In this document: positions 1-41,752 of the stretch, piece by piece | Layout of the letters: each line of letters starts with the position of its first letter | How positions within the stretch are numbered: the first letter of the stretch is position 1 | From: a virus | Direction: 5' to 3' (one strand) | DNA length: 41,752 nt | Virus record (IMG/VR): IMGVR_UViG_3300010885_025122 | Coordinates: 1-41,752 of that record | Made by a program: the position numbers and the translations under genes | Notes under the pieces: generated by a model | The model's input: only the letters and a program-made list of their open reading frames with translations | Database searches by the model: none | What the model was told of the DNA's origin: nothing

Positions 1-1120
1 CTGGGGGCGCTCGTTCTTAACTAACACAGAGCAGCTTATCCGCATGATTAACAACATGACGTCGGGCTCTGCCCGCTCTCATGGCGTTGGTTCAGCCCCA
101 AAATGGATGGTGCCTGAAGGGTCAATTGACCAAAAATCCCTGAACAATGAGTACGGCTCTGTCGTGTTTAAAGGTCCGGTCGCACCGAAGCTCGAGTTCC
201 CACAATGGGTCAATCGTGGCGAATTGGAATACACCCAGGCGCTAGACTCTCAGATCGGTAAGCTATCTGGCGTCTTCGACATCTCAAAAGGTGAAGTGCC
301 TGCCGGCATTACCGCAGCATCCGCTATCCGCTATCTTGATGAGCAAGAACAACAACGCGCATCAAACACAGTGGCTAAACGCAAGCGTCGCGTCCTAGAC
401 GTCTACCGTCTTATGATCTCCCGCATGGCGCAGTATTACCGCGCAAGCGATGGTCGCTCAGTCAATCTTCTCGGCAAGAATAACGAATACCTCATCAAGT
501 CATTTGAGAAGATGGACTTCAACCAAATCTATGATGTTCGCCTTGAGAACGTCCCAATGTTGTCAGATACCAAGTCTGGGCGCATTGCCGACATCATCGA
601 CCTAAACGCTGCCAACCAGAAAGACCCGCTCTTTGGTAAAGAAGAGATGGTCGAACTCCTCGACCTGGGCTTGAACGATGCCTTTAAGACAGAGTCGACC
701 TACGGCGTCGATACTGCCCGCACATTGCTCGAGATGATCTTGAATGGCGAGCAAGTCCCGGATCCTGAGCAGTCGGACAACCTTATTGCAACCTTAAGAA
801 TTTTCTACCGCCACATCGAATCAGTGTCATTTAAACTCTACACACGCCCTGAGATTAAGCAGGAATTGTCCGACTTCATCGCGGCAGTAGAAATGTTGGC
901 ACAGGAGAAAGCGGCAAAGAACATGAAGTTTGCTGCGGAATTGTCGCAGCTCTCTAAGTTTCCAGTCTACTTTGATATTTCAGACCTTATTGCAGAAACC
1001 GCTCCTGCTCCTCTTCCGCAAGCAAATCCAATGGAAGCCGTGCAAAATTCAGGCATGGATACAAGCCAGATGGAACTTACGCAAGAGCAGATTCAGCAGG
1101 ATATTGAACAAGGAGTTTAG
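1..1120 (+). CDS. Portal protein, C-terminal part (5' end missing at window edge)
   Basis: This is the C-terminal portion of the dodecameric portal, the DNA channel at the capsid vertex. The frame is open from base 2 with no stop, so the first Met codon at 44 is internal. The first residues (WGRSFLTNTEQLIRMINNMT) resemble the P22-like portal segment beginning WGRSF. The N-terminal 310 codons are at 40823-41752. Joining the two ends directly puts them out of frame (base 1 is a leftover third codon base), so a stretch of length 3n+2 is missing. The C-terminus is Gln/Met-rich and helical (residues near EQIQQDIEQ). The scaffold gene starts 4 bases after the stop, giving the portal-scaffold-coat order of P22-type phages. 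Family assignment is confident; the size of the missing piece is unknown. Confidence 0.88.
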   Translation, partial: WGRSFLTNTEQLIRMINNMTSGSARSHGVGSAPKWMVPEGSIDQKSLNNEYGSVVFKGPVAPKLEFPQWVNRGELEYTQALDSQIGKLSGVFDISKGEVPAGITAASAIRYLDEQEQQRASNTVAKRKRRVLDVYRLMISRMAQYYRASDGRSVNLLGKNNEYLIKSFEKMDFNQIYDVRLENVPMLSDTKSGRIADIIDLNAANQKDPLFGKEEMVELLDLGLNDAFKTESTYGVDTARTLLEMILNGEQVPDPEQSDNLIATLRIFYRHIESVSFKLYTRPEIKQELSDFIAAVEMLAQEKAAKNMKFAAELSQLSKFPVYFDISDLIAETAPAPLPQANPMEAVQNSGMDTSQMELTQEQIQQDIEQGV

Positions 1121-1123
1121 TAG

Positions 1124-2398
1124 ATGTTGGAATCAGTGGCCGCTGGGCAAGTAGAGGAAACCCCGAGTGTTTACACCAAGGGCAATCCAAATGAGTCGTT
1201 TGACGACTTGAGCGATGACGAGGCTCGTCAAAATCCTGACGTCATGTCAGATGACGATTGGAGTCAAGACGAGGGAAAACCGAGTAAATCCGGCAAGGAA
1301 GAAGTCAAAGAGGAGCTAAAACTTCTTAGCGATTTTGACGACACCGAAGACGAAAAGAGCGATACTAAGAAGGATGAAAAGCCGTCCAAAGAACAAAAAG
1401 AGCTGGAAAAGACATCTAAAGAGTCTGAAGACTCCGAAGAAAAAAGCACCCTACCCTCTGAACTTAGTGCCGAAGCAGCTAAGGGAAAAATTAGAATCCG
1501 GGTCGGCGAAGACATTTTTGGCCTTGAACAGACCACTCCCGTTAGAGTCAAGGTCGATGGATCGTATACGGATGTACCTCTTGCAGATTTGGTAAGCAAC
1601 TACTCTGGCAAAGTAGTTTACGACAAGAAGTTCGCAGAGTTGGGCACACAACGCAAAGAAGTTGAAGCCCTTAAAGCACACACAGCAAACCAACGCCAGT
1701 TCGTCGATAAGGTGACTGCGGACATCAAAGCCATCGTTGGTGACAACAGCAAAGACCCGTATGAAGCAATCAGCTATTTGGCAGAGATGGTGGGTATACC
1801 CACGCCAGAGCTGCATAAGCGTTCAATGGAAGCCCGTTTAGATGAGTTAGGCAAATTGCTTGACATGTCTGATGTGGAGCGTGAAAATTATTTCTTAAAG
1901 AAGGAAACGGACTATCTCCGTGGCCGTCAGACCGCTCGTCAGGAAGCCGAAGTGCAAGCTGCTGAATCCGAAAGGTTCACATCACACGTCGACCAAATCC
2001 GCGAGAAACATGGCGTCAGCGAAAGCCTGTTCGTGGAAGCAATGACGGAACTTGAGGAAATCTACTCGGACGACCCATCATTCAAGCCAACTCCGGAATT
2101 TGTGGTAGACTACGCGGTACAACGCCCCTACCTGAATAAATCCAAAGAGCTTGTGATGCCGTACGCAGATGAAATCGGCTCCGACAAACTCGCTAAGACT
2201 ATCCAATCTTTGGCCAATATGATGCGCGAATATGGGGTTAAAGAGGCAGATGTTAAAGCGGAACTTGAGTCGCGCTTCGGTGTGACAAAGGGTGTTAAAG
2301 ACTTAAACGCTAAACTGAGAGCTAAAGGTGCTCCGGAGAAAGCGGATAAGAAACCTGAAGTCAATTCTCTTGAGAGTTTTGACGATTTTGAAGACTAA
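1124..2398 (+). CDS. Candidate capsid scaffolding protein
   Basis: This 424-residue protein is preceded by AAGGAG and lies between portal and coat, the usual scaffold position. Residues about 20-120 are very rich in Asp, Glu, Lys and Ser and look disordered. The rest is charged and helical, as expected for a scaffold that shapes the procapsid and then leaves. Residues 24-31 (ESFDDLSD) and the last eight residues (ESFDDFED) are near-identical short motifs, and a similar one is at portal residues 4-11. The C-terminal third has alternating Lys/Glu helices, the region that contacts coat protein in known scaffolds. I base the call on position and composition, not on a conserved domain, so a fused protease is not excluded, although I see no catalytic motif. 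Confidence 0.7.
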   Translation: MLESVAAGQVEETPSVYTKGNPNESFDDLSDDEARQNPDVMSDDDWSQDEGKPSKSGKEEVKEELKLLSDFDDTEDEKSDTKKDEKPSKEQKELEKTSKESEDSEEKSTLPSELSAEAAKGKIRIRVGEDIFGLEQTTPVRVKVDGSYTDVPLADLVSNYSGKVVYDKKFAELGTQRKEVEALKAHTANQRQFVDKVTADIKAIVGDNSKDPYEAISYLAEMVGIPTPELHKRSMEARLDELGKLLDMSDVERENYFLKKETDYLRGRQTARQEAEVQAAESERFTSHVDQIREKHGVSESLFVEAMTELEEIYSDDPSFKPTPEFVVDYAVQRPYLNKSKELVMPYADEIGSDKLAKTIQSLANMMREYGVKEADVKAELESRFGVTKGVKDLNAKLRAKGAPEKADKKPEVNSLESFDDFED

Positions 2399-2425
2399 AA
2401 CAATCAATTAGCACGGAGGCTAATC

Positions 2426-3691
2426 ATGGCAAATTTCTCGCTCACAACCCAATCGGGTCTATTTCTCACTAAGTTCCAAGGTCGCTCGGCGAACATGTAC
2501 AACAGCGCCAACGTCCTTGAAGGTCGTATCAAGAAGAAGTACAACTTCGTAGGCAAGCAGATGAACATTGAGACTCAATTGAGCTTCTCAGGTTCAGTCG
2601 GCGCGAAGCTCCTTCCAGTCGGCAACGCATCGAACGTACAACAAGCAGTAGTTACTGCTCAGAAAGTTTACGGCCGTGTGTTTGTTGACCGCGAATCATT
2701 GAAGGCCGCATCTTCTACTGAAGGCGCGTTCCAGAAATACCTCGCGTTCCCTGTTAAGAAGACCGTTGAGTCATACATGCGCAACAGCTCACGTATCCTC
2801 TTCGGTGACGGATCTGGTATCCTTGGTCGCGGCGATGCTGCTACTAACGTATCTGGCGCTGGTACTTCTGGCTCACCGTACGTTATCACTATCTCTGCTG
2901 CTTCATGGAACGAAGCTAACTGGGAAGAGAAGGACTTTGTTCAAATCGTAACTGGTTTGGGCGCTTTCCCTCTCAACACTGGCGGTGCTGCTGAAGGCGG
3001 CGATGCTGTAACAAATCTCCTCGAGATTTCGGCAGTAGCTCCTTCTGTCCGTCAAGTTAGCTTGATCGGTACTTCTCCGGTTCTCGCTGCTTTGACAGGC
3101 GTTGGCCCAGTTTTGGCAACTACTGGTCTTTGCATCCAGCGTTCATACCAAGCTGAACCACAAGGTCTTGGCGGAGCATTGCTTGCTTCTTCTGGCTCTT
3201 TGTACGGTCTTCCGGTTGCACGTCGTTGGCAGGCAACTCAAGTTGCGGCAGGCGGCGCTGGTATCATCACTGACATGATGAACGAAGTTATGCTCAAAAC
3301 TGAAAAAGCTTTCGGTCAAGCTCCGAAGATGATCGTCATGAACTACAACCAACTTCAAAAGATTTTGGCACAGCTCGAAGATCAGAAAGTCTACAACTTG
3401 CCTAACCGCAACTTGAAAGGCGCACTGAGCTTCAGCGGTGTAGAGTTCATGTCGACTCGCGGCGCAATCCCAATGTTCGTTGACCGTTTCGCTGATGAAG
3501 ACAAAATGTACTTCCTCAACGACGACTTCATCGAGCGTATCCACCGTCCGGACTTCGGCTGGTTCACTGATGACAACACTACGTTCTTGCGTGTTGCAGA
3601 CAGCGATGAGTACGAAGCAAGATACGGAGGATACTACCAAAACTTCATAACTCCAACTGCTCACGGATTGTTGACTGGTCTTGCTAAATAA
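2426..3691 (+). CDS. Major capsid (coat) protein
   Basis: This 421-residue protein should form the icosahedral shell. Its length is close to that of the P22 coat protein, and its N-terminus (a short helix, then LFLTKFQGRSANMYNSANV) resembles P22-like coat proteins with the HK97 fold. A strong GGAGG ribosome site precedes the ATG. An intrinsic terminator follows the stop directly, which fits a gene needing its own high transcript level. The codon usage looks more uniform than in neighbouring genes, as expected for a highly expressed gene. The order portal, scaffold, coat supports the call. There is no signal peptide or membrane segment. Long antisense frames inside it are treated as shadows. 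Confidence 0.85.
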   Translation: MANFSLTTQSGLFLTKFQGRSANMYNSANVLEGRIKKKYNFVGKQMNIETQLSFSGSVGAKLLPVGNASNVQQAVVTAQKVYGRVFVDRESLKAASSTEGAFQKYLAFPVKKTVESYMRNSSRILFGDGSGILGRGDAATNVSGAGTSGSPYVITISAASWNEANWEEKDFVQIVTGLGAFPLNTGGAAEGGDAVTNLLEISAVAPSVRQVSLIGTSPVLAALTGVGPVLATTGLCIQRSYQAEPQGLGGALLASSGSLYGLPVARRWQATQVAAGGAGIITDMMNEVMLKTEKAFGQAPKMIVMNYNQLQKILAQLEDQKVYNLPNRNLKGALSFSGVEFMSTRGAIPMFVDRFADEDKMYFLNDDFIERIHRPDFGWFTDDNTTFLRVADSDEYEARYGGYYQNFITPTAHGLLTGLAK

Positions 3692-3716
3692 TTGAAATAA
3701 TTAATTTAGTAGAATG

Positions 3717-3739
3717 GGGGAGCTTCGGCTCCCCTTTTT
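3717..3739 (+). terminator. Intrinsic terminator after the coat gene
   Basis: A 7-bp stem GGGGAGC/GCTCCCC closes a TTCG tetraloop and is followed by five T residues. This is a textbook Rho-independent terminator. It should end or attenuate the transcript from the terminase-portal-coat operon, keeping the tail genes at a separate level. Confidence 0.92.
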
Positions 3740-3747
3740 ATTTCTTC

Positions 3748-3777
3748 TTGACTACTTAGCAACTTATCTCAAATAAT
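3748..3777 (+). promoter_or_regulatory. Sigma70-type promoter for the post-capsid genes
   Basis: TTGACT at 3748-3753 and AATAAT at 3772-3777 are each one base from consensus, with an 18-base spacer. It begins nine bases after the coat terminator, so it restarts transcription for the genes from 3901 onward. Sequence match only; the start point would be about 3784. Confidence 0.6.
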
Positions 3778-3822
3778 ATACGAAGCTGGATTATTTTGTA
3801 ATTCTTGCTACTCTTTGTTTAG

Positions 3823-3850
3823 CCATAAGTAATACGGATGTTGCTTATGG
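3823..3850. repeat. Inverted repeat in the leader of gene 3901
   Basis: CCATAAG at 3823-3829 and CTTATGG at 3844-3850 form a 7-bp inverted repeat with a 14-base loop. It lies between the predicted promoter and the gene at 3901, so it would be a 5' untranslated hairpin or an operator. No T-tract follows, so it is not a terminator. Confidence 0.45.
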
Positions 3851-3900
3851 TTAAGCAGAGAAAACAACAACATCCCTCCCAAGGGTTATAGGAGAAATTT

Positions 3901-4257
3901 ATGTCAGTAGCTCGTTCGATCAAGTCACGCCAAATTGGCTCAACTCTCATCACAATCACAGTAAACGGCACAGCTGGTACACCAGTTGCCGGCGGTCCGG
4001 ATGCTCGTTTTATTGGCTCAATCGTAGATAACGGCACTGGCGACTACACAATCAACCTTGCGGCGGGTCAAGCTGCTCAAGCTGACCTTGTACCAGTAGG
4101 AATCGTCCCCAGCACAGCAGATCGCTCTGCTCGTGTATCTGCGGTAACAAAAAGCTCAATTCGTGTAATTTGTCGCTCAATTGCTGGCTCTCCGGCAGCA
4201 GCAGATGCCGACATTACAATTTCGTTCTTGCATCGCTCATACGCTACTAACCTTTAA
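3901..4257 (+). CDS. Small virion protein candidate (decoration or head protein)
   Basis: I do not recognise a family. The 118-residue product is rich in Ala, Gly, Thr and Val with alternating hydrophobic residues, suggesting a beta-sandwich, and has almost no Cys or aromatic residues. It follows the coat gene, has an AGGAG site seven bases before its ATG, and is bracketed by a terminator on each side. It therefore forms its own transcription unit, presumably made in quantity. A capsid decoration protein or a small spike protein are the likeliest roles by position. It has no signal peptide. Confidence 0.6.
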   Translation: MSVARSIKSRQIGSTLITITVNGTAGTPVAGGPDARFIGSIVDNGTGDYTINLAAGQAAQADLVPVGIVPSTADRSARVSAVTKSSIRVICRSIAGSPAAADADITISFLHRSYATNL

Positions 4258-4263
4258 TTGACT

Positions 4264-4290
4264 TGGGGGATTTCGGTCCCCCATAATTTA
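4264..4290 (+). terminator. Probable terminator after gene 3901
   Basis: TGGGGGA (4264-4270) and TCCCCCA (4277-4283) form a 7-bp GC-rich stem with a TTTCGG loop. The tract after it, TAATTTA, is only moderately T-rich, so termination may be partial and allow read-through into the gene at 4331. Confidence 0.65.
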
Positions 4291-4330
4291 TACAGATACT
4301 AAGATTCGCCTTAAGGACGAGGAGATCCAG

Positions 4331-5878
4331 ATGTCAGCACTGCAAGGCTACAGAACCCAGCAAAAATCGGGCCAGCCACAATACCAAACACTTCAGCAAG
4401 TCGGTCGAGCTGGTGGAGGATCCTACGCCTCTGATACAGTTCAGAAAGTTCTCTTTGAAGCATCTACAGCGGATGACGCAGTAGAAGCAAGCAGCACAAA
4501 ATCAGTCATTAACGCTACGGCTCACGAAGCTTTGCCGGGCGACATGATACGATTTGACCCCACATCAGCCAATCCATCAGTAGAAGTCGGCGTCATTTCA
4601 GTCACAGCAAATACCATTACCCTTGCTGGAGAATTGCCGGTGTTACCTGTGGTAGGCAACTTGTTCAAAGTCATGCGGTGGATTACTCCCAAAGCTGACG
4701 TCAACGGGAGTCCAATCATCACATCAGGTCCGGTAGCGTATAAGCTAAACGGAACTATTACAGAAGTATCAAGAGACACCGTAACGCCTGCTAACTCTCG
4801 CGGTCTGCCCACAAATATCTTAGATAGTTCTGGGCAATTAGTTTCTCCCCTCACTGATGCGCAACTTCGAGCCACGGCAGTTCCGGTATCTGGACCGCTA
4901 ACTGATGCTCAACTTCGCGCCACAGCAGTCCCGGTAGCTGACTCGGTTTTAAGAGCGACAGTAGGAACAGATGGAGCTGCCGCTCCGGCATCATCTCTTG
5001 TTACCGCTGGTGTTACCGCAGGGGGAGTTCAGCAAACAATTGAAGTAAGTGCAAGCGGTCATGTCCACATAGCTGACGGCGGCAACTCTATTACTGTTGA
5101 TGCTGTATCTTGGCCATTGCCTACAGGTGCCGCAACAGAAGCAAAACAAGACGCTGGCAACGTACTTCTTGGTGCAGTAACAGAAACAGCACCAGGCACA
5201 GATACCGCGTCTAGTGGGCTTAATGGTCGTCTTCAGCGCGTTGCTCAGAGATTGACTTCACTGATTGGTTTGTTGCCAGCATCTATTGGCACAAAAACCG
5301 CTGCTGCATCTCTTGCGGTAGTTTTGGCTTCCGACCAAACACTCCCCTTGCCGGCGGGCGCAGCAACTTCTGCCAACCAAACGACAGAGCAAGGTCTTAT
5401 TGGGGCACTTACAGAGACAGCTCCGGCAACAGACACAGCATCAAGTGGTCTTAACGGGCGACTTCAGCGTGTTGCCCAGCGTTTAACATCACTCATCGCC
5501 TTGCTTCCTGCTTCGCTTGGTCAAAAGACCATGGCAAACAGCTTGGCAGTAACCCTTGCTTCCGATCAATCTGTTGTAAAGGTTTCCTCTGGAACGGGGG
5601 CGGCACAATCTGACGGCGGCACAATCGCCAACGCAACTCAGGGCGCTTCCGCTTCAACGCTGACTGCACCCGCTAACGCCATTGGGTTTATTCTTTCTGC
5701 CGACGACGGCAACGCAGACAATCTTTATTTTGCCATTGGGGCAACGGCTTCACTTACTAGCGGTCAAGAAATGCAGCCAGGACGTGATTCTGGCTTCGTT
5801 CCTTGTGGCGCAAACGTAAGTATTTTTGGCGCAGCAAGTAACCCGCGATACAATATGCAATGGCTAACGAGGTCATAA
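4331..5878 (+). CDS. Repeat-containing virion surface or fibre protein
   Basis: This 515-residue protein is rich in Ala, Thr, Ser and Gly. Two internal duplications are plain. The 13-residue unit LTDAQLRATAVPV occurs at about residues 174-186 and 190-202. A much longer unit, starting G-A-V/L-T-E-T-A-P and running through LQRVAQRLTSLI to LLPAS, occurs at about 281 and 358, a 77-residue period. The motif PTGAATEAKQD also occurs in the fibre-like protein at 17916. Such repeats are typical of tail fibres or capsid-attached fibres. An AGGAG-like site precedes the ATG. The next gene starts at its stop codon (TAATG), so the two are translationally coupled. The exact role is unknown. Confidence 0.7.
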   Translation: MSALQGYRTQQKSGQPQYQTLQQVGRAGGGSYASDTVQKVLFEASTADDAVEASSTKSVINATAHEALPGDMIRFDPTSANPSVEVGVISVTANTITLAGELPVLPVVGNLFKVMRWITPKADVNGSPIITSGPVAYKLNGTITEVSRDTVTPANSRGLPTNILDSSGQLVSPLTDAQLRATAVPVSGPLTDAQLRATAVPVADSVLRATVGTDGAAAPASSLVTAGVTAGGVQQTIEVSASGHVHIADGGNSITVDAVSWPLPTGAATEAKQDAGNVLLGAVTETAPGTDTASSGLNGRLQRVAQRLTSLIGLLPASIGTKTAAASLAVVLASDQTLPLPAGAATSANQTTEQGLIGALTETAPATDTASSGLNGRLQRVAQRLTSLIALLPASLGQKTMANSLAVTLASDQSVVKVSSGTGAAQSDGGTIANATQGASASTLTAPANAIGFILSADDGNADNLYFAIGATASLTSGQEMQPGRDSGFVPCGANVSIFGAASNPRYNMQWLTRS

Positions 5879-7848
5879 TGAAGGCGCTACTACTTTTAAT
5901 ATCTCTTTTCTTTGTCACGACAGAGGCATTTGGTGGATTGCCCCCTACTACTTTACGGGGTCAGACACAGGGGACAAGGACGACAACTTTTAACTTTGAA
6001 GTACCGTCAAACCTGGCAACAAAAACAACTGCCGGGACACTAATCGAACTAGATGGGATGAATCAGCTAGAAAATCCCAGCTTTTCGGCATCAACATTTA
6101 GCTCTAGCTGGACAAAGGTAGATACTTCTGGCTCTGCTTCAATTTCAGCACAGACTGCCTATAAGCTTCCTACAACAGCGCAGTCTTACCGATTAAACAT
6201 GACTTCGTGGGTAGGTACAGTTTGCGGATCTATTTTAACCGGCGCTCCATGGCCTAAGCAGTCTGTTGCATCTATGTGGGTGGCAGTATCCGGGGCGCAT
6301 AATGGCAAAGTTTGCTCTCGTGTTGATGGGGTCATTCAAACCTGCGCTCCTCTGACTAGTGATTTGTCTAACGAAACATTCATTGAGTACGTCATTCCAA
6401 CAGTAACAACCGGCTCAACAGCAGAAGTATGCTTTGTGCAAGATGTTGCATCAAACGATGTAGTTTGGCTTGGCAAGGCTTCACTTGGAGCTATGCCATC
6501 TACAATGTCACCGGAAGTGGCGCAGGCGCAGCTTGCTGTGTCGGGGTACTTTGCGGCTACTACGTCTGCAAGTATCTCAAGAACAAGCACTACGCCGGGC
6601 GCATTCACAACAGTTGCTGCCTTTCCCGCACCAACTTATTTGATTAATGATTGGGGATGCGCAACTACGGATGCCAACAAGTTTGCTGTCACATGCGCTA
6701 ACGTCCCCCCCGGAAGAGTTGTCTTTGTTGCTGACTATGTTTCTTTTGCAAGCACTGCCACTAACTCTAGGGCAGCCATATTTGACGGTACCACCACGGG
6801 AATCACGCAAGCATCTGTTGCAGGCACCACTCTTATTCCAAACGTAGTCGCAGGAGATTTCAGCTATACCTCTTCAGGGTCTAGGACATTTGAGGTCTAC
6901 GTCGCCAGCGGAACAGGCTCAATTACCATGTCTGCGGATGACACTGGGACAGGAGGGGGTAATCCAAAATTTAAGATTTACTACTACCCGCCCGCATCTA
7001 AGATTTATTCTCAGGCGACAAACGAAGGCGCTTGGGTTTCGTGCGGATTAACAACAGCCGACTTCGCGGGGTTCGGTACTGTCTCATCAATTCAAGATCA
7101 GTGCATGAAACAAGGTTCTGATTTGTTGATGCGCGTGAAGTTTACCTCGGGCACCTCTACCGCGACCGAGGCGAGAGTTAATCTAAGGCTCGCGGGCACA
7201 GCACTTACTTCGGCGAACTCGACAATCATCCCAAGTATTCAGGCGGCGGGCACATACGGAAGAGGGCTCGCTTCAACCAACCAAAAGGGTGGCTTGGTTC
7301 ACATCGCTCCGTCATTGACCTACGTGACTATGTCTGATTCTTTTGTATTTGGTAGCGGCTCAGTCAATTCGTTGCTGGCTGCAAACGGAACAACTATCGC
7401 GGCATCGGGCGAAGCCGTTTCATTTATCGCCCGAATCCCAATCAACGGCTGGTCACAGTCTCAAATCACAGGCACCTTTGCTAACGTGATGACAGTCCCT
7501 GGAATCAGTCGACCAAGAACGTGTACGGTTCAGTTCGGGGGTGCAAGTGCATCGACCAACTGTACTACTACGCCCTGCACTGTATATACAAACACATGTG
7601 GTGGAGCGACTGTTGCAAGGGCATCGACGGGGAGCTATCAAACAACTTTTGCAAACGGAACATTCGCAGCATCCTCGATCTATCAGTGTACCAACACTTG
7701 CATTGAGCGAACCATCCCGGCCATGGGGCAAGTATCCCCCCTGACCTCGGCGAGTGGAGGTCTTATTCATCAAACATATTCTGTAAGCTCTACGGTCGTT
7801 GCTTTGGATGCGTATTGCACAGTTGAATGCAAAGGAAGTGCGCCATGA
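5878..7848 (+). CDS. Large secreted protein with signal peptide, Cys-rich C-terminus
   Basis: I chose the ATG at 5878, which overlaps the preceding stop as TAATG. It yields MKALLLLISLFFVTTEAFG, a good signal peptide likely cleaved after about residue 19; an in-frame ATG lies 18 bases upstream. The mature 637 or so residues are Ser/Thr/Gly/Ala-rich and beta-like. The last 110 residues hold about ten Cys, several in closely spaced pairs, suggesting disulphides made in an oxidising compartment. A signal peptide is unexpected among virion genes, since phage particles assemble in the cytoplasm. It could be a host surface protein, a superinfection-exclusion factor or an adhesin. The last four bases overlap the next gene (ATGA). 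No family recognised. Confidence 0.68.
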   Translation: MKALLLLISLFFVTTEAFGGLPPTTLRGQTQGTRTTTFNFEVPSNLATKTTAGTLIELDGMNQLENPSFSASTFSSSWTKVDTSGSASISAQTAYKLPTTAQSYRLNMTSWVGTVCGSILTGAPWPKQSVASMWVAVSGAHNGKVCSRVDGVIQTCAPLTSDLSNETFIEYVIPTVTTGSTAEVCFVQDVASNDVVWLGKASLGAMPSTMSPEVAQAQLAVSGYFAATTSASISRTSTTPGAFTTVAAFPAPTYLINDWGCATTDANKFAVTCANVPPGRVVFVADYVSFASTATNSRAAIFDGTTTGITQASVAGTTLIPNVVAGDFSYTSSGSRTFEVYVASGTGSITMSADDTGTGGGNPKFKIYYYPPASKIYSQATNEGAWVSCGLTTADFAGFGTVSSIQDQCMKQGSDLLMRVKFTSGTSTATEARVNLRLAGTALTSANSTIIPSIQAAGTYGRGLASTNQKGGLVHIAPSLTYVTMSDSFVFGSGSVNSLLAANGTTIAASGEAVSFIARIPINGWSQSQITGTFANVMTVPGISRPRTCTVQFGGASASTNCTTTPCTVYTNTCGGATVARASTGSYQTTFANGTFAASSIYQCTNTCIERTIPAMGQVSPLTSASGGLIHQTYSVSSTVVALDAYCTVECKGSAP

Positions 7849-8429
7849 AATTCTTAATCGTATTTATGTTTTTTTCTTTCCCTGTTTTTGCCTGTTCTAA
7901 CTACATTCCGCACTCGGAGGCGGTTAAAGCTATTGCTTTAAGCCCTGATGCAGGAAAATTGTCCTGCAAAGATTTGCCCCAAGAGGCATGTTATTGCTTC
8001 GACGGTATTGATTGGGAGTCTGCCACTATCATCGACGAGGTTGTAAACGGAGCGCCAATTTACACCGTCAACTCACAGTCTTTGTGCACTGATGAGGATG
8101 CCTGCAAGCTTGCTATGTCAACGCTTCAATGTGACATAGGCTTCACAGCTAAGTATCGCATGGATAATCCTCAGGCTTTCTGTGAGCGCCTCGATGGCTA
8201 TGAGCAAGTCAACACTGGCCAGAAAGTCCTGGTAAATGACGACGCAAAGAAGGTAGCGAAAGAGCAGCGCCAAGCTATTAAAGAGCAAAAGCGCCTAGAG
8301 CGTAAAGCAAAGCGCGATGCTGCCAAGGAAGAACTAAAGAACATCGACTGGGCGCAGATCACAACCATTGCCAAAATGCGCCAAGTGCTTAGGTCAGTTG
8401 TAGATAAAATTGACGACCTCGAGGAGTAA
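7845..8429 (+). CDS. Secreted or lipoprotein-like Cys-rich protein with helical tail
   Basis: The ATG at 7845 is preceded by AAGGAAG and overlaps the preceding stop as ATGA; a longer start 18 bases upstream would spoil the signal peptide. MKFLIVFMFFSFPVFAC is a signal sequence ending at VFA/C, which could be a signal peptidase I site or a weak lipobox with Cys17 lipidated. About eight further Cys lie in residues 40-115. The C-terminal 80 residues are a charged Lys/Glu/Ala/Arg helix, probably coiled-coil. Together with its neighbours on both sides it forms a set of exported proteins. It may be envelope-spanning (o-spanin-like) or a partner of the 5878 product. No known family recognised. Confidence 0.66.
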   Translation: MKFLIVFMFFSFPVFACSNYIPHSEAVKAIALSPDAGKLSCKDLPQEACYCFDGIDWESATIIDEVVNGAPIYTVNSQSLCTDEDACKLAMSTLQCDIGFTAKYRMDNPQAFCERLDGYEQVNTGQKVLVNDDAKKVAKEQRQAIKEQKRLERKAKRDAAKEELKNIDWAQITTIAKMRQVLRSVVDKIDDLEE

Positions 8430-8432
8430 ACC

Positions 8433-8657
8433 ATGAAAGCCCTTCTCGTAATTACTATTAAGGCACTTGGTATAGTAGTTGCAAGCTATGGTGCGGTTAT
8501 CGGGATGGCTTTTGCAATTGATAAGTACTTTATGGAAAAAGCTGAAGCTGTGGTGGATTCAAAGATTGAAGTTATTAAAGAGATTCGCAAGAATGACATG
8601 GAGCATCTCAACCACCGTTTCGATAGACTGGAAACATTGATTAGGAGCAACAAATGA
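8433..8657 (+). CDS. Small membrane protein with coiled-coil tail
   Basis: The 74-residue product has a GAGGAG site seven bases before the ATG. Residues about 4-30 form one hydrophobic segment (ALLVITIKALGIVVASYGAV onward). The rest is a charged amphipathic helix ending HLNHRFDRLETLIRSNK. This N-in membrane anchor plus coiled-coil resembles i-spanins and holin accessory proteins. Its placement after a possible lipoprotein would fit a two-component spanin, but it is far from the lysis-like genes at 20932-21388. I keep it as a membrane protein of unknown role. It overlaps the next gene by four bases. Confidence 0.65.
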   Translation: MKALLVITIKALGIVVASYGAVIGMAFAIDKYFMEKAEAVVDSKIEVIKEIRKNDMEHLNHRFDRLETLIRSNK

Positions 8658-9049
8658 ACGATTTTGATTATGGGCCAAATAATATGTTTAACCTCTCTGA
8701 AGAAGAATTGTACGGGAAACGCAAACGACCGATGCTAGAAGATACAATGGCTGGTCGATTGGGTATGACTTCTGATGAATTAGCCAACAACAACAAAGTA
8801 GAAGCCCAAGGGGCCGCAACAAAAGGAGCTGGGGGCGATGCTGCCGGCGATGCGGCTGGAGGAGCAGCTCTTGCGGCTTCAAACCCTTGGGTAAAGGGTG
8901 GATTGGCCGCAATGAAAGTACTCTCGGCGGGGCTAGAACGTAAGCGTAAAGAACGTGAAATGGAATACCAATCTGTCGTAGACAAACTGAACGCACAGAG
9001 TAAAGCTGTAGGTAACGCACAGCAATTTGCTTCAAGGATTTCATACTAA
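8654..9049 (+). CDS. Hypothetical virion-module protein
   Basis: I do not recognise this 131-residue protein. Residues 1-50 are polar with an acidic start (MNDFDYGPNN). Residues about 55-80 are almost all Gly, Ala and Asp. The last 45 residues form a basic, Gln-rich helix (LERKRKEREMEYQSVVDKLN). The Ala/Gly stretch with a helical end is common in small podovirus internal or ejection proteins, such as those that leave the particle through the portal. It is coupled by ATGA to the gene before it and by a one-base TAATG overlap to the adaptor gene after it. Confidence 0.6.
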   Translation: MNDFDYGPNNMFNLSEEELYGKRKRPMLEDTMAGRLGMTSDELANNNKVEAQGAATKGAGGDAAGDAAGGAALAASNPWVKGGLAAMKVLSAGLERKRKEREMEYQSVVDKLNAQSKAVGNAQQFASRISY

Positions 9050-9942
9050 TGAGACGCCTAGAATTTCTCATCAATACCGTCCGTCGTTCTACAGACAACA
9101 AAGACACAAATGCGGTGACTGATGCAGAAATTATCGAGTTCTTCAACGATGGAGTCAAAGCTATCCAAGCCTTGATCCATCGTCAAAACTACACTCCCGA
9201 TCTCTTCCTCGCTAGTCAAGAGTACAGCTTCGTCAACGGGCAACTGTCCTACGATCTCCCTTCCGACATCTACTCCACCAACGCTATCATGCTAGTCGAA
9301 GTGCGTTTCGGGGACAGTAATGTCAATCAGGGCTATCGTCCAACAAAACGTATTGCCGACGTTGAGCGTCCAGATTTCTTTGGCTACTTCGTACGGGATG
9401 GTCAGATTATCTTCAGCCTAAGCGAAAGCAATACGTCCTTCGCTTTTGATAAGTTCCGCGTAACCTACTTCCGCAAGCTCAAACGCTTTGATAAGCGGTG
9501 GGCAACTATTCAGTCAATAACCTCCGGGAGTCCCAATTCTGTAGTATTAACAGGCACAGTAGATTCTTTAATGCCGGAAGTTGACGACGTCATCTCCATC
9601 GTAAACTCTGCCGGCACAGTCATTCAGTCAAATCTACCGGCAAATTTTTCCTCATTGCCGGCAAGTTTAACGTATGTTGGAGCAACAGCCGGAGTGGCGG
9701 CGGGGCAGTACATCGTTATGGGAGCGTCCTCGTCCACTCACACAGAATTGCCAGAATCAATTGAGCCATACCTGTTGGACTACGTCCGTCAGCGCCTTTA
9801 CACTCGCCAAAACTATTCTGATGCCGACAAGCAGATGGGCTTTACTCAATCCACGGAAGCAGACATAATTTCCCTATTTAGCAACAAGTCTCGGGATCCT
9901 GGCGACCCAGTGATTACGGACACTGACTTTTTGGTGTACTAA
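9049..9942 (+). CDS. Head-tail adaptor (tail tubular protein A-like)
   Basis: This 297-residue protein begins MRRLEFLINTVRRSTDN and continues with a helical bundle containing EIIEFFNDGVKAIQALI. It then has the pattern SFVNGQLSYDLPSDIYS, seen in adaptor proteins that dock under the portal (P22 gp4 and T7 gp11 types). It is longer than either because of an insert at about residues 150-230 rich in Ser, Val and Gly. The gene for the nozzle protein follows immediately (TAATG), as in T7-like and P22-like tail modules. The role, connecting portal to nozzle and stabilising packaged DNA, is inferred from the family and position. Confidence 0.7.
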   Translation: MRRLEFLINTVRRSTDNKDTNAVTDAEIIEFFNDGVKAIQALIHRQNYTPDLFLASQEYSFVNGQLSYDLPSDIYSTNAIMLVEVRFGDSNVNQGYRPTKRIADVERPDFFGYFVRDGQIIFSLSESNTSFAFDKFRVTYFRKLKRFDKRWATIQSITSGSPNSVVLTGTVDSLMPEVDDVISIVNSAGTVIQSNLPANFSSLPASLTYVGATAGVAAGQYIVMGASSSTHTELPESIEPYLLDYVRQRLYTRQNYSDADKQMGFTQSTEADIISLFSNKSRDPGDPVITDTDFLVY

Positions 9943-12296
9943 TGCCTTCAATCAAGCAAAAGCAACTTGGTGGACTTGGGATGCCGGGGTCTTTGCTATC
10001 TCAGCAGCCTGAGAAATTCCGCGACATGTTGAACATGGTTCAAGACCCGGACGGCGTGTATTACACTCGCAACGGGGATGAGGCGTATAGTCTTGCTGCC
10101 CAATCCGGAACATACCAAGTCCGTAAAGTAGTCCCTTACGTAGGTGAGACTGGGGAGAGTCCTGTATTGATGTGTTCTGCTACGTCGGGAGTATCCTTTG
10201 CTTCAGGCGCTAATGAGCTATTTCTCTGGGATTTAGAGACAAATCGGAGATGCGGGGTTCAATCCGACATTAGTTGGATCCCAACCCTAACATCTTCTGA
10301 AGTATCTTTCACGGAACTTGATGATATCCTATATTTCAATTTGACCAATGAAAAGGATTCATTTTTAAAGTCCCGATTTGGACTTCAGAAATGGGATGGA
10401 TTTAAATGGCATCGTGCCGGACTTCCTCGGGCTGCGTCTTTGCCTACTACAGCAGCGGGAACTACTTATTCTCGGCAAGTGTACGTGACCTTAGACTTTA
10501 AGGGGAATGAAACTATCGGAGACTTTAGCTTCTACGCCAACACTCCGGCAGCAGGAAACATTACCTTCAATCCTACAAAAACGGGCGGAGCCACTCCGTC
10601 TCCTTCCCCGCAAAATGATTTGGCACTTCTCGACTATGGTTTTGATTGTAAATACATCCGAGCAACATCAAACCCAAGTCACAATACCGGGACGAAGGAG
10701 CTTACTGTCCCTTCTACAGATCACAATTTAAAGGTAGGCAACTGGATTCAGTTTAGTCCGGGAAGTTCGGAGTGGACGACCAACCTAGTATTGGCAAACA
10801 ATCTGGGGTACAACAAGGGCTATCTTGTTGCTATGCAAGTAAAATCTATTGCCGGGTCTAACGTAGTTTTTGACACTACTTCCAGCAACGTCTACATCTG
10901 GGTCGATAAATCAGAGTGGATTACGGCGCAAAGATGGCAATTGGTGGGGGCAACTTTTGTTGGTGGGTGGGAAAACTGGTCAGTAGCCATCGCCGGCGGA
11001 TTGAACAACCCTACTAATTTGTCGCAATTTTCCTACGCCTCTAACGTGTGGATGCTGTCTTTTGTCAGTACGTCCATCAATTCCGGGTACACTCTCCGGG
11101 GGTTTAGACCAATAGCGTACATGGCAGCAAGCTACACATTTACGGTGCCTTCGGGGGGCTCGACTATTTCAATGTCAACCTTCCCCTTTAGTATGTACGA
11201 AAGCTCTGTAGTTGCTTCTGTTCCTTACCCTGCATTGGAAGACGCATTTGACGATACAGTGGTTCGTTCCGTATTCCCCTTGAGTATCAAATACCTAACG
11301 ACGTCTGCCGGATTTTTAGTGGCTGCGGATGATTCCGTAGTCTACTACAGCTCTGCCGCTTTTGGGTCATCTGCCGAAGTAATCGACGGACTATCCAACT
11401 TTGTTCCAGGCACTAACCGAGACGGGCTTATCGTCGGCATCGGGGCTACGGAGAACTTTGTTTTCCTATCTCGAGAAAAGCGCAATTACACCGTCATCGG
11501 CAACATAGCAACAGGCAACTTTGAAGTGCGGGCATACCGGGAAACACAGCCCGGAGTGACGGATTACAAGAACATCATTTCCCTCCAGGACAACGTCCTA
11601 TTCGCTAACAAGTTTGGTATTTTTGCCGCTAATCAATCCTCGCAAGTGCCCTTGTCCGGCGGAATTGTCGGACTGTTCTATAAGGCTACTACTCAGCGGC
11701 AAGCTATCGACGGGGCACCCCTTGGACCTTTGGAACTTGGGGAAGCTTCTTATGACTACACTCGTAACTGGGTTTCATGGCGGTACACAGTTGACAGCTC
11801 AGCCTACCTCCTTATTTTGGACCTTAACAATGGGGAGTACTATAGGTGGAGCTGGCTTACTGGAACGTGTCAATTTGTGAATGGTATGTATTACATTGCC
11901 GTTCCAGGAGCTACCGCTTCATTAAAAGTAGAAGATATTTCCGGATTAACCTTTGGAGGTAATCCAATTGATAGCTGGATTACGACATCGTGGATCCATC
12001 TTGAGGAGCCATCCCTAGAAAAGCAATTTACCCAAGTTAAACTCTTTGTTCGAGACGTCAGCTCTGCGGGGAATATCGTAGTTTCCGCATACCAGGATTG
12101 GCAGTCTACAACAGCATTACAGTCCAACGTACCGTTTGAAATTGACCCAGCGTACCCGCTATCTCAAAAGCACAAGTTTGCCTCGAATAAGTCCTTAGCT
12201 ATCTCTTTAGTGTTCAAGGCAGTAGCCGGTGAGAGAATGGAGATTGAAGGATATGAATTGGAGTACAATCCAATCCAAGAAGGGATGAAGCGATGA
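9942..12296 (+). CDS. Tail nozzle protein (tail tubular protein B-like)
   Basis: At 784 residues this is near the length of T7 gp12 (nozzle) and longer than P22 gp10. It starts MPSIKQKQLGGLGMPGS, then QDPDGVYYTRNGDEA, the usual opening of nozzle proteins that read out gene-product-specific beta-propeller strands. The whole protein is beta-rich, with many aromatic residues and little helix. It follows the adaptor gene directly (TAATG) and overlaps the next by ATGA. The expected role is the hexameric tube closing the tail and guiding DNA exit. I see no enzymatic motif. Assignment is by length, opening sequence and context. Confidence 0.72.
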   Translation: MPSIKQKQLGGLGMPGSLLSQQPEKFRDMLNMVQDPDGVYYTRNGDEAYSLAAQSGTYQVRKVVPYVGETGESPVLMCSATSGVSFASGANELFLWDLETNRRCGVQSDISWIPTLTSSEVSFTELDDILYFNLTNEKDSFLKSRFGLQKWDGFKWHRAGLPRAASLPTTAAGTTYSRQVYVTLDFKGNETIGDFSFYANTPAAGNITFNPTKTGGATPSPSPQNDLALLDYGFDCKYIRATSNPSHNTGTKELTVPSTDHNLKVGNWIQFSPGSSEWTTNLVLANNLGYNKGYLVAMQVKSIAGSNVVFDTTSSNVYIWVDKSEWITAQRWQLVGATFVGGWENWSVAIAGGLNNPTNLSQFSYASNVWMLSFVSTSINSGYTLRGFRPIAYMAASYTFTVPSGGSTISMSTFPFSMYESSVVASVPYPALEDAFDDTVVRSVFPLSIKYLTTSAGFLVAADDSVVYYSSAAFGSSAEVIDGLSNFVPGTNRDGLIVGIGATENFVFLSREKRNYTVIGNIATGNFEVRAYRETQPGVTDYKNIISLQDNVLFANKFGIFAANQSSQVPLSGGIVGLFYKATTQRQAIDGAPLGPLELGEASYDYTRNWVSWRYTVDSSAYLLILDLNNGEYYRWSWLTGTCQFVNGMYYIAVPGATASLKVEDISGLTFGGNPIDSWITTSWIHLEEPSLEKQFTQVKLFVRDVSSAGNIVVSAYQDWQSTTALQSNVPFEIDPAYPLSQKHKFASNKSLAISLVFKAVAGERMEIEGYELEYNPIQEGMKR

Positions 12297-12658
12297 CCGT
12301 ACTCACGGACCGTCAAATCCGCTCATTCCCGGAGATCAAGGATATTCCGGATGATGCCGACCTCCCGACGGTCATTGAGTATTACAATGAGATGGTCGAC
12401 TCGTTCAACTTCTTCAATAAGAACGTCAGCCTACAGTCAAACTTCAATTGTCAGATAATTGATGTAGAGTTTACGGCAGGGGAGACAAAAAGAGTGTTTC
12501 ATAGACTTGGCATTGTGCCACGTTACCGTTTAGTATTAAGGCAAGAAGGCAACGGACTCATAACCGACGTCCCCCTTAATTGGACGGATAAGTACATTAC
12601 ATTGGTAAACAATGGTGCAGTTGCAGTTAATGCGACAATCATGTTGGTTAAGGAGTAG
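12293..12658 (+). CDS. Small virion protein, possible tail accessory protein
   Basis: No family recognised. The 121 residues have a helical, acidic N-terminal third (PEIKDIPDDADLPTVIEYYN) followed by a beta-rich domain with hydrophobic strands (RYRLVLRQ, KYITLVNNG, INATIMLV-type). It overlaps the nozzle stop by four bases and is followed two bases later by the next ATG. The position between nozzle and internal proteins suggests a tail tip or fibre-attachment component. No signal peptide or Cys-rich region beyond one Cys. Confidence 0.6.
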   Translation: MTVLTDRQIRSFPEIKDIPDDADLPTVIEYYNEMVDSFNFFNKNVSLQSNFNCQIIDVEFTAGETKRVFHRLGIVPRYRLVLRQEGNGLITDVPLNWTDKYITLVNNGAVAVNATIMLVKE

Positions 12659-12660
12659 TT

Positions 12661-13311
12661 ATGGGATTCGGGGATTTTGTTAAAAATGTCGGCGGACAGG
12701 TTTCAGGAACGTTGACTGGGGGAGCTTTTAACACTTCAGGAACAGGATACGCCCAGGGCGGTAGTGTTACTGACGCATTTAAAACAGCTTCGGGGTTAGA
12801 CCACCTCAAGCAAAAAAAACCCAAAACCCCAAAGGGAATTAGCGACGCTCAAATGACCGCAGCCGGCAATGAAGGACTACGTCTCGGCGAACTCCTCACA
12901 GGCCAAACGTTGGCAGATTCCGGCGGTCAATTCCAAGACCTCCTCAAAAAACAACTTGCCCTTTCTAGTGGCGCATCTAATCCAATCACTGACCTCCTCA
13001 ACCAACAGCGTAACGCTGCGGTAGCTCGTACGGGTGCGGGATTGGCAAAAGCTGGTGTTCGCGGTGGTGCTGCTGAAGCCGGAAAATTGCAAGCTTCCCG
13101 GGGCATGGATAAACAGATTGCCGCTCAAGCGTATGACCAATACACTAACAACTTAAACCGTTCTGCTGAAATGGTTGCTGGCGCACAACGTAGCGGCTTG
13201 CAGCCTAAATACACTGAGCAAGGTTTGGCGATTGCTGCAAAGCAACCAACCTTCCAAGGACAAGCTGGCGGTGGCGTATTGAGTGGACTATTTGAAGGAC
13301 TATTTGGTTAA
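12661..13311 (+). CDS. Candidate internal virion (DNA ejection) protein
   Basis: This 216-residue protein is rich in Gly, Ala, Gln and Leu. It has a glycine-rich start (MGFGDFVKNVGGQVSG), a long amphipathic helical middle (residues about 60-190) and a glycine-hydrophobic end (GGGVLSGLFEGLFG). Such Gly-tipped helical proteins downstream of the nozzle gene are typical ejection proteins, which pass through the tail and line a channel across the envelope. The following two larger genes share the same character. The call is by position and composition. Confidence 0.58.
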   Translation: MGFGDFVKNVGGQVSGTLTGGAFNTSGTGYAQGGSVTDAFKTASGLDHLKQKKPKTPKGISDAQMTAAGNEGLRLGELLTGQTLADSGGQFQDLLKKQLALSSGASNPITDLLNQQRNAAVARTGAGLAKAGVRGGAAEAGKLQASRGMDKQIAAQAYDQYTNNLNRSAEMVAGAQRSGLQPKYTEQGLAIAAKQPTFQGQAGGGVLSGLFEGLFG

Positions 13312-13323
13312 GGAGACACAACC

Positions 13324-13632
13324 ATGGATGAAGTAGCAAAAAAGAAGAAAATGCCGATGGGATTGTCTGCCGAGCAAAAACAGCTTGGCGGAGAGACATC
13401 GGTTGAGATGAAGTCAGTCGAAATGGATACTGCTCGCCCCATGAGCCCTAGCTCAATGAAAGGCGTCATTGGCAGTATTCTCGATGAAGCTGCTGGGAAG
13501 AAAAATGTCGATGCAACTGCGGTTGTTGGTGGCAAGCCTGTAGACTTCAAAGCCATGACAAAGAATCCATCTGCTGAAGAAGCCGAAATGAATCGTAAGT
13601 ATAAAGAGAGCCTTAAGAAAATCAAAAGGTAA
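13324..13632 (+). CDS. Hypothetical small internal protein
   Basis: A 102-residue, Lys/Glu/Met-rich protein with an AAGGAG site 9 bases before the ATG. No family recognised. Predicted mainly helical and polar: a lysine cluster at residues 4-10, a Ser/Pro turn near MSPSSMKG, and a charged C-terminal helix. It lies in the internal-protein block and ends five bases before the next gene. Confidence 0.58.
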   Translation: MDEVAKKKKMPMGLSAEQKQLGGETSVEMKSVEMDTARPMSPSSMKGVIGSILDEAAGKKNVDATAVVGGKPVDFKAMTKNPSAEEAEMNRKYKESLKKIKR

Positions 13633-13637
13633 GCAAC

Positions 13638-14675
13638 ATGCTTAAGTTTGAAGACTTTTTCCGCCAAAAAGACGCCACAAAGAACATGGCGGAAATACCC
13701 GTTGAGGATGAGCTTACGCAAGTTGAAAAGCGTCTCAATGCTCAAGATAGCACTGACAGCTTGATCGCTGCGGCTATACCGGCAATAGCCGGAGCATTGA
13801 CGGGGTACGGAGAAGAGGGGCTTAAGTACGGCGCACAAGCTGGCATGGCAAATGAGAAAGAAAAGTCTACATTGCAGAATAAGCTTCTCGAGTTGCGTAA
13901 TCGTCGTATTGCGACACAAGCTAAGAACAATAAGCTGTATGAAGTGGATGCTAATGGCGAGACCCGGTACGCTACCCCCGAGCAAGCAGTTGGGCAATTA
14001 GTCCCCAAGAATGTAAAAACCAACTTAGAAGACGGCAAAGACCGTAGACAAGCCGTAGCTTTAGAAGCCAGAGCCAAAGAGAAGATGACCGATAGGCAGA
14101 TTAACGCCTACAACAATTTCACAAAGCCACAATCTCGAGTTTCTGAGCTACGCGATAACATCGAAACCTCTATTCGGGGTGCTGACATCCTGAACGAAGG
14201 TGGTCCGGTCGGAGAGTCGGGCTTGCCTGTGTTAATTCAGAAAGGTGTATTTGGTCAGGGCGGCGTATTGTCTGACCGAGACATCAGCCTTGTAGGTGGC
14301 GACCAAGCCAAATTGGCACAACTTAACCGAGTCATTCAGCGGGCCATGACGGGTACTTTGGAGCCCACAGACCGGGAAGACCTTTACACGCTATTTAAAA
14401 TTGCTCACGCTAAGGAAACAGAGAAAGCACAGTTAGAATTAGGAGCTATCTCTGAAAGTCAGCGGTTGATCGGCAATGACATTGAAAAGCCGCTTAAGGC
14501 TTACTTTAATTTCAGACCTATTCCTGCATTGGGTAAGGGGGCAAAGCCCGCTCGTTTGCAGTCTGCTCAAGAGCGGCAACAGAGGGCGGGGCAAGTTCCG
14601 GCAACCCCCGATGAGGTAGTCAGACAGGGCGGTCAAATCTATCGACTTAATAAGCAAACAGGGAAATATGAGTAA
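13638..14675 (+). CDS. Candidate internal virion or ejection protein
   Basis: The 345-residue protein is mostly helical. Residues about 35-60 are Ala/Ile/Gly-rich (SLIAAAIPAIAGALTGYG) and could form a membrane-active helix. A long charged coiled region follows, and the last 30 residues (GGQIYRLNKQTGKYE) resemble a small beta hairpin. Membrane-active helix plus long helices fits proteins ejected to form a trans-envelope conduit. It overlaps the next, larger gene by eight bases. No enzymatic motif seen. Confidence 0.6.
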   Translation: MLKFEDFFRQKDATKNMAEIPVEDELTQVEKRLNAQDSTDSLIAAAIPAIAGALTGYGEEGLKYGAQAGMANEKEKSTLQNKLLELRNRRIATQAKNNKLYEVDANGETRYATPEQAVGQLVPKNVKTNLEDGKDRRQAVALEARAKEKMTDRQINAYNNFTKPQSRVSELRDNIETSIRGADILNEGGPVGESGLPVLIQKGVFGQGGVLSDRDISLVGGDQAKLAQLNRVIQRAMTGTLEPTDREDLYTLFKIAHAKETEKAQLELGAISESQRLIGNDIEKPLKAYFNFRPIPALGKGAKPARLQSAQERQQRAGQVPATPDEVVRQGGQIYRLNKQTGKYE

Positions 14676-17145
14676 GCCACCATTTGACCCCAGCAAGCCA
14701 TACGAAGTCGTATCAAAAAAACCGGCGTTTGATCCAAGCAAGCCTTATGAGGCAATGAGCGAAGAAGACTTTGCTCAAGAGATGGCGGGAGTCAATGACC
14801 CGCTTGCCGCTATTCGTGACCGCAACATGGGTCAAGACATCTTGGGCGCTTTAGACGTGCCAGGGGCAATTACTAGGTCCGGAGTTAAATCGGGCATTGA
14901 GGGCGGAAACCCCTTAAGTGCTATGGGTGATAGGGCCTCTAAAATCTTCTCTACTGATTACCCCGCAGGAGTCTTCTCTGCACCGACGGGTGGAGACATC
15001 CTCGAGTCCTTGGGCATGAACCCGGCAGCGGAAGACGCTGCATGGTATGAAAAGTTTGGTAAAGGTGCTGCAGGGCTTGGCGTTGAATTAGTGACCGACC
15101 CCACTAACATATTGACTGCCAGCAAGATGCCCTTCAAAGGCACTATCGGCAAGAAGCTTGGAGAAGCTTCGGAGAGCTACGCGGCTAAGTCATTGGCTCA
15201 ACTTGGTCCTGGCGCAGAGTCTTTGGCAAAACAAGGTATCAACAGAGAAGCCGTCGTAGCTGCTGCAAAGCAACTCGCTGCTGACGAACTGATGCCCCTC
15301 ATCACCAAACCTCAAGAGCTTTACAAGAAGATCAACGGCGGAAGCCTATTAGAGAAAGTCATCCCCGCTGGGCTCGAAGGAGTACCCGGAGCTGCTGCGT
15401 TTAAACGCGGAGCAAAGCAAAAAGGCTTGATTAACGACCTTGCCGACGACCTCGACAACAAGATTGGCAAGCTTGAAAAACAAGACCCGTCCCTAGAGTT
15501 TATTCCTGTAAAGGAATTTACCCAGCCATTCCTACTCAAACAAGTAATGCCTCTTATCGACATGACATCCGCTAAGTACGGGTTGTCGATGGGTGAGATC
15601 CAAGAAACACTTGGGACCATTGTAAAAGAATACGAGATTGTTTGGGGTAAGGGACCGCAAAGCCGCACAGTAAACATTCCGGGAAGCACCGTACAGACCC
15701 GCAAGTTTGGCGACGATGTATTGAACACTCGAGAAGTAACAGAGCAAGGCGGAACAAGACAGTTCCGCAGTCGTGAGACTGTGCCACAAATGCAAGAGGG
15801 CAGCGTCCCAGGACAAAGCCGCACTGTTACAGAAAACGTAGAAGCCTATACTTCAGTAGACCCTATTACAGGACAAGTCTACAAAGAAGGCGGCGTAGTA
15901 TCCGGTCCAACAGAAACATTCCCAGGTAGGAACTTTAGTCAAGAAGTCCGCGACCCTATTACGGGTCAATTGATGACTGAAGAGAAGATTACGGACTCCT
16001 TTAGTAAATACTCTGGCGGCAAGTCCACTACTCTCGACATTGACCCAGTCACAGGTCAGCCAAAGCAAAGCACTTCTTTTGAAGACTTCTTCAAGGCCCG
16101 CTCTCCTCGTAAAGTCACTGAGACTGCGGTGGATCCGGCAACAGGCGCTCCGATACTTCAGGACGAAAAGCTCGCCATTCCCGCAGGAATGTCATTGCAG
16201 AAGATTCACCGACTTCGCCAAAACATCAATAAGCAAGTAGCGGCTACCTCTTTCTGGGCCGGCGCTGACAAGAAGATGGCAGCTCGTACAGAGATGATGA
16301 CTGACCTCTCCCGCTTCCTTGGTGATTACATTGAGAATAAGCTGGCAGGGAAGACTACAGAGTTTAAGGGTAAGAACGTATCGGCGGATGACTACTATCG
16401 CCGCATGAACGCAGCTCAAGAGACATACATCAATCTCGAGACTTTAATCGAGAACACTCCGATGAAAGACTTAAAGAGCCCTGGCTTTACTCAAATGGCA
16501 ATTAACGCTTTGGGTGCAGCGGTTCCGGGGGCGGTACTTGGTGGAGCTTTGGGTAGTCCGTTGGCCGGAGCATTGGCAACTGGTACTGCTGGCTTGACCA
16601 TGACCGCATCTAAAAACATCAATCCCCTTATGGCAAAAGGCTTAAATGCCGCTGGGAAGTTCGTTCAAGCTCCGGGGATGGAAATCCCCATTAGAGCTGG
16701 TATGATGAACTTACGACCAGAAACAGACAGGGACAATTACGTTATGCAGCAGCCTACAAAGAAATATGACCTCACTAGAGTCAAAGCCTTGAACCAAGCT
16801 AAGTTATTGCCTGACTCCGGGTCTCTACTCAACAACAAAGACTTATTGTTGATGAAGATTCAAAATGCGCAGGGCCCTCAAGTTGCTGACGACTTCAGGG
16901 CTATGCTGGAACAAACTACAAGCCAGAAAGCATTAAAGACCATGCTTGCCGAGTTTGCATATAAAAATCCGGGCTTGTTCGCATTTGACGATCAAAACCG
17001 CTTTGATGGTATCATCCAGCAAGATGTCGACAGAGCTAAAGCGATTAAAGACATCATGCGGTCAAAAACTTTAGGTAGTCGCGAAAAAGCTAGACTGTCT
17101 AACGCAATACAAAATGGCGAGGAAGGTGTCTCATGGCCCAAATAG
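14668..17145 (+). CDS. Large internal virion protein with 30-residue DPxTGQ repeats
   Basis: This 825-residue protein is the largest product of the ejection block. The N-terminus carries two copies of FDPSKPYE (about residues 6-13 and 21-28), a motif common at the start of large podovirus internal proteins. DP-[IVA]-TG-[QA] occurs four times at about residues 398, 429, 459 and 489, a strict 30-31 residue period embedded in Thr/Glu/Arg-rich sequence that looks like a beta repeat array. An Ala/Gly hydrophobic region near residue 615-650 (AVPGAVLGGALGSPLAGALA) could cross a membrane. I see no lytic transglycosylase Glu motif. Role inferred: DNA ejection or wall penetration. Confidence 0.66.
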   Translation: MSKPPFDPSKPYEVVSKKPAFDPSKPYEAMSEEDFAQEMAGVNDPLAAIRDRNMGQDILGALDVPGAITRSGVKSGIEGGNPLSAMGDRASKIFSTDYPAGVFSAPTGGDILESLGMNPAAEDAAWYEKFGKGAAGLGVELVTDPTNILTASKMPFKGTIGKKLGEASESYAAKSLAQLGPGAESLAKQGINREAVVAAAKQLAADELMPLITKPQELYKKINGGSLLEKVIPAGLEGVPGAAAFKRGAKQKGLINDLADDLDNKIGKLEKQDPSLEFIPVKEFTQPFLLKQVMPLIDMTSAKYGLSMGEIQETLGTIVKEYEIVWGKGPQSRTVNIPGSTVQTRKFGDDVLNTREVTEQGGTRQFRSRETVPQMQEGSVPGQSRTVTENVEAYTSVDPITGQVYKEGGVVSGPTETFPGRNFSQEVRDPITGQLMTEEKITDSFSKYSGGKSTTLDIDPVTGQPKQSTSFEDFFKARSPRKVTETAVDPATGAPILQDEKLAIPAGMSLQKIHRLRQNINKQVAATSFWAGADKKMAARTEMMTDLSRFLGDYIENKLAGKTTEFKGKNVSADDYYRRMNAAQETYINLETLIENTPMKDLKSPGFTQMAINALGAAVPGAVLGGALGSPLAGALATGTAGLTMTASKNINPLMAKGLNAAGKFVQAPGMEIPIRAGMMNLRPETDRDNYVMQQPTKKYDLTRVKALNQAKLLPDSGSLLNNKDLLLMKIQNAQGPQVADDFRAMLEQTTSQKALKTMLAEFAYKNPGLFAFDDQNRFDGIIQQDVDRAKAIKDIMRSKTLGSREKARLSNAIQNGEEGVSWPK

Positions 17146-17417
17146 CTCAAGTGCTTAAAGGCGACCCCGGCACTGTTGCTGGCTTGCTGACAACTTTAGC
17201 CGCCTCAAATGAAATTGTACTTATCCGTAAGACATTTTCTGCCGGGGAATACATTATTGTTTATGACAATTCTGGAACTGCGGGTCAAACTATATCTGTA
17301 GTTAAAGGGGATCCGATTACTGCTGCAACCTTAATCAATGCGGTAATTTCCGGGAGTACAAAAGTGGCACTCAGTGACACTTTTTCTGCGGGAAGTTACT
17401 TAGTAGCGTACGACTGA
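17133..17417 (+). CDS. Two-copy TFSAG repeat protein
   Basis: The 94-residue product consists of two copies of one unit of about 43 residues. Each begins with V-L/V-K-G-D-P, runs through a small helix, and ends in TFSAG[ES]Y followed by a hydrophobic strand and Y-D. A third copy is in the next gene. GAGGAAGG precedes the ATG, which lies inside the end of the previous gene. The stop and the next start share one base (TGATG), a classic re-initiation junction. No known family recognised; small beta repeats at this position suggest a tail or fibre accessory. Confidence 0.62.
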   Translation: MAQIAQVLKGDPGTVAGLLTTLAASNEIVLIRKTFSAGEYIIVYDNSGTAGQTISVVKGDPITAATLINAVISGSTKVALSDTFSAGSYLVAYD

Positions 17418-17641
17418 TGGCAACAATAGTTGAAGTCCAGAAATCGTTTTCTGCTGGTAAATACCTAGTAACGGTAGAGGACTCGGGAAGTTTATCTGTA
17501 GTAGTTATAATGGGCGACCCTCAATCATTGGCTTCTGGGTTGAACTTTATAATAAACGCAGTTGGAACAGACTTTTTGCTAATTGACACCAGTACGGATA
17601 AATTCTTAATAGACGCAAGTGTGGACAAAATACTTTTGTGA
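17417..17641 (+). CDS. Single-copy TFSAG-type repeat protein
   Basis: This 74-residue product starts within the preceding stop (TGATG). Its first half (KSFSAGKYLVTVEDSG) aligns with the repeat ends of the 17133 product, and MGDP follows as in KGDP. The second half (LLIDTSTDKFLIDASVDKILL) contains a tandem D-x-S/T-x-D-K-hydrophobic pair. Likely a relative of its neighbour by duplication, encoding a beta-rich virion component. Function unknown. Confidence 0.6.
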   Translation: MATIVEVQKSFSAGKYLVTVEDSGSLSVVVIMGDPQSLASGLNFIINAVGTDFLLIDTSTDKFLIDASVDKILL

Positions 17642-17648
17642 GGACTTT

Positions 17649-17906
17649 ATGGCCGATAGAAGAATAGACCAATTAACCGCACTTCCTACAGTAGATACTA
17701 CGGACTTGGTCCCCATCTACGATATAAGTGCTTCTACAACAAAGAAATCAACTTTCTCTCAAGTTAAGACTTCCCTATCCTTAGTTAAAGCGGATGTGGG
17801 GTTGTCTAACGTGGATAATACTTCAGACGCCAACAAGCCGGTGTCTATTGCCCAACAGGCTGAGATTAGCAATACATCTATCATAAACGCTTTAATTTTT
17901 GGATAA
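17649..17906 (+). CDS. Tail fibre-type small protein
   Basis: I chose the ATG at 17649 because AGGA lies before it; a start 30 bases upstream lacks a site. The 85-residue product contains VKADVGLSNVDNTSDANKPV, a very common tail-fibre and baseplate-spike segment that usually precedes trimerising fibre repeats. The N-terminal part (RRIDQLTALPTVDTTDLVPI) resembles the attachment domains of small fibre proteins. Here the protein stops soon after the motif, so it may be a short spike, or a connector for the larger fibre at 17916. Confidence 0.68.
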   Translation: MADRRIDQLTALPTVDTTDLVPIYDISASTTKKSTFSQVKTSLSLVKADVGLSNVDNTSDANKPVSIAQQAEISNTSIINALIFG

Positions 17907-17915
17907 GGAACACAA

Positions 17916-19967
17916 ATGAAATCTTTTATCGCACCAGCCTATACTTTTACGCCAGGCGCATCGGGAGTTGGTACTGTAAACCTTAGCGGTATTTCCGGGT
18001 TTAACATCAAGTTCCTTGTATCAATCATTAATCAAACTACCGGGGATTTAGTCTACTCCACTGCATCAGCCGCACTCAAATACACTAACGTAGTGGGCAC
18101 GACTGTAACGCTGTTTAAAGATACTTCGGCAATGAGTGCTGGCGATGTCTTACAGGTAATCTATGAAGTTCAATCCGAGGTACTCCCCACGGGCGCGGCG
18201 ACGGAAGCAAAGCAAGACGTAGGAAACTCTTCATTAGCTACTGTGGTAAGTAGACTTCCCTTAGCAAGTACGGCGGTGGTAGACCAGGATACTACGGCTC
18301 AGCCTGTTAGGATTGTTCCACAGTCAAAGTATAGAACAACATTTTCCGCTGCTATCGCCAACAACGTAGACAACGCCCACTTTACCCTACTTCAAACGGG
18401 TGCGGGCATGACTGTCAACCAGACAGGCGGTAACTTAGTTATCACCACGGGTACAACGGTCAACTCTGAAACAGTTATCCGTTCAGTGCAGGGATACAAA
18501 GACGCAATGGCGGCACGATGGTCTGCTATTCTTTCTCAGCGTATTGCAAACAACAACTTCTTCGTAGAACTTGTGGACGTTATTGGTGATGGTCTTTCAT
18601 ATACCATTAACAGTGCTACGTCTGTCACAGTCACTATCCCTGGCACAACATTTACATCAGCGAACGTTGGACAGTCGATTATTATGCAGCAGATCACAGG
18701 AACCGCCGGTATTCCTGGGAGATACGCAATTGCTTCAGTTGTAGGCACAGCGGTCACGTTTACAGTGGCGGCATGGCCAGCAACAGGCTCGGGAACATTG
18801 TCCCTTGTTGGTTGGAACTACATGCGAACACGTTACGATGGTGTGACTGCAACATCGGTGACGGTTGATACTCAGCGAAGAGGGTATAATACCAACTCTT
18901 CAATTGCTGCAACTATCAACACAACCGTATCTCCGGGGCACATGGCAGAGATGACTCAAGAAGATGGAACCTTTGCTTTTGCTGATTCTCTTCAAGCAAT
19001 TTCTGCGGCATCCCTTGCGCTTACAACTAGAGCAGAGTCAATTCAATCCCTGCCAGACCAAGCCGCTACCTTATTCCTTCAAATCAGAGCAGTGAACGGG
19101 ACAGTTGCACCAGCAACAACAACAACATTAACTATGGGAATGGCGCAAGTAACGAACTGGGCATCTCAGAAGGTTGTTATTGCCGGTATCTCTGGCATGG
19201 CAAAAGGGTCTTCTCTTCCAGTTGTGGTTTCGAGTGGTACAATCACTACAGTTACGGGGGTTACAACGGTCACGACTGTTTCCTCTGCCACCTTGGGGAT
19301 TCCCGCAAGTGTTGCCGATGTTGCCTCTGCGGCACTCACAACAACGACCACAACGGCAACACTAACTCCTACTTCTGGCATCAGTTATCAGGTCAACATT
19401 CCCGTGACCGTAGTGACCGGAACAAACCCAACTCTCGATGTGACAATCGAGGAATCAGACGACACTGGCACAAACTGGTACAAGGTCTATGACTTTCCGA
19501 GAATCACCGGGACTGGAATTTACCGAAGCCCTCACCTTCCTTTCTTCGGCAACCGTATTAGATACGTTCAAACAGTAGGGGGCACTACCCCATCATTCAC
19601 TCGTGCTGTTAACCGTCTTCAGTCAAGCTACCCTGCACTTCCACAGCGTCAGTTGATTGATCGGACCATCTCGCTCACTACTTTAAACAGCACGACTCCA
19701 ATCCTCCTTACTCGCGATTGTGGAAACGCTACCCAATTAATCATCAACGTGGGCGCTATCACAACGACAGCTCCCCAGCTTCAACTTGAGGGAAGTGATG
19801 ACTTCGGATTGACCTGGTACAATATCGGATCCCCGCTTACCGCTGTGGCATCATCAACAGTTCAGGTGACGACAATAGATATTAATGCCGCAGCAATTAG
19901 AGCGCGAGTATCGACGGCAGGCGTCGGTGTAACTGCTGGCTACGTAATGATTAAGGCACATGATTAG
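17916..19967 (+). CDS. Tail fibre or receptor-binding protein
   Basis: The 683-residue product is Thr/Ser/Val/Ala-rich with few charged residues and long beta-like stretches. Residues about 92-102 hold LPTGAATEAKQD, the motif shared with the protein at 4331. Near residues 420-490 there are Thr/Val-rich segments, and two copies of a strand pair of the type VTIEESDDTGTNWYKV and LQLEGSDDFGLTWYNI occur in the last third. That suggests two related C-terminal beta-sandwich domains that could bind receptor. It is the last large gene before lysis-like genes, the usual place for a host-recognition protein. AAGGA precedes the ATG. Confidence 0.68.
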   Translation: MKSFIAPAYTFTPGASGVGTVNLSGISGFNIKFLVSIINQTTGDLVYSTASAALKYTNVVGTTVTLFKDTSAMSAGDVLQVIYEVQSEVLPTGAATEAKQDVGNSSLATVVSRLPLASTAVVDQDTTAQPVRIVPQSKYRTTFSAAIANNVDNAHFTLLQTGAGMTVNQTGGNLVITTGTTVNSETVIRSVQGYKDAMAARWSAILSQRIANNNFFVELVDVIGDGLSYTINSATSVTVTIPGTTFTSANVGQSIIMQQITGTAGIPGRYAIASVVGTAVTFTVAAWPATGSGTLSLVGWNYMRTRYDGVTATSVTVDTQRRGYNTNSSIAATINTTVSPGHMAEMTQEDGTFAFADSLQAISAASLALTTRAESIQSLPDQAATLFLQIRAVNGTVAPATTTTLTMGMAQVTNWASQKVVIAGISGMAKGSSLPVVVSSGTITTVTGVTTVTTVSSATLGIPASVADVASAALTTTTTTATLTPTSGISYQVNIPVTVVTGTNPTLDVTIEESDDTGTNWYKVYDFPRITGTGIYRSPHLPFFGNRIRYVQTVGGTTPSFTRAVNRLQSSYPALPQRQLIDRTISLTTLNSTTPILLTRDCGNATQLIINVGAITTTAPQLQLEGSDDFGLTWYNIGSPLTAVASSTVQVTTIDINAAAIRARVSTAGVGVTAGYVMIKAHD

Positions 19968-19969
19968 TT

Positions 19970-20080
19970 ATGGAAAGTGTAGGATGCTATTTTTGGGGTG
20001 AAAGCGAAGAATTGTGGCTGGCTATCTCATACCAAAATGAGACTGGCTTAGTGTGGACAGAGTTTTTTAAAGCGGAATGA
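19970..20080 (+). CDS. Possible 36-residue protein
   Basis: A small open frame begins three bases after the fibre stop: MESVGCYFWGESEELWLAIS, then a short aromatic and acidic end. It has four Trp and two Phe next to each other near the end. The ribosome site is poor. It fills the gap between the fibre gene and 20123, which is why I list it. It may be unexpressed. Confidence 0.3.
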   Translation: MESVGCYFWGESEELWLAISYQNETGLVWTEFFKAE

Positions 20081-20098
20081 TGATGGAACTTCCATCAT
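20080..20098. repeat. 8-bp inverted repeat before gene 20123
   Basis: ATGATGGA (20080-20087) and TCCATCAT (20091-20098) form a perfect 8-bp hairpin with a three-base loop, 25 bases upstream of the ATG at 20123. No T-tract follows, so it is more likely an mRNA hairpin or a protein-binding site than a terminator. Confidence 0.5.
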
Positions 20099-20122
20099 TA
20101 ATAAAATGCCCAAGGAGGGGAT

Positions 20123-20389
20123 ATGTCATTAGGTGTAGATAAAATTGAGAAAGCGGCAGTTGCTCTTTCTAAACTCGTCATTGCTGGCAAGAAGATCAGC
20201 GCGGACAAGAAAGTAAACCTCGAAGACTTGCCAGCAGCTATGGAATTGATTGTCCAACTTCCAAGCATTGTTGAAGCAGTCTCAGCTTGGCAGGACATCC
20301 TTGCTCAAGGTCGTGATGTAGACGTAGCAGAGGTAGTCCAGTTGATTAAGAAAGTAGACGAGATAGTGAAGGCTGTAGAAGCCGCTTAG
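20123..20389 (+). CDS. Small all-helical protein
   Basis: The 88-residue product has a very strong AAGGAGGGG ribosome site. It is Ala/Val/Lys/Asp-rich and predicted fully helical, with no membrane segment and no Cys. It sits just before an antisense HNH gene (its stop TAG overlaps the HNH stop by three bases) and the lysis-like pair. It could be a chaperone or regulator for late functions. No family recognised. Confidence 0.6.
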   Translation: MSLGVDKIEKAAVALSKLVIAGKKISADKKVNLEDLPAAMELIVQLPSIVEAVSAWQDILAQGRDVDVAEVVQLIKKVDEIVKAVEAA

Positions 20390-20886
20390 GTTTCAAAGTT
20401 TAATTTAGTGAAGCAGCCATAATGTAACTTGGCTGCTTCATCTCTAGCCCTGGCGGCTTCTATCTCAGTTGCGTAAGTCCCAAGTTGAACGGCTTTTCCG
20501 TCAATCCGTATAAAAGCTCTCCATTTATTCCAAGTAGCCTTATATCTAGTGTATTTAGATACCCCTATGTACTGGGATGCTCCCGCCGTTAGTTTCCGCC
20601 TATTCCGGTAGTTTTCAATAGGCGAAACTACCCTTAAATTCTCTAGGCGGTTGTCCCGAGTATTCCCGTTTATGTGGTCCACTTGAAGACCGTCACCCTT
20701 ACTCAAGCTCAACGCTTCCCGGTGAAAAGATGCTGTTCCAGAGCATCCTTCAGACTTTAAGTAGTTCCTTTTTAGGTAGAAATACCCTGGTGCCGGCTCA
20801 CTAAGCCTCCAATTTTTAGACCTATAGAGTTCGTAGGTCTTCTCGCAAAATATAAAAATATGGCCCTTTACGGAAACTTCTAGCAT
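20386..20886 (-). CDS. HNH homing endonuclease with AP2 DNA-binding domain
   Basis: The 166-residue protein has the HNH_3-type core. His55 lies in FHREAL, Asp70-His71 in LQVDHINGNTRDNRLENL, and the Asn-rich ENLR segment completes the ββα-metal site. Residues about 104-164 form an AP2 domain (YIGVSKY, KWRAFIRIDGKAVQLGTYAT, EAARARDEAA). This pair is the standard free-standing homing endonuclease of phages, which cuts alleles lacking it and spreads by repair. It is antisense to all its neighbours and inserted between two late genes, as expected for a mobile gene. Its stop overlaps the neighbour's stop. Confidence 0.9.
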   Translation of the reverse strand: MLEVSVKGHIFIFCEKTYELYRSKNWRLSEPAPGYFYLKRNYLKSEGCSGTASFHREALSLSKGDGLQVDHINGNTRDNRLENLRVVSPIENYRNRRKLTAGASQYIGVSKYTRYKATWNKWRAFIRIDGKAVQLGTYATEIEAARARDEAAKLHYGCFTKLNFET

Positions 20887-20931
20887 ACTTTAGGAGTACC
20901 TTCGGATGCGTTAAAGGTCAAAAGGTTTGAT

Positions 20932-21183
20932 ATGACAGCAGGCGTACTTTCCGCATTTACCGTTATTGCCAAAGCTCTCGAGAAGGGACTTGGCTATATG
21001 GAAGAACGCGAAAAGAACTATCCACAAAAGAGGGCCGCTGCATTTAAGCAGCGGCTTCACTCTATAAAGAAAGATTACTACAAGGAATACAACCGTGAAG
21101 AGAATCGTAGCCGTGCTGTTTTGGATAACCTTTACTTCCAGCTGTGCCAGCTCGTCGACGATTTTGACTCCACCAGCTTTTGA
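20932..21183 (+). CDS. Candidate i-spanin-like helical protein
   Basis: The 83-residue protein has an N-terminal moderately hydrophobic stretch (GVLSAFTVIAKAL) and a long charged helix (EEREKNYPQKRAAAFKQRL). This is weak for a membrane anchor but similar in layout to i-spanins. A lipoprotein-like gene starts inside it at 21095 in the +1 frame, as Rz1 does in Rz. A small helical protein overlapping an out-of-frame lipoprotein gene is characteristic of spanin pairs. The missing strong transmembrane segment is the main weakness of the call. Confidence 0.5.
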   Translation: MTAGVLSAFTVIAKALEKGLGYMEEREKNYPQKRAAAFKQRLHSIKKDYYKEYNREENRSRAVLDNLYFQLCQLVDDFDSTSF

Positions 21184-21388
21184 GTACCGCAGTTACGAAA
21201 TCTGTGAGGATCTCAAGGGTCTATGCTACCCAGTACGGAAGTACGGCAAATGCCTAGATAAGTTTCTTTGGATGTGTAAGAAGCGCCAGGAAATCCTGGA
21301 AGTCGAAGTTATCCCGTTCAATGACAATGTTGGAATGAAGAAATTTAAGGATGCCGGGTTTGTGCTTATGCGCCACCCGATGAACTAG
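21095..21388 (+). CDS. Candidate o-spanin-like lipoprotein (nested start)
   Basis: Translation starts at a GTG (21095) with AAGGA eight bases upstream, 89 bases inside the preceding gene in the +1 frame. The N-terminus MKRIVAVLFWITFTSSC is a lipoprotein-type signal with Cys17 as the lipidation site, although Thr at -3 is not canonical. Five more Cys follow in residues 37-70, which is unusual for an o-spanin. The 97-residue length and the overlap fit a spanin that fuses inner and outer membranes at lysis. An alternative is a periplasmic lipoprotein of another function. It ends convergently on the leftward HNH gene, both stops lying in CTAG (21385-21388). Confidence 0.52.
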   Translation: MKRIVAVLFWITFTSSCASSSTILTPPAFEYRSYEICEDLKGLCYPVRKYGKCLDKFLWMCKKRQEILEVEVIPFNDNVGMKKFKDAGFVLMRHPMN

Positions 21389-21732
21389 ACCCAGTCCCTA
21401 ACTGCCAACACTTTCAAGTCTACCTTAGTCTTATCGTCGTGACAGCTCGTACAGAGCAATTGAAAATTACTCGTATCGAACATCAAAGCGACCATCTGGG
21501 GACTGCATGCCCCTATAGGGACAATGTGGTCTAGCTGAAATTCCTTGCTGTACTTCCCCATGACCACACCGCAAGTATCGCAATGGACTACAGAGCGGAC
21601 CTTGCCATCCAACTCTGCTTTAAACGTCCTTGCTGCCATGTAGTCTTTCTTCTCTTTAGACCATCGAAATATCTGCCGCAGCTTGCCCTTAATCATCGCC
21701 TTCGTCTTCTTGTCTATAGTCGACCAATCCAT
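21385..21732 (-). CDS. HNH endonuclease
   Basis: This 115-residue protein has the zinc-containing HNH fold: C51-x2-C54, LDHI with Asp68-His69 at the active site, Asn89 in TSNFQLLC, and C94-x2-C97-H98. The N-terminal 45 residues are basic and helical. Such small HNH proteins occur in phages as homing nucleases or packaging-associated nucleases. It is the last gene of the leftward unit, far from the terminase genes, so a homing role is more likely. An AAGGGTGGAAG stretch precedes the ATG, which overlaps the end of the metallophosphoesterase by 19 bases. Confidence 0.85.
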   Translation of the reverse strand: MDWSTIDKKTKAMIKGKLRQIFRWSKEKKDYMAARTFKAELDGKVRSVVHCDTCGVVMGKYSKEFQLDHIVPIGACSPQMVALMFDTSNFQLLCTSCHDDKTKVDLKVLAVRDWV

Positions 21733-22430
21733 CTTCCACCCTTATCTAATCTCATCGGTACATAGAATGGTAGACCACGCTTATCTAAGTATCCAGCTCC
21801 AAGTTGATACAGCGGGATGTTGTTCTTAGCGTACGCCATAGCGTAGGAGTCACGATCTACCAGGCAACTAAAGTATGCAGCAAAGCAATGACGGAACCTA
21901 GTTTGAAACCATTGCACCCCCGCAACTGTGTGGAAGTGCCCTTGAATGATAGACATGCCGTGGTCTTTAACTACTTTAAGTCCATTGGGCGATAGCCCAT
22001 GGTGCATAAAGATAGGTCCAAATGTTGTCTCGAGCAGGATCTCATTGTGCCAGGACCACAACGGAGTTTCGTATAACTGCTCAAGTGGCTTCAACACTCG
22101 CACTGGGATTCCATGATGCTTCATTTTACGAGTCACCATTGAACCATGATTCGATTCTAGAAGGTGCATCTTGGGGAATAACTTATGCAAGCCTTCACCT
22201 ATCTCCATGATTGCTTTATCTAACTCCATCCCACTAGATAGTCCGTCGTGGTCGCTGTCATGGAATGAAATAGCATGAGCATCAATTTCATCTCCAAGGT
22301 GAATTACAATGTCCGGAGAGACTTTAGCTTTGAGTGCTGATAGGAAGCAAATGTAGTCAATGTGACTAAACGGAATGTGTGTATCTGGTATGATGAGAAC
22401 CCGCTGATTCTTAGCATTGATTGTATCTAT
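21714..22430 (-). CDS. Calcineurin-like metallophosphoesterase with non-canonical start
   Basis: The frame encodes a complete metal-binding core: D-x-H in IIPDTHIPF, then HLGDEIDAH, then SNHGS, then GHFHT near the C-terminus, all in the order of calcineurin-like phosphoesterases. The first ATG in frame is at 22229, after the first two motifs, so a start there would give an inactive protein. The frame is open back to a TAA at 22449-22451 but has no ATG, GTG or TTG in that stretch. I place the start at ATA (22428-22430), seven bases after GGGAG; this is a guess. An ATT, ATC or other rare start, or sequence error, is also possible. The substrate is unknown; related phage enzymes act on nucleic-acid ends or nucleotides. 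Confidence 0.75.
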   Translation of the reverse strand: MDTINAKNQRVLIIPDTHIPFSHIDYICFLSALKAKVSPDIVIHLGDEIDAHAISFHDSDHDGLSSGMELDKAIMEIGEGLHKLFPKMHLLESNHGSMVTRKMKHHGIPVRVLKPLEQLYETPLWSWHNEILLETTFGPIFMHHGLSPNGLKVVKDHGMSIIQGHFHTVAGVQWFQTRFRHCFAAYFSCLVDRDSYAMAYAKNNIPLYQLGAGYLDKRGLPFYVPMRLDKGGRWIGRL

Positions 22431-22444
22431 GACAAAGCTCCCGG

Positions 22445-22684
22445 TTACTTAATTGTCGGGACTTCCATTTGCTCTGTCAAATCTGCGGGTAGCTCACCGA
22501 ATGGTGGCATGATGTCGTTGAGGATGAGGTATTCATAAAGGCCTTGCAGCTCCACGGCTTTGCTATACAGTAAGTCAGACCAGTAAGGGTATTGTTCAGA
22601 GTCAATTTGGGAGAATAGGTCGATGAGAGTATCTAACCGGTGCCACACAACATCTTCACTATTTGAAATAATAGAGAGTTTCAT
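22445..22684 (-). CDS. Hypothetical small acidic protein
   Basis: A 79-residue protein with no recognised family. It is acidic and helical with several aromatic residues (EQYPYWSDLLYSKAVELQGL) and Pro-rich near the end. Its stop lies next to the upstream limit of the metallophosphoesterase frame. No signal peptide, membrane segment or Cys. Confidence 0.6.
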   Translation of the reverse strand: MKLSIISNSEDVVWHRLDTLIDLFSQIDSEQYPYWSDLLYSKAVELQGLYEYLILNDIMPPFGELPADLTEQMEVPTIK

Positions 22685-22720
22685 TACTATAGGATAGCAA
22701 CAAGATTCCCCAAAAAGATA

Positions 22721-23188
22721 TTAGACTGAAATGCTTCTATGCCAAGATTCTGCCAGCGCCCCTACCGCATAAGGTACTGACTTTAGATTATAGTCACTAG
22801 GCTTATTGCCCTTGTGACTAAATCCGATGTAGTGCATGTACTCATGGACAATAGTGTTGATGATGTCGGAAATATCCCGACCAAGGAACTTGGGATTGAA
22901 TGATATAGAGCCGTGAGAGTGTACTGCTATAGTATTACGGTATGACGCTTTTTTATACCAGGGCACTGACAAGAGCTTTAATTCACATTCGGGAGACATT
23001 GAAGAGTCGTGGAGGTGCGACATCTTAGACACATACTGGGCGATCTGCTCGGGAGATTTATCAGTATGGGTATATCCGGCAATAGAGGCAATTGCCTTAG
23101 TAGATATGGAATCCAATAGCCAATCCGTAGCAATACGGGAAGCTACAAAGTATTGTTGAGGTAGCGTTTTAGAGCAATCAAAAATCAT
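22721..23188 (-). CDS. Zincin-type metalloprotease-like protein
   Basis: The 155-residue protein contains H115-E116-x2-H119-x2-G-x2-H125, that is HEYMHYIGFSHKG, the extended HExxHxxGxxH zinc motif of metzincin-like peptidases: Glu as base and three His as zinc ligands. It is short, with about 110 residues before the motif and 30 after, so the catalytic domain would be minimal. There is no signal peptide, so it would act in the cytoplasm or be carried in the particle. AAGGAAA precedes the ATG. It is the first gene after a regulatory gap (23189-23290) with palindromes and GTTAC repeats. The zinc motif is clear; protease activity is inferred and the substrate unknown. Confidence 0.72.
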   Translation of the reverse strand: MIFDCSKTLPQQYFVASRIATDWLLDSISTKAIASIAGYTHTDKSPEQIAQYVSKMSHLHDSSMSPECELKLLSVPWYKKASYRNTIAVHSHGSISFNPKFLGRDISDIINTIVHEYMHYIGFSHKGNKPSDYNLKSVPYAVGALAESWHRSISV

Positions 23189-23215
23189 GTGGGTATTTCC
23201 TTATCTTAATATATT

Positions 23216-23283
23216 ACCTTTAAAGGTTACAAATTAACCACTTTGTTACTTTTTAAGGTACTTATGTTACAAAAAGTGTAACA
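23216..23283. promoter_or_regulatory. Operator-like cluster of palindromes and GTTAC repeats
   Basis: In the gap upstream of the zincin gene lie a perfect 12-bp palindrome ACCTTTAAAGGT (23216-23227) and an inverted repeat TGTTACA-AAAAG-TGTAACA (23265-23283). GTTAC occurs at 23226, 23245 and 23266, about 20 bases or two helical turns apart. This arrangement suggests binding sites for a dimeric regulator controlling the last four leftward genes. No convincing promoter was found within it. Confidence 0.5.
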
Positions 23284-23290
23284 AACTGGC

Positions 23291-23527
23291 TCATAAATCA
23301 CCCGCAAAGCTGCCAACGTGCGGCTGTCCAATCACGCTAGTAATGCACTCAGGCACTCGCGCAAAGCCGTACCCAATATCGTCATCCTCGCCGGTATCTA
23401 CATCCGTATCTCCGAATAGCTTGCAGACATAATTACCCCGCTCTTTTGCAATATGCTGGCAAGTGCGGGAGCAGCGCATAGGGTCTTTGTCATTAACCTG
23501 AATCATGGTTTTAATGGTTAGCATCAT
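23291..23527 (-). CDS. Small Cys-containing protein, possibly zinc-binding
   Basis: The 78-residue protein has C19-x3-C23-x11-C35 followed by KLFGDTD and C61 near PEC, a spacing seen in many small phage proteins with a C-x3-C ... C-x-LF pattern. The middle is very acidic (DVDTGEDDD). It overlaps the upstream gene by four bases (ATGA). No known function assigned. Confidence 0.55.
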   Translation of the reverse strand: MMLTIKTMIQVNDKDPMRCSRTCQHIAKERGNYVCKLFGDTDVDTGEDDDIGYGFARVPECITSVIGQPHVGSFAGDL

Positions 23528-23787
23528 TTCTCACTCTCCTTGAATTTTTGAAAGTACCGATCAATCTTTACGCCGCTATACTCAGCGCACGAAGCCACCT
23601 CTTCACTAGTTGTTGCGTTAAAGATAAATCTGAATTGAGATTGATTATACCTAAGCGCCTCTTCCGCAGAAGCTAGGCGGGTGCGGAGACAGGGTATGCA
23701 GTTAATCCATTCGCCACTGACTACGTGATCAGCGTGATATTTTCTTTCGATTTCTAAACATTTATCTAGCAAAGGTGAATCACTCAT
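23524..23787 (-). CDS. Hypothetical small helical protein
   Basis: No family recognised for this 87-residue protein. It has a helical start (LDKCLEIERKYHADH), C-x2-C at about residues 30-33 (CIPC) and a coiled-coil-like segment after it (RTRLASAEEALRYNQ). It is joined by ATGA overlaps to both neighbours, so the three genes from 24242 to 23291 are translated as a coupled set. Confidence 0.55.
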   Translation of the reverse strand: MSDSPLLDKCLEIERKYHADHVVSGEWINCIPCLRTRLASAEEALRYNQSQFRFIFNATTSEEVASCAEYSGVKIDRYFQKFKESEK

Positions 23788-24242
23788 TTCAATTCCTCCC
23801 GCTCCTGCTTGAGTTGTTTTATGAAAGTCAAAATGTCTTTTGAGAAGTGGCTGTCAAGGTTTATTCCCAACCACTTTTTATACTCCTCATTCCCATCAAC
23901 CGCTTTCGCCATCTCCAAAACCACATCGCCCAGCTTTTTGTTTTGAGCTTCGAGGTTGGCGGTGAGTGCCTGGTGACTCTCATATTCATCGAATGGTACA
24001 AGAACGTGCATTGAAAGCTCTGCCTGCTTCGCCTCAAGCTCCGCGATCTTCGCCAAAAGTGGCGCACGAGACGAATGTACAAGTTTGTCTGCCATCTCTT
24101 CCATGGCGAGTTGATGGCCTGAGATTTCTCCGGCAAGGAAAGCATCCTCTAGGTCGTCAGTCCTAGAGTTATACTCAGACTCGCAGTGATGCTTATACGC
24201 AAAAGCCGCCGCTCTCTCTTGCGCCGATTGTTGTGTGCTCAT
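23784..24242 (-). CDS. Coiled-coil protein of unknown function
   Basis: The 152-residue product is rich in Ala, Glu, Lys and Leu. It is predicted almost entirely helical, with heptad-like segments around residues 45-75 (LLAKIAELEAKQAEL) and 90-110. The N-terminal part (QERAAAFAYKHHCESEYNSR) is typical of phage early coiled-coil proteins. Coupled by ATGA to the small gene upstream and the gene downstream. Confidence 0.6.
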   Translation of the reverse strand: MSTQQSAQERAAAFAYKHHCESEYNSRTDDLEDAFLAGEISGHQLAMEEMADKLVHSSRAPLLAKIAELEAKQAELSMHVLVPFDEYESHQALTANLEAQNKKLGDVVLEMAKAVDGNEEYKKWLGINLDSHFSKDILTFIKQLKQEREELK

Positions 24243-24409
24243 ATTTCGTCCGTTATTAGTGAAACTTCCAAAAGCATATAGGACTCATCCTTTGTTTTAA
24301 TCCATCCAAGCATTTCCACGTTGCAAAAAAGTACAAAGATGCCGTCATAGAATGCGTCGTAATATACCACTTCAAGGAACCTCATATGCTTCGCTTTTTC
24401 TTCGCCCAT
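24239..24409 (-). CDS. Small 56-residue early protein
   Basis: A short gene between the SNF2 helicase and the coiled-coil gene. GAGGAG lies eight to nine bases before the ATG at 24409, and the stop overlaps the next ATG as ATGA. The product begins MGEEKAKHMRFLEVVYYDAF and is rich in aromatic and acidic residues, with one Cys in the middle. The strong ribosome site and coupling support it as real. Function unknown. Confidence 0.6.
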   Translation of the reverse strand: MGEEKAKHMRFLEVVYYDAFYDGIFVLFCNVEMLGWIKTKDESYMLLEVSLITDEI

Positions 24410-24428
24410 ACGCCCTTCTCCTCAAAAT

Positions 24429-25637
24429 TTAATTTAAAACTTTATGTATTGTTTCTTGCTTGCCCGTTACATTATTTATTATCGCATCATCAACTTTGCT
24501 GCCAACAATAAAGTGATAAAAAACACAAAACTTTTGTCCAATCCTCAAGATTCGCCGACTTGCTTGATATAGGTCTTCCGGTCCCCAACATATATCATTA
24601 AAGACCATGTGCCTTGCAGCCGTACCATTCCACCCAGTGCTAAATGCCGGGATACTACAGAGGAGTACTTCAATCTCCCCATTCTGCATTTCATCGACAT
24701 ATTGTTGTCGTAATGAGGGATCAATCGCTCCGACAACACGGCAACGCAACCTCCGCTCAGTCAGCTTGCCATAGATTATATCAAGTGCATCAGGATGGTC
24801 CGAGAAAACCACAATAGGATGACTACCAGACACAACCAAGTCATAAACGTACTCGGCGGTGAAGGGGGCCTTAGCAATGGCGCTCCGTAACTTCGCTGTG
24901 CTGTCTCTTCCAGCCTTGCCAACAATATGTTTCTCCCACTCTCGTTGAAGCTCAACATCTTCTCCATAACTCACCACTACCTTTTTATTTGTCTTATCTG
25001 GCAATCCAACTAGGTCAGCTATCATCCTACGAATCATCAATGGCTTTAGCAATGTCTTCAACTGATCGAGATTCTTTACGCCGACATACTTTGTGTGTCC
25101 TTGATACCCACGTTTCTCGTCACAGAATGTCCCAGCAAATGATGTATAAGTAGGGAACATCTCTCGAAATGACTTGGAGATAATCCAGAGCTGTGGGTAC
25201 AAGTCCGGCACTCTGTTTTTAATCGGAGAAGCATTGAGTAGGTGGACAGCATCAAAGCCACCATCCCGCACTAACGCTGCTACCTTCTGCGTTCTCTGAG
25301 CATCGGGACTTTTGATATATGCGGATTCATCAATGATGAGACAGTCCGTACCTCGAGTGTCGAATGGCGCAGTCTGACTATACGTTTGGATCCGATACTT
25401 GGATGTATCTCCGATGCAATACTTAGCAATCTCTCTACGCCAGTTTGCCGCTAGGTAGCCTGGGCATATGATCGTAGGAGTCAACTGTCTATCCAACACA
25501 GACTTCAATGCCATGAGAGTCTTACCAGCTCCGGCTTCATCTGCGTTCATACTGTATGGATTGAGATTAAAAAACCCTACCCCCGCATGTTGGAAGGGGT
25601 AGGGTGTAATGTCGCTATTCCAGCGCGGCTTTGACAT
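24429..25637 (-). CDS. SNF2-type helicase/translocase
   Basis: This is a superfamily 2 DNA translocase. Motif I is ADEAGAGKT (about residues 32-40) and motif II is DESA (about 103-106) within CLIIDESAYIKS. The C-terminal half ends with motif VI-like QASRRILRIGQ, as in SNF2 proteins. At 402 residues it is compact, as phage SNF2 proteins are. I use the ATG at 25637 rather than a TTG nine bases upstream; either lies inside the end of the previous gene. It probably acts in replication, recombination or transcription-linked processes with the nearby polymerase and nuclease. Confidence 0.85.
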   Translation of the reverse strand: MSKPRWNSDITPYPFQHAGVGFFNLNPYSMNADEAGAGKTLMALKSVLDRQLTPTIICPGYLAANWRREIAKYCIGDTSKYRIQTYSQTAPFDTRGTDCLIIDESAYIKSPDAQRTQKVAALVRDGGFDAVHLLNASPIKNRVPDLYPQLWIISKSFREMFPTYTSFAGTFCDEKRGYQGHTKYVGVKNLDQLKTLLKPLMIRRMIADLVGLPDKTNKKVVVSYGEDVELQREWEKHIVGKAGRDSTAKLRSAIAKAPFTAEYVYDLVVSGSHPIVVFSDHPDALDIIYGKLTERRLRCRVVGAIDPSLRQQYVDEMQNGEIEVLLCSIPAFSTGWNGTAARHMVFNDICWGPEDLYQASRRILRIGQKFCVFYHFIVGSKVDDAIINNVTGKQETIHKVLN

Positions 25638-26346
25638 GAGCAGCAACTTGTTCTTTGAATGATGCTACCACTACGCCAGTGTTGCTAAGGAAGACTTGAC
25701 CGACTAAAGCGGCGGACATTGCCTTAGACTTCTCCTTGCCCATAGTGCGCCAAGTAGGGAACTCTTTATCAAGAAGCAGGATGAAAGCATCCTTATGTGC
25801 TTGCTTGCTTGTGTCGTACAAATCACCAACAAACTTGTTCTTCTCTGGCAATAGGTCGTCCTGGGATGGTGACTCTTCAGGCAATTGAACAGGGTTTCTC
25901 TTAGGCGCTACTTCGACTTTGGGCTTGTTGGGACCACGTGGCTTGCGGGGTTTCTTATCAACTGGCTCTGACGGTCCTTGATCTTCTGATGATTCGGATC
26001 CGACTTCTTCACTAACTTTACTTTGGGTTTCGACATTCTTAGGTTCCTCTTTAGCAACCGGGGCACGTTCTGACATTAAAGGATATGGGAGGTTCATAAA
26101 GTCCAACGTCGCCATAGCTTTAGCGATAATAAGAGCTTTATCCAACTCCTGTGTTGGGATGAAGTAGTAGTCCATCTCTGTGCGAGTTTCACTCCCGCCA
26201 ATGTCCTTAATCATCGTCTGCACTTGAGTCACGTCTTTGCCGATAAAGCCAAAGCTGACGATGTGGCGAGTAAGTGGTTCCTTAATCGCCGTGATGGATG
26301 CTTGTCCGATGAGTGTGTCGATGTCCAGTGCGTTTAGATCAATCAT
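25615..26346 (-). CDS. Unknown protein with charged AT-hook-like linker
   Basis: The 243-residue protein has three parts. Residues 1-95 are a folded N-terminal domain rich in Ile, Thr and Asp. Residues about 96-165 are a low-complexity linker, acidic first and then basic with KKPRKPRGPNKPK, resembling an AT-hook. Residues 170-243 are a helical C-terminal domain. Two domains joined by a DNA-binding-like linker among replication genes suggests a replication or recombination accessory. No family recognised. It overlaps the SNF2 start. Confidence 0.58.
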   Translation of the reverse strand: MIDLNALDIDTLIGQASITAIKEPLTRHIVSFGFIGKDVTQVQTMIKDIGGSETRTEMDYYFIPTQELDKALIIAKAMATLDFMNLPYPLMSERAPVAKEEPKNVETQSKVSEEVGSESSEDQGPSEPVDKKPRKPRGPNKPKVEVAPKRNPVQLPEESPSQDDLLPEKNKFVGDLYDTSKQAHKDAFILLLDKEFPTWRTMGKEKSKAMSAALVGQVFLSNTGVVVASFKEQVAAHVKAALE

Positions 26347-26608
26347 TTGCTTGCCCTTTGTTTAGAGTTTCAAGTTCTTGTTTCATTGTTTTGTAGAGGT
26401 CACTTAGCGACATATTTTCTTCTTGTGCAAACTTTTCTGCGGTAATTTCAAAGTCCGTAATAAGTGCTGCGACATAGTCCAAGCACTCTTGCTGCGTCAA
26501 CTTACGTCCCGACTCTGCGTGATACCGAATTACCCACTCTGTCAACGGTCCCCAGTTATCAGTCAACCACCACTCCAACATTGTCTTAAATGATGGCCCG
26601 GTATTCAT
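26339..26608 (-). CDS. Small helical early protein
   Basis: An 89-residue protein rich in Glu, Leu and Thr, predicted as three to four helices (EWVIRYHAESGRKLTQQE, LDYVAALITDFEITAEKF). No family recognised. It overlaps its upstream neighbour by four bases (ATGA) and its downstream neighbour by eight, so its synthesis is tied to the chain of replication genes. Confidence 0.58.
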   Translation of the reverse strand: MNTGPSFKTMLEWWLTDNWGPLTEWVIRYHAESGRKLTQQECLDYVAALITDFEITAEKFAQEENMSLSDLYKTMKQELETLNKGQAND

Positions 26609-26796
26609 GCCCCACCTTCCATTTCTTCAAGTTTAAACAGCCTAACCTGAACTGTTTGGCGGTAAAACCTTAAGTAATACTCTTTACCGCACGATGAACA
26701 AGTAGATACCCCGTCACTAATAATGTGATTGTTTGGTTGGGTGCAAAATGGACAATCTATCCTTGCTCTTTCTCCGTCTGACACTGCACAAATCAT
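26605..26796 (-). CDS. Small zinc-ribbon protein
   Basis: The 63-residue product has C15-x2-C18 ... C33-x2-C36 (CPFC and CSSCGKEY), a standard zinc ribbon. It is followed by basic and aromatic beta strands (YYLRFYRQTVQVRLF). Small zinc ribbons in phage early regions often contact nucleic acid or RNA polymerase. It is coupled by ATGA to genes on both sides. Target unknown. Confidence 0.68.
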   Translation of the reverse strand: MICAVSDGERARIDCPFCTQPNNHIISDGVSTCSSCGKEYYLRFYRQTVQVRLFKLEEMEGGA

Positions 26797-27119
26797 AACA
26801 TATCCTTTAGCTTTCCTAGAGATTGAATAATCTCTTTATACTGCTTTAGCTCGCTTTGGCATGTAGCCAATGCTTCCCTGACCGCAGCCAGTTCTTCTTT
26901 AACTATCGGCATCTTTAATACGGCCAATCGGAGTAGTTGGTCTATCGCCTCTGTTCCAACCAAAGTCTTCATATACTCTGCATCGAATACCGCAGGACAT
27001 ATAATAAAGTAGTCGGCATGGGATGGTCCGTAGTAAATTAACTGGGCATCTCCGTTTACTCTCTTGGATATGTGCGCCTGGATTTCATCTCTCGACAAGT
27101 ATTTCGCCTTCATAGTCAT
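26793..27119 (-). CDS. Hypothetical protein with C-terminal coiled coil
   Basis: This 108-residue protein has an N-terminal alpha-beta part (YLSRDEIQAHISKRVNG, AQLIYYGPSHADYFII) and a C-terminal helix with heptad pattern (KEELAAVREALATCQSELKQ). No family recognised. It starts four bases inside the end of the Cas4-like nuclease gene, so it may be made in fixed ratio with it. Confidence 0.58.
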   Translation of the reverse strand: MTMKAKYLSRDEIQAHISKRVNGDAQLIYYGPSHADYFIICPAVFDAEYMKTLVGTEAIDQLLRLAVLKMPIVKEELAAVREALATCQSELKQYKEIIQSLGKLKDML

Positions 27120-28003
27120 AACATATCCTTTTCTTCATCAAACGATGCCTTGGTCATAACCTTAATTTCGTTCGTAGTTGTAGCTTCGCTGTAACACTTC
27201 CCATGGCACTGTGAGAAGTATGGGCATGGCTTGAAGTAGCTGAAGCATGACTCCAAGTTTTGCACTGGTGCTTCGCCGTTAGTAATTTGTGCCGCACGAT
27301 TTTGAATAAGCTCAAAGCGTTTCCACGTTTGCTCAATTGCCATAATCTGTACGGGGATTATGACGTCATAAGACTCTACAGAGCCCTTCTCCACCATTCG
27401 GCGAGCGAACTCTGCAAGCGTCTCCCCTTCCTTGATGCCAGACTTTGTCTTTGTGGTAACTCTGTAACGGCATCCCAAGAACAACTCAGGATCCAATCCT
27501 AAGTGTGGTGCCATCAACATAGCGAAATGGGCATACAAATTGAGCTGCTGATCTTTAGGCAATGTGGCAACTTTCTGAGATTGATCAAATCGTGCAGCAG
27601 TTTTTAAGTCCCCGATCCACCAGCCCCCGAAGTTATCCTTTAAGATAACGTCAATAAAGCCAACAAAGATCGGAGACTCTAATTTCTGTTCACACACAAC
27701 TACCGACAGCCCTGAAGCTTTGTGCATCTTCATGTAAGACAGCGCCATAGCAGCGACCAACGGAGCTTCTTCTGGCACATTGAACTCCTCGCACTTTGCC
27801 TGGATTTCAGCAGAGAACTTAGCGGGAGTGTGAAACTGCCCGTGTCCATTGTCTTCAAGGTATCCGTGGAACGCTTTACCAATGCCTAAAGCGTCGCTGT
27901 CCTCATAGTCTGCATCATGAGGAACTTTAGCAACCTTGTGATAGAAGTAACGCTGTTCACAGGACTGCACTAACTTCATAGAGCTGTAGGATAATTGTGT
28001 CAT
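27116..28003 (-). CDS. Cas4/RecB-like PD-(D/E)XK exonuclease with Fe-S-type cysteines
   Basis: The 295-residue protein begins LSYSSMKLVQSCEQRYFY, with the first Cys at 15. The nuclease core has Asp118 in VGFIDVI and D132-x-K134 in IGDLKTA, the PD-(D/E)XK motif. The C-terminal Cys set C253, C260, C266 and C270 (in CFSYFKPC and PYFSQCHGKC) with Cys15 matches the Cas4/AddB layout that holds a 4Fe-4S cluster. Such phage enzymes resect DNA ends for recombination-linked replication. It lies between the candidate ssDNA-binding protein and coupled small genes, supporting that role. Confidence 0.85.
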   Translation of the reverse strand: MTQLSYSSMKLVQSCEQRYFYHKVAKVPHDADYEDSDALGIGKAFHGYLEDNGHGQFHTPAKFSAEIQAKCEEFNVPEEAPLVAAMALSYMKMHKASGLSVVVCEQKLESPIFVGFIDVILKDNFGGWWIGDLKTAARFDQSQKVATLPKDQQLNLYAHFAMLMAPHLGLDPELFLGCRYRVTTKTKSGIKEGETLAEFARRMVEKGSVESYDVIIPVQIMAIEQTWKRFELIQNRAAQITNGEAPVQNLESCFSYFKPCPYFSQCHGKCYSEATTTNEIKVMTKASFDEEKDML

Positions 28004-28007
28004 GTGA

Positions 28008-28430
28008 TTAAACCAAGTCGTCGTTAGCGTCGGCTTGTGGTGCTACTGGAGTAGAGCCAGCTTTTTGGATGAAGAAGTCCATGTCGTGACATGCTTTGCC
28101 CTTCCATTTACCAGTCTCAACTACAGCTTTACCATTGTACTCGACGCCCATGATGTCGCCGATAGAAACACCACCGACTTGAGTGATCTTGTACTGAAGA
28201 CCACCAGCAGAGTTAAGGGTGAACAAAGATCCAACCGCAGGCTGCTCTGATGTTTTTGCGAACATTGCTTCTGTGACTTGGAGAACGTAGGCAGGCTTGC
28301 CGAATTTGTCAGAGGAAATCTGCACCAGCTTCCCCGCAACTTGATCGCCAGCATCCCAATCATCATACTTTCTGAATGTAGATTTACCGCCAACCTGAAC
28401 ATACTTACCTGAACCAAAGATTCCCGACAT
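28008..28430 (-). CDS. Candidate single-stranded DNA-binding protein
   Basis: A 140-residue protein located between polymerase and nuclease, the usual place of a phage SSB. It is beta-rich in the middle (KPAYVLQVTEAMF, GSLFTLNSAGGLQYKITQV), consistent with an OB fold. It ends in an acidic, disordered tail (PQADANDDLV) of the kind phage SSBs use to contact partners, although it lacks the PF tip. A GGAGAAA site precedes the ATG. The identification is by position, size and tail, and the fold needs a structure prediction. Confidence 0.62.
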   Translation of the reverse strand: MSGIFGSGKYVQVGGKSTFRKYDDWDAGDQVAGKLVQISSDKFGKPAYVLQVTEAMFAKTSEQPAVGSLFTLNSAGGLQYKITQVGGVSIGDIMGVEYNGKAVVETGKWKGKACHDMDFFIQKAGSTPVAPQADANDDLV

Positions 28431-28478
28431 AGAATTTCTCCATAGAATTAAGAGCGTAATTGCCCTTGAATTTATAAT

Positions 28479-30482
28479 TTAAAGTAGATCGTTTTCACTT
28501 GCCCGACTTAAAGAAAAGTATTGCTTGAATCTTTTATAGTCATCAATACTTCTTCCGTCAACGTGTACTTTCTGCCGTAAGACTTCCATACCCTTCGGCG
28601 TCTTGATCGTATCGTCAACATCCGGATAATCTAAAGACCAAGTATCCGCCTCTAATCTACAATTTGCTCTAGCTTTACGATTATCGGGAACATAGAATCG
28701 GAACGCTCTGTCCATTGCTTCACAAAGCTTATCAATCGCTGCATATTTCCCCGAGTCGTATTCAATATAAATTGCATCGTGTAGGGTGTAGATAACATCA
28801 AGCCCTGCGTCTTGGGCGAACTCAACAGCCTTTCGCATGATGCTACTACCCCATCCTTGGATTGGCATATTAGAAACGGATCGCATATTAGGATTGTCGC
28901 CGAACATGCACCATCCACAGGGTAATTGTAGATAACGGTCACTTTCGTATCTGGTAGCAATTTCCTCCCGATAGCCTTGAAGATATGGGTATGTAGCGTC
29001 GAATAGGTCGACAAGTGCTTGAGCTTCATTTTCAGTATGTTCCTTTCCAGTGTCGTTGGTAAGTTTGCGGGCAAGCCCGACTTTGCTCATGAGATATGAG
29101 AGGCCAAGGATAGTAGACTTACATAAATCTCTTTCAAATTTGTGGCTTGCTTTGGTGGCATCTTTTGGAGCAATTCCGATCTGTTTAGCAAACGCAAGAT
29201 AGACGTCTCCGGACTCGTACGCTTTAAGCATTGCTTCGTCCTGAGATGCCAGAGCTGAAAGTAGAAACTCTTGACTGCTATAATCGACACCAGCAATGGC
29301 CCGTCCAGGTCTTGCTTGAATGAGACTACGGATCCACGCAGCTTTAAGAGGTATAAATCCGGTAGCTGACGGTTGAGATCGTCCAGATTGTGCGCCATAT
29401 ATTCCAAAGTAAGGTCGAACACGTCCATCACTTCCGACGGAATCCCAGAATGACTTTGTCTTTGCCCCTTCTTTTCTTGGCATGAATCCATTTAACGACT
29501 GCTTTAGTTTGAAATAGCGCACCATCTGAGCGCCGAAATTACCCCTTGGATAATTGTGCTTGAAGTCAAAGAACTTTGTCCAAACATCCACAGACAACGA
29601 TAGCTCTTTTTTCTTCCCTGTCGCCCCACCATCCGTTAAGTCCCAAGTGTCCGCCATAGGCTGCTGTGCTATCCACTGGCGGATTGGCTTGGTGTTCATG
29701 ATGAATAGGGACTTCTTGATGTCCCAGCGGAATGGGACGATGTCCGGGAATTGATCGTTGATGTCAGACATACACTCATGCAGCATACGACTGACTGAGT
29801 CAGAGAAGTTACGGGTGGAGTCGACATCTAGCGGATAGCCCAGATCCACCATAATACTAGTACGAGCAGCGTACTGTCCTCTGAGTAGCATGTGTTCATG
29901 GAGCTTCCCGGAATCCAAATACTCCTTGGGGAACTTTGTCTGGTACTTCTTAATCATAGCGGCAAATAGTGCCTTCAAGTGAGTCACATCGGAGGCACAG
30001 TATTCGAGAATCTCCCGCTTATGCTCCTCAGAGAACTCCGCTGGATTGCTAATGATAAGCTTCCGCATCTCTGCTTTGCGGTCAGTGTCGACTTTAACTT
30101 TCAATAGACGGAATAATGCACCAGCAAGTGAGTAGTCAGGAGCGCCACTAAACTGTGTCACTCTGCCGCTAAGGTGATCTCCATACATCAAGTCGGCATT
30201 GTGGTTGAGGAGCTGACGCCATTCTAGGTAAAGGCATATCCATTGGAACTCCCGAGGATCTAAGCCTAAAGCGTGAAAGTAGCGGGCTTCCGACTCTACG
30301 GAAAAAGACACAAAGACGTGGCCCGCATCCCGCAAAGCTTCCATCCTCGCTTTGGTAGCAATCCGCTCTCCAAGCTCTTTATGGTGCCAAGCTTGCTCTC
30401 CATCCCAACACAAGCACACTGGATTAACTCGCGGTTCACTTGTCTGATTGAACTCCGCATCTAAAAATACAAACTTAATCAT
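28479..30482 (-). CDS. Family A DNA polymerase with 3'-5' exonuclease domain
   Basis: The 667-residue enzyme should replicate the phage genome. The N-terminal exonuclease domain opens with FVFLDAEFN (Asp8, Glu10, Exo I). The polymerase domain has motif A VDYSSQE (Asp400), motif B DLCKSTILGLSY (Lys455, with Tyr in the usual place) and motif C TLHDAIYI (His568-Asp569). In many family A enzymes motif C is HDE; Ala here is common in phage members. The size and architecture resemble T7-like polymerases. It overlaps a 57-residue gene by four bases. No thioredoxin-binding insertion is obvious. Confidence 0.93.
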   Translation of the reverse strand: MIKFVFLDAEFNQTSEPRVNPVCLCWDGEQAWHHKELGERIATKARMEALRDAGHVFVSFSVESEARYFHALGLDPREFQWICLYLEWRQLLNHNADLMYGDHLSGRVTQFSGAPDYSLAGALFRLLKVKVDTDRKAEMRKLIISNPAEFSEEHKREILEYCASDVTHLKALFAAMIKKYQTKFPKEYLDSGKLHEHMLLRGQYAARTSIMVDLGYPLDVDSTRNFSDSVSRMLHECMSDINDQFPDIVPFRWDIKKSLFIMNTKPIRQWIAQQPMADTWDLTDGGATGKKKELSLSVDVWTKFFDFKHNYPRGNFGAQMVRYFKLKQSLNGFMPRKEGAKTKSFWDSVGSDGRVRPYFGIYGAQSGRSQPSATGFIPLKAAWIRSLIQARPGRAIAGVDYSSQEFLLSALASQDEAMLKAYESGDVYLAFAKQIGIAPKDATKASHKFERDLCKSTILGLSYLMSKVGLARKLTNDTGKEHTENEAQALVDLFDATYPYLQGYREEIATRYESDRYLQLPCGWCMFGDNPNMRSVSNMPIQGWGSSIMRKAVEFAQDAGLDVIYTLHDAIYIEYDSGKYAAIDKLCEAMDRAFRFYVPDNRKARANCRLEADTWSLDYPDVDDTIKTPKGMEVLRQKVHVDGRSIDDYKRFKQYFSLSRASENDLL

Positions 30483-30652
30483 GGCAACTTGACATTACGG
30501 AGGTTAAGTAAATCTTTTATCTCCTCGAACTTATCCGACTGCTCTTTAGTCGGTTCTCCTAATGTGACGACAACCTTGAGAAGTTTATACATCTGCAAAA
30601 GTCTTTTGGTCGAAGTATAGCTGAAGGGCTCGATCTTCTTCGTCTTGGTCAT
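30479..30652 (-). CDS. 57-residue protein between helicase and polymerase
   Basis: A small gene starts four bases inside the helicase end and its stop overlaps the polymerase start as ATGA. The product begins MTKTKKIEPFSYTSTKRLLQ, is basic at the N-terminus and helical after. The exact overlaps with both neighbours argue that it is translated. It could help couple helicase and polymerase, but no family is recognised. Confidence 0.6.
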   Translation of the reverse strand: MTKTKKIEPFSYTSTKRLLQMYKLLKVVVTLGEPTKEQSDKFEEIKDLLNLRNVKLP

Positions 30653-32178
30653 AGCAAGTCTCCATAGAAGTTTGAAGTAGAAGTGGAATTGTCGGTAGCA
30701 TCGGGTAGATAGGCTTCTGACGGGTAAAGTGTCTGCGACCCACTCTCCTCCACCAGTCGTCCCAATTTGTCAGTACCTTCATGTAAGTATGACTCCAAGA
30801 AATCGTTGATCTTCTGAGGTTTAACTGGGAAGCGACCATTGTCCGCTCTGGCCTTGTAGAGTGTACGAGCTTCTCTGATGTCATACTGATCTTTCTCTCT
30901 CGAAGTCAGCATGTCGACAATTACTCTCTCCCATTCAGTCAATGAGGTGTAGACTAAACGATAAAAGTGCTTGCCCTTGTAGCAAGTGAAAGCGTCTTGA
31001 TTTGGTTGCTTGGCATGATAGAAGACGTAATAGCCAAATTGCTTTTGAAACTCTGGCTGCTGGGTAAGCTTAAGGAATTGGTCGATTCTTTTCTGCCCCC
31101 AAGCATCTCGGAGTGTGACGGTGTTCATATCCATAACAGAGAAGCGACGATCATCCCAAAACACTCTCATGTCCATAATGTCGTTATTGCTGATGGCGAA
31201 TGAATTGTAAGTGGTGATGACTTTATCAGCATCAACCCCCTTACGCTCAATGGCCTGACGGGCGTTAATGTAACGCTTAAGTTTGCTCTGCTTTGTATCA
31301 GTGTCGACTCGCACTTCGTCTAACAATACGAGACGCCCCTTATCTAGTGCAGCGTTGAAATCCGATGTGAGCATCGACTCAGGAGAAATCTTAAAGTTAT
31401 CCTGCCCAACCAATGCCTGCAAAAGCGTCTCTACCAAGATCCCTTTACCAAGTCCTTTCTTACCATTCAGGACTAAGTACGTCTCAGCACGGCCCACCAG
31501 TGCTTCGTGCATCCATCCCCATACAAAATCCCTCGCCGCTTTGTCCGGAAATACATGCTCCATAAACTCATGAACGATGTTGGGCAGCGATACATCTTCC
31601 GGTTGTGTCGTATGATGGCCATCAACGTCGGCATCCATCCAGGGAGGAGGAGCGTAGAGATTAAATTGTGTCAGGGACATACCCTCAAACGCAATAGGCT
31701 TGACTGCTGAGATGTCGTAAGGGTCGAAGGAGAAGATGGAAGGAGTCGATTTCTCAAAAAACTGCTGCTTGGCTTCCGGAGGTAGAATTTTCTTCAATGC
31801 ACTGGGGAGAATTTTAGAAATCTGCCGGATAGATACATTGTAAAGGTGTTCCTTGTCGGTTGTCATATCGAGAACGTAGCGAAGCTTCGACAATTCAATA
31901 GTCCCTTCAGGGAGATTTTCCTCGTCATTAAAGTCGATTTTATTGGCTTCACGCAGTATCTTCCTAGTTTCTAGTGCCAAGTCCCCCACAAACTTTTTAG
32001 GCTTTTCAATAGCATCCAACAGGCAATCATATTTTTGAAGTAAAGGGTTAGTTATGTGACCGATAACCGCAGCAGAAAACACTCCTGCCATGCTTTGCTC
32101 ATCTAACTTCATCCCTCCCCGAGCTGATGTCGTAATGCGGCCCGATTCGACTAAATGTTTCGCTAGGTCTTGTATCAT
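30649..32178 (-). CDS. D5/DUF5906-type primase-helicase
   Basis: The 509-residue protein has Walker A GKKGLGKG (residues 239-246, Lys245; Gly replaces the usual Ser/Thr, as often in this family), Walker B LVLLDE (Asp287-Glu288) and a following arginine-rich SF3-like region. The first 230 residues are helical and lack an obvious primase DxD motif, so primase activity is uncertain. AGGACA lies before the ATG. It is the first gene of the polymerase block and follows the small-RNA region at 32235-32360. Confidence 0.8.
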   Translation of the reverse strand: MIQDLAKHLVESGRITTSARGGMKLDEQSMAGVFSAAVIGHITNPLLQKYDCLLDAIEKPKKFVGDLALETRKILREANKIDFNDEENLPEGTIELSKLRYVLDMTTDKEHLYNVSIRQISKILPSALKKILPPEAKQQFFEKSTPSIFSFDPYDISAVKPIAFEGMSLTQFNLYAPPPWMDADVDGHHTTQPEDVSLPNIVHEFMEHVFPDKAARDFVWGWMHEALVGRAETYLVLNGKKGLGKGILVETLLQALVGQDNFKISPESMLTSDFNAALDKGRLVLLDEVRVDTDTKQSKLKRYINARQAIERKGVDADKVITTYNSFAISNNDIMDMRVFWDDRRFSVMDMNTVTLRDAWGQKRIDQFLKLTQQPEFQKQFGYYVFYHAKQPNQDAFTCYKGKHFYRLVYTSLTEWERVIVDMLTSREKDQYDIREARTLYKARADNGRFPVKPQKINDFLESYLHEGTDKLGRLVEESGSQTLYPSEAYLPDATDNSTSTSNFYGDLL

Positions 32179-32232
32179 GTGTGTTGTCCTGTGAAAATGT
32201 CTTGCCCGGTGTAGGTTCTACCTTTAGATATA

Positions 32233-32246
32233 TGTTGTCAACAACA
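32233..32246. promoter_or_regulatory. Operator-like inverted repeat over the small-RNA promoter
   Basis: TGTTGT-CA-ACAACA forms a 6-bp inverted repeat that covers the -35 box at 32235-32240. A dimeric repressor bound here would block the promoter. On the minus strand the same bases read TTGACA, but I found no -10 box to make a leftward promoter. Confidence 0.45.
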
Positions 32247-32264
32247 CAAAATCTAAACTAGAAT
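32235..32264 (+). promoter_or_regulatory. Near-consensus sigma70 promoter of a candidate small RNA
   Basis: TTGTCA (32235-32240) and TAGAAT (32259-32264) are each one base from consensus with an 18-base spacer. It reads rightward, against the leftward genes. The predicted start, about seven bases after the -10 box, is the first G of the 11-bp stem at 32272. Confidence 0.65.
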
Positions 32265-32271
32265 GATAGCT

Positions 32272-32360
32272 GAGAGACGGTGCGGCCGGGGTTTAAAAGC
32301 CCCAATTCCTCTGAAATGCTTGCCCGCATCCACGATACCCACCGTCTCTCTTTCTTTTTA
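32272..32360 (+). ncRNA. Candidate phage small regulatory RNA
   Basis: GAGAGACGGTG (32272-32282) pairs perfectly with CACCGTCTCTC (32340-32350), closing 57 bases. Inside are a GGGG/CCCC hairpin (32288-32303) and an ATGC/GCAT hairpin (32316-32329), separated by AATTCCTCTGAA. TTCCTC there is complementary to the GAGGA-type ribosome sites used in this genome. TTTCTTTTT follows the stem, so the closing stem also acts as a terminator. The promoter at 32235-32264 would start transcription at the stem's first base. The RNA would be about 85 nucleotides and antisense to a leftward read-through transcript. No open reading frame is apparent. No known RNA family recognised. Confidence 0.6.
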
Positions 32361-32444
32361 CTCCGCCAACACCCACACCGCGCCAACAAGTCCACCACCG
32401 ATCAAATAAAAAGCAATCAAAACAAAAAGTAAAAAGTCTTTCAT
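32358..32444 (-). CDS. 28-residue single-pass membrane peptide
   Basis: The start at 32444 overlaps the upstream stop as ATGA and gives MKDFLLFVLIAFYLIGGGLV plus eight more residues. It is one hydrophobic helix with a GGG kink and an acidic end. The gene's 3' end overlaps the U-rich end of the candidate small RNA on the other strand. Coupling supports translation, the size is tiny, and a role such as membrane effector or toxin-like peptide is only a possibility. Confidence 0.5.
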   Translation of the reverse strand: MKDFLLFVLIAFYLIGGGLVGAVWVLAE

Positions 32445-32737
32445 AGCTTATCCTTTAAGCGTTTGTGTTTATTCATGACGCGGACATAGTCCTCTGACGT
32501 GTATCCGTAATCATCCAAGAAATCATTGAACGACTTGTTCGCCACTTCATCAAAAAAGAAAATCAATAAGGCATGAAGCAGTAGAAAATCTTGCTTGCTG
32601 ATCTTCTCATCGAGTGCTTCCAATGATTCAGGTTGCAAACGGTTGGCTTTCTTTGCTGCAACACGAGCTTCCTCTGCTTTCTGTTTGCTCGATAGATACT
32701 TCTTCCAATCAAGCTTATCAAGATTGTCGATAGTCAT
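32441..32737 (-). CDS. Hypothetical early protein
   Basis: No family recognised. The 98-residue product has a Lys/Ala-rich helical start (KYLSSKQKAEEARVAAKKAN), then an acidic helical part with a hydrophobic core (FLLLHALLIFFFDEVANKSF). It overlaps both neighbours by four bases. The hydrophobic core is short and flanked by charges, so I do not call it a membrane protein. Confidence 0.58.
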   Translation of the reverse strand: MTIDNLDKLDWKKYLSSKQKAEEARVAAKKANRLQPESLEALDEKISKQDFLLLHALLIFFFDEVANKSFNDFLDDYGYTSEDYVRVMNKHKRLKDKL

Positions 32738-33216
32738 ATCTGCACAAAGCTCCCGTAATTTTGCCCTTTATCATGGTCGGACTGGTCCCACCTGAAGTCT
32801 GGCGTGTAACCATTGCTAGTTATCGCTTCAGGCTTTGGCGACATAGCAATGACTAGCACCCGCATGGCCTCCATCCTATCCAAAATCGTAACATGGGCAG
32901 AAATCCAATGTGAATCATTAACCAGGATGAAGTTGCGCATCATGGTCGGAGTCACTGACTTGGCAAAAGCGCCACGTTCTAACAGCCACTTGCGCTTGTG
33001 GTTGTACACGCGCGCGATGGCGATAAGTGACTCCTCGACTTTCGGTGTCGACTTAATGAACGGTGGCAAGGTCTTATCAATCTTCATAATGCCCTTCCAG
33101 TCCATGCGCTCCTGAGAGAGAAACTTGCATAGGGAATAGCACACAGTCCGGTTATGGTGAACGTGTTGCGCGAGTAATTCGGAGTCAACGGTTAGCTTAT
33201 TCTGTCTCTGATACAT
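32734..33216 (-). CDS. Hypothetical early protein
   Basis: I chose the ATG at 33216, seven bases after GAGGAG, over a TTG 15 bases upstream. The 160-residue product starts MYQRQNKLTVDSELLAQHVH. It has a basic helical first half with several His and Lys, and a mixed second half ending GQNYGSFVQI. It could bind nucleic acid, but there is no recognised domain. Its start lies inside the end of a small zinc-binding gene. Confidence 0.6.
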   Translation of the reverse strand: MYQRQNKLTVDSELLAQHVHHNRTVCYSLCKFLSQERMDWKGIMKIDKTLPPFIKSTPKVEESLIAIARVYNHKRKWLLERGAFAKSVTPTMMRNFILVNDSHWISAHVTILDRMEAMRVLVIAMSPKPEAITSNGYTPDFRWDQSDHDKGQNYGSFVQI

Positions 33217-33343
33217 TTTCTGTCTCCTCAAAATGGTCTTGGTAACATCTTAAACACATAGTTTTGCCATCGTCGCGTTGAAGTAATGGGGAGTAGGCTC
33301 CACATTGGTCACACGTTAGCTTGCGCCAAATGAACGCTGTCAT
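33197..33343 (-). CDS. 48-residue zinc-ribbon protein
   Basis: The product begins MTAFIWRKLTCDQCGAYSPL and carries C11-x2-C14 and C30-x2-C33 (CDQC and CLRC), a zinc ribbon with a 15-residue loop, then an acidic tail. Its start overlaps the upstream stop as ATGA. Its end overlaps the 160-residue gene in another frame. The regular Cys spacing supports it as real. Confidence 0.62.
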   Translation of the reverse strand: MTAFIWRKLTCDQCGAYSPLLQRDDGKTMCLRCYQDHFEETENVSETE

Positions 33344-33531
33344 ATCAACTCGCCTTGCATGTCCGGCAATGACTCGCTGATAGACTGCAACAATAAGCGC
33401 ATGTGGATTACTTCTAACGGGTAATCATCCGCGCGTACGTCACACCATTGATCTATAATGCCTTCCAACGTCTTCCAGTGCTTAAGCTTGAGAGTCAATG
33501 TCAGGCGAATTTCTTTATTTTCTATTTTCAT
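33340..33531 (-). CDS. Hypothetical small early protein
   Basis: The 63-residue product is rich in Leu, Ile, Glu and Lys (KEIRLTLTLKLKHWKTLEGI), with alternating residues suggesting a beta strand, then helices. It is coupled by ATGA overlaps to both neighbours. No family recognised. Confidence 0.55.
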   Translation of the reverse strand: MKIENKEIRLTLTLKLKHWKTLEGIIDQWCDVRADDYPLEVIHMRLLLQSISESLPDMQGELI

Positions 33532-33701
33532 TCCTGCGACTCCTGTAAATAGTTTGATAACCAGTCAACCAAGTCCGCGCCATTGACGTCTGACTCTCCG
33601 TCAATCAAGCCTGGAAACGCGCTAACCAAGCCTTCGCGCAATTGTGAAATACCGCGAAGGAATTTTAACTCACCAACATATTGTTCTATTTCATAGTTCA
33701 T
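33528..33701 (-). CDS. 57-residue early protein
   Basis: A small gene with AGGAA seven bases before the ATG at 33701; its stop overlaps the next start as ATGA. The product begins MNYEIEQYVGELKFLRGISQ and ends in an acidic, aromatic segment. Helical and soluble. No family recognised. Confidence 0.58.
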   Translation of the reverse strand: MNYEIEQYVGELKFLRGISQLREGLVSAFPGLIDGESDVNGADLVDWLSNYLQESQE

Positions 33702-33713
33702 TTTGTGTTCCTT

Positions 33714-34046
33714 CTAAAATGGAATGTCATCAAACGCAAAGTCGCGCTCCGACAACGTCTTAATTTGTTTCTCTAGGCGCTTGGCTTTCCATGCCGTCGT
33801 GTCCAGTAATTGCCTTGCCGCTTCATCCACCGCTGCAAAGTAGCAGTCAATGTGAAACGTCTGATTACGCTCTGTAGGCATCCCGCTATTAAGCGTGGCG
33901 CGTATGACTTGCGCCCCTACCGGGATTTTAACGCGACCTCCGGGCGATGCCCCACTGTAATCAACACAGCCTGCGCATCGGGCGTCACGCTTAAGGGTTA
34001 GATACTTCGATGAGTGGTGCGGGTGTATTGCGGTGTAGGGGTTCAT
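33714..34046 (-). CDS. Zinc-finger-like protein ending in an SSB-type FDDIPF tail
   Basis: The 110-residue product has C24-x2-C27 (CAGC) and, 37 residues later, H65-x2-C68 (FHIDCYF), the C-C-H-C layout of PARP-type zinc fingers. VKIPVGAQVIRA precedes the second pair as in that family. A helical Lys/Arg region follows, and the protein ends SERDFAFDDIPF. DDIPF is the conserved tip of bacterial SSB, the docking peptide for RecO, RecQ, PriA, exonuclease I and others. It lies well upstream of the candidate SSB, which lacks this tip. Either the phage uses it to recruit host repair and replication proteins, or it competes with host SSB. The tail is visible; the binding is inferred. Confidence 0.65.
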   Translation of the reverse strand: MNPYTAIHPHHSSKYLTLKRDARCAGCVDYSGASPGGRVKIPVGAQVIRATLNSGMPTERNQTFHIDCYFAAVDEAARQLLDTTAWKAKRLEKQIKTLSERDFAFDDIPF

Positions 34047-34237
34047 TTTGCAAACCTCGCTTTTAATCCTTTCGGATTTTTCTTTATTTGTTGGTCGACT
34101 AAGCCAAGATACATGACGTCTCTAACTTCCAGCACGTCCAATAGCGACTTGACCGCTGCTTTGCATGTCTTATGCTGCAAGGTGGAGGCGTAATAGTCGC
34201 CGTTGAAAAATAGGTCGATCTTTTTGTAGAGTTTCAT
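34043..34237 (-). CDS. Small basic early protein
   Basis: The 64-residue product is strongly basic (ends KKNPKGLKARFAK) with an N-terminal aromatic beta-like stretch (KLYKKIDLFFNGDYYAST) reminiscent of small phage double-psi or double-strand binding proteins. No family recognised. It overlaps the next gene by four bases. Confidence 0.55.
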   Translation of the reverse strand: MKLYKKIDLFFNGDYYASTLQHKTCKAAVKSLLDVLEVRDVMYLGLVDQQIKKNPKGLKARFAK

Positions 34238-34238
34238 T

Positions 34239-34454
34239 TTAGTATTTCTCCAATGGTTGACCGGCGTTAATAAATTTCAGTTCTTTTTTAGTCATCTTGC
34301 GGCAAGGTGTTCCGCTTACTCGCCGGGTGTAGCCATGACAAGCGCAGTAAATAAAGCCGCGCTGATCTATGTGAGTTACTTCTTCAATGCAATTTTCGAT
34401 CATTTGACACTTAATAATAAAAGGGCCGTTGCCCTTAGCTTGCAATGATTCCAT
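34239..34454 (-). CDS. Small Cys-rich early protein
   Basis: The 71-residue product has Cys at 16, 22, 37, 39 and 51 and His at 40, in the arrangement FIYCACHGYTRR...PCRKM, likely a small zinc site. A basic C-terminal part (KMTKKELKFINAG) follows. Similar Cys-His patterns occur in many phage early proteins. Function unknown. Confidence 0.58.
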   Translation of the reverse strand: MESLQAKGNGPFIIKCQMIENCIEEVTHIDQRGFIYCACHGYTRRVSGTPCRKMTKKELKFINAGQPLEKY

Positions 34455-34456
34455 GT

Positions 34457-34666
34457 TTATACCCTCTCCAAAATTGATTCTTTAATTTCTTTCAAAATGT
34501 CAGACATAACTCTCTGATTTTCATCCTCACTCAGTTTAAATTTAATCGCGCATGTCCCGACGTGTTCAGCGATAGCATCTATAACTAACATCAATCCTTG
34601 GCGGTTAATTATCTCGGCAATGCTTTTAAGGTCTTTTGATACATTGTCGTAATCCCCGTATCTCAT
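34457..34666 (-). CDS. Hypothetical small helical early protein
   Basis: This 69-residue protein is helical and mildly acidic, with a hydrophobic middle (IINRQGLMLVIDAIAEHVG). No family recognised. It follows the next upstream gene after two bases. Confidence 0.53.
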   Translation of the reverse strand: MRYGDYDNVSKDLKSIAEIINRQGLMLVIDAIAEHVGTCAIKFKLSEDENQRVMSDILKEIKESILERV

Positions 34667-34668
34667 AA

Positions 34669-34956
34669 TTACACCTTACCTAAGATACATGCGCGTAGCG
34701 TGCGGATTTCATCGGTGTATGATTGTCCGGCGACATAGGTCCACCGTGGGCCGTCATACTTTCCGAGACGGTCAAAAATACCGTGGCTATCCATCGCGGA
34801 CATACCATAGCGTAGGAGTGAATAGAGTCGGTTGCGTGTTTTCTCACGACATCCATGTCCAACGATAGCCACGATTTCATCAATGTCTTGCGCGGTCAGT
34901 TCCGGACGTTGTTCACGTGGAAAGATTAAGTAATCGCGGAATGTTACGGGTTTCAT
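34669..34956 (-). CDS. Hypothetical early protein
   Basis: A 95-residue protein with a basic and aromatic make-up (KPVTFRDYLIFPREQRPEL, NRLYSLLRYGM). It is predicted helical, with a conserved-looking end (TYVAGQSYTDEIRTL) that could be a nucleic-acid-binding surface. No family recognised. GGAG stands before the ATG. Confidence 0.57.
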   Translation of the reverse strand: MKPVTFRDYLIFPREQRPELTAQDIDEIVAIVGHGCREKTRNRLYSLLRYGMSAMDSHGIFDRLGKYDGPRWTYVAGQSYTDEIRTLRACILGKV

Positions 34957-34978
34957 GTTAAAAGTCTCCGGTGGTAGT

Positions 34979-35410
<432 letters not shown>

Positions 35411-35432
35411 AAAATTTTCTCTCCAGTGTAGT

Positions 35433-35708
35433 TTAAAAAGTAAGTTCGTTTTCTATGATCGGTGGAACAGTAAAGCCAATAGGCGGTGGATAGCTGTAAA
35501 CTTCAAAATCGAATTGACGGAGTTTTACTAACGCTACTTCCATCTCATGCGCGTCTTGCTTGGTGTAGCGCCGATTTAATTCAGCAGCGACTTCCTCAAG
35601 CGCATGATCGTAAGCAGTCCCGGCGTCGGTAACACCTTCATTCGCCAAGATTTCTTCTAACTTTGCCGTCGCGAATTTCTTGTATGCCCGTGACGTTGTC
35701 TTTTTCAT
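35433..35708 (-). CDS. Hypothetical small early protein
   Basis: The 91-residue product has a basic start (KKTTSRAYKKFATAKLEEIL) and a helical body. Its end is beta-like and Pro-rich (VYSYPPPIGFTVPPII-type). No family recognised. It overlaps the first gene of the unit by four bases (ATGA). Confidence 0.56.
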   Translation of the reverse strand: MKKTTSRAYKKFATAKLEEILANEGVTDAGTAYDHALEEVAAELNRRYTKQDAHEMEVALVKLRQFDFEVYSYPPPIGFTVPPIIENELTF

Positions 35709-35860
35709 TGTGGCTTTCTCTCGATGTAGTATTCTTCGCGGTCAGTGTCGTACGAGTCACCTAGAGTTGTGCATAGAAAACTTTCGGCATCGTCGAATGA
35801 CTTAAATGATTTGCCGTAGAAGCAAGTGTTGCCGGCCCAATCTCGGATGATGAATTTCAT
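35705..35860 (-). CDS. First leftward gene, 51-residue protein
   Basis: GGAGACTACAC precedes the ATG at 35860; the stop overlaps the next start as ATGA. The product begins MKFIIRDWAGNTCFYGKSFK and has an acidic, aromatic end. As the first gene after the leftward promoter it may be made very early. Function unknown. Confidence 0.6.
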   Translation of the reverse strand: MKFIIRDWAGNTCFYGKSFKSFDDAESFLCTTLGDSYDTDREEYYIERKPQ

Positions 35861-35895
35861 GTGTAGTCTCCTCTGTTAAGTGTTGTTGCTTGCCC

Positions 35896-35923
35896 TGCCA
35901 TGTTACCTGATCGGTAAATGGCA
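35896..35923 (-). other. Leader hairpin at the 5' end of the leftward transcript
   Basis: TGCCAT-TTACC (35896-35907, with G at 35902 bulged) pairs with GGTAA-ATGGCA (35913-35923), an 11-bp stem with a 5-base loop. The predicted start of leftward transcription falls at about 35924, so the RNA begins with this hairpin. It could protect the 5' end from decay or be an operator. Confidence 0.5.
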
Positions 35924-35930
35924 AGGAAAA

Positions 35931-35958
35931 CTTATCACGATACGGTTAAGCACGTCAA
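35931..35958 (-). promoter_or_regulatory. Leftward early promoter
   Basis: On the minus strand TTGACG (35958-35953) and GATAAG (35936-35931) stand 16 bases apart, preceded by TG at the -10 box. It is the only good candidate in front of the leftward string of genes that begins at 35860. Confidence 0.5.
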
Positions 35959-36110
35959 GTTGCTTTCTACCCCACATGCTTAATGAAATCCGGGGGTAGA
36001 TTGTAGTTAGGGGGTAAGTAGTGGAAATAAGGCTAAATATAAAGATTATGCGCTATGCGTCAACACGGTGTGTCATGATGTTTTGCTGCTAATTTTTTGT
36101 GTTGCTCATT

Positions 36111-36138
36111 ACACACATACACACCTCTGTATGTGTGT
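36111..36138. repeat. 10-bp perfect inverted repeat
   Basis: ACACACATAC (36111-36120) and GTATGTGTGT (36129-36138) flank an 8-base loop. TT follows directly, then GAAAAT. It could be an operator, or a weak terminator for rightward transcripts. It lies in the gene-free control region. Confidence 0.65.
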
Positions 36139-36186
36139 TTTGAAAATAAAATAGTTGTTACCAAACAGACTCACCAAGTCACGCAT

Positions 36187-36213
36187 ATATATTTATCTCA
36201 AATATAAATATAT
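36187..36213. repeat. AT-rich 10-bp inverted repeat
   Basis: ATATATTTAT (36187-36196) and ATAAATATAT (36204-36213) flank CTCAAAT. It is an easily melted AT-rich palindrome next to the iteron array, the usual neighbourhood of an unwinding element. Part of the 1.1-kb control region. Confidence 0.6.
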
Positions 36214-36278
36214 GTATTAGTACTAGGGATAAAATTATGAGCTATGGCAAAATAGCAAATTGCGGCTTATTAAGTTAA

Positions 36279-36548
36279 CTGCGTATATTTCTAGTTAACT
36301 TTGATAATACGTATATTCCGGGACAAATAACTTAGCTGCGTATATTCTGTGAACATGAGACCACAACTACTGCGTATATTCCAAAAAGCAATTGAGCTGC
36401 GTATATTACCGGAAAGGGCAGCGGCCATGATGGGATGTTATTTAGTACGATGGAGATGCAATGCCGAGGAGCGTCGCATGTGGCATTATGTGGAGCGGTA
36501 TGTCACGGAGTCATGGCGACATGATAGACAATGATGATGCGTATATTC
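36279..36548. repeat. Iteron-like array of TGCGTATATT
   Basis: GCGTATATT or a one-base variant starts at 36281, 36309 (ACGTATATT), 36338, 36372, 36399 and 36539. The first five are 27-34 bases apart, near three helical turns, and most are preceded by CT. An inverted near-copy (GTATATACGCA) lies at 36658-36668. Such spaced direct repeats are typical of replication origins or cooperative regulator sites. The array lies between the divergent transcription units. Confidence 0.7.
36355..36534 (+). CDS. Doubtful small gene within the iteron region
   Basis: An open frame of 59 residues begins at ATG 36355 (MRPQLLRIFQKAIELRILPE). It is Arg-rich and aromatic, with a helix-like start; the repeats themselves encode its LRIF and LRIL. 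There is no ribosome site upstream. It may be real and overlap the repeats, or be chance. No other gene is seen in 35861-36976. Confidence 0.28.
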   Translation: MRPQLLRIFQKAIELRILPERAAAMMGCYLVRWRCNAEERRMWHYVERYVTESWRHDRQ

Positions 36549-36672
36549 TTGCCTTGGCAGGGCAGCGAAGCTGACGTGCTTAGGTGCAGGGTGTAATGGT
36601 TGGATGGTGTCGGAGTGCAGGGTACCCCCCACAAGGTAAATGATGTGGAGTAGAGGGGTATATACGCAACAT

Positions 36673-36758
36673 AAATTTTTTCCCATATCAAAATATCATT
36701 CCCGACAATTCCACTTCGACATACAAATTTTTTCCTATATCAAAATATCATTCCCGAC
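36673..36758. repeat. Two 34-bp direct repeats
   Basis: AAATTTTTTCC[C/T]ATATCAAAA... ending CATTCCCGAC occurs at 36673-36706 and 36725-36758, 52 bases apart, with one mismatch (C or T). Weaker similarity continues on both sides. The spacing is about five helical turns. The TATCAT hexamer inside resembles a -10 box and also occurs in the promoter at 36782-36810. They are probably binding sites or paired promoters for the rightward genes. Confidence 0.75.
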
Positions 36759-36781
36759 TACTTCACTCAGGCAGTTAAGTA

Positions 36782-36810
36782 TTGTGGCTAGAAAACTTAA
36801 CACCTATCAT
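36782..36810 (+). promoter_or_regulatory. Promoter reading into the tRNA-like element
   Basis: TTGTGG (36782-36787) and TATCAT (36805-36810) are separated by 17 bases. The -10 box is one base from consensus, while the -35 box is weaker. Six bases later is the first G of the tRNA-like element (36817). It would serve that RNA and probably the terminase genes downstream. Confidence 0.45.
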
Positions 36811-36816
36811 ATACCT

Positions 36817-36889
36817 GTGGCGGTGTAAGCAACTGGTAAGCCGGGATATTGTTATCCCTATATGTGAGTTCGAATCTCACGACCGCCAC
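36817..36889 (+). ncRNA. tRNA-like element with irregular D-arm and anticodon loop
   Basis: An 8-bp acceptor-type stem (GTGGCGGT with ACCGCCAC) and a perfect T-arm (GTGAG-TTCGAAT-CTCAC, 36864-36880) are present. Between them is a 5-bp GGGAT/ATCCC stem (36843-36858). Taken as a tRNA from 36819, position 8 would be T and the discriminator A, with no encoded CCA. However, the anticodon-type loop has six bases (ATTGTT) instead of seven, the D-arm (AGCAACTGGTAAGCC) is short, and G7-G66 do not pair. It is either a degenerate tRNA, a shortened tRNA or a tRNA mimic. The anticodon cannot be read with confidence. Confidence 0.55.
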
Positions 36890-36976
36890 TTTCTATTTAC
36901 TAGACCGACCTATCAAATTCACTAGACGCCTACCTACTCTGGGTATTAGGATACCTATTATGGGAGCGGCAGCGAC

Positions 36977-37501
36977 ATGGGCAAAGACTTAATCGTAATA
37001 CCGGAAGAAGACATCCTCCAACGCATAGTGGCCGGAATGACCGAAGCCCATGTATGTGAAGCACTCAACATTCCAATGATGTCCTTTATCCTTCACATGA
37101 CCCAAAACCCACAGTTCTCTGCTCAAGTTGATTCAGCTAGGGCAATGCGGGCAGAACGATGGGTAGGTAATGTAGTCAATCTTGTTACAACGGCCGAAGG
37201 CCGACCAATCATCCATGACAAAGATGACGTCCCTGGCGTTAAGCTAGCGGTCGACACTTATAAATGGTTGGCGAAAGTAGATAACCCTGAGCGGTATGGC
37301 GATAAGCAATCCATCGAAACCCACAATACCAATGTCCTAGAGATCAAAGGACTGTCGCCACAAGAGGCACTAGACATCTTGCGCTCCGACCCCTTCGCCC
37401 CCGCAATCCCGGCAGAATATACTAATGTTACTGAAGGTTATGGAAAACCGATAACTTCTGAGGAATCCACAAATGAGGATGAAGATGAGGATATGCTTTA
37501 A
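36977..37501 (+). CDS. Candidate terminase small subunit
   Basis: The 174-residue protein lies two genes upstream of the large terminase. Its N-terminal part (EDILQRIVAGMTEAHVCEAL, then a second helix) resembles the helix-turn-helix of phage small terminases, which recognise the packaging site. The middle has a typical helical oligomerisation segment (AVDTYKWLAKVDNPERYG). The end is a very acidic tail (ESTNEDEDEDML). GGAG is present in the leader. The next gene starts inside its last codons in another frame. No database comparison was possible, but position and pattern agree. Confidence 0.68.
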   Translation: MGKDLIVIPEEDILQRIVAGMTEAHVCEALNIPMMSFILHMTQNPQFSAQVDSARAMRAERWVGNVVNLVTTAEGRPIIHDKDDVPGVKLAVDTYKWLAKVDNPERYGDKQSIETHNTNVLEIKGLSPQEALDILRSDPFAPAIPAEYTNVTEGYGKPITSEESTNEDEDEDML

Positions 37502-37931
37502 CGATAGAGCTGAAGCCATGATTGGATATGGCTTACACTTCATCGGCACTCACTATGTCTGGGGTGGGAAAGAGCTGAAGAAGGACTCTGGCTATGATTG
37601 TAGTGGCTTTGTGCAAGAACTCCTCGAATCCATTGGCATCGTGTCATCTGGCATTAACAATGCTATGTCTTCACAGCAGCTATTCGACAAACTGCACTCA
37701 CATGTCCAAGGGCAGAAGGTGTCCGGACCTGGCGACATCCTATTCTTCGGCAAAGACCTAAACTCCCTCAACCACATTGCCATCGCGCTATCCGACAAAT
37801 TGATGTTGGAAGCTGGTGGTGGGTCAGATACATTAAAGCAGTCAGGGATGGTGCGTATGCGTCCGATCCGTAAGGACTGTGTAGCAATCCTGCCATTAAA
37901 CGAATTGATAGATAAAGGAGTCAGACTATGA
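37473..37931 (+). CDS. NlpC/P60-type cysteine peptidase (endolysin or virion lysin)
   Basis: The 152-residue protein has the NlpC/P60 core: Cys43 in GYDCSGFV, GPGDILFF, and His101 in LNHIAIAL. These enzymes cut the D-Glu to diaminopimelate or Lys bond of peptidoglycan. It begins at ATG 37473 eight bases after GAGGA; two more ATGs follow within 15 bases. It overlaps the terminase small subunit gene by 29 bases in another frame. It lacks a signal peptide or a cell-wall-binding domain. Placement between the terminase genes is odd for an endolysin, so it could be a virion-associated hydrolase. No other lysin candidate was recognised. Confidence 0.8.
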   Translation: MRMKMRICFNDRAEAMIGYGLHFIGTHYVWGGKELKKDSGYDCSGFVQELLESIGIVSSGINNAMSSQQLFDKLHSHVQGQKVSGPGDILFFGKDLNSLNHIAIALSDKLMLEAGGGSDTLKQSGMVRMRPIRKDCVAILPLNELIDKGVRL

Positions 37932-38128
37932 GCGACGAACCAAAGAAGCGTGGACGCCCTGCAAAGAGCGACTTGCCAAAAGAGATCCGTGAGAACATCG
38001 TGGAGTCAAACCTCCCGGAGCATGTACTCGACGCTATCGAAGAAGCTGTAAGCCAAAAAGAAGAAGAGGATAAGCCAAAAAAGCTTGTTGGCCGTAGCCC
38101 GATTGATGGGTCAGACGTTTGGATGTAA
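37928..38128 (+). CDS. Small charged protein with AT-hook-like motif
   Basis: The 66-residue product has KKRGRPAK near the N-terminus, a typical AT-hook that binds the minor groove of AT-rich DNA, followed by acidic helices. AAAGGAG precedes the ATG, which overlaps the peptidase stop. TerL starts at a TTG within its last codons. It may help terminase recognise or hold DNA, but no family is recognised. Confidence 0.55.
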   Translation: MSDEPKKRGRPAKSDLPKEIRENIVESNLPEHVLDAIEEAVSQKEEEDKPKKLVGRSPIDGSDVWM

Positions 38129-40590
38129 ACAATTCCAGGATCCAGCTAACGGCAAAGGTTATCACCGACCTTGCCGCGGGGTGGACGCCGCATGAAGGAC
38201 AGATAGAAGTCCTCCGCCCACTACTGTATGGTGGGAAAAAGCGCATTTTCGTAGAGTGCGGACGTAAGTTTGGTAAGCAAATAGCTTTAAGTGAGGACAT
38301 CCTTACCCCCTCAGGATTTATTAAGTACGGAGACCTCAAGGAAGGCGACATTGTCTACGATGAGCGGGGACAACCTCAAAAAGTTATTGGGCTATCTCCA
38401 ATCAACTACAGCCCTGAAGCGTACCGCGTAACATTCTGCAATGGAGAGTCCGTTGTTGCCTGTGCGGAACACAGGTGGCTGACCCACACCAAGCTTAATA
38501 GGAAGTCGGAGTGTCGGTTTCCAGGGTCACAGACTCCGACGATAAAGACCACGAAAGAGATTAAAGAAAGTCTGATGCACGGCAAGGAGTTCAATCACTC
38601 TATTCCGTACACTAAGCCAGTATGGATTCCAGAGTCCCAACTTCCTGTTGACCCCTATATATTAGGCGTGTGGTTAGGGGATGGGTCTAAGGATTCAAGC
38701 CGATTTACTTCAGTAGACGCAGAGATTGTAGAATACATAAACAAACAATACCCGGTCACAAGCTACACCCACAAAGAGCACGGCGCCCGCGGGTTGGTGC
38801 AAGCCCTCCGTCCACTAGGCGTTGTTGACAATAAGCACGTCCCCGCCGAATACCTTATGGCTAGCATTGAGCAACGCTTGGCGCTTCTACAAGGATTAAT
38901 GGATACTGACGGCACAATCAATAAATCCGGCAACCATTGTTGCTTTGACAATACGAATAAATCTCTAGCTGACGCGGTGTTCTGCTTAGTCGCGTCCCTT
39001 GGGATGAAGCCAATTAGGAAAGAAAGATGGGGGAAGCTATACGGAGTGCAGCACAAACTGTGCTATCGAATTTGCTTCCAACCCCTCATGCCCGTGTTTA
39101 GATTGAGTAGAAAGTTGGGCAAAATATCAATGCCCAAAAAGACATTGCACCACACAATTGTTTCGGTAGAGCCAGTAGAGTCGGAGCCAATGCGCTGCAT
39201 TTCGGTAACGGGAAACAGCCACCTTTACCTTATTGGGAAAAGTCTGATCCCCACCCACAATACGGAGTCCGTCCTGTACCTACTGCATCGTGAAGCCATG
39301 CAAAATCCCAATCACCACTACTACTTCATCGCACCAACCATCAAGCAAGCTCGAGAACTTATCTGGGAAAACAATCGACTCAAAGGATTTCTCACACCGG
39401 AGGTCACGGCTCGGTATGTCTACAAAGACTATGAACAAGATATGCGCCGGGTGTTTAACAATGGGTCATTCATCAAGCTAGATGGTGCGGATAACTGGCC
39501 ATCATACGCCGGTATCAACCCACATGGACTTGCTTACGACGAATTTAAGGACATTGACCCCAGATTCTATGACGTCATGGAGCCGAACTTGGCATCTAAG
39601 GACGCATGGATGTACATTGTCGGCACTCCACCCGATTCTGAGGAAAACCTATTCTGCCGACTTGCAGAAGAATTTAAGTCTGACGATCAATCCGACTATT
39701 TCAACATGCCGACTTGGACCAATCCCCACATTCCTGCAAAATGGCTGGATCGTCAGAAAGAACGTCTAATCTCCCGTGGCGATCATCACGTATGGCTGAG
39801 AGAGTATGAGGCAAAGCGCGTACGCGGTGGCGCCCGTTCTATCTTCCCTATGTTCGAGCCAGCAAAGACCAACCCAGTCAGCGGGGAAGTGTTGGAGTTT
39901 ACCCGACACGTACGCCCGGAAGGGGAACTTGAAGCCGAGATACGCCGACATCAGCGCGACTACGAGTTCTACCAAATCTTCGACCCTGGTTCTGTCGTGT
40001 GTTTTGCAGTTATCTTTGCTGCGGTCCACAAATACTCAAAGAAAGTCGTTATCCTTGACGAGATATATGAGAAGGACAAGGCGAAAACCTCAACCAAGCA
40101 GATATACCCACGCGCCATGCAGATGTATGCTAAGTTTGGAGTGCCCGGTCACAAAGTCCACAAGGTATTCGACTACGCTGCCCAGTGGTTCGCCAATGAG
40201 GTAGCAGCGGAATACGGCGAAGGACTTATGCCGTGTACGAAGGACTTGAACGATAAGGAAAATAAGCTATCGGTCATCAAAGACTTCATGGTTGCCAGTC
40301 TTTTTGAAGTTGGGCAGAAGTGTAAGTGGACTGTATGGGAGATAAGTAACTACATTGTCGACGATAACGGCAAGATCCCCAAGAAGAATGACCACATCAT
40401 CGACGCCCTTCGCTACCTATTTAATGCCGCCAACCTCCGCACAACTCCGCGTGAGAGATATGTCCGCGACCCCGATAGTCGGATTTGGGTGCCGGAGCAT
40501 GATTCAGAGTTTGCAGATGAAGGACTAATTGGGTTAGACTTTTACCAAGATTTAGATGAAGATGAAGAAACAGAGGGCACATACGCATGA
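38119..40590 (+). CDS. Terminase large subunit (TerL) interrupted by an intein
   Basis: The precursor has 823 residues; after splicing 495 remain, normal for TerL. The ATPase Walker A is split: ECGRKFGK (46-53), then Thr382 onward (TESVLYLL). Walker B is LAYDEF (Asp474-Glu475). The nuclease domain has Asp622 in IFDPG, and a late DHIIDALRYL motif with Asp762. Translation must start at TTG 38119: an in-frame stop lies at 38104-38106 and no ATG occurs before the intein. It overlaps the preceding gene by ten bases. It translocates DNA into the prohead and cuts concatemers. Without splicing the P-loop would be broken, so splicing is needed for packaging. Confidence 0.93.
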   Translation: MDVNNSRIQLTAKVITDLAAGWTPHEGQIEVLRPLLYGGKKRIFVECGRKFGKQIALSEDILTPSGFIKYGDLKEGDIVYDERGQPQKVIGLSPINYSPEAYRVTFCNGESVVACAEHRWLTHTKLNRKSECRFPGSQTPTIKTTKEIKESLMHGKEFNHSIPYTKPVWIPESQLPVDPYILGVWLGDGSKDSSRFTSVDAEIVEYINKQYPVTSYTHKEHGARGLVQALRPLGVVDNKHVPAEYLMASIEQRLALLQGLMDTDGTINKSGNHCCFDNTNKSLADAVFCLVASLGMKPIRKERWGKLYGVQHKLCYRICFQPLMPVFRLSRKLGKISMPKKTLHHTIVSVEPVESEPMRCISVTGNSHLYLIGKSLIPTHNTESVLYLLHREAMQNPNHHYYFIAPTIKQARELIWENNRLKGFLTPEVTARYVYKDYEQDMRRVFNNGSFIKLDGADNWPSYAGINPHGLAYDEFKDIDPRFYDVMEPNLASKDAWMYIVGTPPDSEENLFCRLAEEFKSDDQSDYFNMPTWTNPHIPAKWLDRQKERLISRGDHHVWLREYEAKRVRGGARSIFPMFEPAKTNPVSGEVLEFTRHVRPEGELEAEIRRHQRDYEFYQIFDPGSVVCFAVIFAAVHKYSKKVVILDEIYEKDKAKTSTKQIYPRAMQMYAKFGVPGHKVHKVFDYAAQWFANEVAAEYGEGLMPCTKDLNDKENKLSVIKDFMVASLFEVGQKCKWTVWEISNYIVDDNGKIPKKNDHIIDALRYLFNAANLRTTPRERYVRDPDSRIWVPEHDSEFADEGLIGLDFYQDLDEDEETEGTYA
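38278..39261 (+). mobile_element. Class 3-type intein with LAGLIDADG endonuclease
   Basis: The 328-residue insert starts at Gln54 (GK-QIALSEDILTPSGF) and ends IPTHN381, followed by Thr382 (+1). Residue 1 is not Cys or Ser. Instead there are Trp120 in AEHRW (block B), Cys360 in MRCISV (block F) and Thr379 in THN (block G): the WCT set that defines class 3 inteins, where the block F Cys is the first nucleophile. Both endonuclease motifs are intact: ILGVWLGDG (181-189) and LLQGLMDTDG (256-265). It should therefore be able to home into intein-less terL genes. The host motif is the P-loop, the most conserved site in TerL. Confidence 0.92.
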
Positions 40591-40811
40591 ATGATTGGAC
40601 ATTTATCGTGGCAGTCTTGTCACTTATCCTATCCGTCCTGGCATTTGTGGCAGCGGCGGGATGTATTATGTACGTTGTTGGACTCCGAAACTCAACACAC
40701 CAAATTGAATGGCGTCCTCTGATGCCTGAAAAGAAGAAACCCGAAGACGCTTTAAAGCAAGATAGCGATGAAGAGTCGGACGGGGAAATTGACGAGCCTA
40801 GAACATTTTAA
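40587..40811 (+). CDS. Small single-pass membrane protein
   Basis: The 74-residue product has one hydrophobic segment at about residues 5-32 (FIVAVLSLILSVLAFVAAAG onward). A polar, Lys-rich then very acidic tail follows (DSDEESDGEIDEPRTF). The start overlaps the TerL stop as ATGA. Membrane protein genes between terminase and portal are sometimes holins or spanin partners; a holin would suit the peptidase two genes upstream. I leave the function open. Confidence 0.62.
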   Translation: MNDWTFIVAVLSLILSVLAFVAAAGCIMYVVGLRNSTHQIEWRPLMPEKKKPEDALKQDSDEESDGEIDEPRTF

Positions 40812-40822
40812 AGGAATAACGT

Positions 40823-41752
40823 ATGGCGTTAGCTTCGTTTGACGACTTCACAGACCAAGACCTCTACTCCGCAGCGCAGACTCCGTTTGAGTTTCGCGAA
40901 AATCCAAACAATAAAGAAGAAACTCTCAATTGGCTGAATGAGAACTTTAACCGCCACTACGAAAAAGCGGACATGCGCTTTCAGGTGTACCGCCGCCACC
41001 TCAACCTTTACAAAAACTTAAGAGACGACGGCGATGGTGTTGTTAATACATCGAGTCGTGACCGTGGAGTTACCTACAAGAAGCCGCGCATCAAAGTCAA
41101 CAAGGCGTTCGAGTACACTGAAGCTCGTGTTGCCCAGGTATCTCGCCAGAAAGTAAACGTCGCCCTTATCCCCCGCAACATGTCAGAGCAAGAGGACATC
41201 AACAACTCTAAGGCCTGCAAAATCTTCCTCGATGCCCGCTCAGAAGAGATCGACCTCGACCGGCTCCACCGTGAGACTGACCGCGTTACCTTCTTGTACG
41301 GCACATCTTTCATGGGAGTTTACTGGGATCCGCAGTCCGGACCGACATCTCCCGCATGGGAACAAGCTGTGCAGAAGTACGGCGAAGGCAAAGTCCCGGA
41401 GTTGAACGACGAAGGCTTGCCTACAGGTAAAAACCTTAAAGAAGCGCCACACATCGGCGACGTATGCGTTAAAGTCTACACCGCATTGGATGTTTTGGTA
41501 GATTCTGACGCTAAGAATTGGGAAGAAGCGAAGTGGTGCGAAACTCTCGAGTGGAAACACGTTGAAGAAGTTAAGGTACTCTATCCAAAGAAAGCTAAAG
41601 AGATTGAAGGCGTAAACAACCGCGTTCAGTACGACCTTTCTCAGAATACCTCATGGGTTCCTGAGAACATGCTTATGGTCCGCACTTTTTGGCATAAACC
41701 GACCCAATTCCTGCCAAAAGGCGCAAAGATTACATACTGCGACGAGTGCATC
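40823..41752 (+). CDS. Portal protein, N-terminal part (310 codons)
   Basis: AAAGGAATAAC precedes the ATG. The protein starts MALASFDDFTDQDLYSAA and contains the P22-type portal features EARVAQVSRQKVNVALIPR, TFLYGTSFMGVYWDP and VYTALDVLVDSDAKNW. It runs to the last base of the window without a stop (310 codons exactly). The C-terminal part is at 1-1120. Together they give about 682 residues plus a missing stretch, close to the length of P22 portal. The window ends inside the gene, so the genome is circular or permuted. Confidence 0.9.
   Translation, partial: MALASFDDFTDQDLYSAAQTPFEFRENPNNKEETLNWLNENFNRHYEKADMRFQVYRRHLNLYKNLRDDGDGVVNTSSRDRGVTYKKPRIKVNKAFEYTEARVAQVSRQKVNVALIPRNMSEQEDINNSKACKIFLDARSEEIDLDRLHRETDRVTFLYGTSFMGVYWDPQSGPTSPAWEQAVQKYGEGKVPELNDEGLPTGKNLKEAPHIGDVCVKVYTALDVLVDSDAKNWEEAKWCETLEWKHVEEVKVLYPKKAKEIEGVNNRVQYDLSQNTSWVPENMLMVRTFWHKPTQFLPKGAKITYCDECI

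Follow-up and report, generated by a model that had tools for sequence, protein, structure and literature searches.

Does the virus record IMGVR_UViG_3300010885_025122 carry a complete gene for a small RNA opposite its replication operon, as an earlier note made from the sequence had claimed, and on what might such an RNA act? The record, 41,752 bases long, was analyzed whole and is referred to below as the window. It comprises a plus-strand structural block, a minus-strand early and replication block at about 20.1-35.9 kb, and plus-strand terminase genes. The locus sits in a 262-bp gap (32179..32440) between two minus-strand early genes: a 98-aa ORF of unknown function on the upstream side (32441-32737) and a primase/helicase-like gene downstream (DUF5906, PHROG DNA primase; 30649..32178). 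In the gene list drawn up here, this gap is the second largest of the minus-strand block, after one of 498 bp. The predicted RNA faces this intercistronic gap of the primase operon and not a large gene.

Structure and rarity of the locus

A sigma-70-type promoter sequence, TTGTCA-18-TAGAAT (32235..32264, plus strand), was listed by a promoter scan with 10 of 12 matches. Its -35 box (TTGTCA, 32235-32240) and -10 box (TAGAAT, 32259-32264) each match at 5/6 positions and are separated by 18 nt, just as the earlier note had described. Over the -35 box lies an operator-like inverted repeat, TGTTGT-CA-ACAACA (32233..32246), which is enclosed by a larger imperfect palindrome (32223-32257) and is predicted to form a hairpin in minus-strand RNA. 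This repeat is the sole perfect copy in the window. Operator copies elsewhere in the window were considered and dropped, their number being at chance level (4 copies with up to two mismatches, 2.2 expected).

Downstream of the promoter, fold prediction yields an RNA of ~87-88 nt (32272..32359, plus strand), arranged as a three-way junction that is closed by the terminator stem. The 5' arm of this stem, GAGAGACGGTG (32272..32282), pairs perfectly with the 3' arm (32340..32350; 11/11 paired, 57 nt between the arms), and two G-C pairs beyond a one-base bulge extend it further. The 3' arm is followed by the T tract of an intrinsic terminator, TTTCTTTTT (32351..32359), with 8 T among 9 bases. The 11-bp perfect stem with a T tail is as had been claimed, and the ends pair in the predicted fold; the predicted size is ~87-88 nt, where the earlier note gave about 85. 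A terminator scan, with loops limited to 3-8 nt, did not list the site. Within the junction, fold prediction places a first inner hairpin (GGGGUU-UAAA-AGCCCC, 32288..32303), a mostly unpaired linker (32304..32315) in which word matches mark an anti-Shine-Dalgarno sequence, UUCCUCUG, and a second inner hairpin (AUGC-UUGCCC-GCAU, 32316..32329), all on the plus strand. The loop and 5' stem bases of hairpin 2 are complementary to GGGCAAGCA; both the linker and the loop UUGCCC are largely unpaired in the predicted fold. The minimum free energy (MFE) is -34.0 kcal/mol (z -4.0), none of 200 shuffles was equally stable, and the MFE and centroid structures concur in the 11+2 pair closing helix and the two inner hairpins.

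The opposite strand is not wholly noncoding, a point absent from the earlier note. A minus-strand ORF of 28 aa (MKDFLLFVLIAFYLIGGGLVGAVWVLAE; 32358..32444), with one hydrophobic stretch, is preceded by AAGGA, and its start overlaps the stop codon of the 98-aa ORF in an ATGA. Its own stop codon (32358-32360) falls in the complement of the T tract. The ORF has no match among relatives at E 0.001.

How rare is this arrangement? Defined strictly, as 11 or more Watson-Crick pairs with 7 or more T among the 9 bases that follow, the pattern has a single site in the window, and 150 dinucleotide shuffles yielded none. As controls we used 128 loci (1,101,650 bases), mostly unrelated viral stretches from a 14-mer scan with a few polymerase-bearing relatives. 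These contain nine stems of at least 10 pairs with a T tail, four of them in one locus, and no site at which a promoter is in register with stem and tail. This comparison favors the finding to some degree, because the real window exceeds the shuffles both in stems of at least 9 pairs (52, shuffle mean 32.2) and in promoter-like sites (23 with at least 9/12 matches at 28000-37000, 15.8 in shuffles). Four promoter sites reach 10/12, and a match of this quality is not rare by itself. A relaxed pattern (7 pairs, 6 T, and 8/12 promoter matches) is common, with 7 occurrences in the window, including the small-RNA site, and 51 in 576 kb of relatives. The claim thus rests on the strength of the single strict site.

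The frequency of the loose pattern, the shortfall of stems in the shuffles, the lack of conservation, and, in one relative, a long-loop hairpin that resembles a terminator and directly follows an early gene (see below) would all fit chance, or a simple terminator that halts stray antisense transcripts without yielding a functional RNA. Set against this are the absence of the strict version from all shuffles and from 1.10 Mb of control sequence, and a promoter positioned exactly upstream. We regard such an origin as very improbable. Chance is a poor explanation for the transcription-unit anatomy, as the earlier note had argued from the register of start, stem, and terminator. The best reading of the sequence is that the locus is probably a complete, strand-specific small-RNA transcription unit.

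Strand and relatives

Within the gap, only the plus strand has the T tract and a promoter at scan threshold, while no promoter was listed on the minus strand. The minus-strand RNA also folds well: the 261-nt leader of the primase gene reaches -85.7 kcal/mol (z -3.9) and its 95-nt core, the complement of the predicted RNA, -38.2 kcal/mol (z -3.9). These values could indicate that the functional structure is a folded leader of the primase mRNA, serving for processing or protein binding, with the plus-strand promoter and T tract being coincidental. The recurrence of GGGCAAGCA on minus-strand mRNAs, where it could be a protein site, is consistent with this. Fold strength does not discriminate between strands, however, because the two strands of any perfect inverted repeat necessarily both fold, and the promoter and T tract lie in register on the plus strand. 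We therefore consider a minus-strand structure quite unlikely.

No homologue of the RNA was found in 17 related records, in Rfam, or in phage or plasmid collections. The best Rfam match at the locus scores 14.7 bits, far under the gathering threshold, and a match to the C4-target family is likewise far below its own (10.4 bits, threshold 46.7). A search of viral contigs with the exact stem pattern gave nothing convincing. The 14-mer of the 5' arm occurs in at least 119 stretches, 19 of which, among the matches listed, have a loose match to the 3' arm; the two best of these 19 by eye (L111 and L116) form long stems that lack a T tail and were rejected. The linker 16-mer has six matches, with no flanking stem seen. 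Distant blastn against phages and plasmids returned only matches at E = 5, none of them to a lambdoid phage record.

A covariance model was built from one sequence entered twice, and an empty result from it is weak evidence of absence. Across 31 sources it retrieved itself and one match at E 5.3, and in 17 whole related records nothing. Among 127 further loci it gave eight stray matches (best E 0.10 and 0.16), which fall in loci that had been retrieved through an exact word of the RNA. Single-protein scans with the primase and the polymerase gave no convincing homologue of the RNA locus. Polymerase-motif scans gave 28 loci and two genome loci, the better of which has no primase match. A literature search on OOP, phage small RNAs, the P4 CI RNA, small RNAs of virulent phages, and DUF5906 returned no case of this RNA.

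The collections searched contain no near relative of the phage. Four related genomes (G001, G017, G009, and G014) have structural genes in common and match the window at 39-41% in the large terminase, 55-57% in the capsid protein, and ~44-45% in the polymerase. Ahead of their primase genes, G001 and G017 have AT-rich sequence together with an ORF on the opposite strand that matches an HNH-like 115-aa gene of the window; in the window, this gene lies elsewhere and not in the 262-bp gap. No such RNA was found in these two gaps. A stem-plus-tail scan of 28 loci (L130-L157) gave 15 matches, none of them in the eight inspected gaps upstream of an identified primase. Two of the 51 relaxed-pattern matches in relatives were inspected. 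One, L194 676-759, overlaps minus-strand ORFs, folds at just -20.7, and was set aside. The other, in G017 (L161:1493-1566, minus strand), is a 74-nt hairpin with a 16-bp stem and a long apical region, followed by TCTTTTCT (z -5.4). A 210-aa minus-strand ORF ends just before it, and by its sequence it resembles a terminator with a long loop, here in a member of the same phage group.

Nested palindromes beside a primase/helicase gene might also act as DNA, as an origin hairpin or a single-strand initiation site. The AT-rich gaps that precede the primase in G001 and G017, the former with GGGAGC words repeated in both directions, fit such a replication element. Iteron-like GCTGCGTATATT repeats are instead located at 36271-36549, in AT-rich DNA near the GC-skew minimum at 35-36 kb, and the repeat listing has none of this kind at 32.2-32.4 kb. 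A replication element at the RNA locus is thus highly unlikely.

The region at 36271-36549, with its GCTGCGTATATT-like repeated words, lies between the divergent early and terminase blocks, and the skew minimum close to it is that of the cumulative curve. We regard it as a candidate origin of replication. The same region has an AT-rich 43-nt direct repeat (36673-36767; 91% identical, spacing 52).

Complementarity to early-gene starts

If the RNA is made, its unpaired segments could reach other messages. The reverse complement of 32303-32340 (38 nt) was compared with 58 gene start regions, from -60 to +20, in a test devised post hoc, after inspection of the sequence. Complementary words of at least 9 nt (9 to 11 nt) occur at five minus-strand genes and at no plus-strand gene. 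Shuffled segments average 0.26 minus-strand genes, and none of 1000 reaches five; natural minus-strand 38-mers average 0.39, and 4 of 2258 reach five. With 8-nt words, six minus-strand genes and one plus-strand gene are matched (minus-gene P 0.002 for shuffles and 0.010 for natural segments), and with 7-nt words, seven and two, numbers that do not clearly exceed expectation (P 0.10 and 0.23). Within the narrower region of -40 to +20, three minus-strand genes have 9-nt words (0/1000 shuffles; P 0.009 against natural segments) and four have 8-nt words (P 0.007 and 0.042), with no excess of 7-nt words (P 0.38 and 0.46). All words of at least 9 nt map to 32303-32326, that is, to the linker and hairpin 2. 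The sense sequence of the segment has no 9-nt match to the start regions.

The matches, all on the minus strand, are distributed over the early block. In the leader of the first early gene (start 35860; matches within 35869..35895), GGGCAAGCA lies at 35887-35895 (-35) and the Shine-Dalgarno sequence CAGAGGA at 35869-35875 (-15). In front of a 243-aa ORF (start 26346), GGGCAAGCA lies at -10 (26348..26356), directly upstream of the start codon. The gene starting at 23787 has its long match at -11, and those starting at 24409 and 22684 have theirs at -57 and -52, in each case inside the 3' end of the preceding gene. In addition, the primase leader contains CGGGCAAG at 32201-32208 (-30).

Three of the five long matches have one word in common, and so the recurrence of GGGCAAGCA may have a different cause, such as a protein site on minus-strand RNA. 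Among minus-strand 9-mers at 20-36 kb, GGGCAAGCA ranks first in number if a CTG-type repeat is set aside. Including the RNA's own, there are five copies, where 0.39 would be expected over both strands of the window. Its 7-mer core GGGCAAG occurs 15 times in the window (5.0 expected; 0/100 shuffles reach 15) and stays at the expected level in the related records counted, 8 of the 17 (28 vs 29.6 expected; pieces overlap by 500 bases).

Duplex energies are less distinctive. The minimum energies are unexceptional, shuffles being as low in 12% of cases for linker plus hairpin 2, 6% for hairpin 2, 23% for the linker, and 56% for the last junction. The best target is the first early gene, both for linker plus hairpin 2 and for hairpin 2, and the primase leader ranks third. 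A two-word collinear test gave P 0.03, with the top score at gene 22684 and not at the first early gene. With rough opening costs, net pairing energy is favorable at all eight sites (-2.9 to -12.9 kcal/mol). At the primase, access to the Shine-Dalgarno sequence and AUG is unchanged in fold prediction when the antisense-bound region is made unpaired, and control of the primase start through leader refolding was dropped for this reason. The excess of long complementary words at early-gene starts is suggestive of targets and no stronger than that, because the test was post hoc and three matches have one word in common.

Known phage RNAs and a proposed mode of action

The OOP RNA of phage lambda is 77 nt long, similar in size to the predicted RNA. 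As described in two papers (PMC5869508, PMC3985674), it is a short antisense RNA that runs from pO against pR and the replication operon and ends at tO; 52 bases of oop overlap the sequence for the C-terminal part of cII, the hybrid is reported to be cleaved in an RNase III-dependent manner, and pO activity affects lambda replication, perhaps via convergent transcription. Compared with OOP as described there, the predicted RNA fits in its sequence anatomy: a putative promoter that faces the replication operon, a predicted hairpin terminator of its own, and placement before a replication gene. As in OOP, its sequence is complementary both to the end of the preceding gene and to the gap in front of the replication gene. 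Where oop covers 52 coding bases, the predicted RNA overlaps just part of the stop codon of the 28-aa ORF. It also differs in being multibranched with paired ends, in facing a primase/helicase-like gene rather than O, and in having possible targets in trans. Rfam gave no match to oop, a search at distant sensitivity matched no lambdoid phage record, and no cII-like gene was identified among the proteins scanned. In function, OOP appears to be the nearest RNA, and the present RNA would, by analogy, work like OOP without being a member of its family.

This analogy raises a simpler interpretation, in which the unit is purely cis-acting and OOP-like, the RNA or convergent transcription acts before the primase, and the GGGCAAGCA matches are incidental. 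Full complementarity to the intercistronic region and the reach of the RNA to the 28-aa ORF stop, much as OOP overlaps the end of cII, are consistent with it, as is the importance of convergent pO-pR transcription in lambda (PMC5869508, PMC3985674). It is at odds with the surplus of long complementary words found at the starts of other early genes, and with the predicted primase-start access, which bound antisense leaves unaltered. We consider an exclusively cis-acting unit somewhat unlikely.

A second precedent comes from a review table (PMC12197685), which lists lambda PreS, ~88 nt and trans-acting, and VP882 VpdS, ~50 nt, both Hfq-dependent or Hfq-binding and with effects that were studied. 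As tabulated there, PreS is of the same size as the predicted RNA. If expressed, the predicted RNA may likewise act in trans. In light of OOP (PMC5869508, PMC3985674) and PreS (PMC12197685), the novelty suggested for a phage RNA of this sort does not stand. Phage small RNAs of this size are already known, and the predicted RNA would be an orphan of a known kind.

Our preferred reading, to which we assign a probability of about one half, is that the small RNA regulates early genes in trans, by pairing with their leaders, and the primase operon in cis. Host RNA polymerase would start near 32271-32272 and stop at the T tract near 32359. The ends of the resulting ~87-nt RNA would pair, so that one stem serves as both terminator and stable core. 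This core would expose the linker, with UUCCUCUG, and the hairpin loop UUGCCC for pairing with Shine-Dalgarno and leader sequences of minus-strand mRNAs: those of the first early gene, the 243-aa gene, and the primase leader. Opposite the locus, the RNA would meet the intercistronic region of the primase operon, to which it is perfectly complementary. The likely effect would be that expression of early and replication genes is lowered or retimed, through ribosome blocking in trans and, as in lambda OOP, through RNase III cleavage or convergent transcription in cis.

A bolder extension of this reading, tentative and itself unlikely, is an RNA-based regulon in which the loop of the small RNA reads a dispersed nine-letter tag, GGGCAAGCA, together with Shine-Dalgarno sequences, in early and replication leaders. 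A single RNA would then turn down the early program as the RNA is produced. Tag and RNA would have co-evolved within this phage, given that the tag core is no more frequent than expected in relatives where no such RNA was detected. This tag-and-loop regulon is the part that could possibly be new. If the locus is transcribed, it would provide a small-RNA gene in a little-studied phage group, with one stem as core and terminator, along with a ready-made set of candidate targets. It would also represent an RNA against a replication operon outside the lambdoid phages, perhaps one that acts on several early genes.

Other RNAs offer more distant parallels. Plasmid RNAI and CopA, and the P4 CI and P1 C4 RNAs, are antisense to the leader of a replication gene and have exposed loops, as does the predicted RNA. 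Unlike in the plasmid counter-transcribed RNAs, predicted access to the primase start is unchanged on binding. A tRNA identity for the predicted RNA was considered and dropped. Elsewhere in the window, a tRNA-like cloverleaf (36819-36888, plus strand; Rfam tRNA 29.4 bits, gathering threshold 29) has good acceptor and T arms and an odd, short anticodon loop, and is followed by a T-rich stretch; neither ARAGORN nor the whole-window Rfam scan called it.

The packaging RNA of phi29 has paired ends and a three-way junction, as the predicted RNA does at about half the length. A phi29-type packaging RNA was dropped as an identity, as there is no Rfam match and the phage has both small and large terminase genes. 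The large terminase gene (38119-40590, plus strand) encodes 823 aa, compared with ~500 aa for the terminase ORFs of G001 and G009, and has LAGLIDADG and Hom_end matches inside, which suggests a possible intein or homing-endonuclease insertion.

Follow-up and report, generated by a model that had tools for sequence, protein, structure and literature searches.

Evidence for a class 3 intein with a homing endonuclease domain in the P-loop of the terminase large subunit of an uncultured phage

The gene for the terminase large subunit (TerL) in the viral record IMGVR_UViG_3300010885_025122 carries 328 extra codons inside its Walker A loop, which raises the question of what this segment is and what it means for DNA packaging. 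The window, all 41,752 nucleotides of that record, had received an initial annotation from its letters alone. That annotation read the segment as an intein with a complete LAGLIDADG nuclease and suggested that splicing might be a control point late in infection. We conclude, with high confidence, that the P-loop of this phage TerL holds a class 3 intein with a homing endonuclease domain.

The TerL open reading frame runs from 38119 to 40590 on the plus strand (823 codons) and is the sole long plus-strand frame that spans the insertion site. It reads ...KRIFVECGRKFGK at the end of the N-extein, QIALSEDILTPSGF...CISVTGNSHLYLIGKSLIPTHN from one end of the intein to the other, and TESVLYLLHREAM... 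at the start of the C-extein. The insert takes up codons 54 to 381, and TerL without it has 495 residues. The features of the locus are as follows:

36977 to 37501, plus strand: terminase small subunit, Sf6-like (Pfam PF20901, E = 2e-13).
38119 to 38277, plus strand: TerL N-extein, 53 residues, ending in ...VECGRKFGK, the first part of Walker A; its start codon is uncertain, and it is contiguous with the C-extein in the IMG/VR contig L021 and eight other intein-free relatives.
38278 to 39261, plus strand: intein, 328 residues from Gln1 to Asn328, with limits set by the empty-site relatives and the intein alignment.
39262 to 40590, plus strand: TerL C-extein, 442 residues, starting with Thr+1 (the Walker A Thr) and carrying the Walker B motif LAYDEF and the nuclease domain; identified by PHROG matches and by alignment with L021, HTVC202P, and Cyrano.
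40823 to 41752, plus strand: 5' part of the portal protein gene, running past the window end and homologous to the L021 portal open reading frame.

PHROGs assigned the terminase large subunit function to the frame outside the insert. The intein-bearing frame reached none of the Pfam terminase models at E 0.001, and the terminase call itself comes from PHROGs only. Thus, we identify the gene as TerL from the PHROG assignment together with the Sf6-like small subunit upstream and the portal gene downstream.

The earliest ATG, GTG, or TTG candidate for the TerL start is the TTG at 38119, and the start remains uncertain. If this TTG is used, positions 38119 to 38128 overlap an upstream gene of 66 residues. 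There is no ATG, GTG, or TTG near the equivalent position in L021; thus, an unusual start codon is possible. Between the two terminase subunits lies an NlpC/P60 peptidase-like gene (37473 to 37931, plus strand), which is also found upstream of TerL in L021; this is an unusual place for what may be a lysin or tail peptidase. The portal gene is split by the contig ends into the 5' part listed above and a 3' part at 2 to 1100 (plus strand, different frame), and about 28 codons are absent between the two parts by comparison with L021. Thus, the 41.7-kb contig looks nearly complete and circularly permuted rather than like a fragment. No PHROG family at E 0.001 matched the large structural-side frames of 515, 662, 784, 825, and 683 residues (4331 to 19967, plus strand), so the phage is divergent beyond TerL.

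We aligned TerL with intein-less relatives, and the homologous proteins were continuous across the junction. In L021, whose TerL is 74% identical and lies in the same gene order, the junction is gap free and reads ECGRKFGKTESTLYLLHREAM. Eight further contigs (L104 to L111), located by searching for the empty site with a degenerate DNA pattern, have TerLs 40 to 46% identical to that of the window, and all carry an uninterrupted ECGRKFGKTE. Thus, there are nine intein-free relatives in all (40 to 74% identical), each with GRKFGKTE unbroken. When an alignment of two extein sequences served as the query in another scan of viral sequences, L021 was again the only relative found, and a scan of genome contigs for bacterial host or prophage copies of the window TerL found no relative. 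The distant cultured TerLs of Pelagibacter phage HTVC202P and Escherichia phage Cyrano are also free of an insert and read GRRFGKT and GRRWGKS, respectively. Relatives of the same length with the segment as a part of TerL, which would speak against an intein, were looked for, and the search led to related TerLs that do not have the segment.

These alignments and the reading of the frame place the insertion bond between the Lys and the Thr of Walker A (GRKFGK/T), with the intein ending in ...LIPTHN and the C-extein beginning with TESVLYLL. The initial annotation had already placed the split at this bond; its coordinates, its 328-residue insert, and its residual TerL of 495 residues are exact to the base. 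Base composition does not set the insert apart, with a GC of 0.48 for the insert and 0.49 for the C-extein.

Is the insert an intein by homology and fold? In Pfam, the TerL frame matched LAGLIDADG_3 (PF14528, E = 9e-10) and Hom_end (PF05204, E = 3e-6). In a sequence search of the PDB, both ends of the insert matched class 3 mycobacterial DnaB inteins (E = 1e-13) and the middle matched PI-SceI. One scan of IMG/VR found more than 580 related inteins. We also predicted the structure of residues 54 to 381 with AlphaFold2, using an input of 39 rows from viral loci only, and obtained a confident model (pLDDT 96.2, pTM 0.92) with HINT and LAGLIDADG fold matches. In Foldseek, the whole length of this model aligned with PI-SceI (E 1.8e-20, TMq 0.78), and the splicing domain matched the class 3 inteins 6rix, 6riy, and 6bs8 (MchDnaB1/MsmDnaBi1) with target TM scores of 0.82 to 0.88. 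The features generally expected of an intein are all present: a HINT fold in the model, a terminal His327-Asn328, Thr at +1, and homologous hosts free of the insert. The Pfam, PDB, and IMG/VR matches, the PI-SceI fold match, and the empty alleles all bear out the intein identity first proposed from the sequence.

The open reading frame, taken alone, would also suit a lineage-specific TerL domain of 328 residues that is retained in the protein. However, the empty alleles and the HINT and LAGLIDADG homology rule out an ordinary TerL domain and make retention of such a domain extremely improbable. The parts of the intein are as follows:

38278 to 38316, plus strand: splicing block A, QIALSEDILTPSG, in which residue 1 is Gln and is not a nucleophile.
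38461 to 38478, plus strand: block B core, Cys62-Ala-Glu-His65-Arg-Trp67, where Trp67 is the W of the WCT set and the numbering agrees with Asp62/His65/Trp67 of DnaBi1.
38659 to 38685, plus strand: LAGLIDADG motif 1, ILGVWLGDG, with catalytic Asp135 (in 82/85 relatives).
38884 to 38913, plus strand: LAGLIDADG motif 2, LLQGLMDTDG, with catalytic Asp211 (in 85/85 relatives); the Pfam LAGLIDADG_3 match.
39196 to 39198, plus strand: block F Cys307, the predicted initiating nucleophile and the C of WCT (85/85 relatives).
39253 to 39261, plus strand: block G Thr326-His327-Asn328, the T of WCT, the penultimate His, and the cyclizing Asn (T and N in 85/85 relatives, H in 84/85).

The two-motif nuclease lies between splicing blocks B and F. 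It is complete as first described, with both motifs present and both catalytic Asp residues intact.

To which class does the intein belong? Class 3 inteins are marked by a Trp in block B two residues after the His, a Cys in block F, and a Thr in block G, together called WCT (PMC7891396, PMC6195587). The TerL intein has this set as Trp67, Cys307, and Thr326. Its residue 1, a position fixed by the empty-site junction GRKFGK/TES, is Gln and thus provides no Cys or Ser nucleophile. Among 85 distinct aligned viral relatives, W is conserved in 84 and C and T in all 85, as are His65 and Asn328. At +1, 83 of the 85 have Thr or Ser. Residue 1 varies (A 48, L 9, M 6, Q 6). A class 1 or class 2 intein is ruled out, since Gln1 is not a nucleophile and WCT is present. 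The class had not been remarked on in the initial annotation, and with it the expected splicing chemistry differs: by analogy with other class 3 inteins, splicing should start from the internal Cys307.

We observed a related intein elsewhere (L013, 2264 to 3271) with Cys1, a THN end, and Ala at +1 (PPFH/C...N/AKSAT). From its sequence, either this intein should not splice normally or its junction is mis-set.

We propose the following route for the TerL intein, which follows the published class 3 chemistry (PMC7664689, PMC6195587). Cys307 would attack the Lys(-1)-Gln1 bond, forming an internal branched thioester. The N-extein would then be transferred to Thr+1, and cyclization of Asn328 would release the intein. 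After an O-N acyl shift, the TerL of 495 residues would have the native GRKFGKTES. Because the P-loop Lys and Thr are 328 residues apart in the unspliced precursor, the precursor should not hydrolyze ATP. Without a working P-loop, packaging would need splicing. Thr+1 would act as the nucleophile in splicing and also as the Thr of Walker A; this double role is likely one reason why such inserts are so frequent in P-loops.

The conserved core residues suggest that the intein is splicing competent. We weighed this against the reading that it is in place but degenerate, with splicing poor or dead, a nuclease that no longer cuts, or both. The block B Cys62, where most class 3 inteins carry Asp, and the Ala at position 48 instead of Cys would fit decay, as would the empty alleles found being just 62 to 70% identical over the 40-nucleotide site. 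However, none of the core splicing residues is lost, both LAGLIDADG motifs keep their catalytic Asp, there is no frameshift, and the model is confident. Cys62 is also shared by 14 of the 85 relatives, and a split Walker A that did not splice should prevent DNA packaging. Degeneration is therefore unlikely.

Then, is the intein also mobile? Two further IMG/VR loci carry homologous inteins at the same bond: L022 (3300011424_000002), with extein 42% and intein 46% identical to those of the window, and L031 (3300001533_002944), with 38% and 41%. The L022 intein is the closest found. In the extein tree, the window groups with the empty L021 (support 0.987), and the filled L022 groups with the empty L106 and L110 (support 1.0). 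Both homing gains and repeated losses fit this intermingling of filled and empty alleles. The intact catalytic residues and the mixed alleles are consistent with mobility of the insert. In a co-infected cell, the intein, free or still within the precursor, would cut the GRKFGKTE site of a relative that has no intein, and the insert would be copied into the cut allele during repair. The 40-nucleotide flanking site of the window matches the empty alleles at 25 to 28 of 40 positions (28/40 for L021). This is somewhat under the 75% site identity of the BAKA-Courthouse pair, in which cutting was observed (PMC5050341).

We asked whether the intein might be retained because its splicing is conditional on redox state or metal, so that packaging is gated late in infection. 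Class 3 inteins initiate from one internal Cys. In MsmDnaBi1, oxidation blocks splicing through a disulfide between Cys48 and the catalytic Cys118, and mutation of Cys48 abolished splicing (PMC6195587). Reversible zinc inhibition is reported for DnaB (PMC7360933). The TerL intein has a Cys within block B, Cys62. However, DnaBi1 has Cys48 and Asp62, whereas the TerL intein has Ala48, so the known redox partner is missing. Moreover, when Kelley et al. (2016) assayed five inteins from phage terminases or terminase-like proteins, these spliced readily, with the ligated product predominant (PMC5050341), and the sporadic distribution described above agrees with an element that moves or is lost repeatedly and has no needed function. 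We consider it improbable that conditional splicing is what retains the intein.

The distribution of the two cysteines bears on a more specific form of this idea. Among 86 aligned inteins, 51 have Cys48, 15 have Cys62, 20 have neither, and none has both (Fisher p 1.5e-7 for the exclusion, over 86 sequences with kinship ignored). In viral class 3 inteins, Cys48 is mostly accompanied by Asp62. On a tree built with columns 48 and 62 masked, at least 9 changes are needed for Cys62 and 13 for Cys48. These repeated changes show that the Cys62 layout is not one clade. The AlphaFold2 model has consecutive strands at 48 to 53 and 58 to 62, which probably form a hairpin with positions 48 and 62 opposite each other. 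Cys48 and Cys62 might thus be interchangeable layouts that face each other in the predicted hairpin, with the second Cys acting as a redox or metal partner of Cys307 and packaging gated by redox through a relocated switch. We regard this as very doubtful. If the second Cys does partner Cys307, the TerL intein would tie genome packaging to the redox state of the cell.

Terminase P-loops are a documented favorite site of inteins, and a phage origin has been proposed for class 3 inteins. How, then, does the window intein compare with known systems? The same Lys/Thr P-loop bond of TerL is the TerL1-a site, the "classic" P-loop insertion, of mycobacteriophages, and class 3 inteins have been described at other TerL sites (Kelley et al. 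2016, PMC5050341). In the Eureka TerL sequence, we read a Mycobacterium phage intein at this bond with W, C, T, and LAGLIDADG; the window intein is about 38% identical to it and has Gln1 where Eureka has Ala. Unlike the TerL1-a phages, the window phage is uncultured and its TerL is divergent, with the C-exteins of cultured phages about 26% identical at best among the matches listed. The TerL1-a hosts belong to the Pfam Terminase_1 family, which the window TerL did not match at E 0.001; the site is shared, and we claim no membership in that extein family. MsmDnaBi1 (6bs8) and MchDnaB1 (6rix) share WCT, a non-nucleophilic residue 1, and the HINT fold with the window intein, and DnaBi1 also shares a P-loop insertion. 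However, the mycobacterial DnaB class 3 inteins are mini-inteins without a nuclease, whereas the window intein has one. PI-SceI, the yeast VMA intein, resembles it in fold over the whole length, with HINT and a two-motif LAGLIDADG nuclease, but is class 1, has Cys1, is larger, and sits in a V-ATPase. Among the viral inteins at the same bond, that of L031 has Gln1 and Cys62 like the window intein, while that of L022 differs in having Ala1 and Cys48.

Class 3 inteins (1701 are cataloged in PMC7891396) and TerL inteins at the P-loop bond are already described, and there is precedent for terminase inteins that both splice and cut (PMC5050341). What is new is one further example, from a phage that is uncultured and whose TerL is divergent, and it leaves existing knowledge of terminase and class 3 inteins unchanged. 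A well-bounded class 3 intein with a nuclease, together with filled and empty P-loop alleles in related uncultured phages, is useful for tests of homing and splicing. If splicing proved to be conditional, packaging in this phage would be linked to the state of the cell.

Follow-up and report, generated by a model that had tools for sequence, protein, structure and literature searches.

Computational analysis of the window, the whole stretch of DNA studied here (an entire IMG/VR virus record of 41,752 bases), defined the anatomy and boundaries of an intein in the P-loop of the terminase large subunit (TerL), its affinity with class 3 inteins, and a covariation across its relatives between intein residue 1 and block F position 2 (F:2). 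The intein very probably belongs to class 3, with splicing expected through Cys307 and Thr+1, as judged from sequence, a predicted structure and analogy with studied members. Its glutamine at residue 1 (Gln1) is ordinary within that class; the coupling of residue 1 to F:2 appears to be the newer observation and the part worth following.

An intein in the TerL P-loop

The packaging cassette lies at the right end of the window (Table 1), where TerL is followed on its 3' side by a short ORF and then the portal gene. A Pfam search with the 66-codon ORF upstream of TerL returned no match. A search of phage records for DNA similar to the window gave no match, near-identical or otherwise, and named phages yielded no TerL relative at 60% identity or above. 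The metagenomic relative L179 has the gene order of the window (NlpC/P60 gene, TerL, short ORF, portal-like gene), with the NlpC/P60 gene likewise directly upstream of TerL.

The P-loop of TerL is split between its Lys and Thr by 984 in-frame bases, with junctions reading GRKFGK/QIALSEDILTP...CISVTGNSHLYLIGKSLIPTHN/TESVLYLL and the intein ending in HN; intein and exteins are alike in GC content (0.48 and 0.49). The TerL of L179, whose C-extein equivalent is 74% identical to that of the window, is intein-less and spans the junction as FVECGRKFGKTESTLYLL (uninterrupted GRKFGKTESTLYLL, containing GRKFGKTES). Because this P-loop is uninterrupted, both splice junctions are fixed without assuming intein motifs. 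The comparison confirms two features of the original prediction: Gln, encoded by CAA, as the first intein residue and, together with the translation, Thr at +1.

Table 1. Features of the packaging cassette, TerL and its intein (window coordinates; intein numbering for residues)
Feature	Position	Strand	Remarks and basis
Terminase small subunit	36977-37501		Sf6-like
NlpC/P60 hydrolase gene	37473-37931		Between small and large terminase genes
66-codon ORF	37928-38128		Overlaps TerL start; opens with MSDEPKKRGRPAK, AT-hook-like
TerL gene with in-frame intein	38119-40590	+	TTG start; ORF; PHROG terminase large subunit families; L179 identity
N-extein	38119-38277	+	Ends in P-loop half GRKFGK; translation; uninterrupted GRKFGKTES in L179
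Intein, very probably class 3	38278-39261	+	328 aa; splicing domain and LAGLIDADG homing endonuclease
Gln1 (CAA)	38278-38280	+	Non-nucleophilic first intein residue; Gln54 of the TTG-started ORF
Cys62, block B:7	38461-38463	+	Most Ala1 class 3 inteins have Asp here; alignment and covariation
His65, block B:10, catalytic His	38470-38472	+	Equivalent to MchDnaB1 His65 (PMC7664689)
Trp67, block B:12, W of WCT	38476-38478	+	Alignment with class 3 inteins
LAGLIDADG motif 1	38650-38685	+	DPYILGVWLGDG; catalytic Asp135
Lys186	38833-38835	+	Aligned with PI-SceI chain position 301; invariant in relatives
LAGLIDADG motif 2	38878-38913	+	LALLQGLMDTDG; catalytic Asp209
Met305, block F:2	39190-39192	+	Covarying partner of residue 1; covariation
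Cys307, block F:4	39196-39198	+	Expected nucleophile and branch point; equivalent to MchDnaB1 Cys124
Thr326-His327-Asn328, block G:5-7	39253-39261	+	T of WCT; cyclising Asn
Thr+1	39262-39264	+	P-loop Thr, expected second nucleophile; translation, L179 comparison
C-extein, remainder of TerL	39262-40587	+	PHROG families; L179 identity

Class 3 placement and expected splicing route

A phmmer search of the intein against PDB chains returned first MchDnaB1 (6RIX, E 1.4e-13) and then MsmDnaBi1 (6BS8, 4.4e-13), and its H, W, C, T, H and N residues are in register with both: His65 lies on His65, W67 on Trp67, C307 on Cys124 and T326 on Thr143 of MchDnaB1 (catalytic residues numbered as in PMC7664689). 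This alignment places at blocks B, F and G the residues originally assigned there as Trp120, Cys360 and Thr379, which are W67, C307 and T326 (the WCT set) once ORF numbering is converted to intein numbering. A profile built from 12 relatives, window included, matched class 3 structures at ~4e-35, compared with 6e-14 for the class 1 intein gp41-1 and 0.06 for a DnaE intein. The AlphaFold2 model of the window intein, made from an input alignment of 61 sequences, was confident (pLDDT 97.1, pTM 0.93), and the predicted fold was fitted best, among splicing-domain-only chains, by 6BS8 (Z 22.2, rmsd 1.3 Å over 125 residues) and 6RIX (Z 22.2, 1.6 Å over 130); matches to gp41-1 (Z 18.7) and to the Ssp and Npu DnaB, RecA and NpuDnaE class 1 inteins (Z 17 or less) were weaker. 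In the tree, all WCT inteins, that of the window included, were separated by a 100/99 branch from an outgroup of four class 1 inteins, each inserted at Walker B in a gene also bearing a Gln1 class 3 intein; the outgroup branch is long, and therefore the profile and fold rankings are stronger evidence of class than the tree.

The window intein has the residues by which class 3 is recognized: a residue 1 other than Cys, Ser or Thr (usual in the class but not absolute), WCT, His at B:10 (H65), a penultimate His (H327), Asn at G:7 (N328), and Ser, Thr or Cys at +1 (here Thr); moreover, profile, fold and tree all place it with class 3 and apart from class 1. In class 1 inteins the first nucleophile is a Cys, Ser or Thr at residue 1, a role that does not fall to Gln1, and class 2 inteins have neither a residue-1 nucleophile nor WCT and reside in KlbA, whereas here WCT is present and the host is TerL. 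The class proposed at the outset is thus supported by sequence, profile, predicted fold and tree; the accompanying description of class 3 inteins as uncommon was overstated, since 1701 had been counted in nr by 2020 according to PMC7891396.

MchDnaB1 and MsmDnaBi1 resemble the window intein in that residue 1 is neither Cys nor Ser and in the fit of the modelled structure across the whole splicing domain (rmsd 1.3-1.6 Å), but they are mini-inteins without an endonuclease and have Val at F:2 and Asp at B:7; MchDnaB1 combines Ala1 with Ser+1, whereas the window intein has Gln1, Met305, Cys62, an endonuclease and Thr+1. Mycobacteriophage TerL inteins, as described in PMC5050341, share the phage TerL ATPase host; TerL1-a occupies the same Lys/Thr position of the P-loop, and TerL1-c, d and e have class 3 splicing domains. 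The mycobacteriophage inteins matched here differ in being ~37% or less identical to the window intein, which has Gln1.

The splicing chemistry and activity of the window intein can be proposed by analogy with the studied class 3 inteins, following the scheme in PMC5222942, PMC7664689 and PMC7891396. Gln1 is incapable of an acyl shift; Cys307 (F:4), aided by His65 and Thr326, would attack the Lys(-1)-Gln1 bond to give the branched thioester specific to this class, its acyl group would move on to Thr+1, Asn328 would cyclise, and an O-N shift would then restore the GRKFGKTES P-loop. Gln1 may be fitted by a matched pocket of Met305, Cys62, Ala48 and Pro46, replacing the Val, Asp, Cys and Arg or His of Ala1 members, a proposal read entirely from the covariation described below. 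The window intein has Cys62 at B:7 (N3:7), the position whose side chain, in the precursor structure of AceL NrdHF, makes hydrogen bonds around both the N-scissile bond and the carbonyl of residue 1 (PMC7891396).

Taken by itself, Gln1 is as compatible with class 2 as with class 3. A class 2-like route, with Thr+1 attacking the N-junction directly and Cys307 dispensable, was weighed, and we regard it as very unlikely: the window intein has His65 and the complete WCT set, class 2 is known from KlbA only (as given in PMC3196547), and PMC5222942 found Cys at F:4 essential in each of the three class 3 inteins that it tested. That Gln1 abolished splicing, leaving a decayed intein and a dead TerL or defective phage, is also improbable, if a little less so. 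Decayed class 3 inteins do exist, among them Arth_1007 (PMC3196547) and one at L189 in this analysis, but the window has kept the reading frame, the H/W/C/T/H/N residues, the endonuclease core and an intact TerL, and Gln1 recurs in 16 other dereplicated relatives. That errors in sequencing or assembly turned an Ala1 or Cys1 codon into Gln1, an idea for which the origin of the window as an IMG/VR record with no near-identical phage DNA leaves some room, is scarcely credible given that CAA is at least two bases away from every Ala or Cys codon and that many other contigs have Gln1 with the same partner residues.

Residue 1 and its coupling to block F

Class 3-like loci were gathered from IMG/VR, GTDB genomes and named phages, and their inteins, extracted by tblastn and dereplicated at 85%, gave 213 relatives. 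H65, W67, C307, T326 and N328 are invariant (213/213) and the penultimate His nearly so (211/213), although the invariance of H65, W67, C307 and T326 arises in part because class 3 queries were used to collect the set. Residue 1 is Ala in 135 relatives, Leu in 19, Gln in 17, Met in 14, Arg in 6 and Gly in 6, the rarer states being Pro (6), Cys (3), Asp (3), Glu (2) and Ser (2); it is other than Ala in 70 of 140 viral sequences versus 8 of 73 from genomes. Judging from these sequences, Gln1 is a recurrent minority state of class 3 inteins, with a share that 17/213 overstates because two locus searches used Gln1 seeds. The originally noted pairing of Gln1 with the class 3 signature in the TerL P-loop is therefore real, while its exceptional status was overstated.

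Among the inteins that occupy this site in related TerLs, L019 has Ala1 (C-extein 42% identical) and L028 has Gln1 (38%). Fifteen Gln1 class 3 inteins of uncultivated viruses (L020, L021, L022, L025, L181, L182, L184, L188, L217, L262, L264, L265, L048, L079 and L028) share Gln1, WCT, Cys62 and, L028 excepted, Met at F:2 with the window intein, and are inserted after GK, GR or, in L217, SK. They differ in being only ~40-48% identical to it and in residing in other proteins or TerL families, again except L028, whose TerL is the relative cited above. Of 11 stretches matching a degenerate Gln1 junction pattern, six contain this class 3 intein family and the others gave no intein match, and a locus search from one Met1 intein added few loci. 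A literature search on Gln1 inteins, with the list of Tori and Perler (2011) outside its scope, yielded no relevant paper and no biochemistry for a Gln1 class 3 intein.

The identity of residue 1 is accompanied by that of F:2 (Met305 in the window), two positions before the catalytic Cys307. Inteins with Ala, Pro, Ser or Cys at residue 1 have Val at F:2 in 120 of 146 cases, those with Gly or Asp have Thr in 8 of 9, and those with a bulky residue 1 (Gln, Glu, Leu, Met or Arg) have Met in 49 of 58, versus 7 of the remaining 155; when only sequences less than 50% identical are counted, Met occurs in 20/26 bulky members versus 5/63 of the rest. The Gln1 exceptions are L028 (Gly) and L016 (Ser). 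Of 51,360 column pairs scored by corrected mutual information, that of residue 1 and F:2 stands 7th, and position 305 is also coupled to positions 48 (rank 1), 43, 46 and 62. Positions 43, 46, 48, 60 and 62 change along with residue 1: the usual Ala1 set is M43, R46 or H46, C48, D62 and V305, and the Gln1 set is N43, P46, S48 or A48, C62 and M305, the window having A48.

Simple association p-values for the pair ignore relatedness. In trees built without the covarying columns, a bulky residue 1 takes 20-21 changes, at least 5-9 of them on supported branches. Among supported independent pairs, Met followed in the same direction in 7.2 and in the opposite direction in 0.3 under one model (median p 0.03), and in 4.5 versus 0.4 under the better (mixture) model (median p 0.125); the same test split into splicing domain and endonuclease was underpowered. 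In 33 held-out, previously unused sequences (23 new viral, 10 named phages), two of the four bulky members and none of the 29 small ones had Met at F:2 (Fisher p 0.011), and Gly1 was paired with Thr in 5 of 5; these loci agree in direction with the covariation.

The covariation probably reflects a structural coupling at the N-junction pocket, one not yet separate from shared descent; its independence from descent is suggestive, not proven, with the strict phylogenetic test borderline. We give even chances to the proposal that class 3 inteins hold alternative matched active sites, one with Ala1, Val at F:2, Cys48 and Asp at B:7 and another with a bulky residue 1, Met at F:2, Ser or Ala at 48 and often Cys at B:7. 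Shared descent of splicing-domain sub-lineages might alone account for the pattern, a reading that leaves the class assignment untouched and that we hold possible, though below even chances. It is favored by the splicing-domain tree retaining the trait columns, in which the window clusters with inteins of mostly bulky residue 1, and by the weakness of the strict independent-pair tests; it is harder to reconcile with the ~20 changes seen once those columns are removed, with Met following in nearly all informative pairs, with the third state in which Gly1 or Asp1 is paired with Thr, and with the held-out loci.

Taken alone, the intein is one further phage TerL class 3 intein. Were the matched sites real, residue 1, released from acting as nucleophile once block F had taken on that task, would be under constraint as a substrate-positioning residue, and switching it would need compensatory changes. 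The N-junction pocket would then have been rebuilt several times in class 3 inteins, which would bear on the origin of the class; WCT grafted onto the class 1 intein gp41-1 failed, compensatory mutations being wanting (PMC7664689). The coupling would also name the few residues to alter when a class 3 intein is designed to begin with another residue. The class 3 intein literature searched, a scope outside which lie Tori and Perler (2011) and the supplementary tables of PMC7891396, gave no account of it.

The homing endonuclease and inteins at related loci

Pfam LAGLIDADG_3 (PF14528) and Hom_end (PF05204) both score above cut-off in the intein, which contains two LAGLIDADG motifs, the catalytic Asp pair and the block D Lys; D135, D209 and K186 are nearly or fully invariant among relatives. 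PI-SceI (VMA1) shares these catalytic residues and the two-domain architecture of the modelled intein (Z 26.4 over 319 residues), but is a class 1 intein with Cys1 and without WCT. The endonuclease core looks intact by its sequence, and since its domains and catalytic residues have been kept, the intein is probably a mobile element, which would home as studied class 3 inteins do. An L179-type allele can serve as a natural model of the empty homing target, though the flanks diverge: over 30 bases to each side of the insertion site, window and L179 are 80% (left) and 57% (right) identical.

Several other inteins were noticed among the collected loci. L021, L022, L181 and L184 have a second, class 1 intein at a Walker B-like site (DE/CFPY...VYDIE...HN/CQD), a few residues downstream of the Gln1 class 3 intein in the same gene; with sizes of 138-357 aa, some of these are mini-inteins. 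L189 (2498-3568) bears an apparently decaying class 3 intein that has lost the F:4 Cys, G:5 Thr and penultimate His, with stops directly after it. Three inteins with the full WCT set have Cys at residue 1 (L002, 2998-4038; L006, 2998-3987; L010, 2264-3271), and from these residues either a class 1 or a class 3 first step could be usable. Finally, phages FL04 (L365), Gaia (L362) and LittleE (L367) have intein-bearing terminase genes, and in some phage records the public annotation is "replicative DNA helicase" or "exonuclease".
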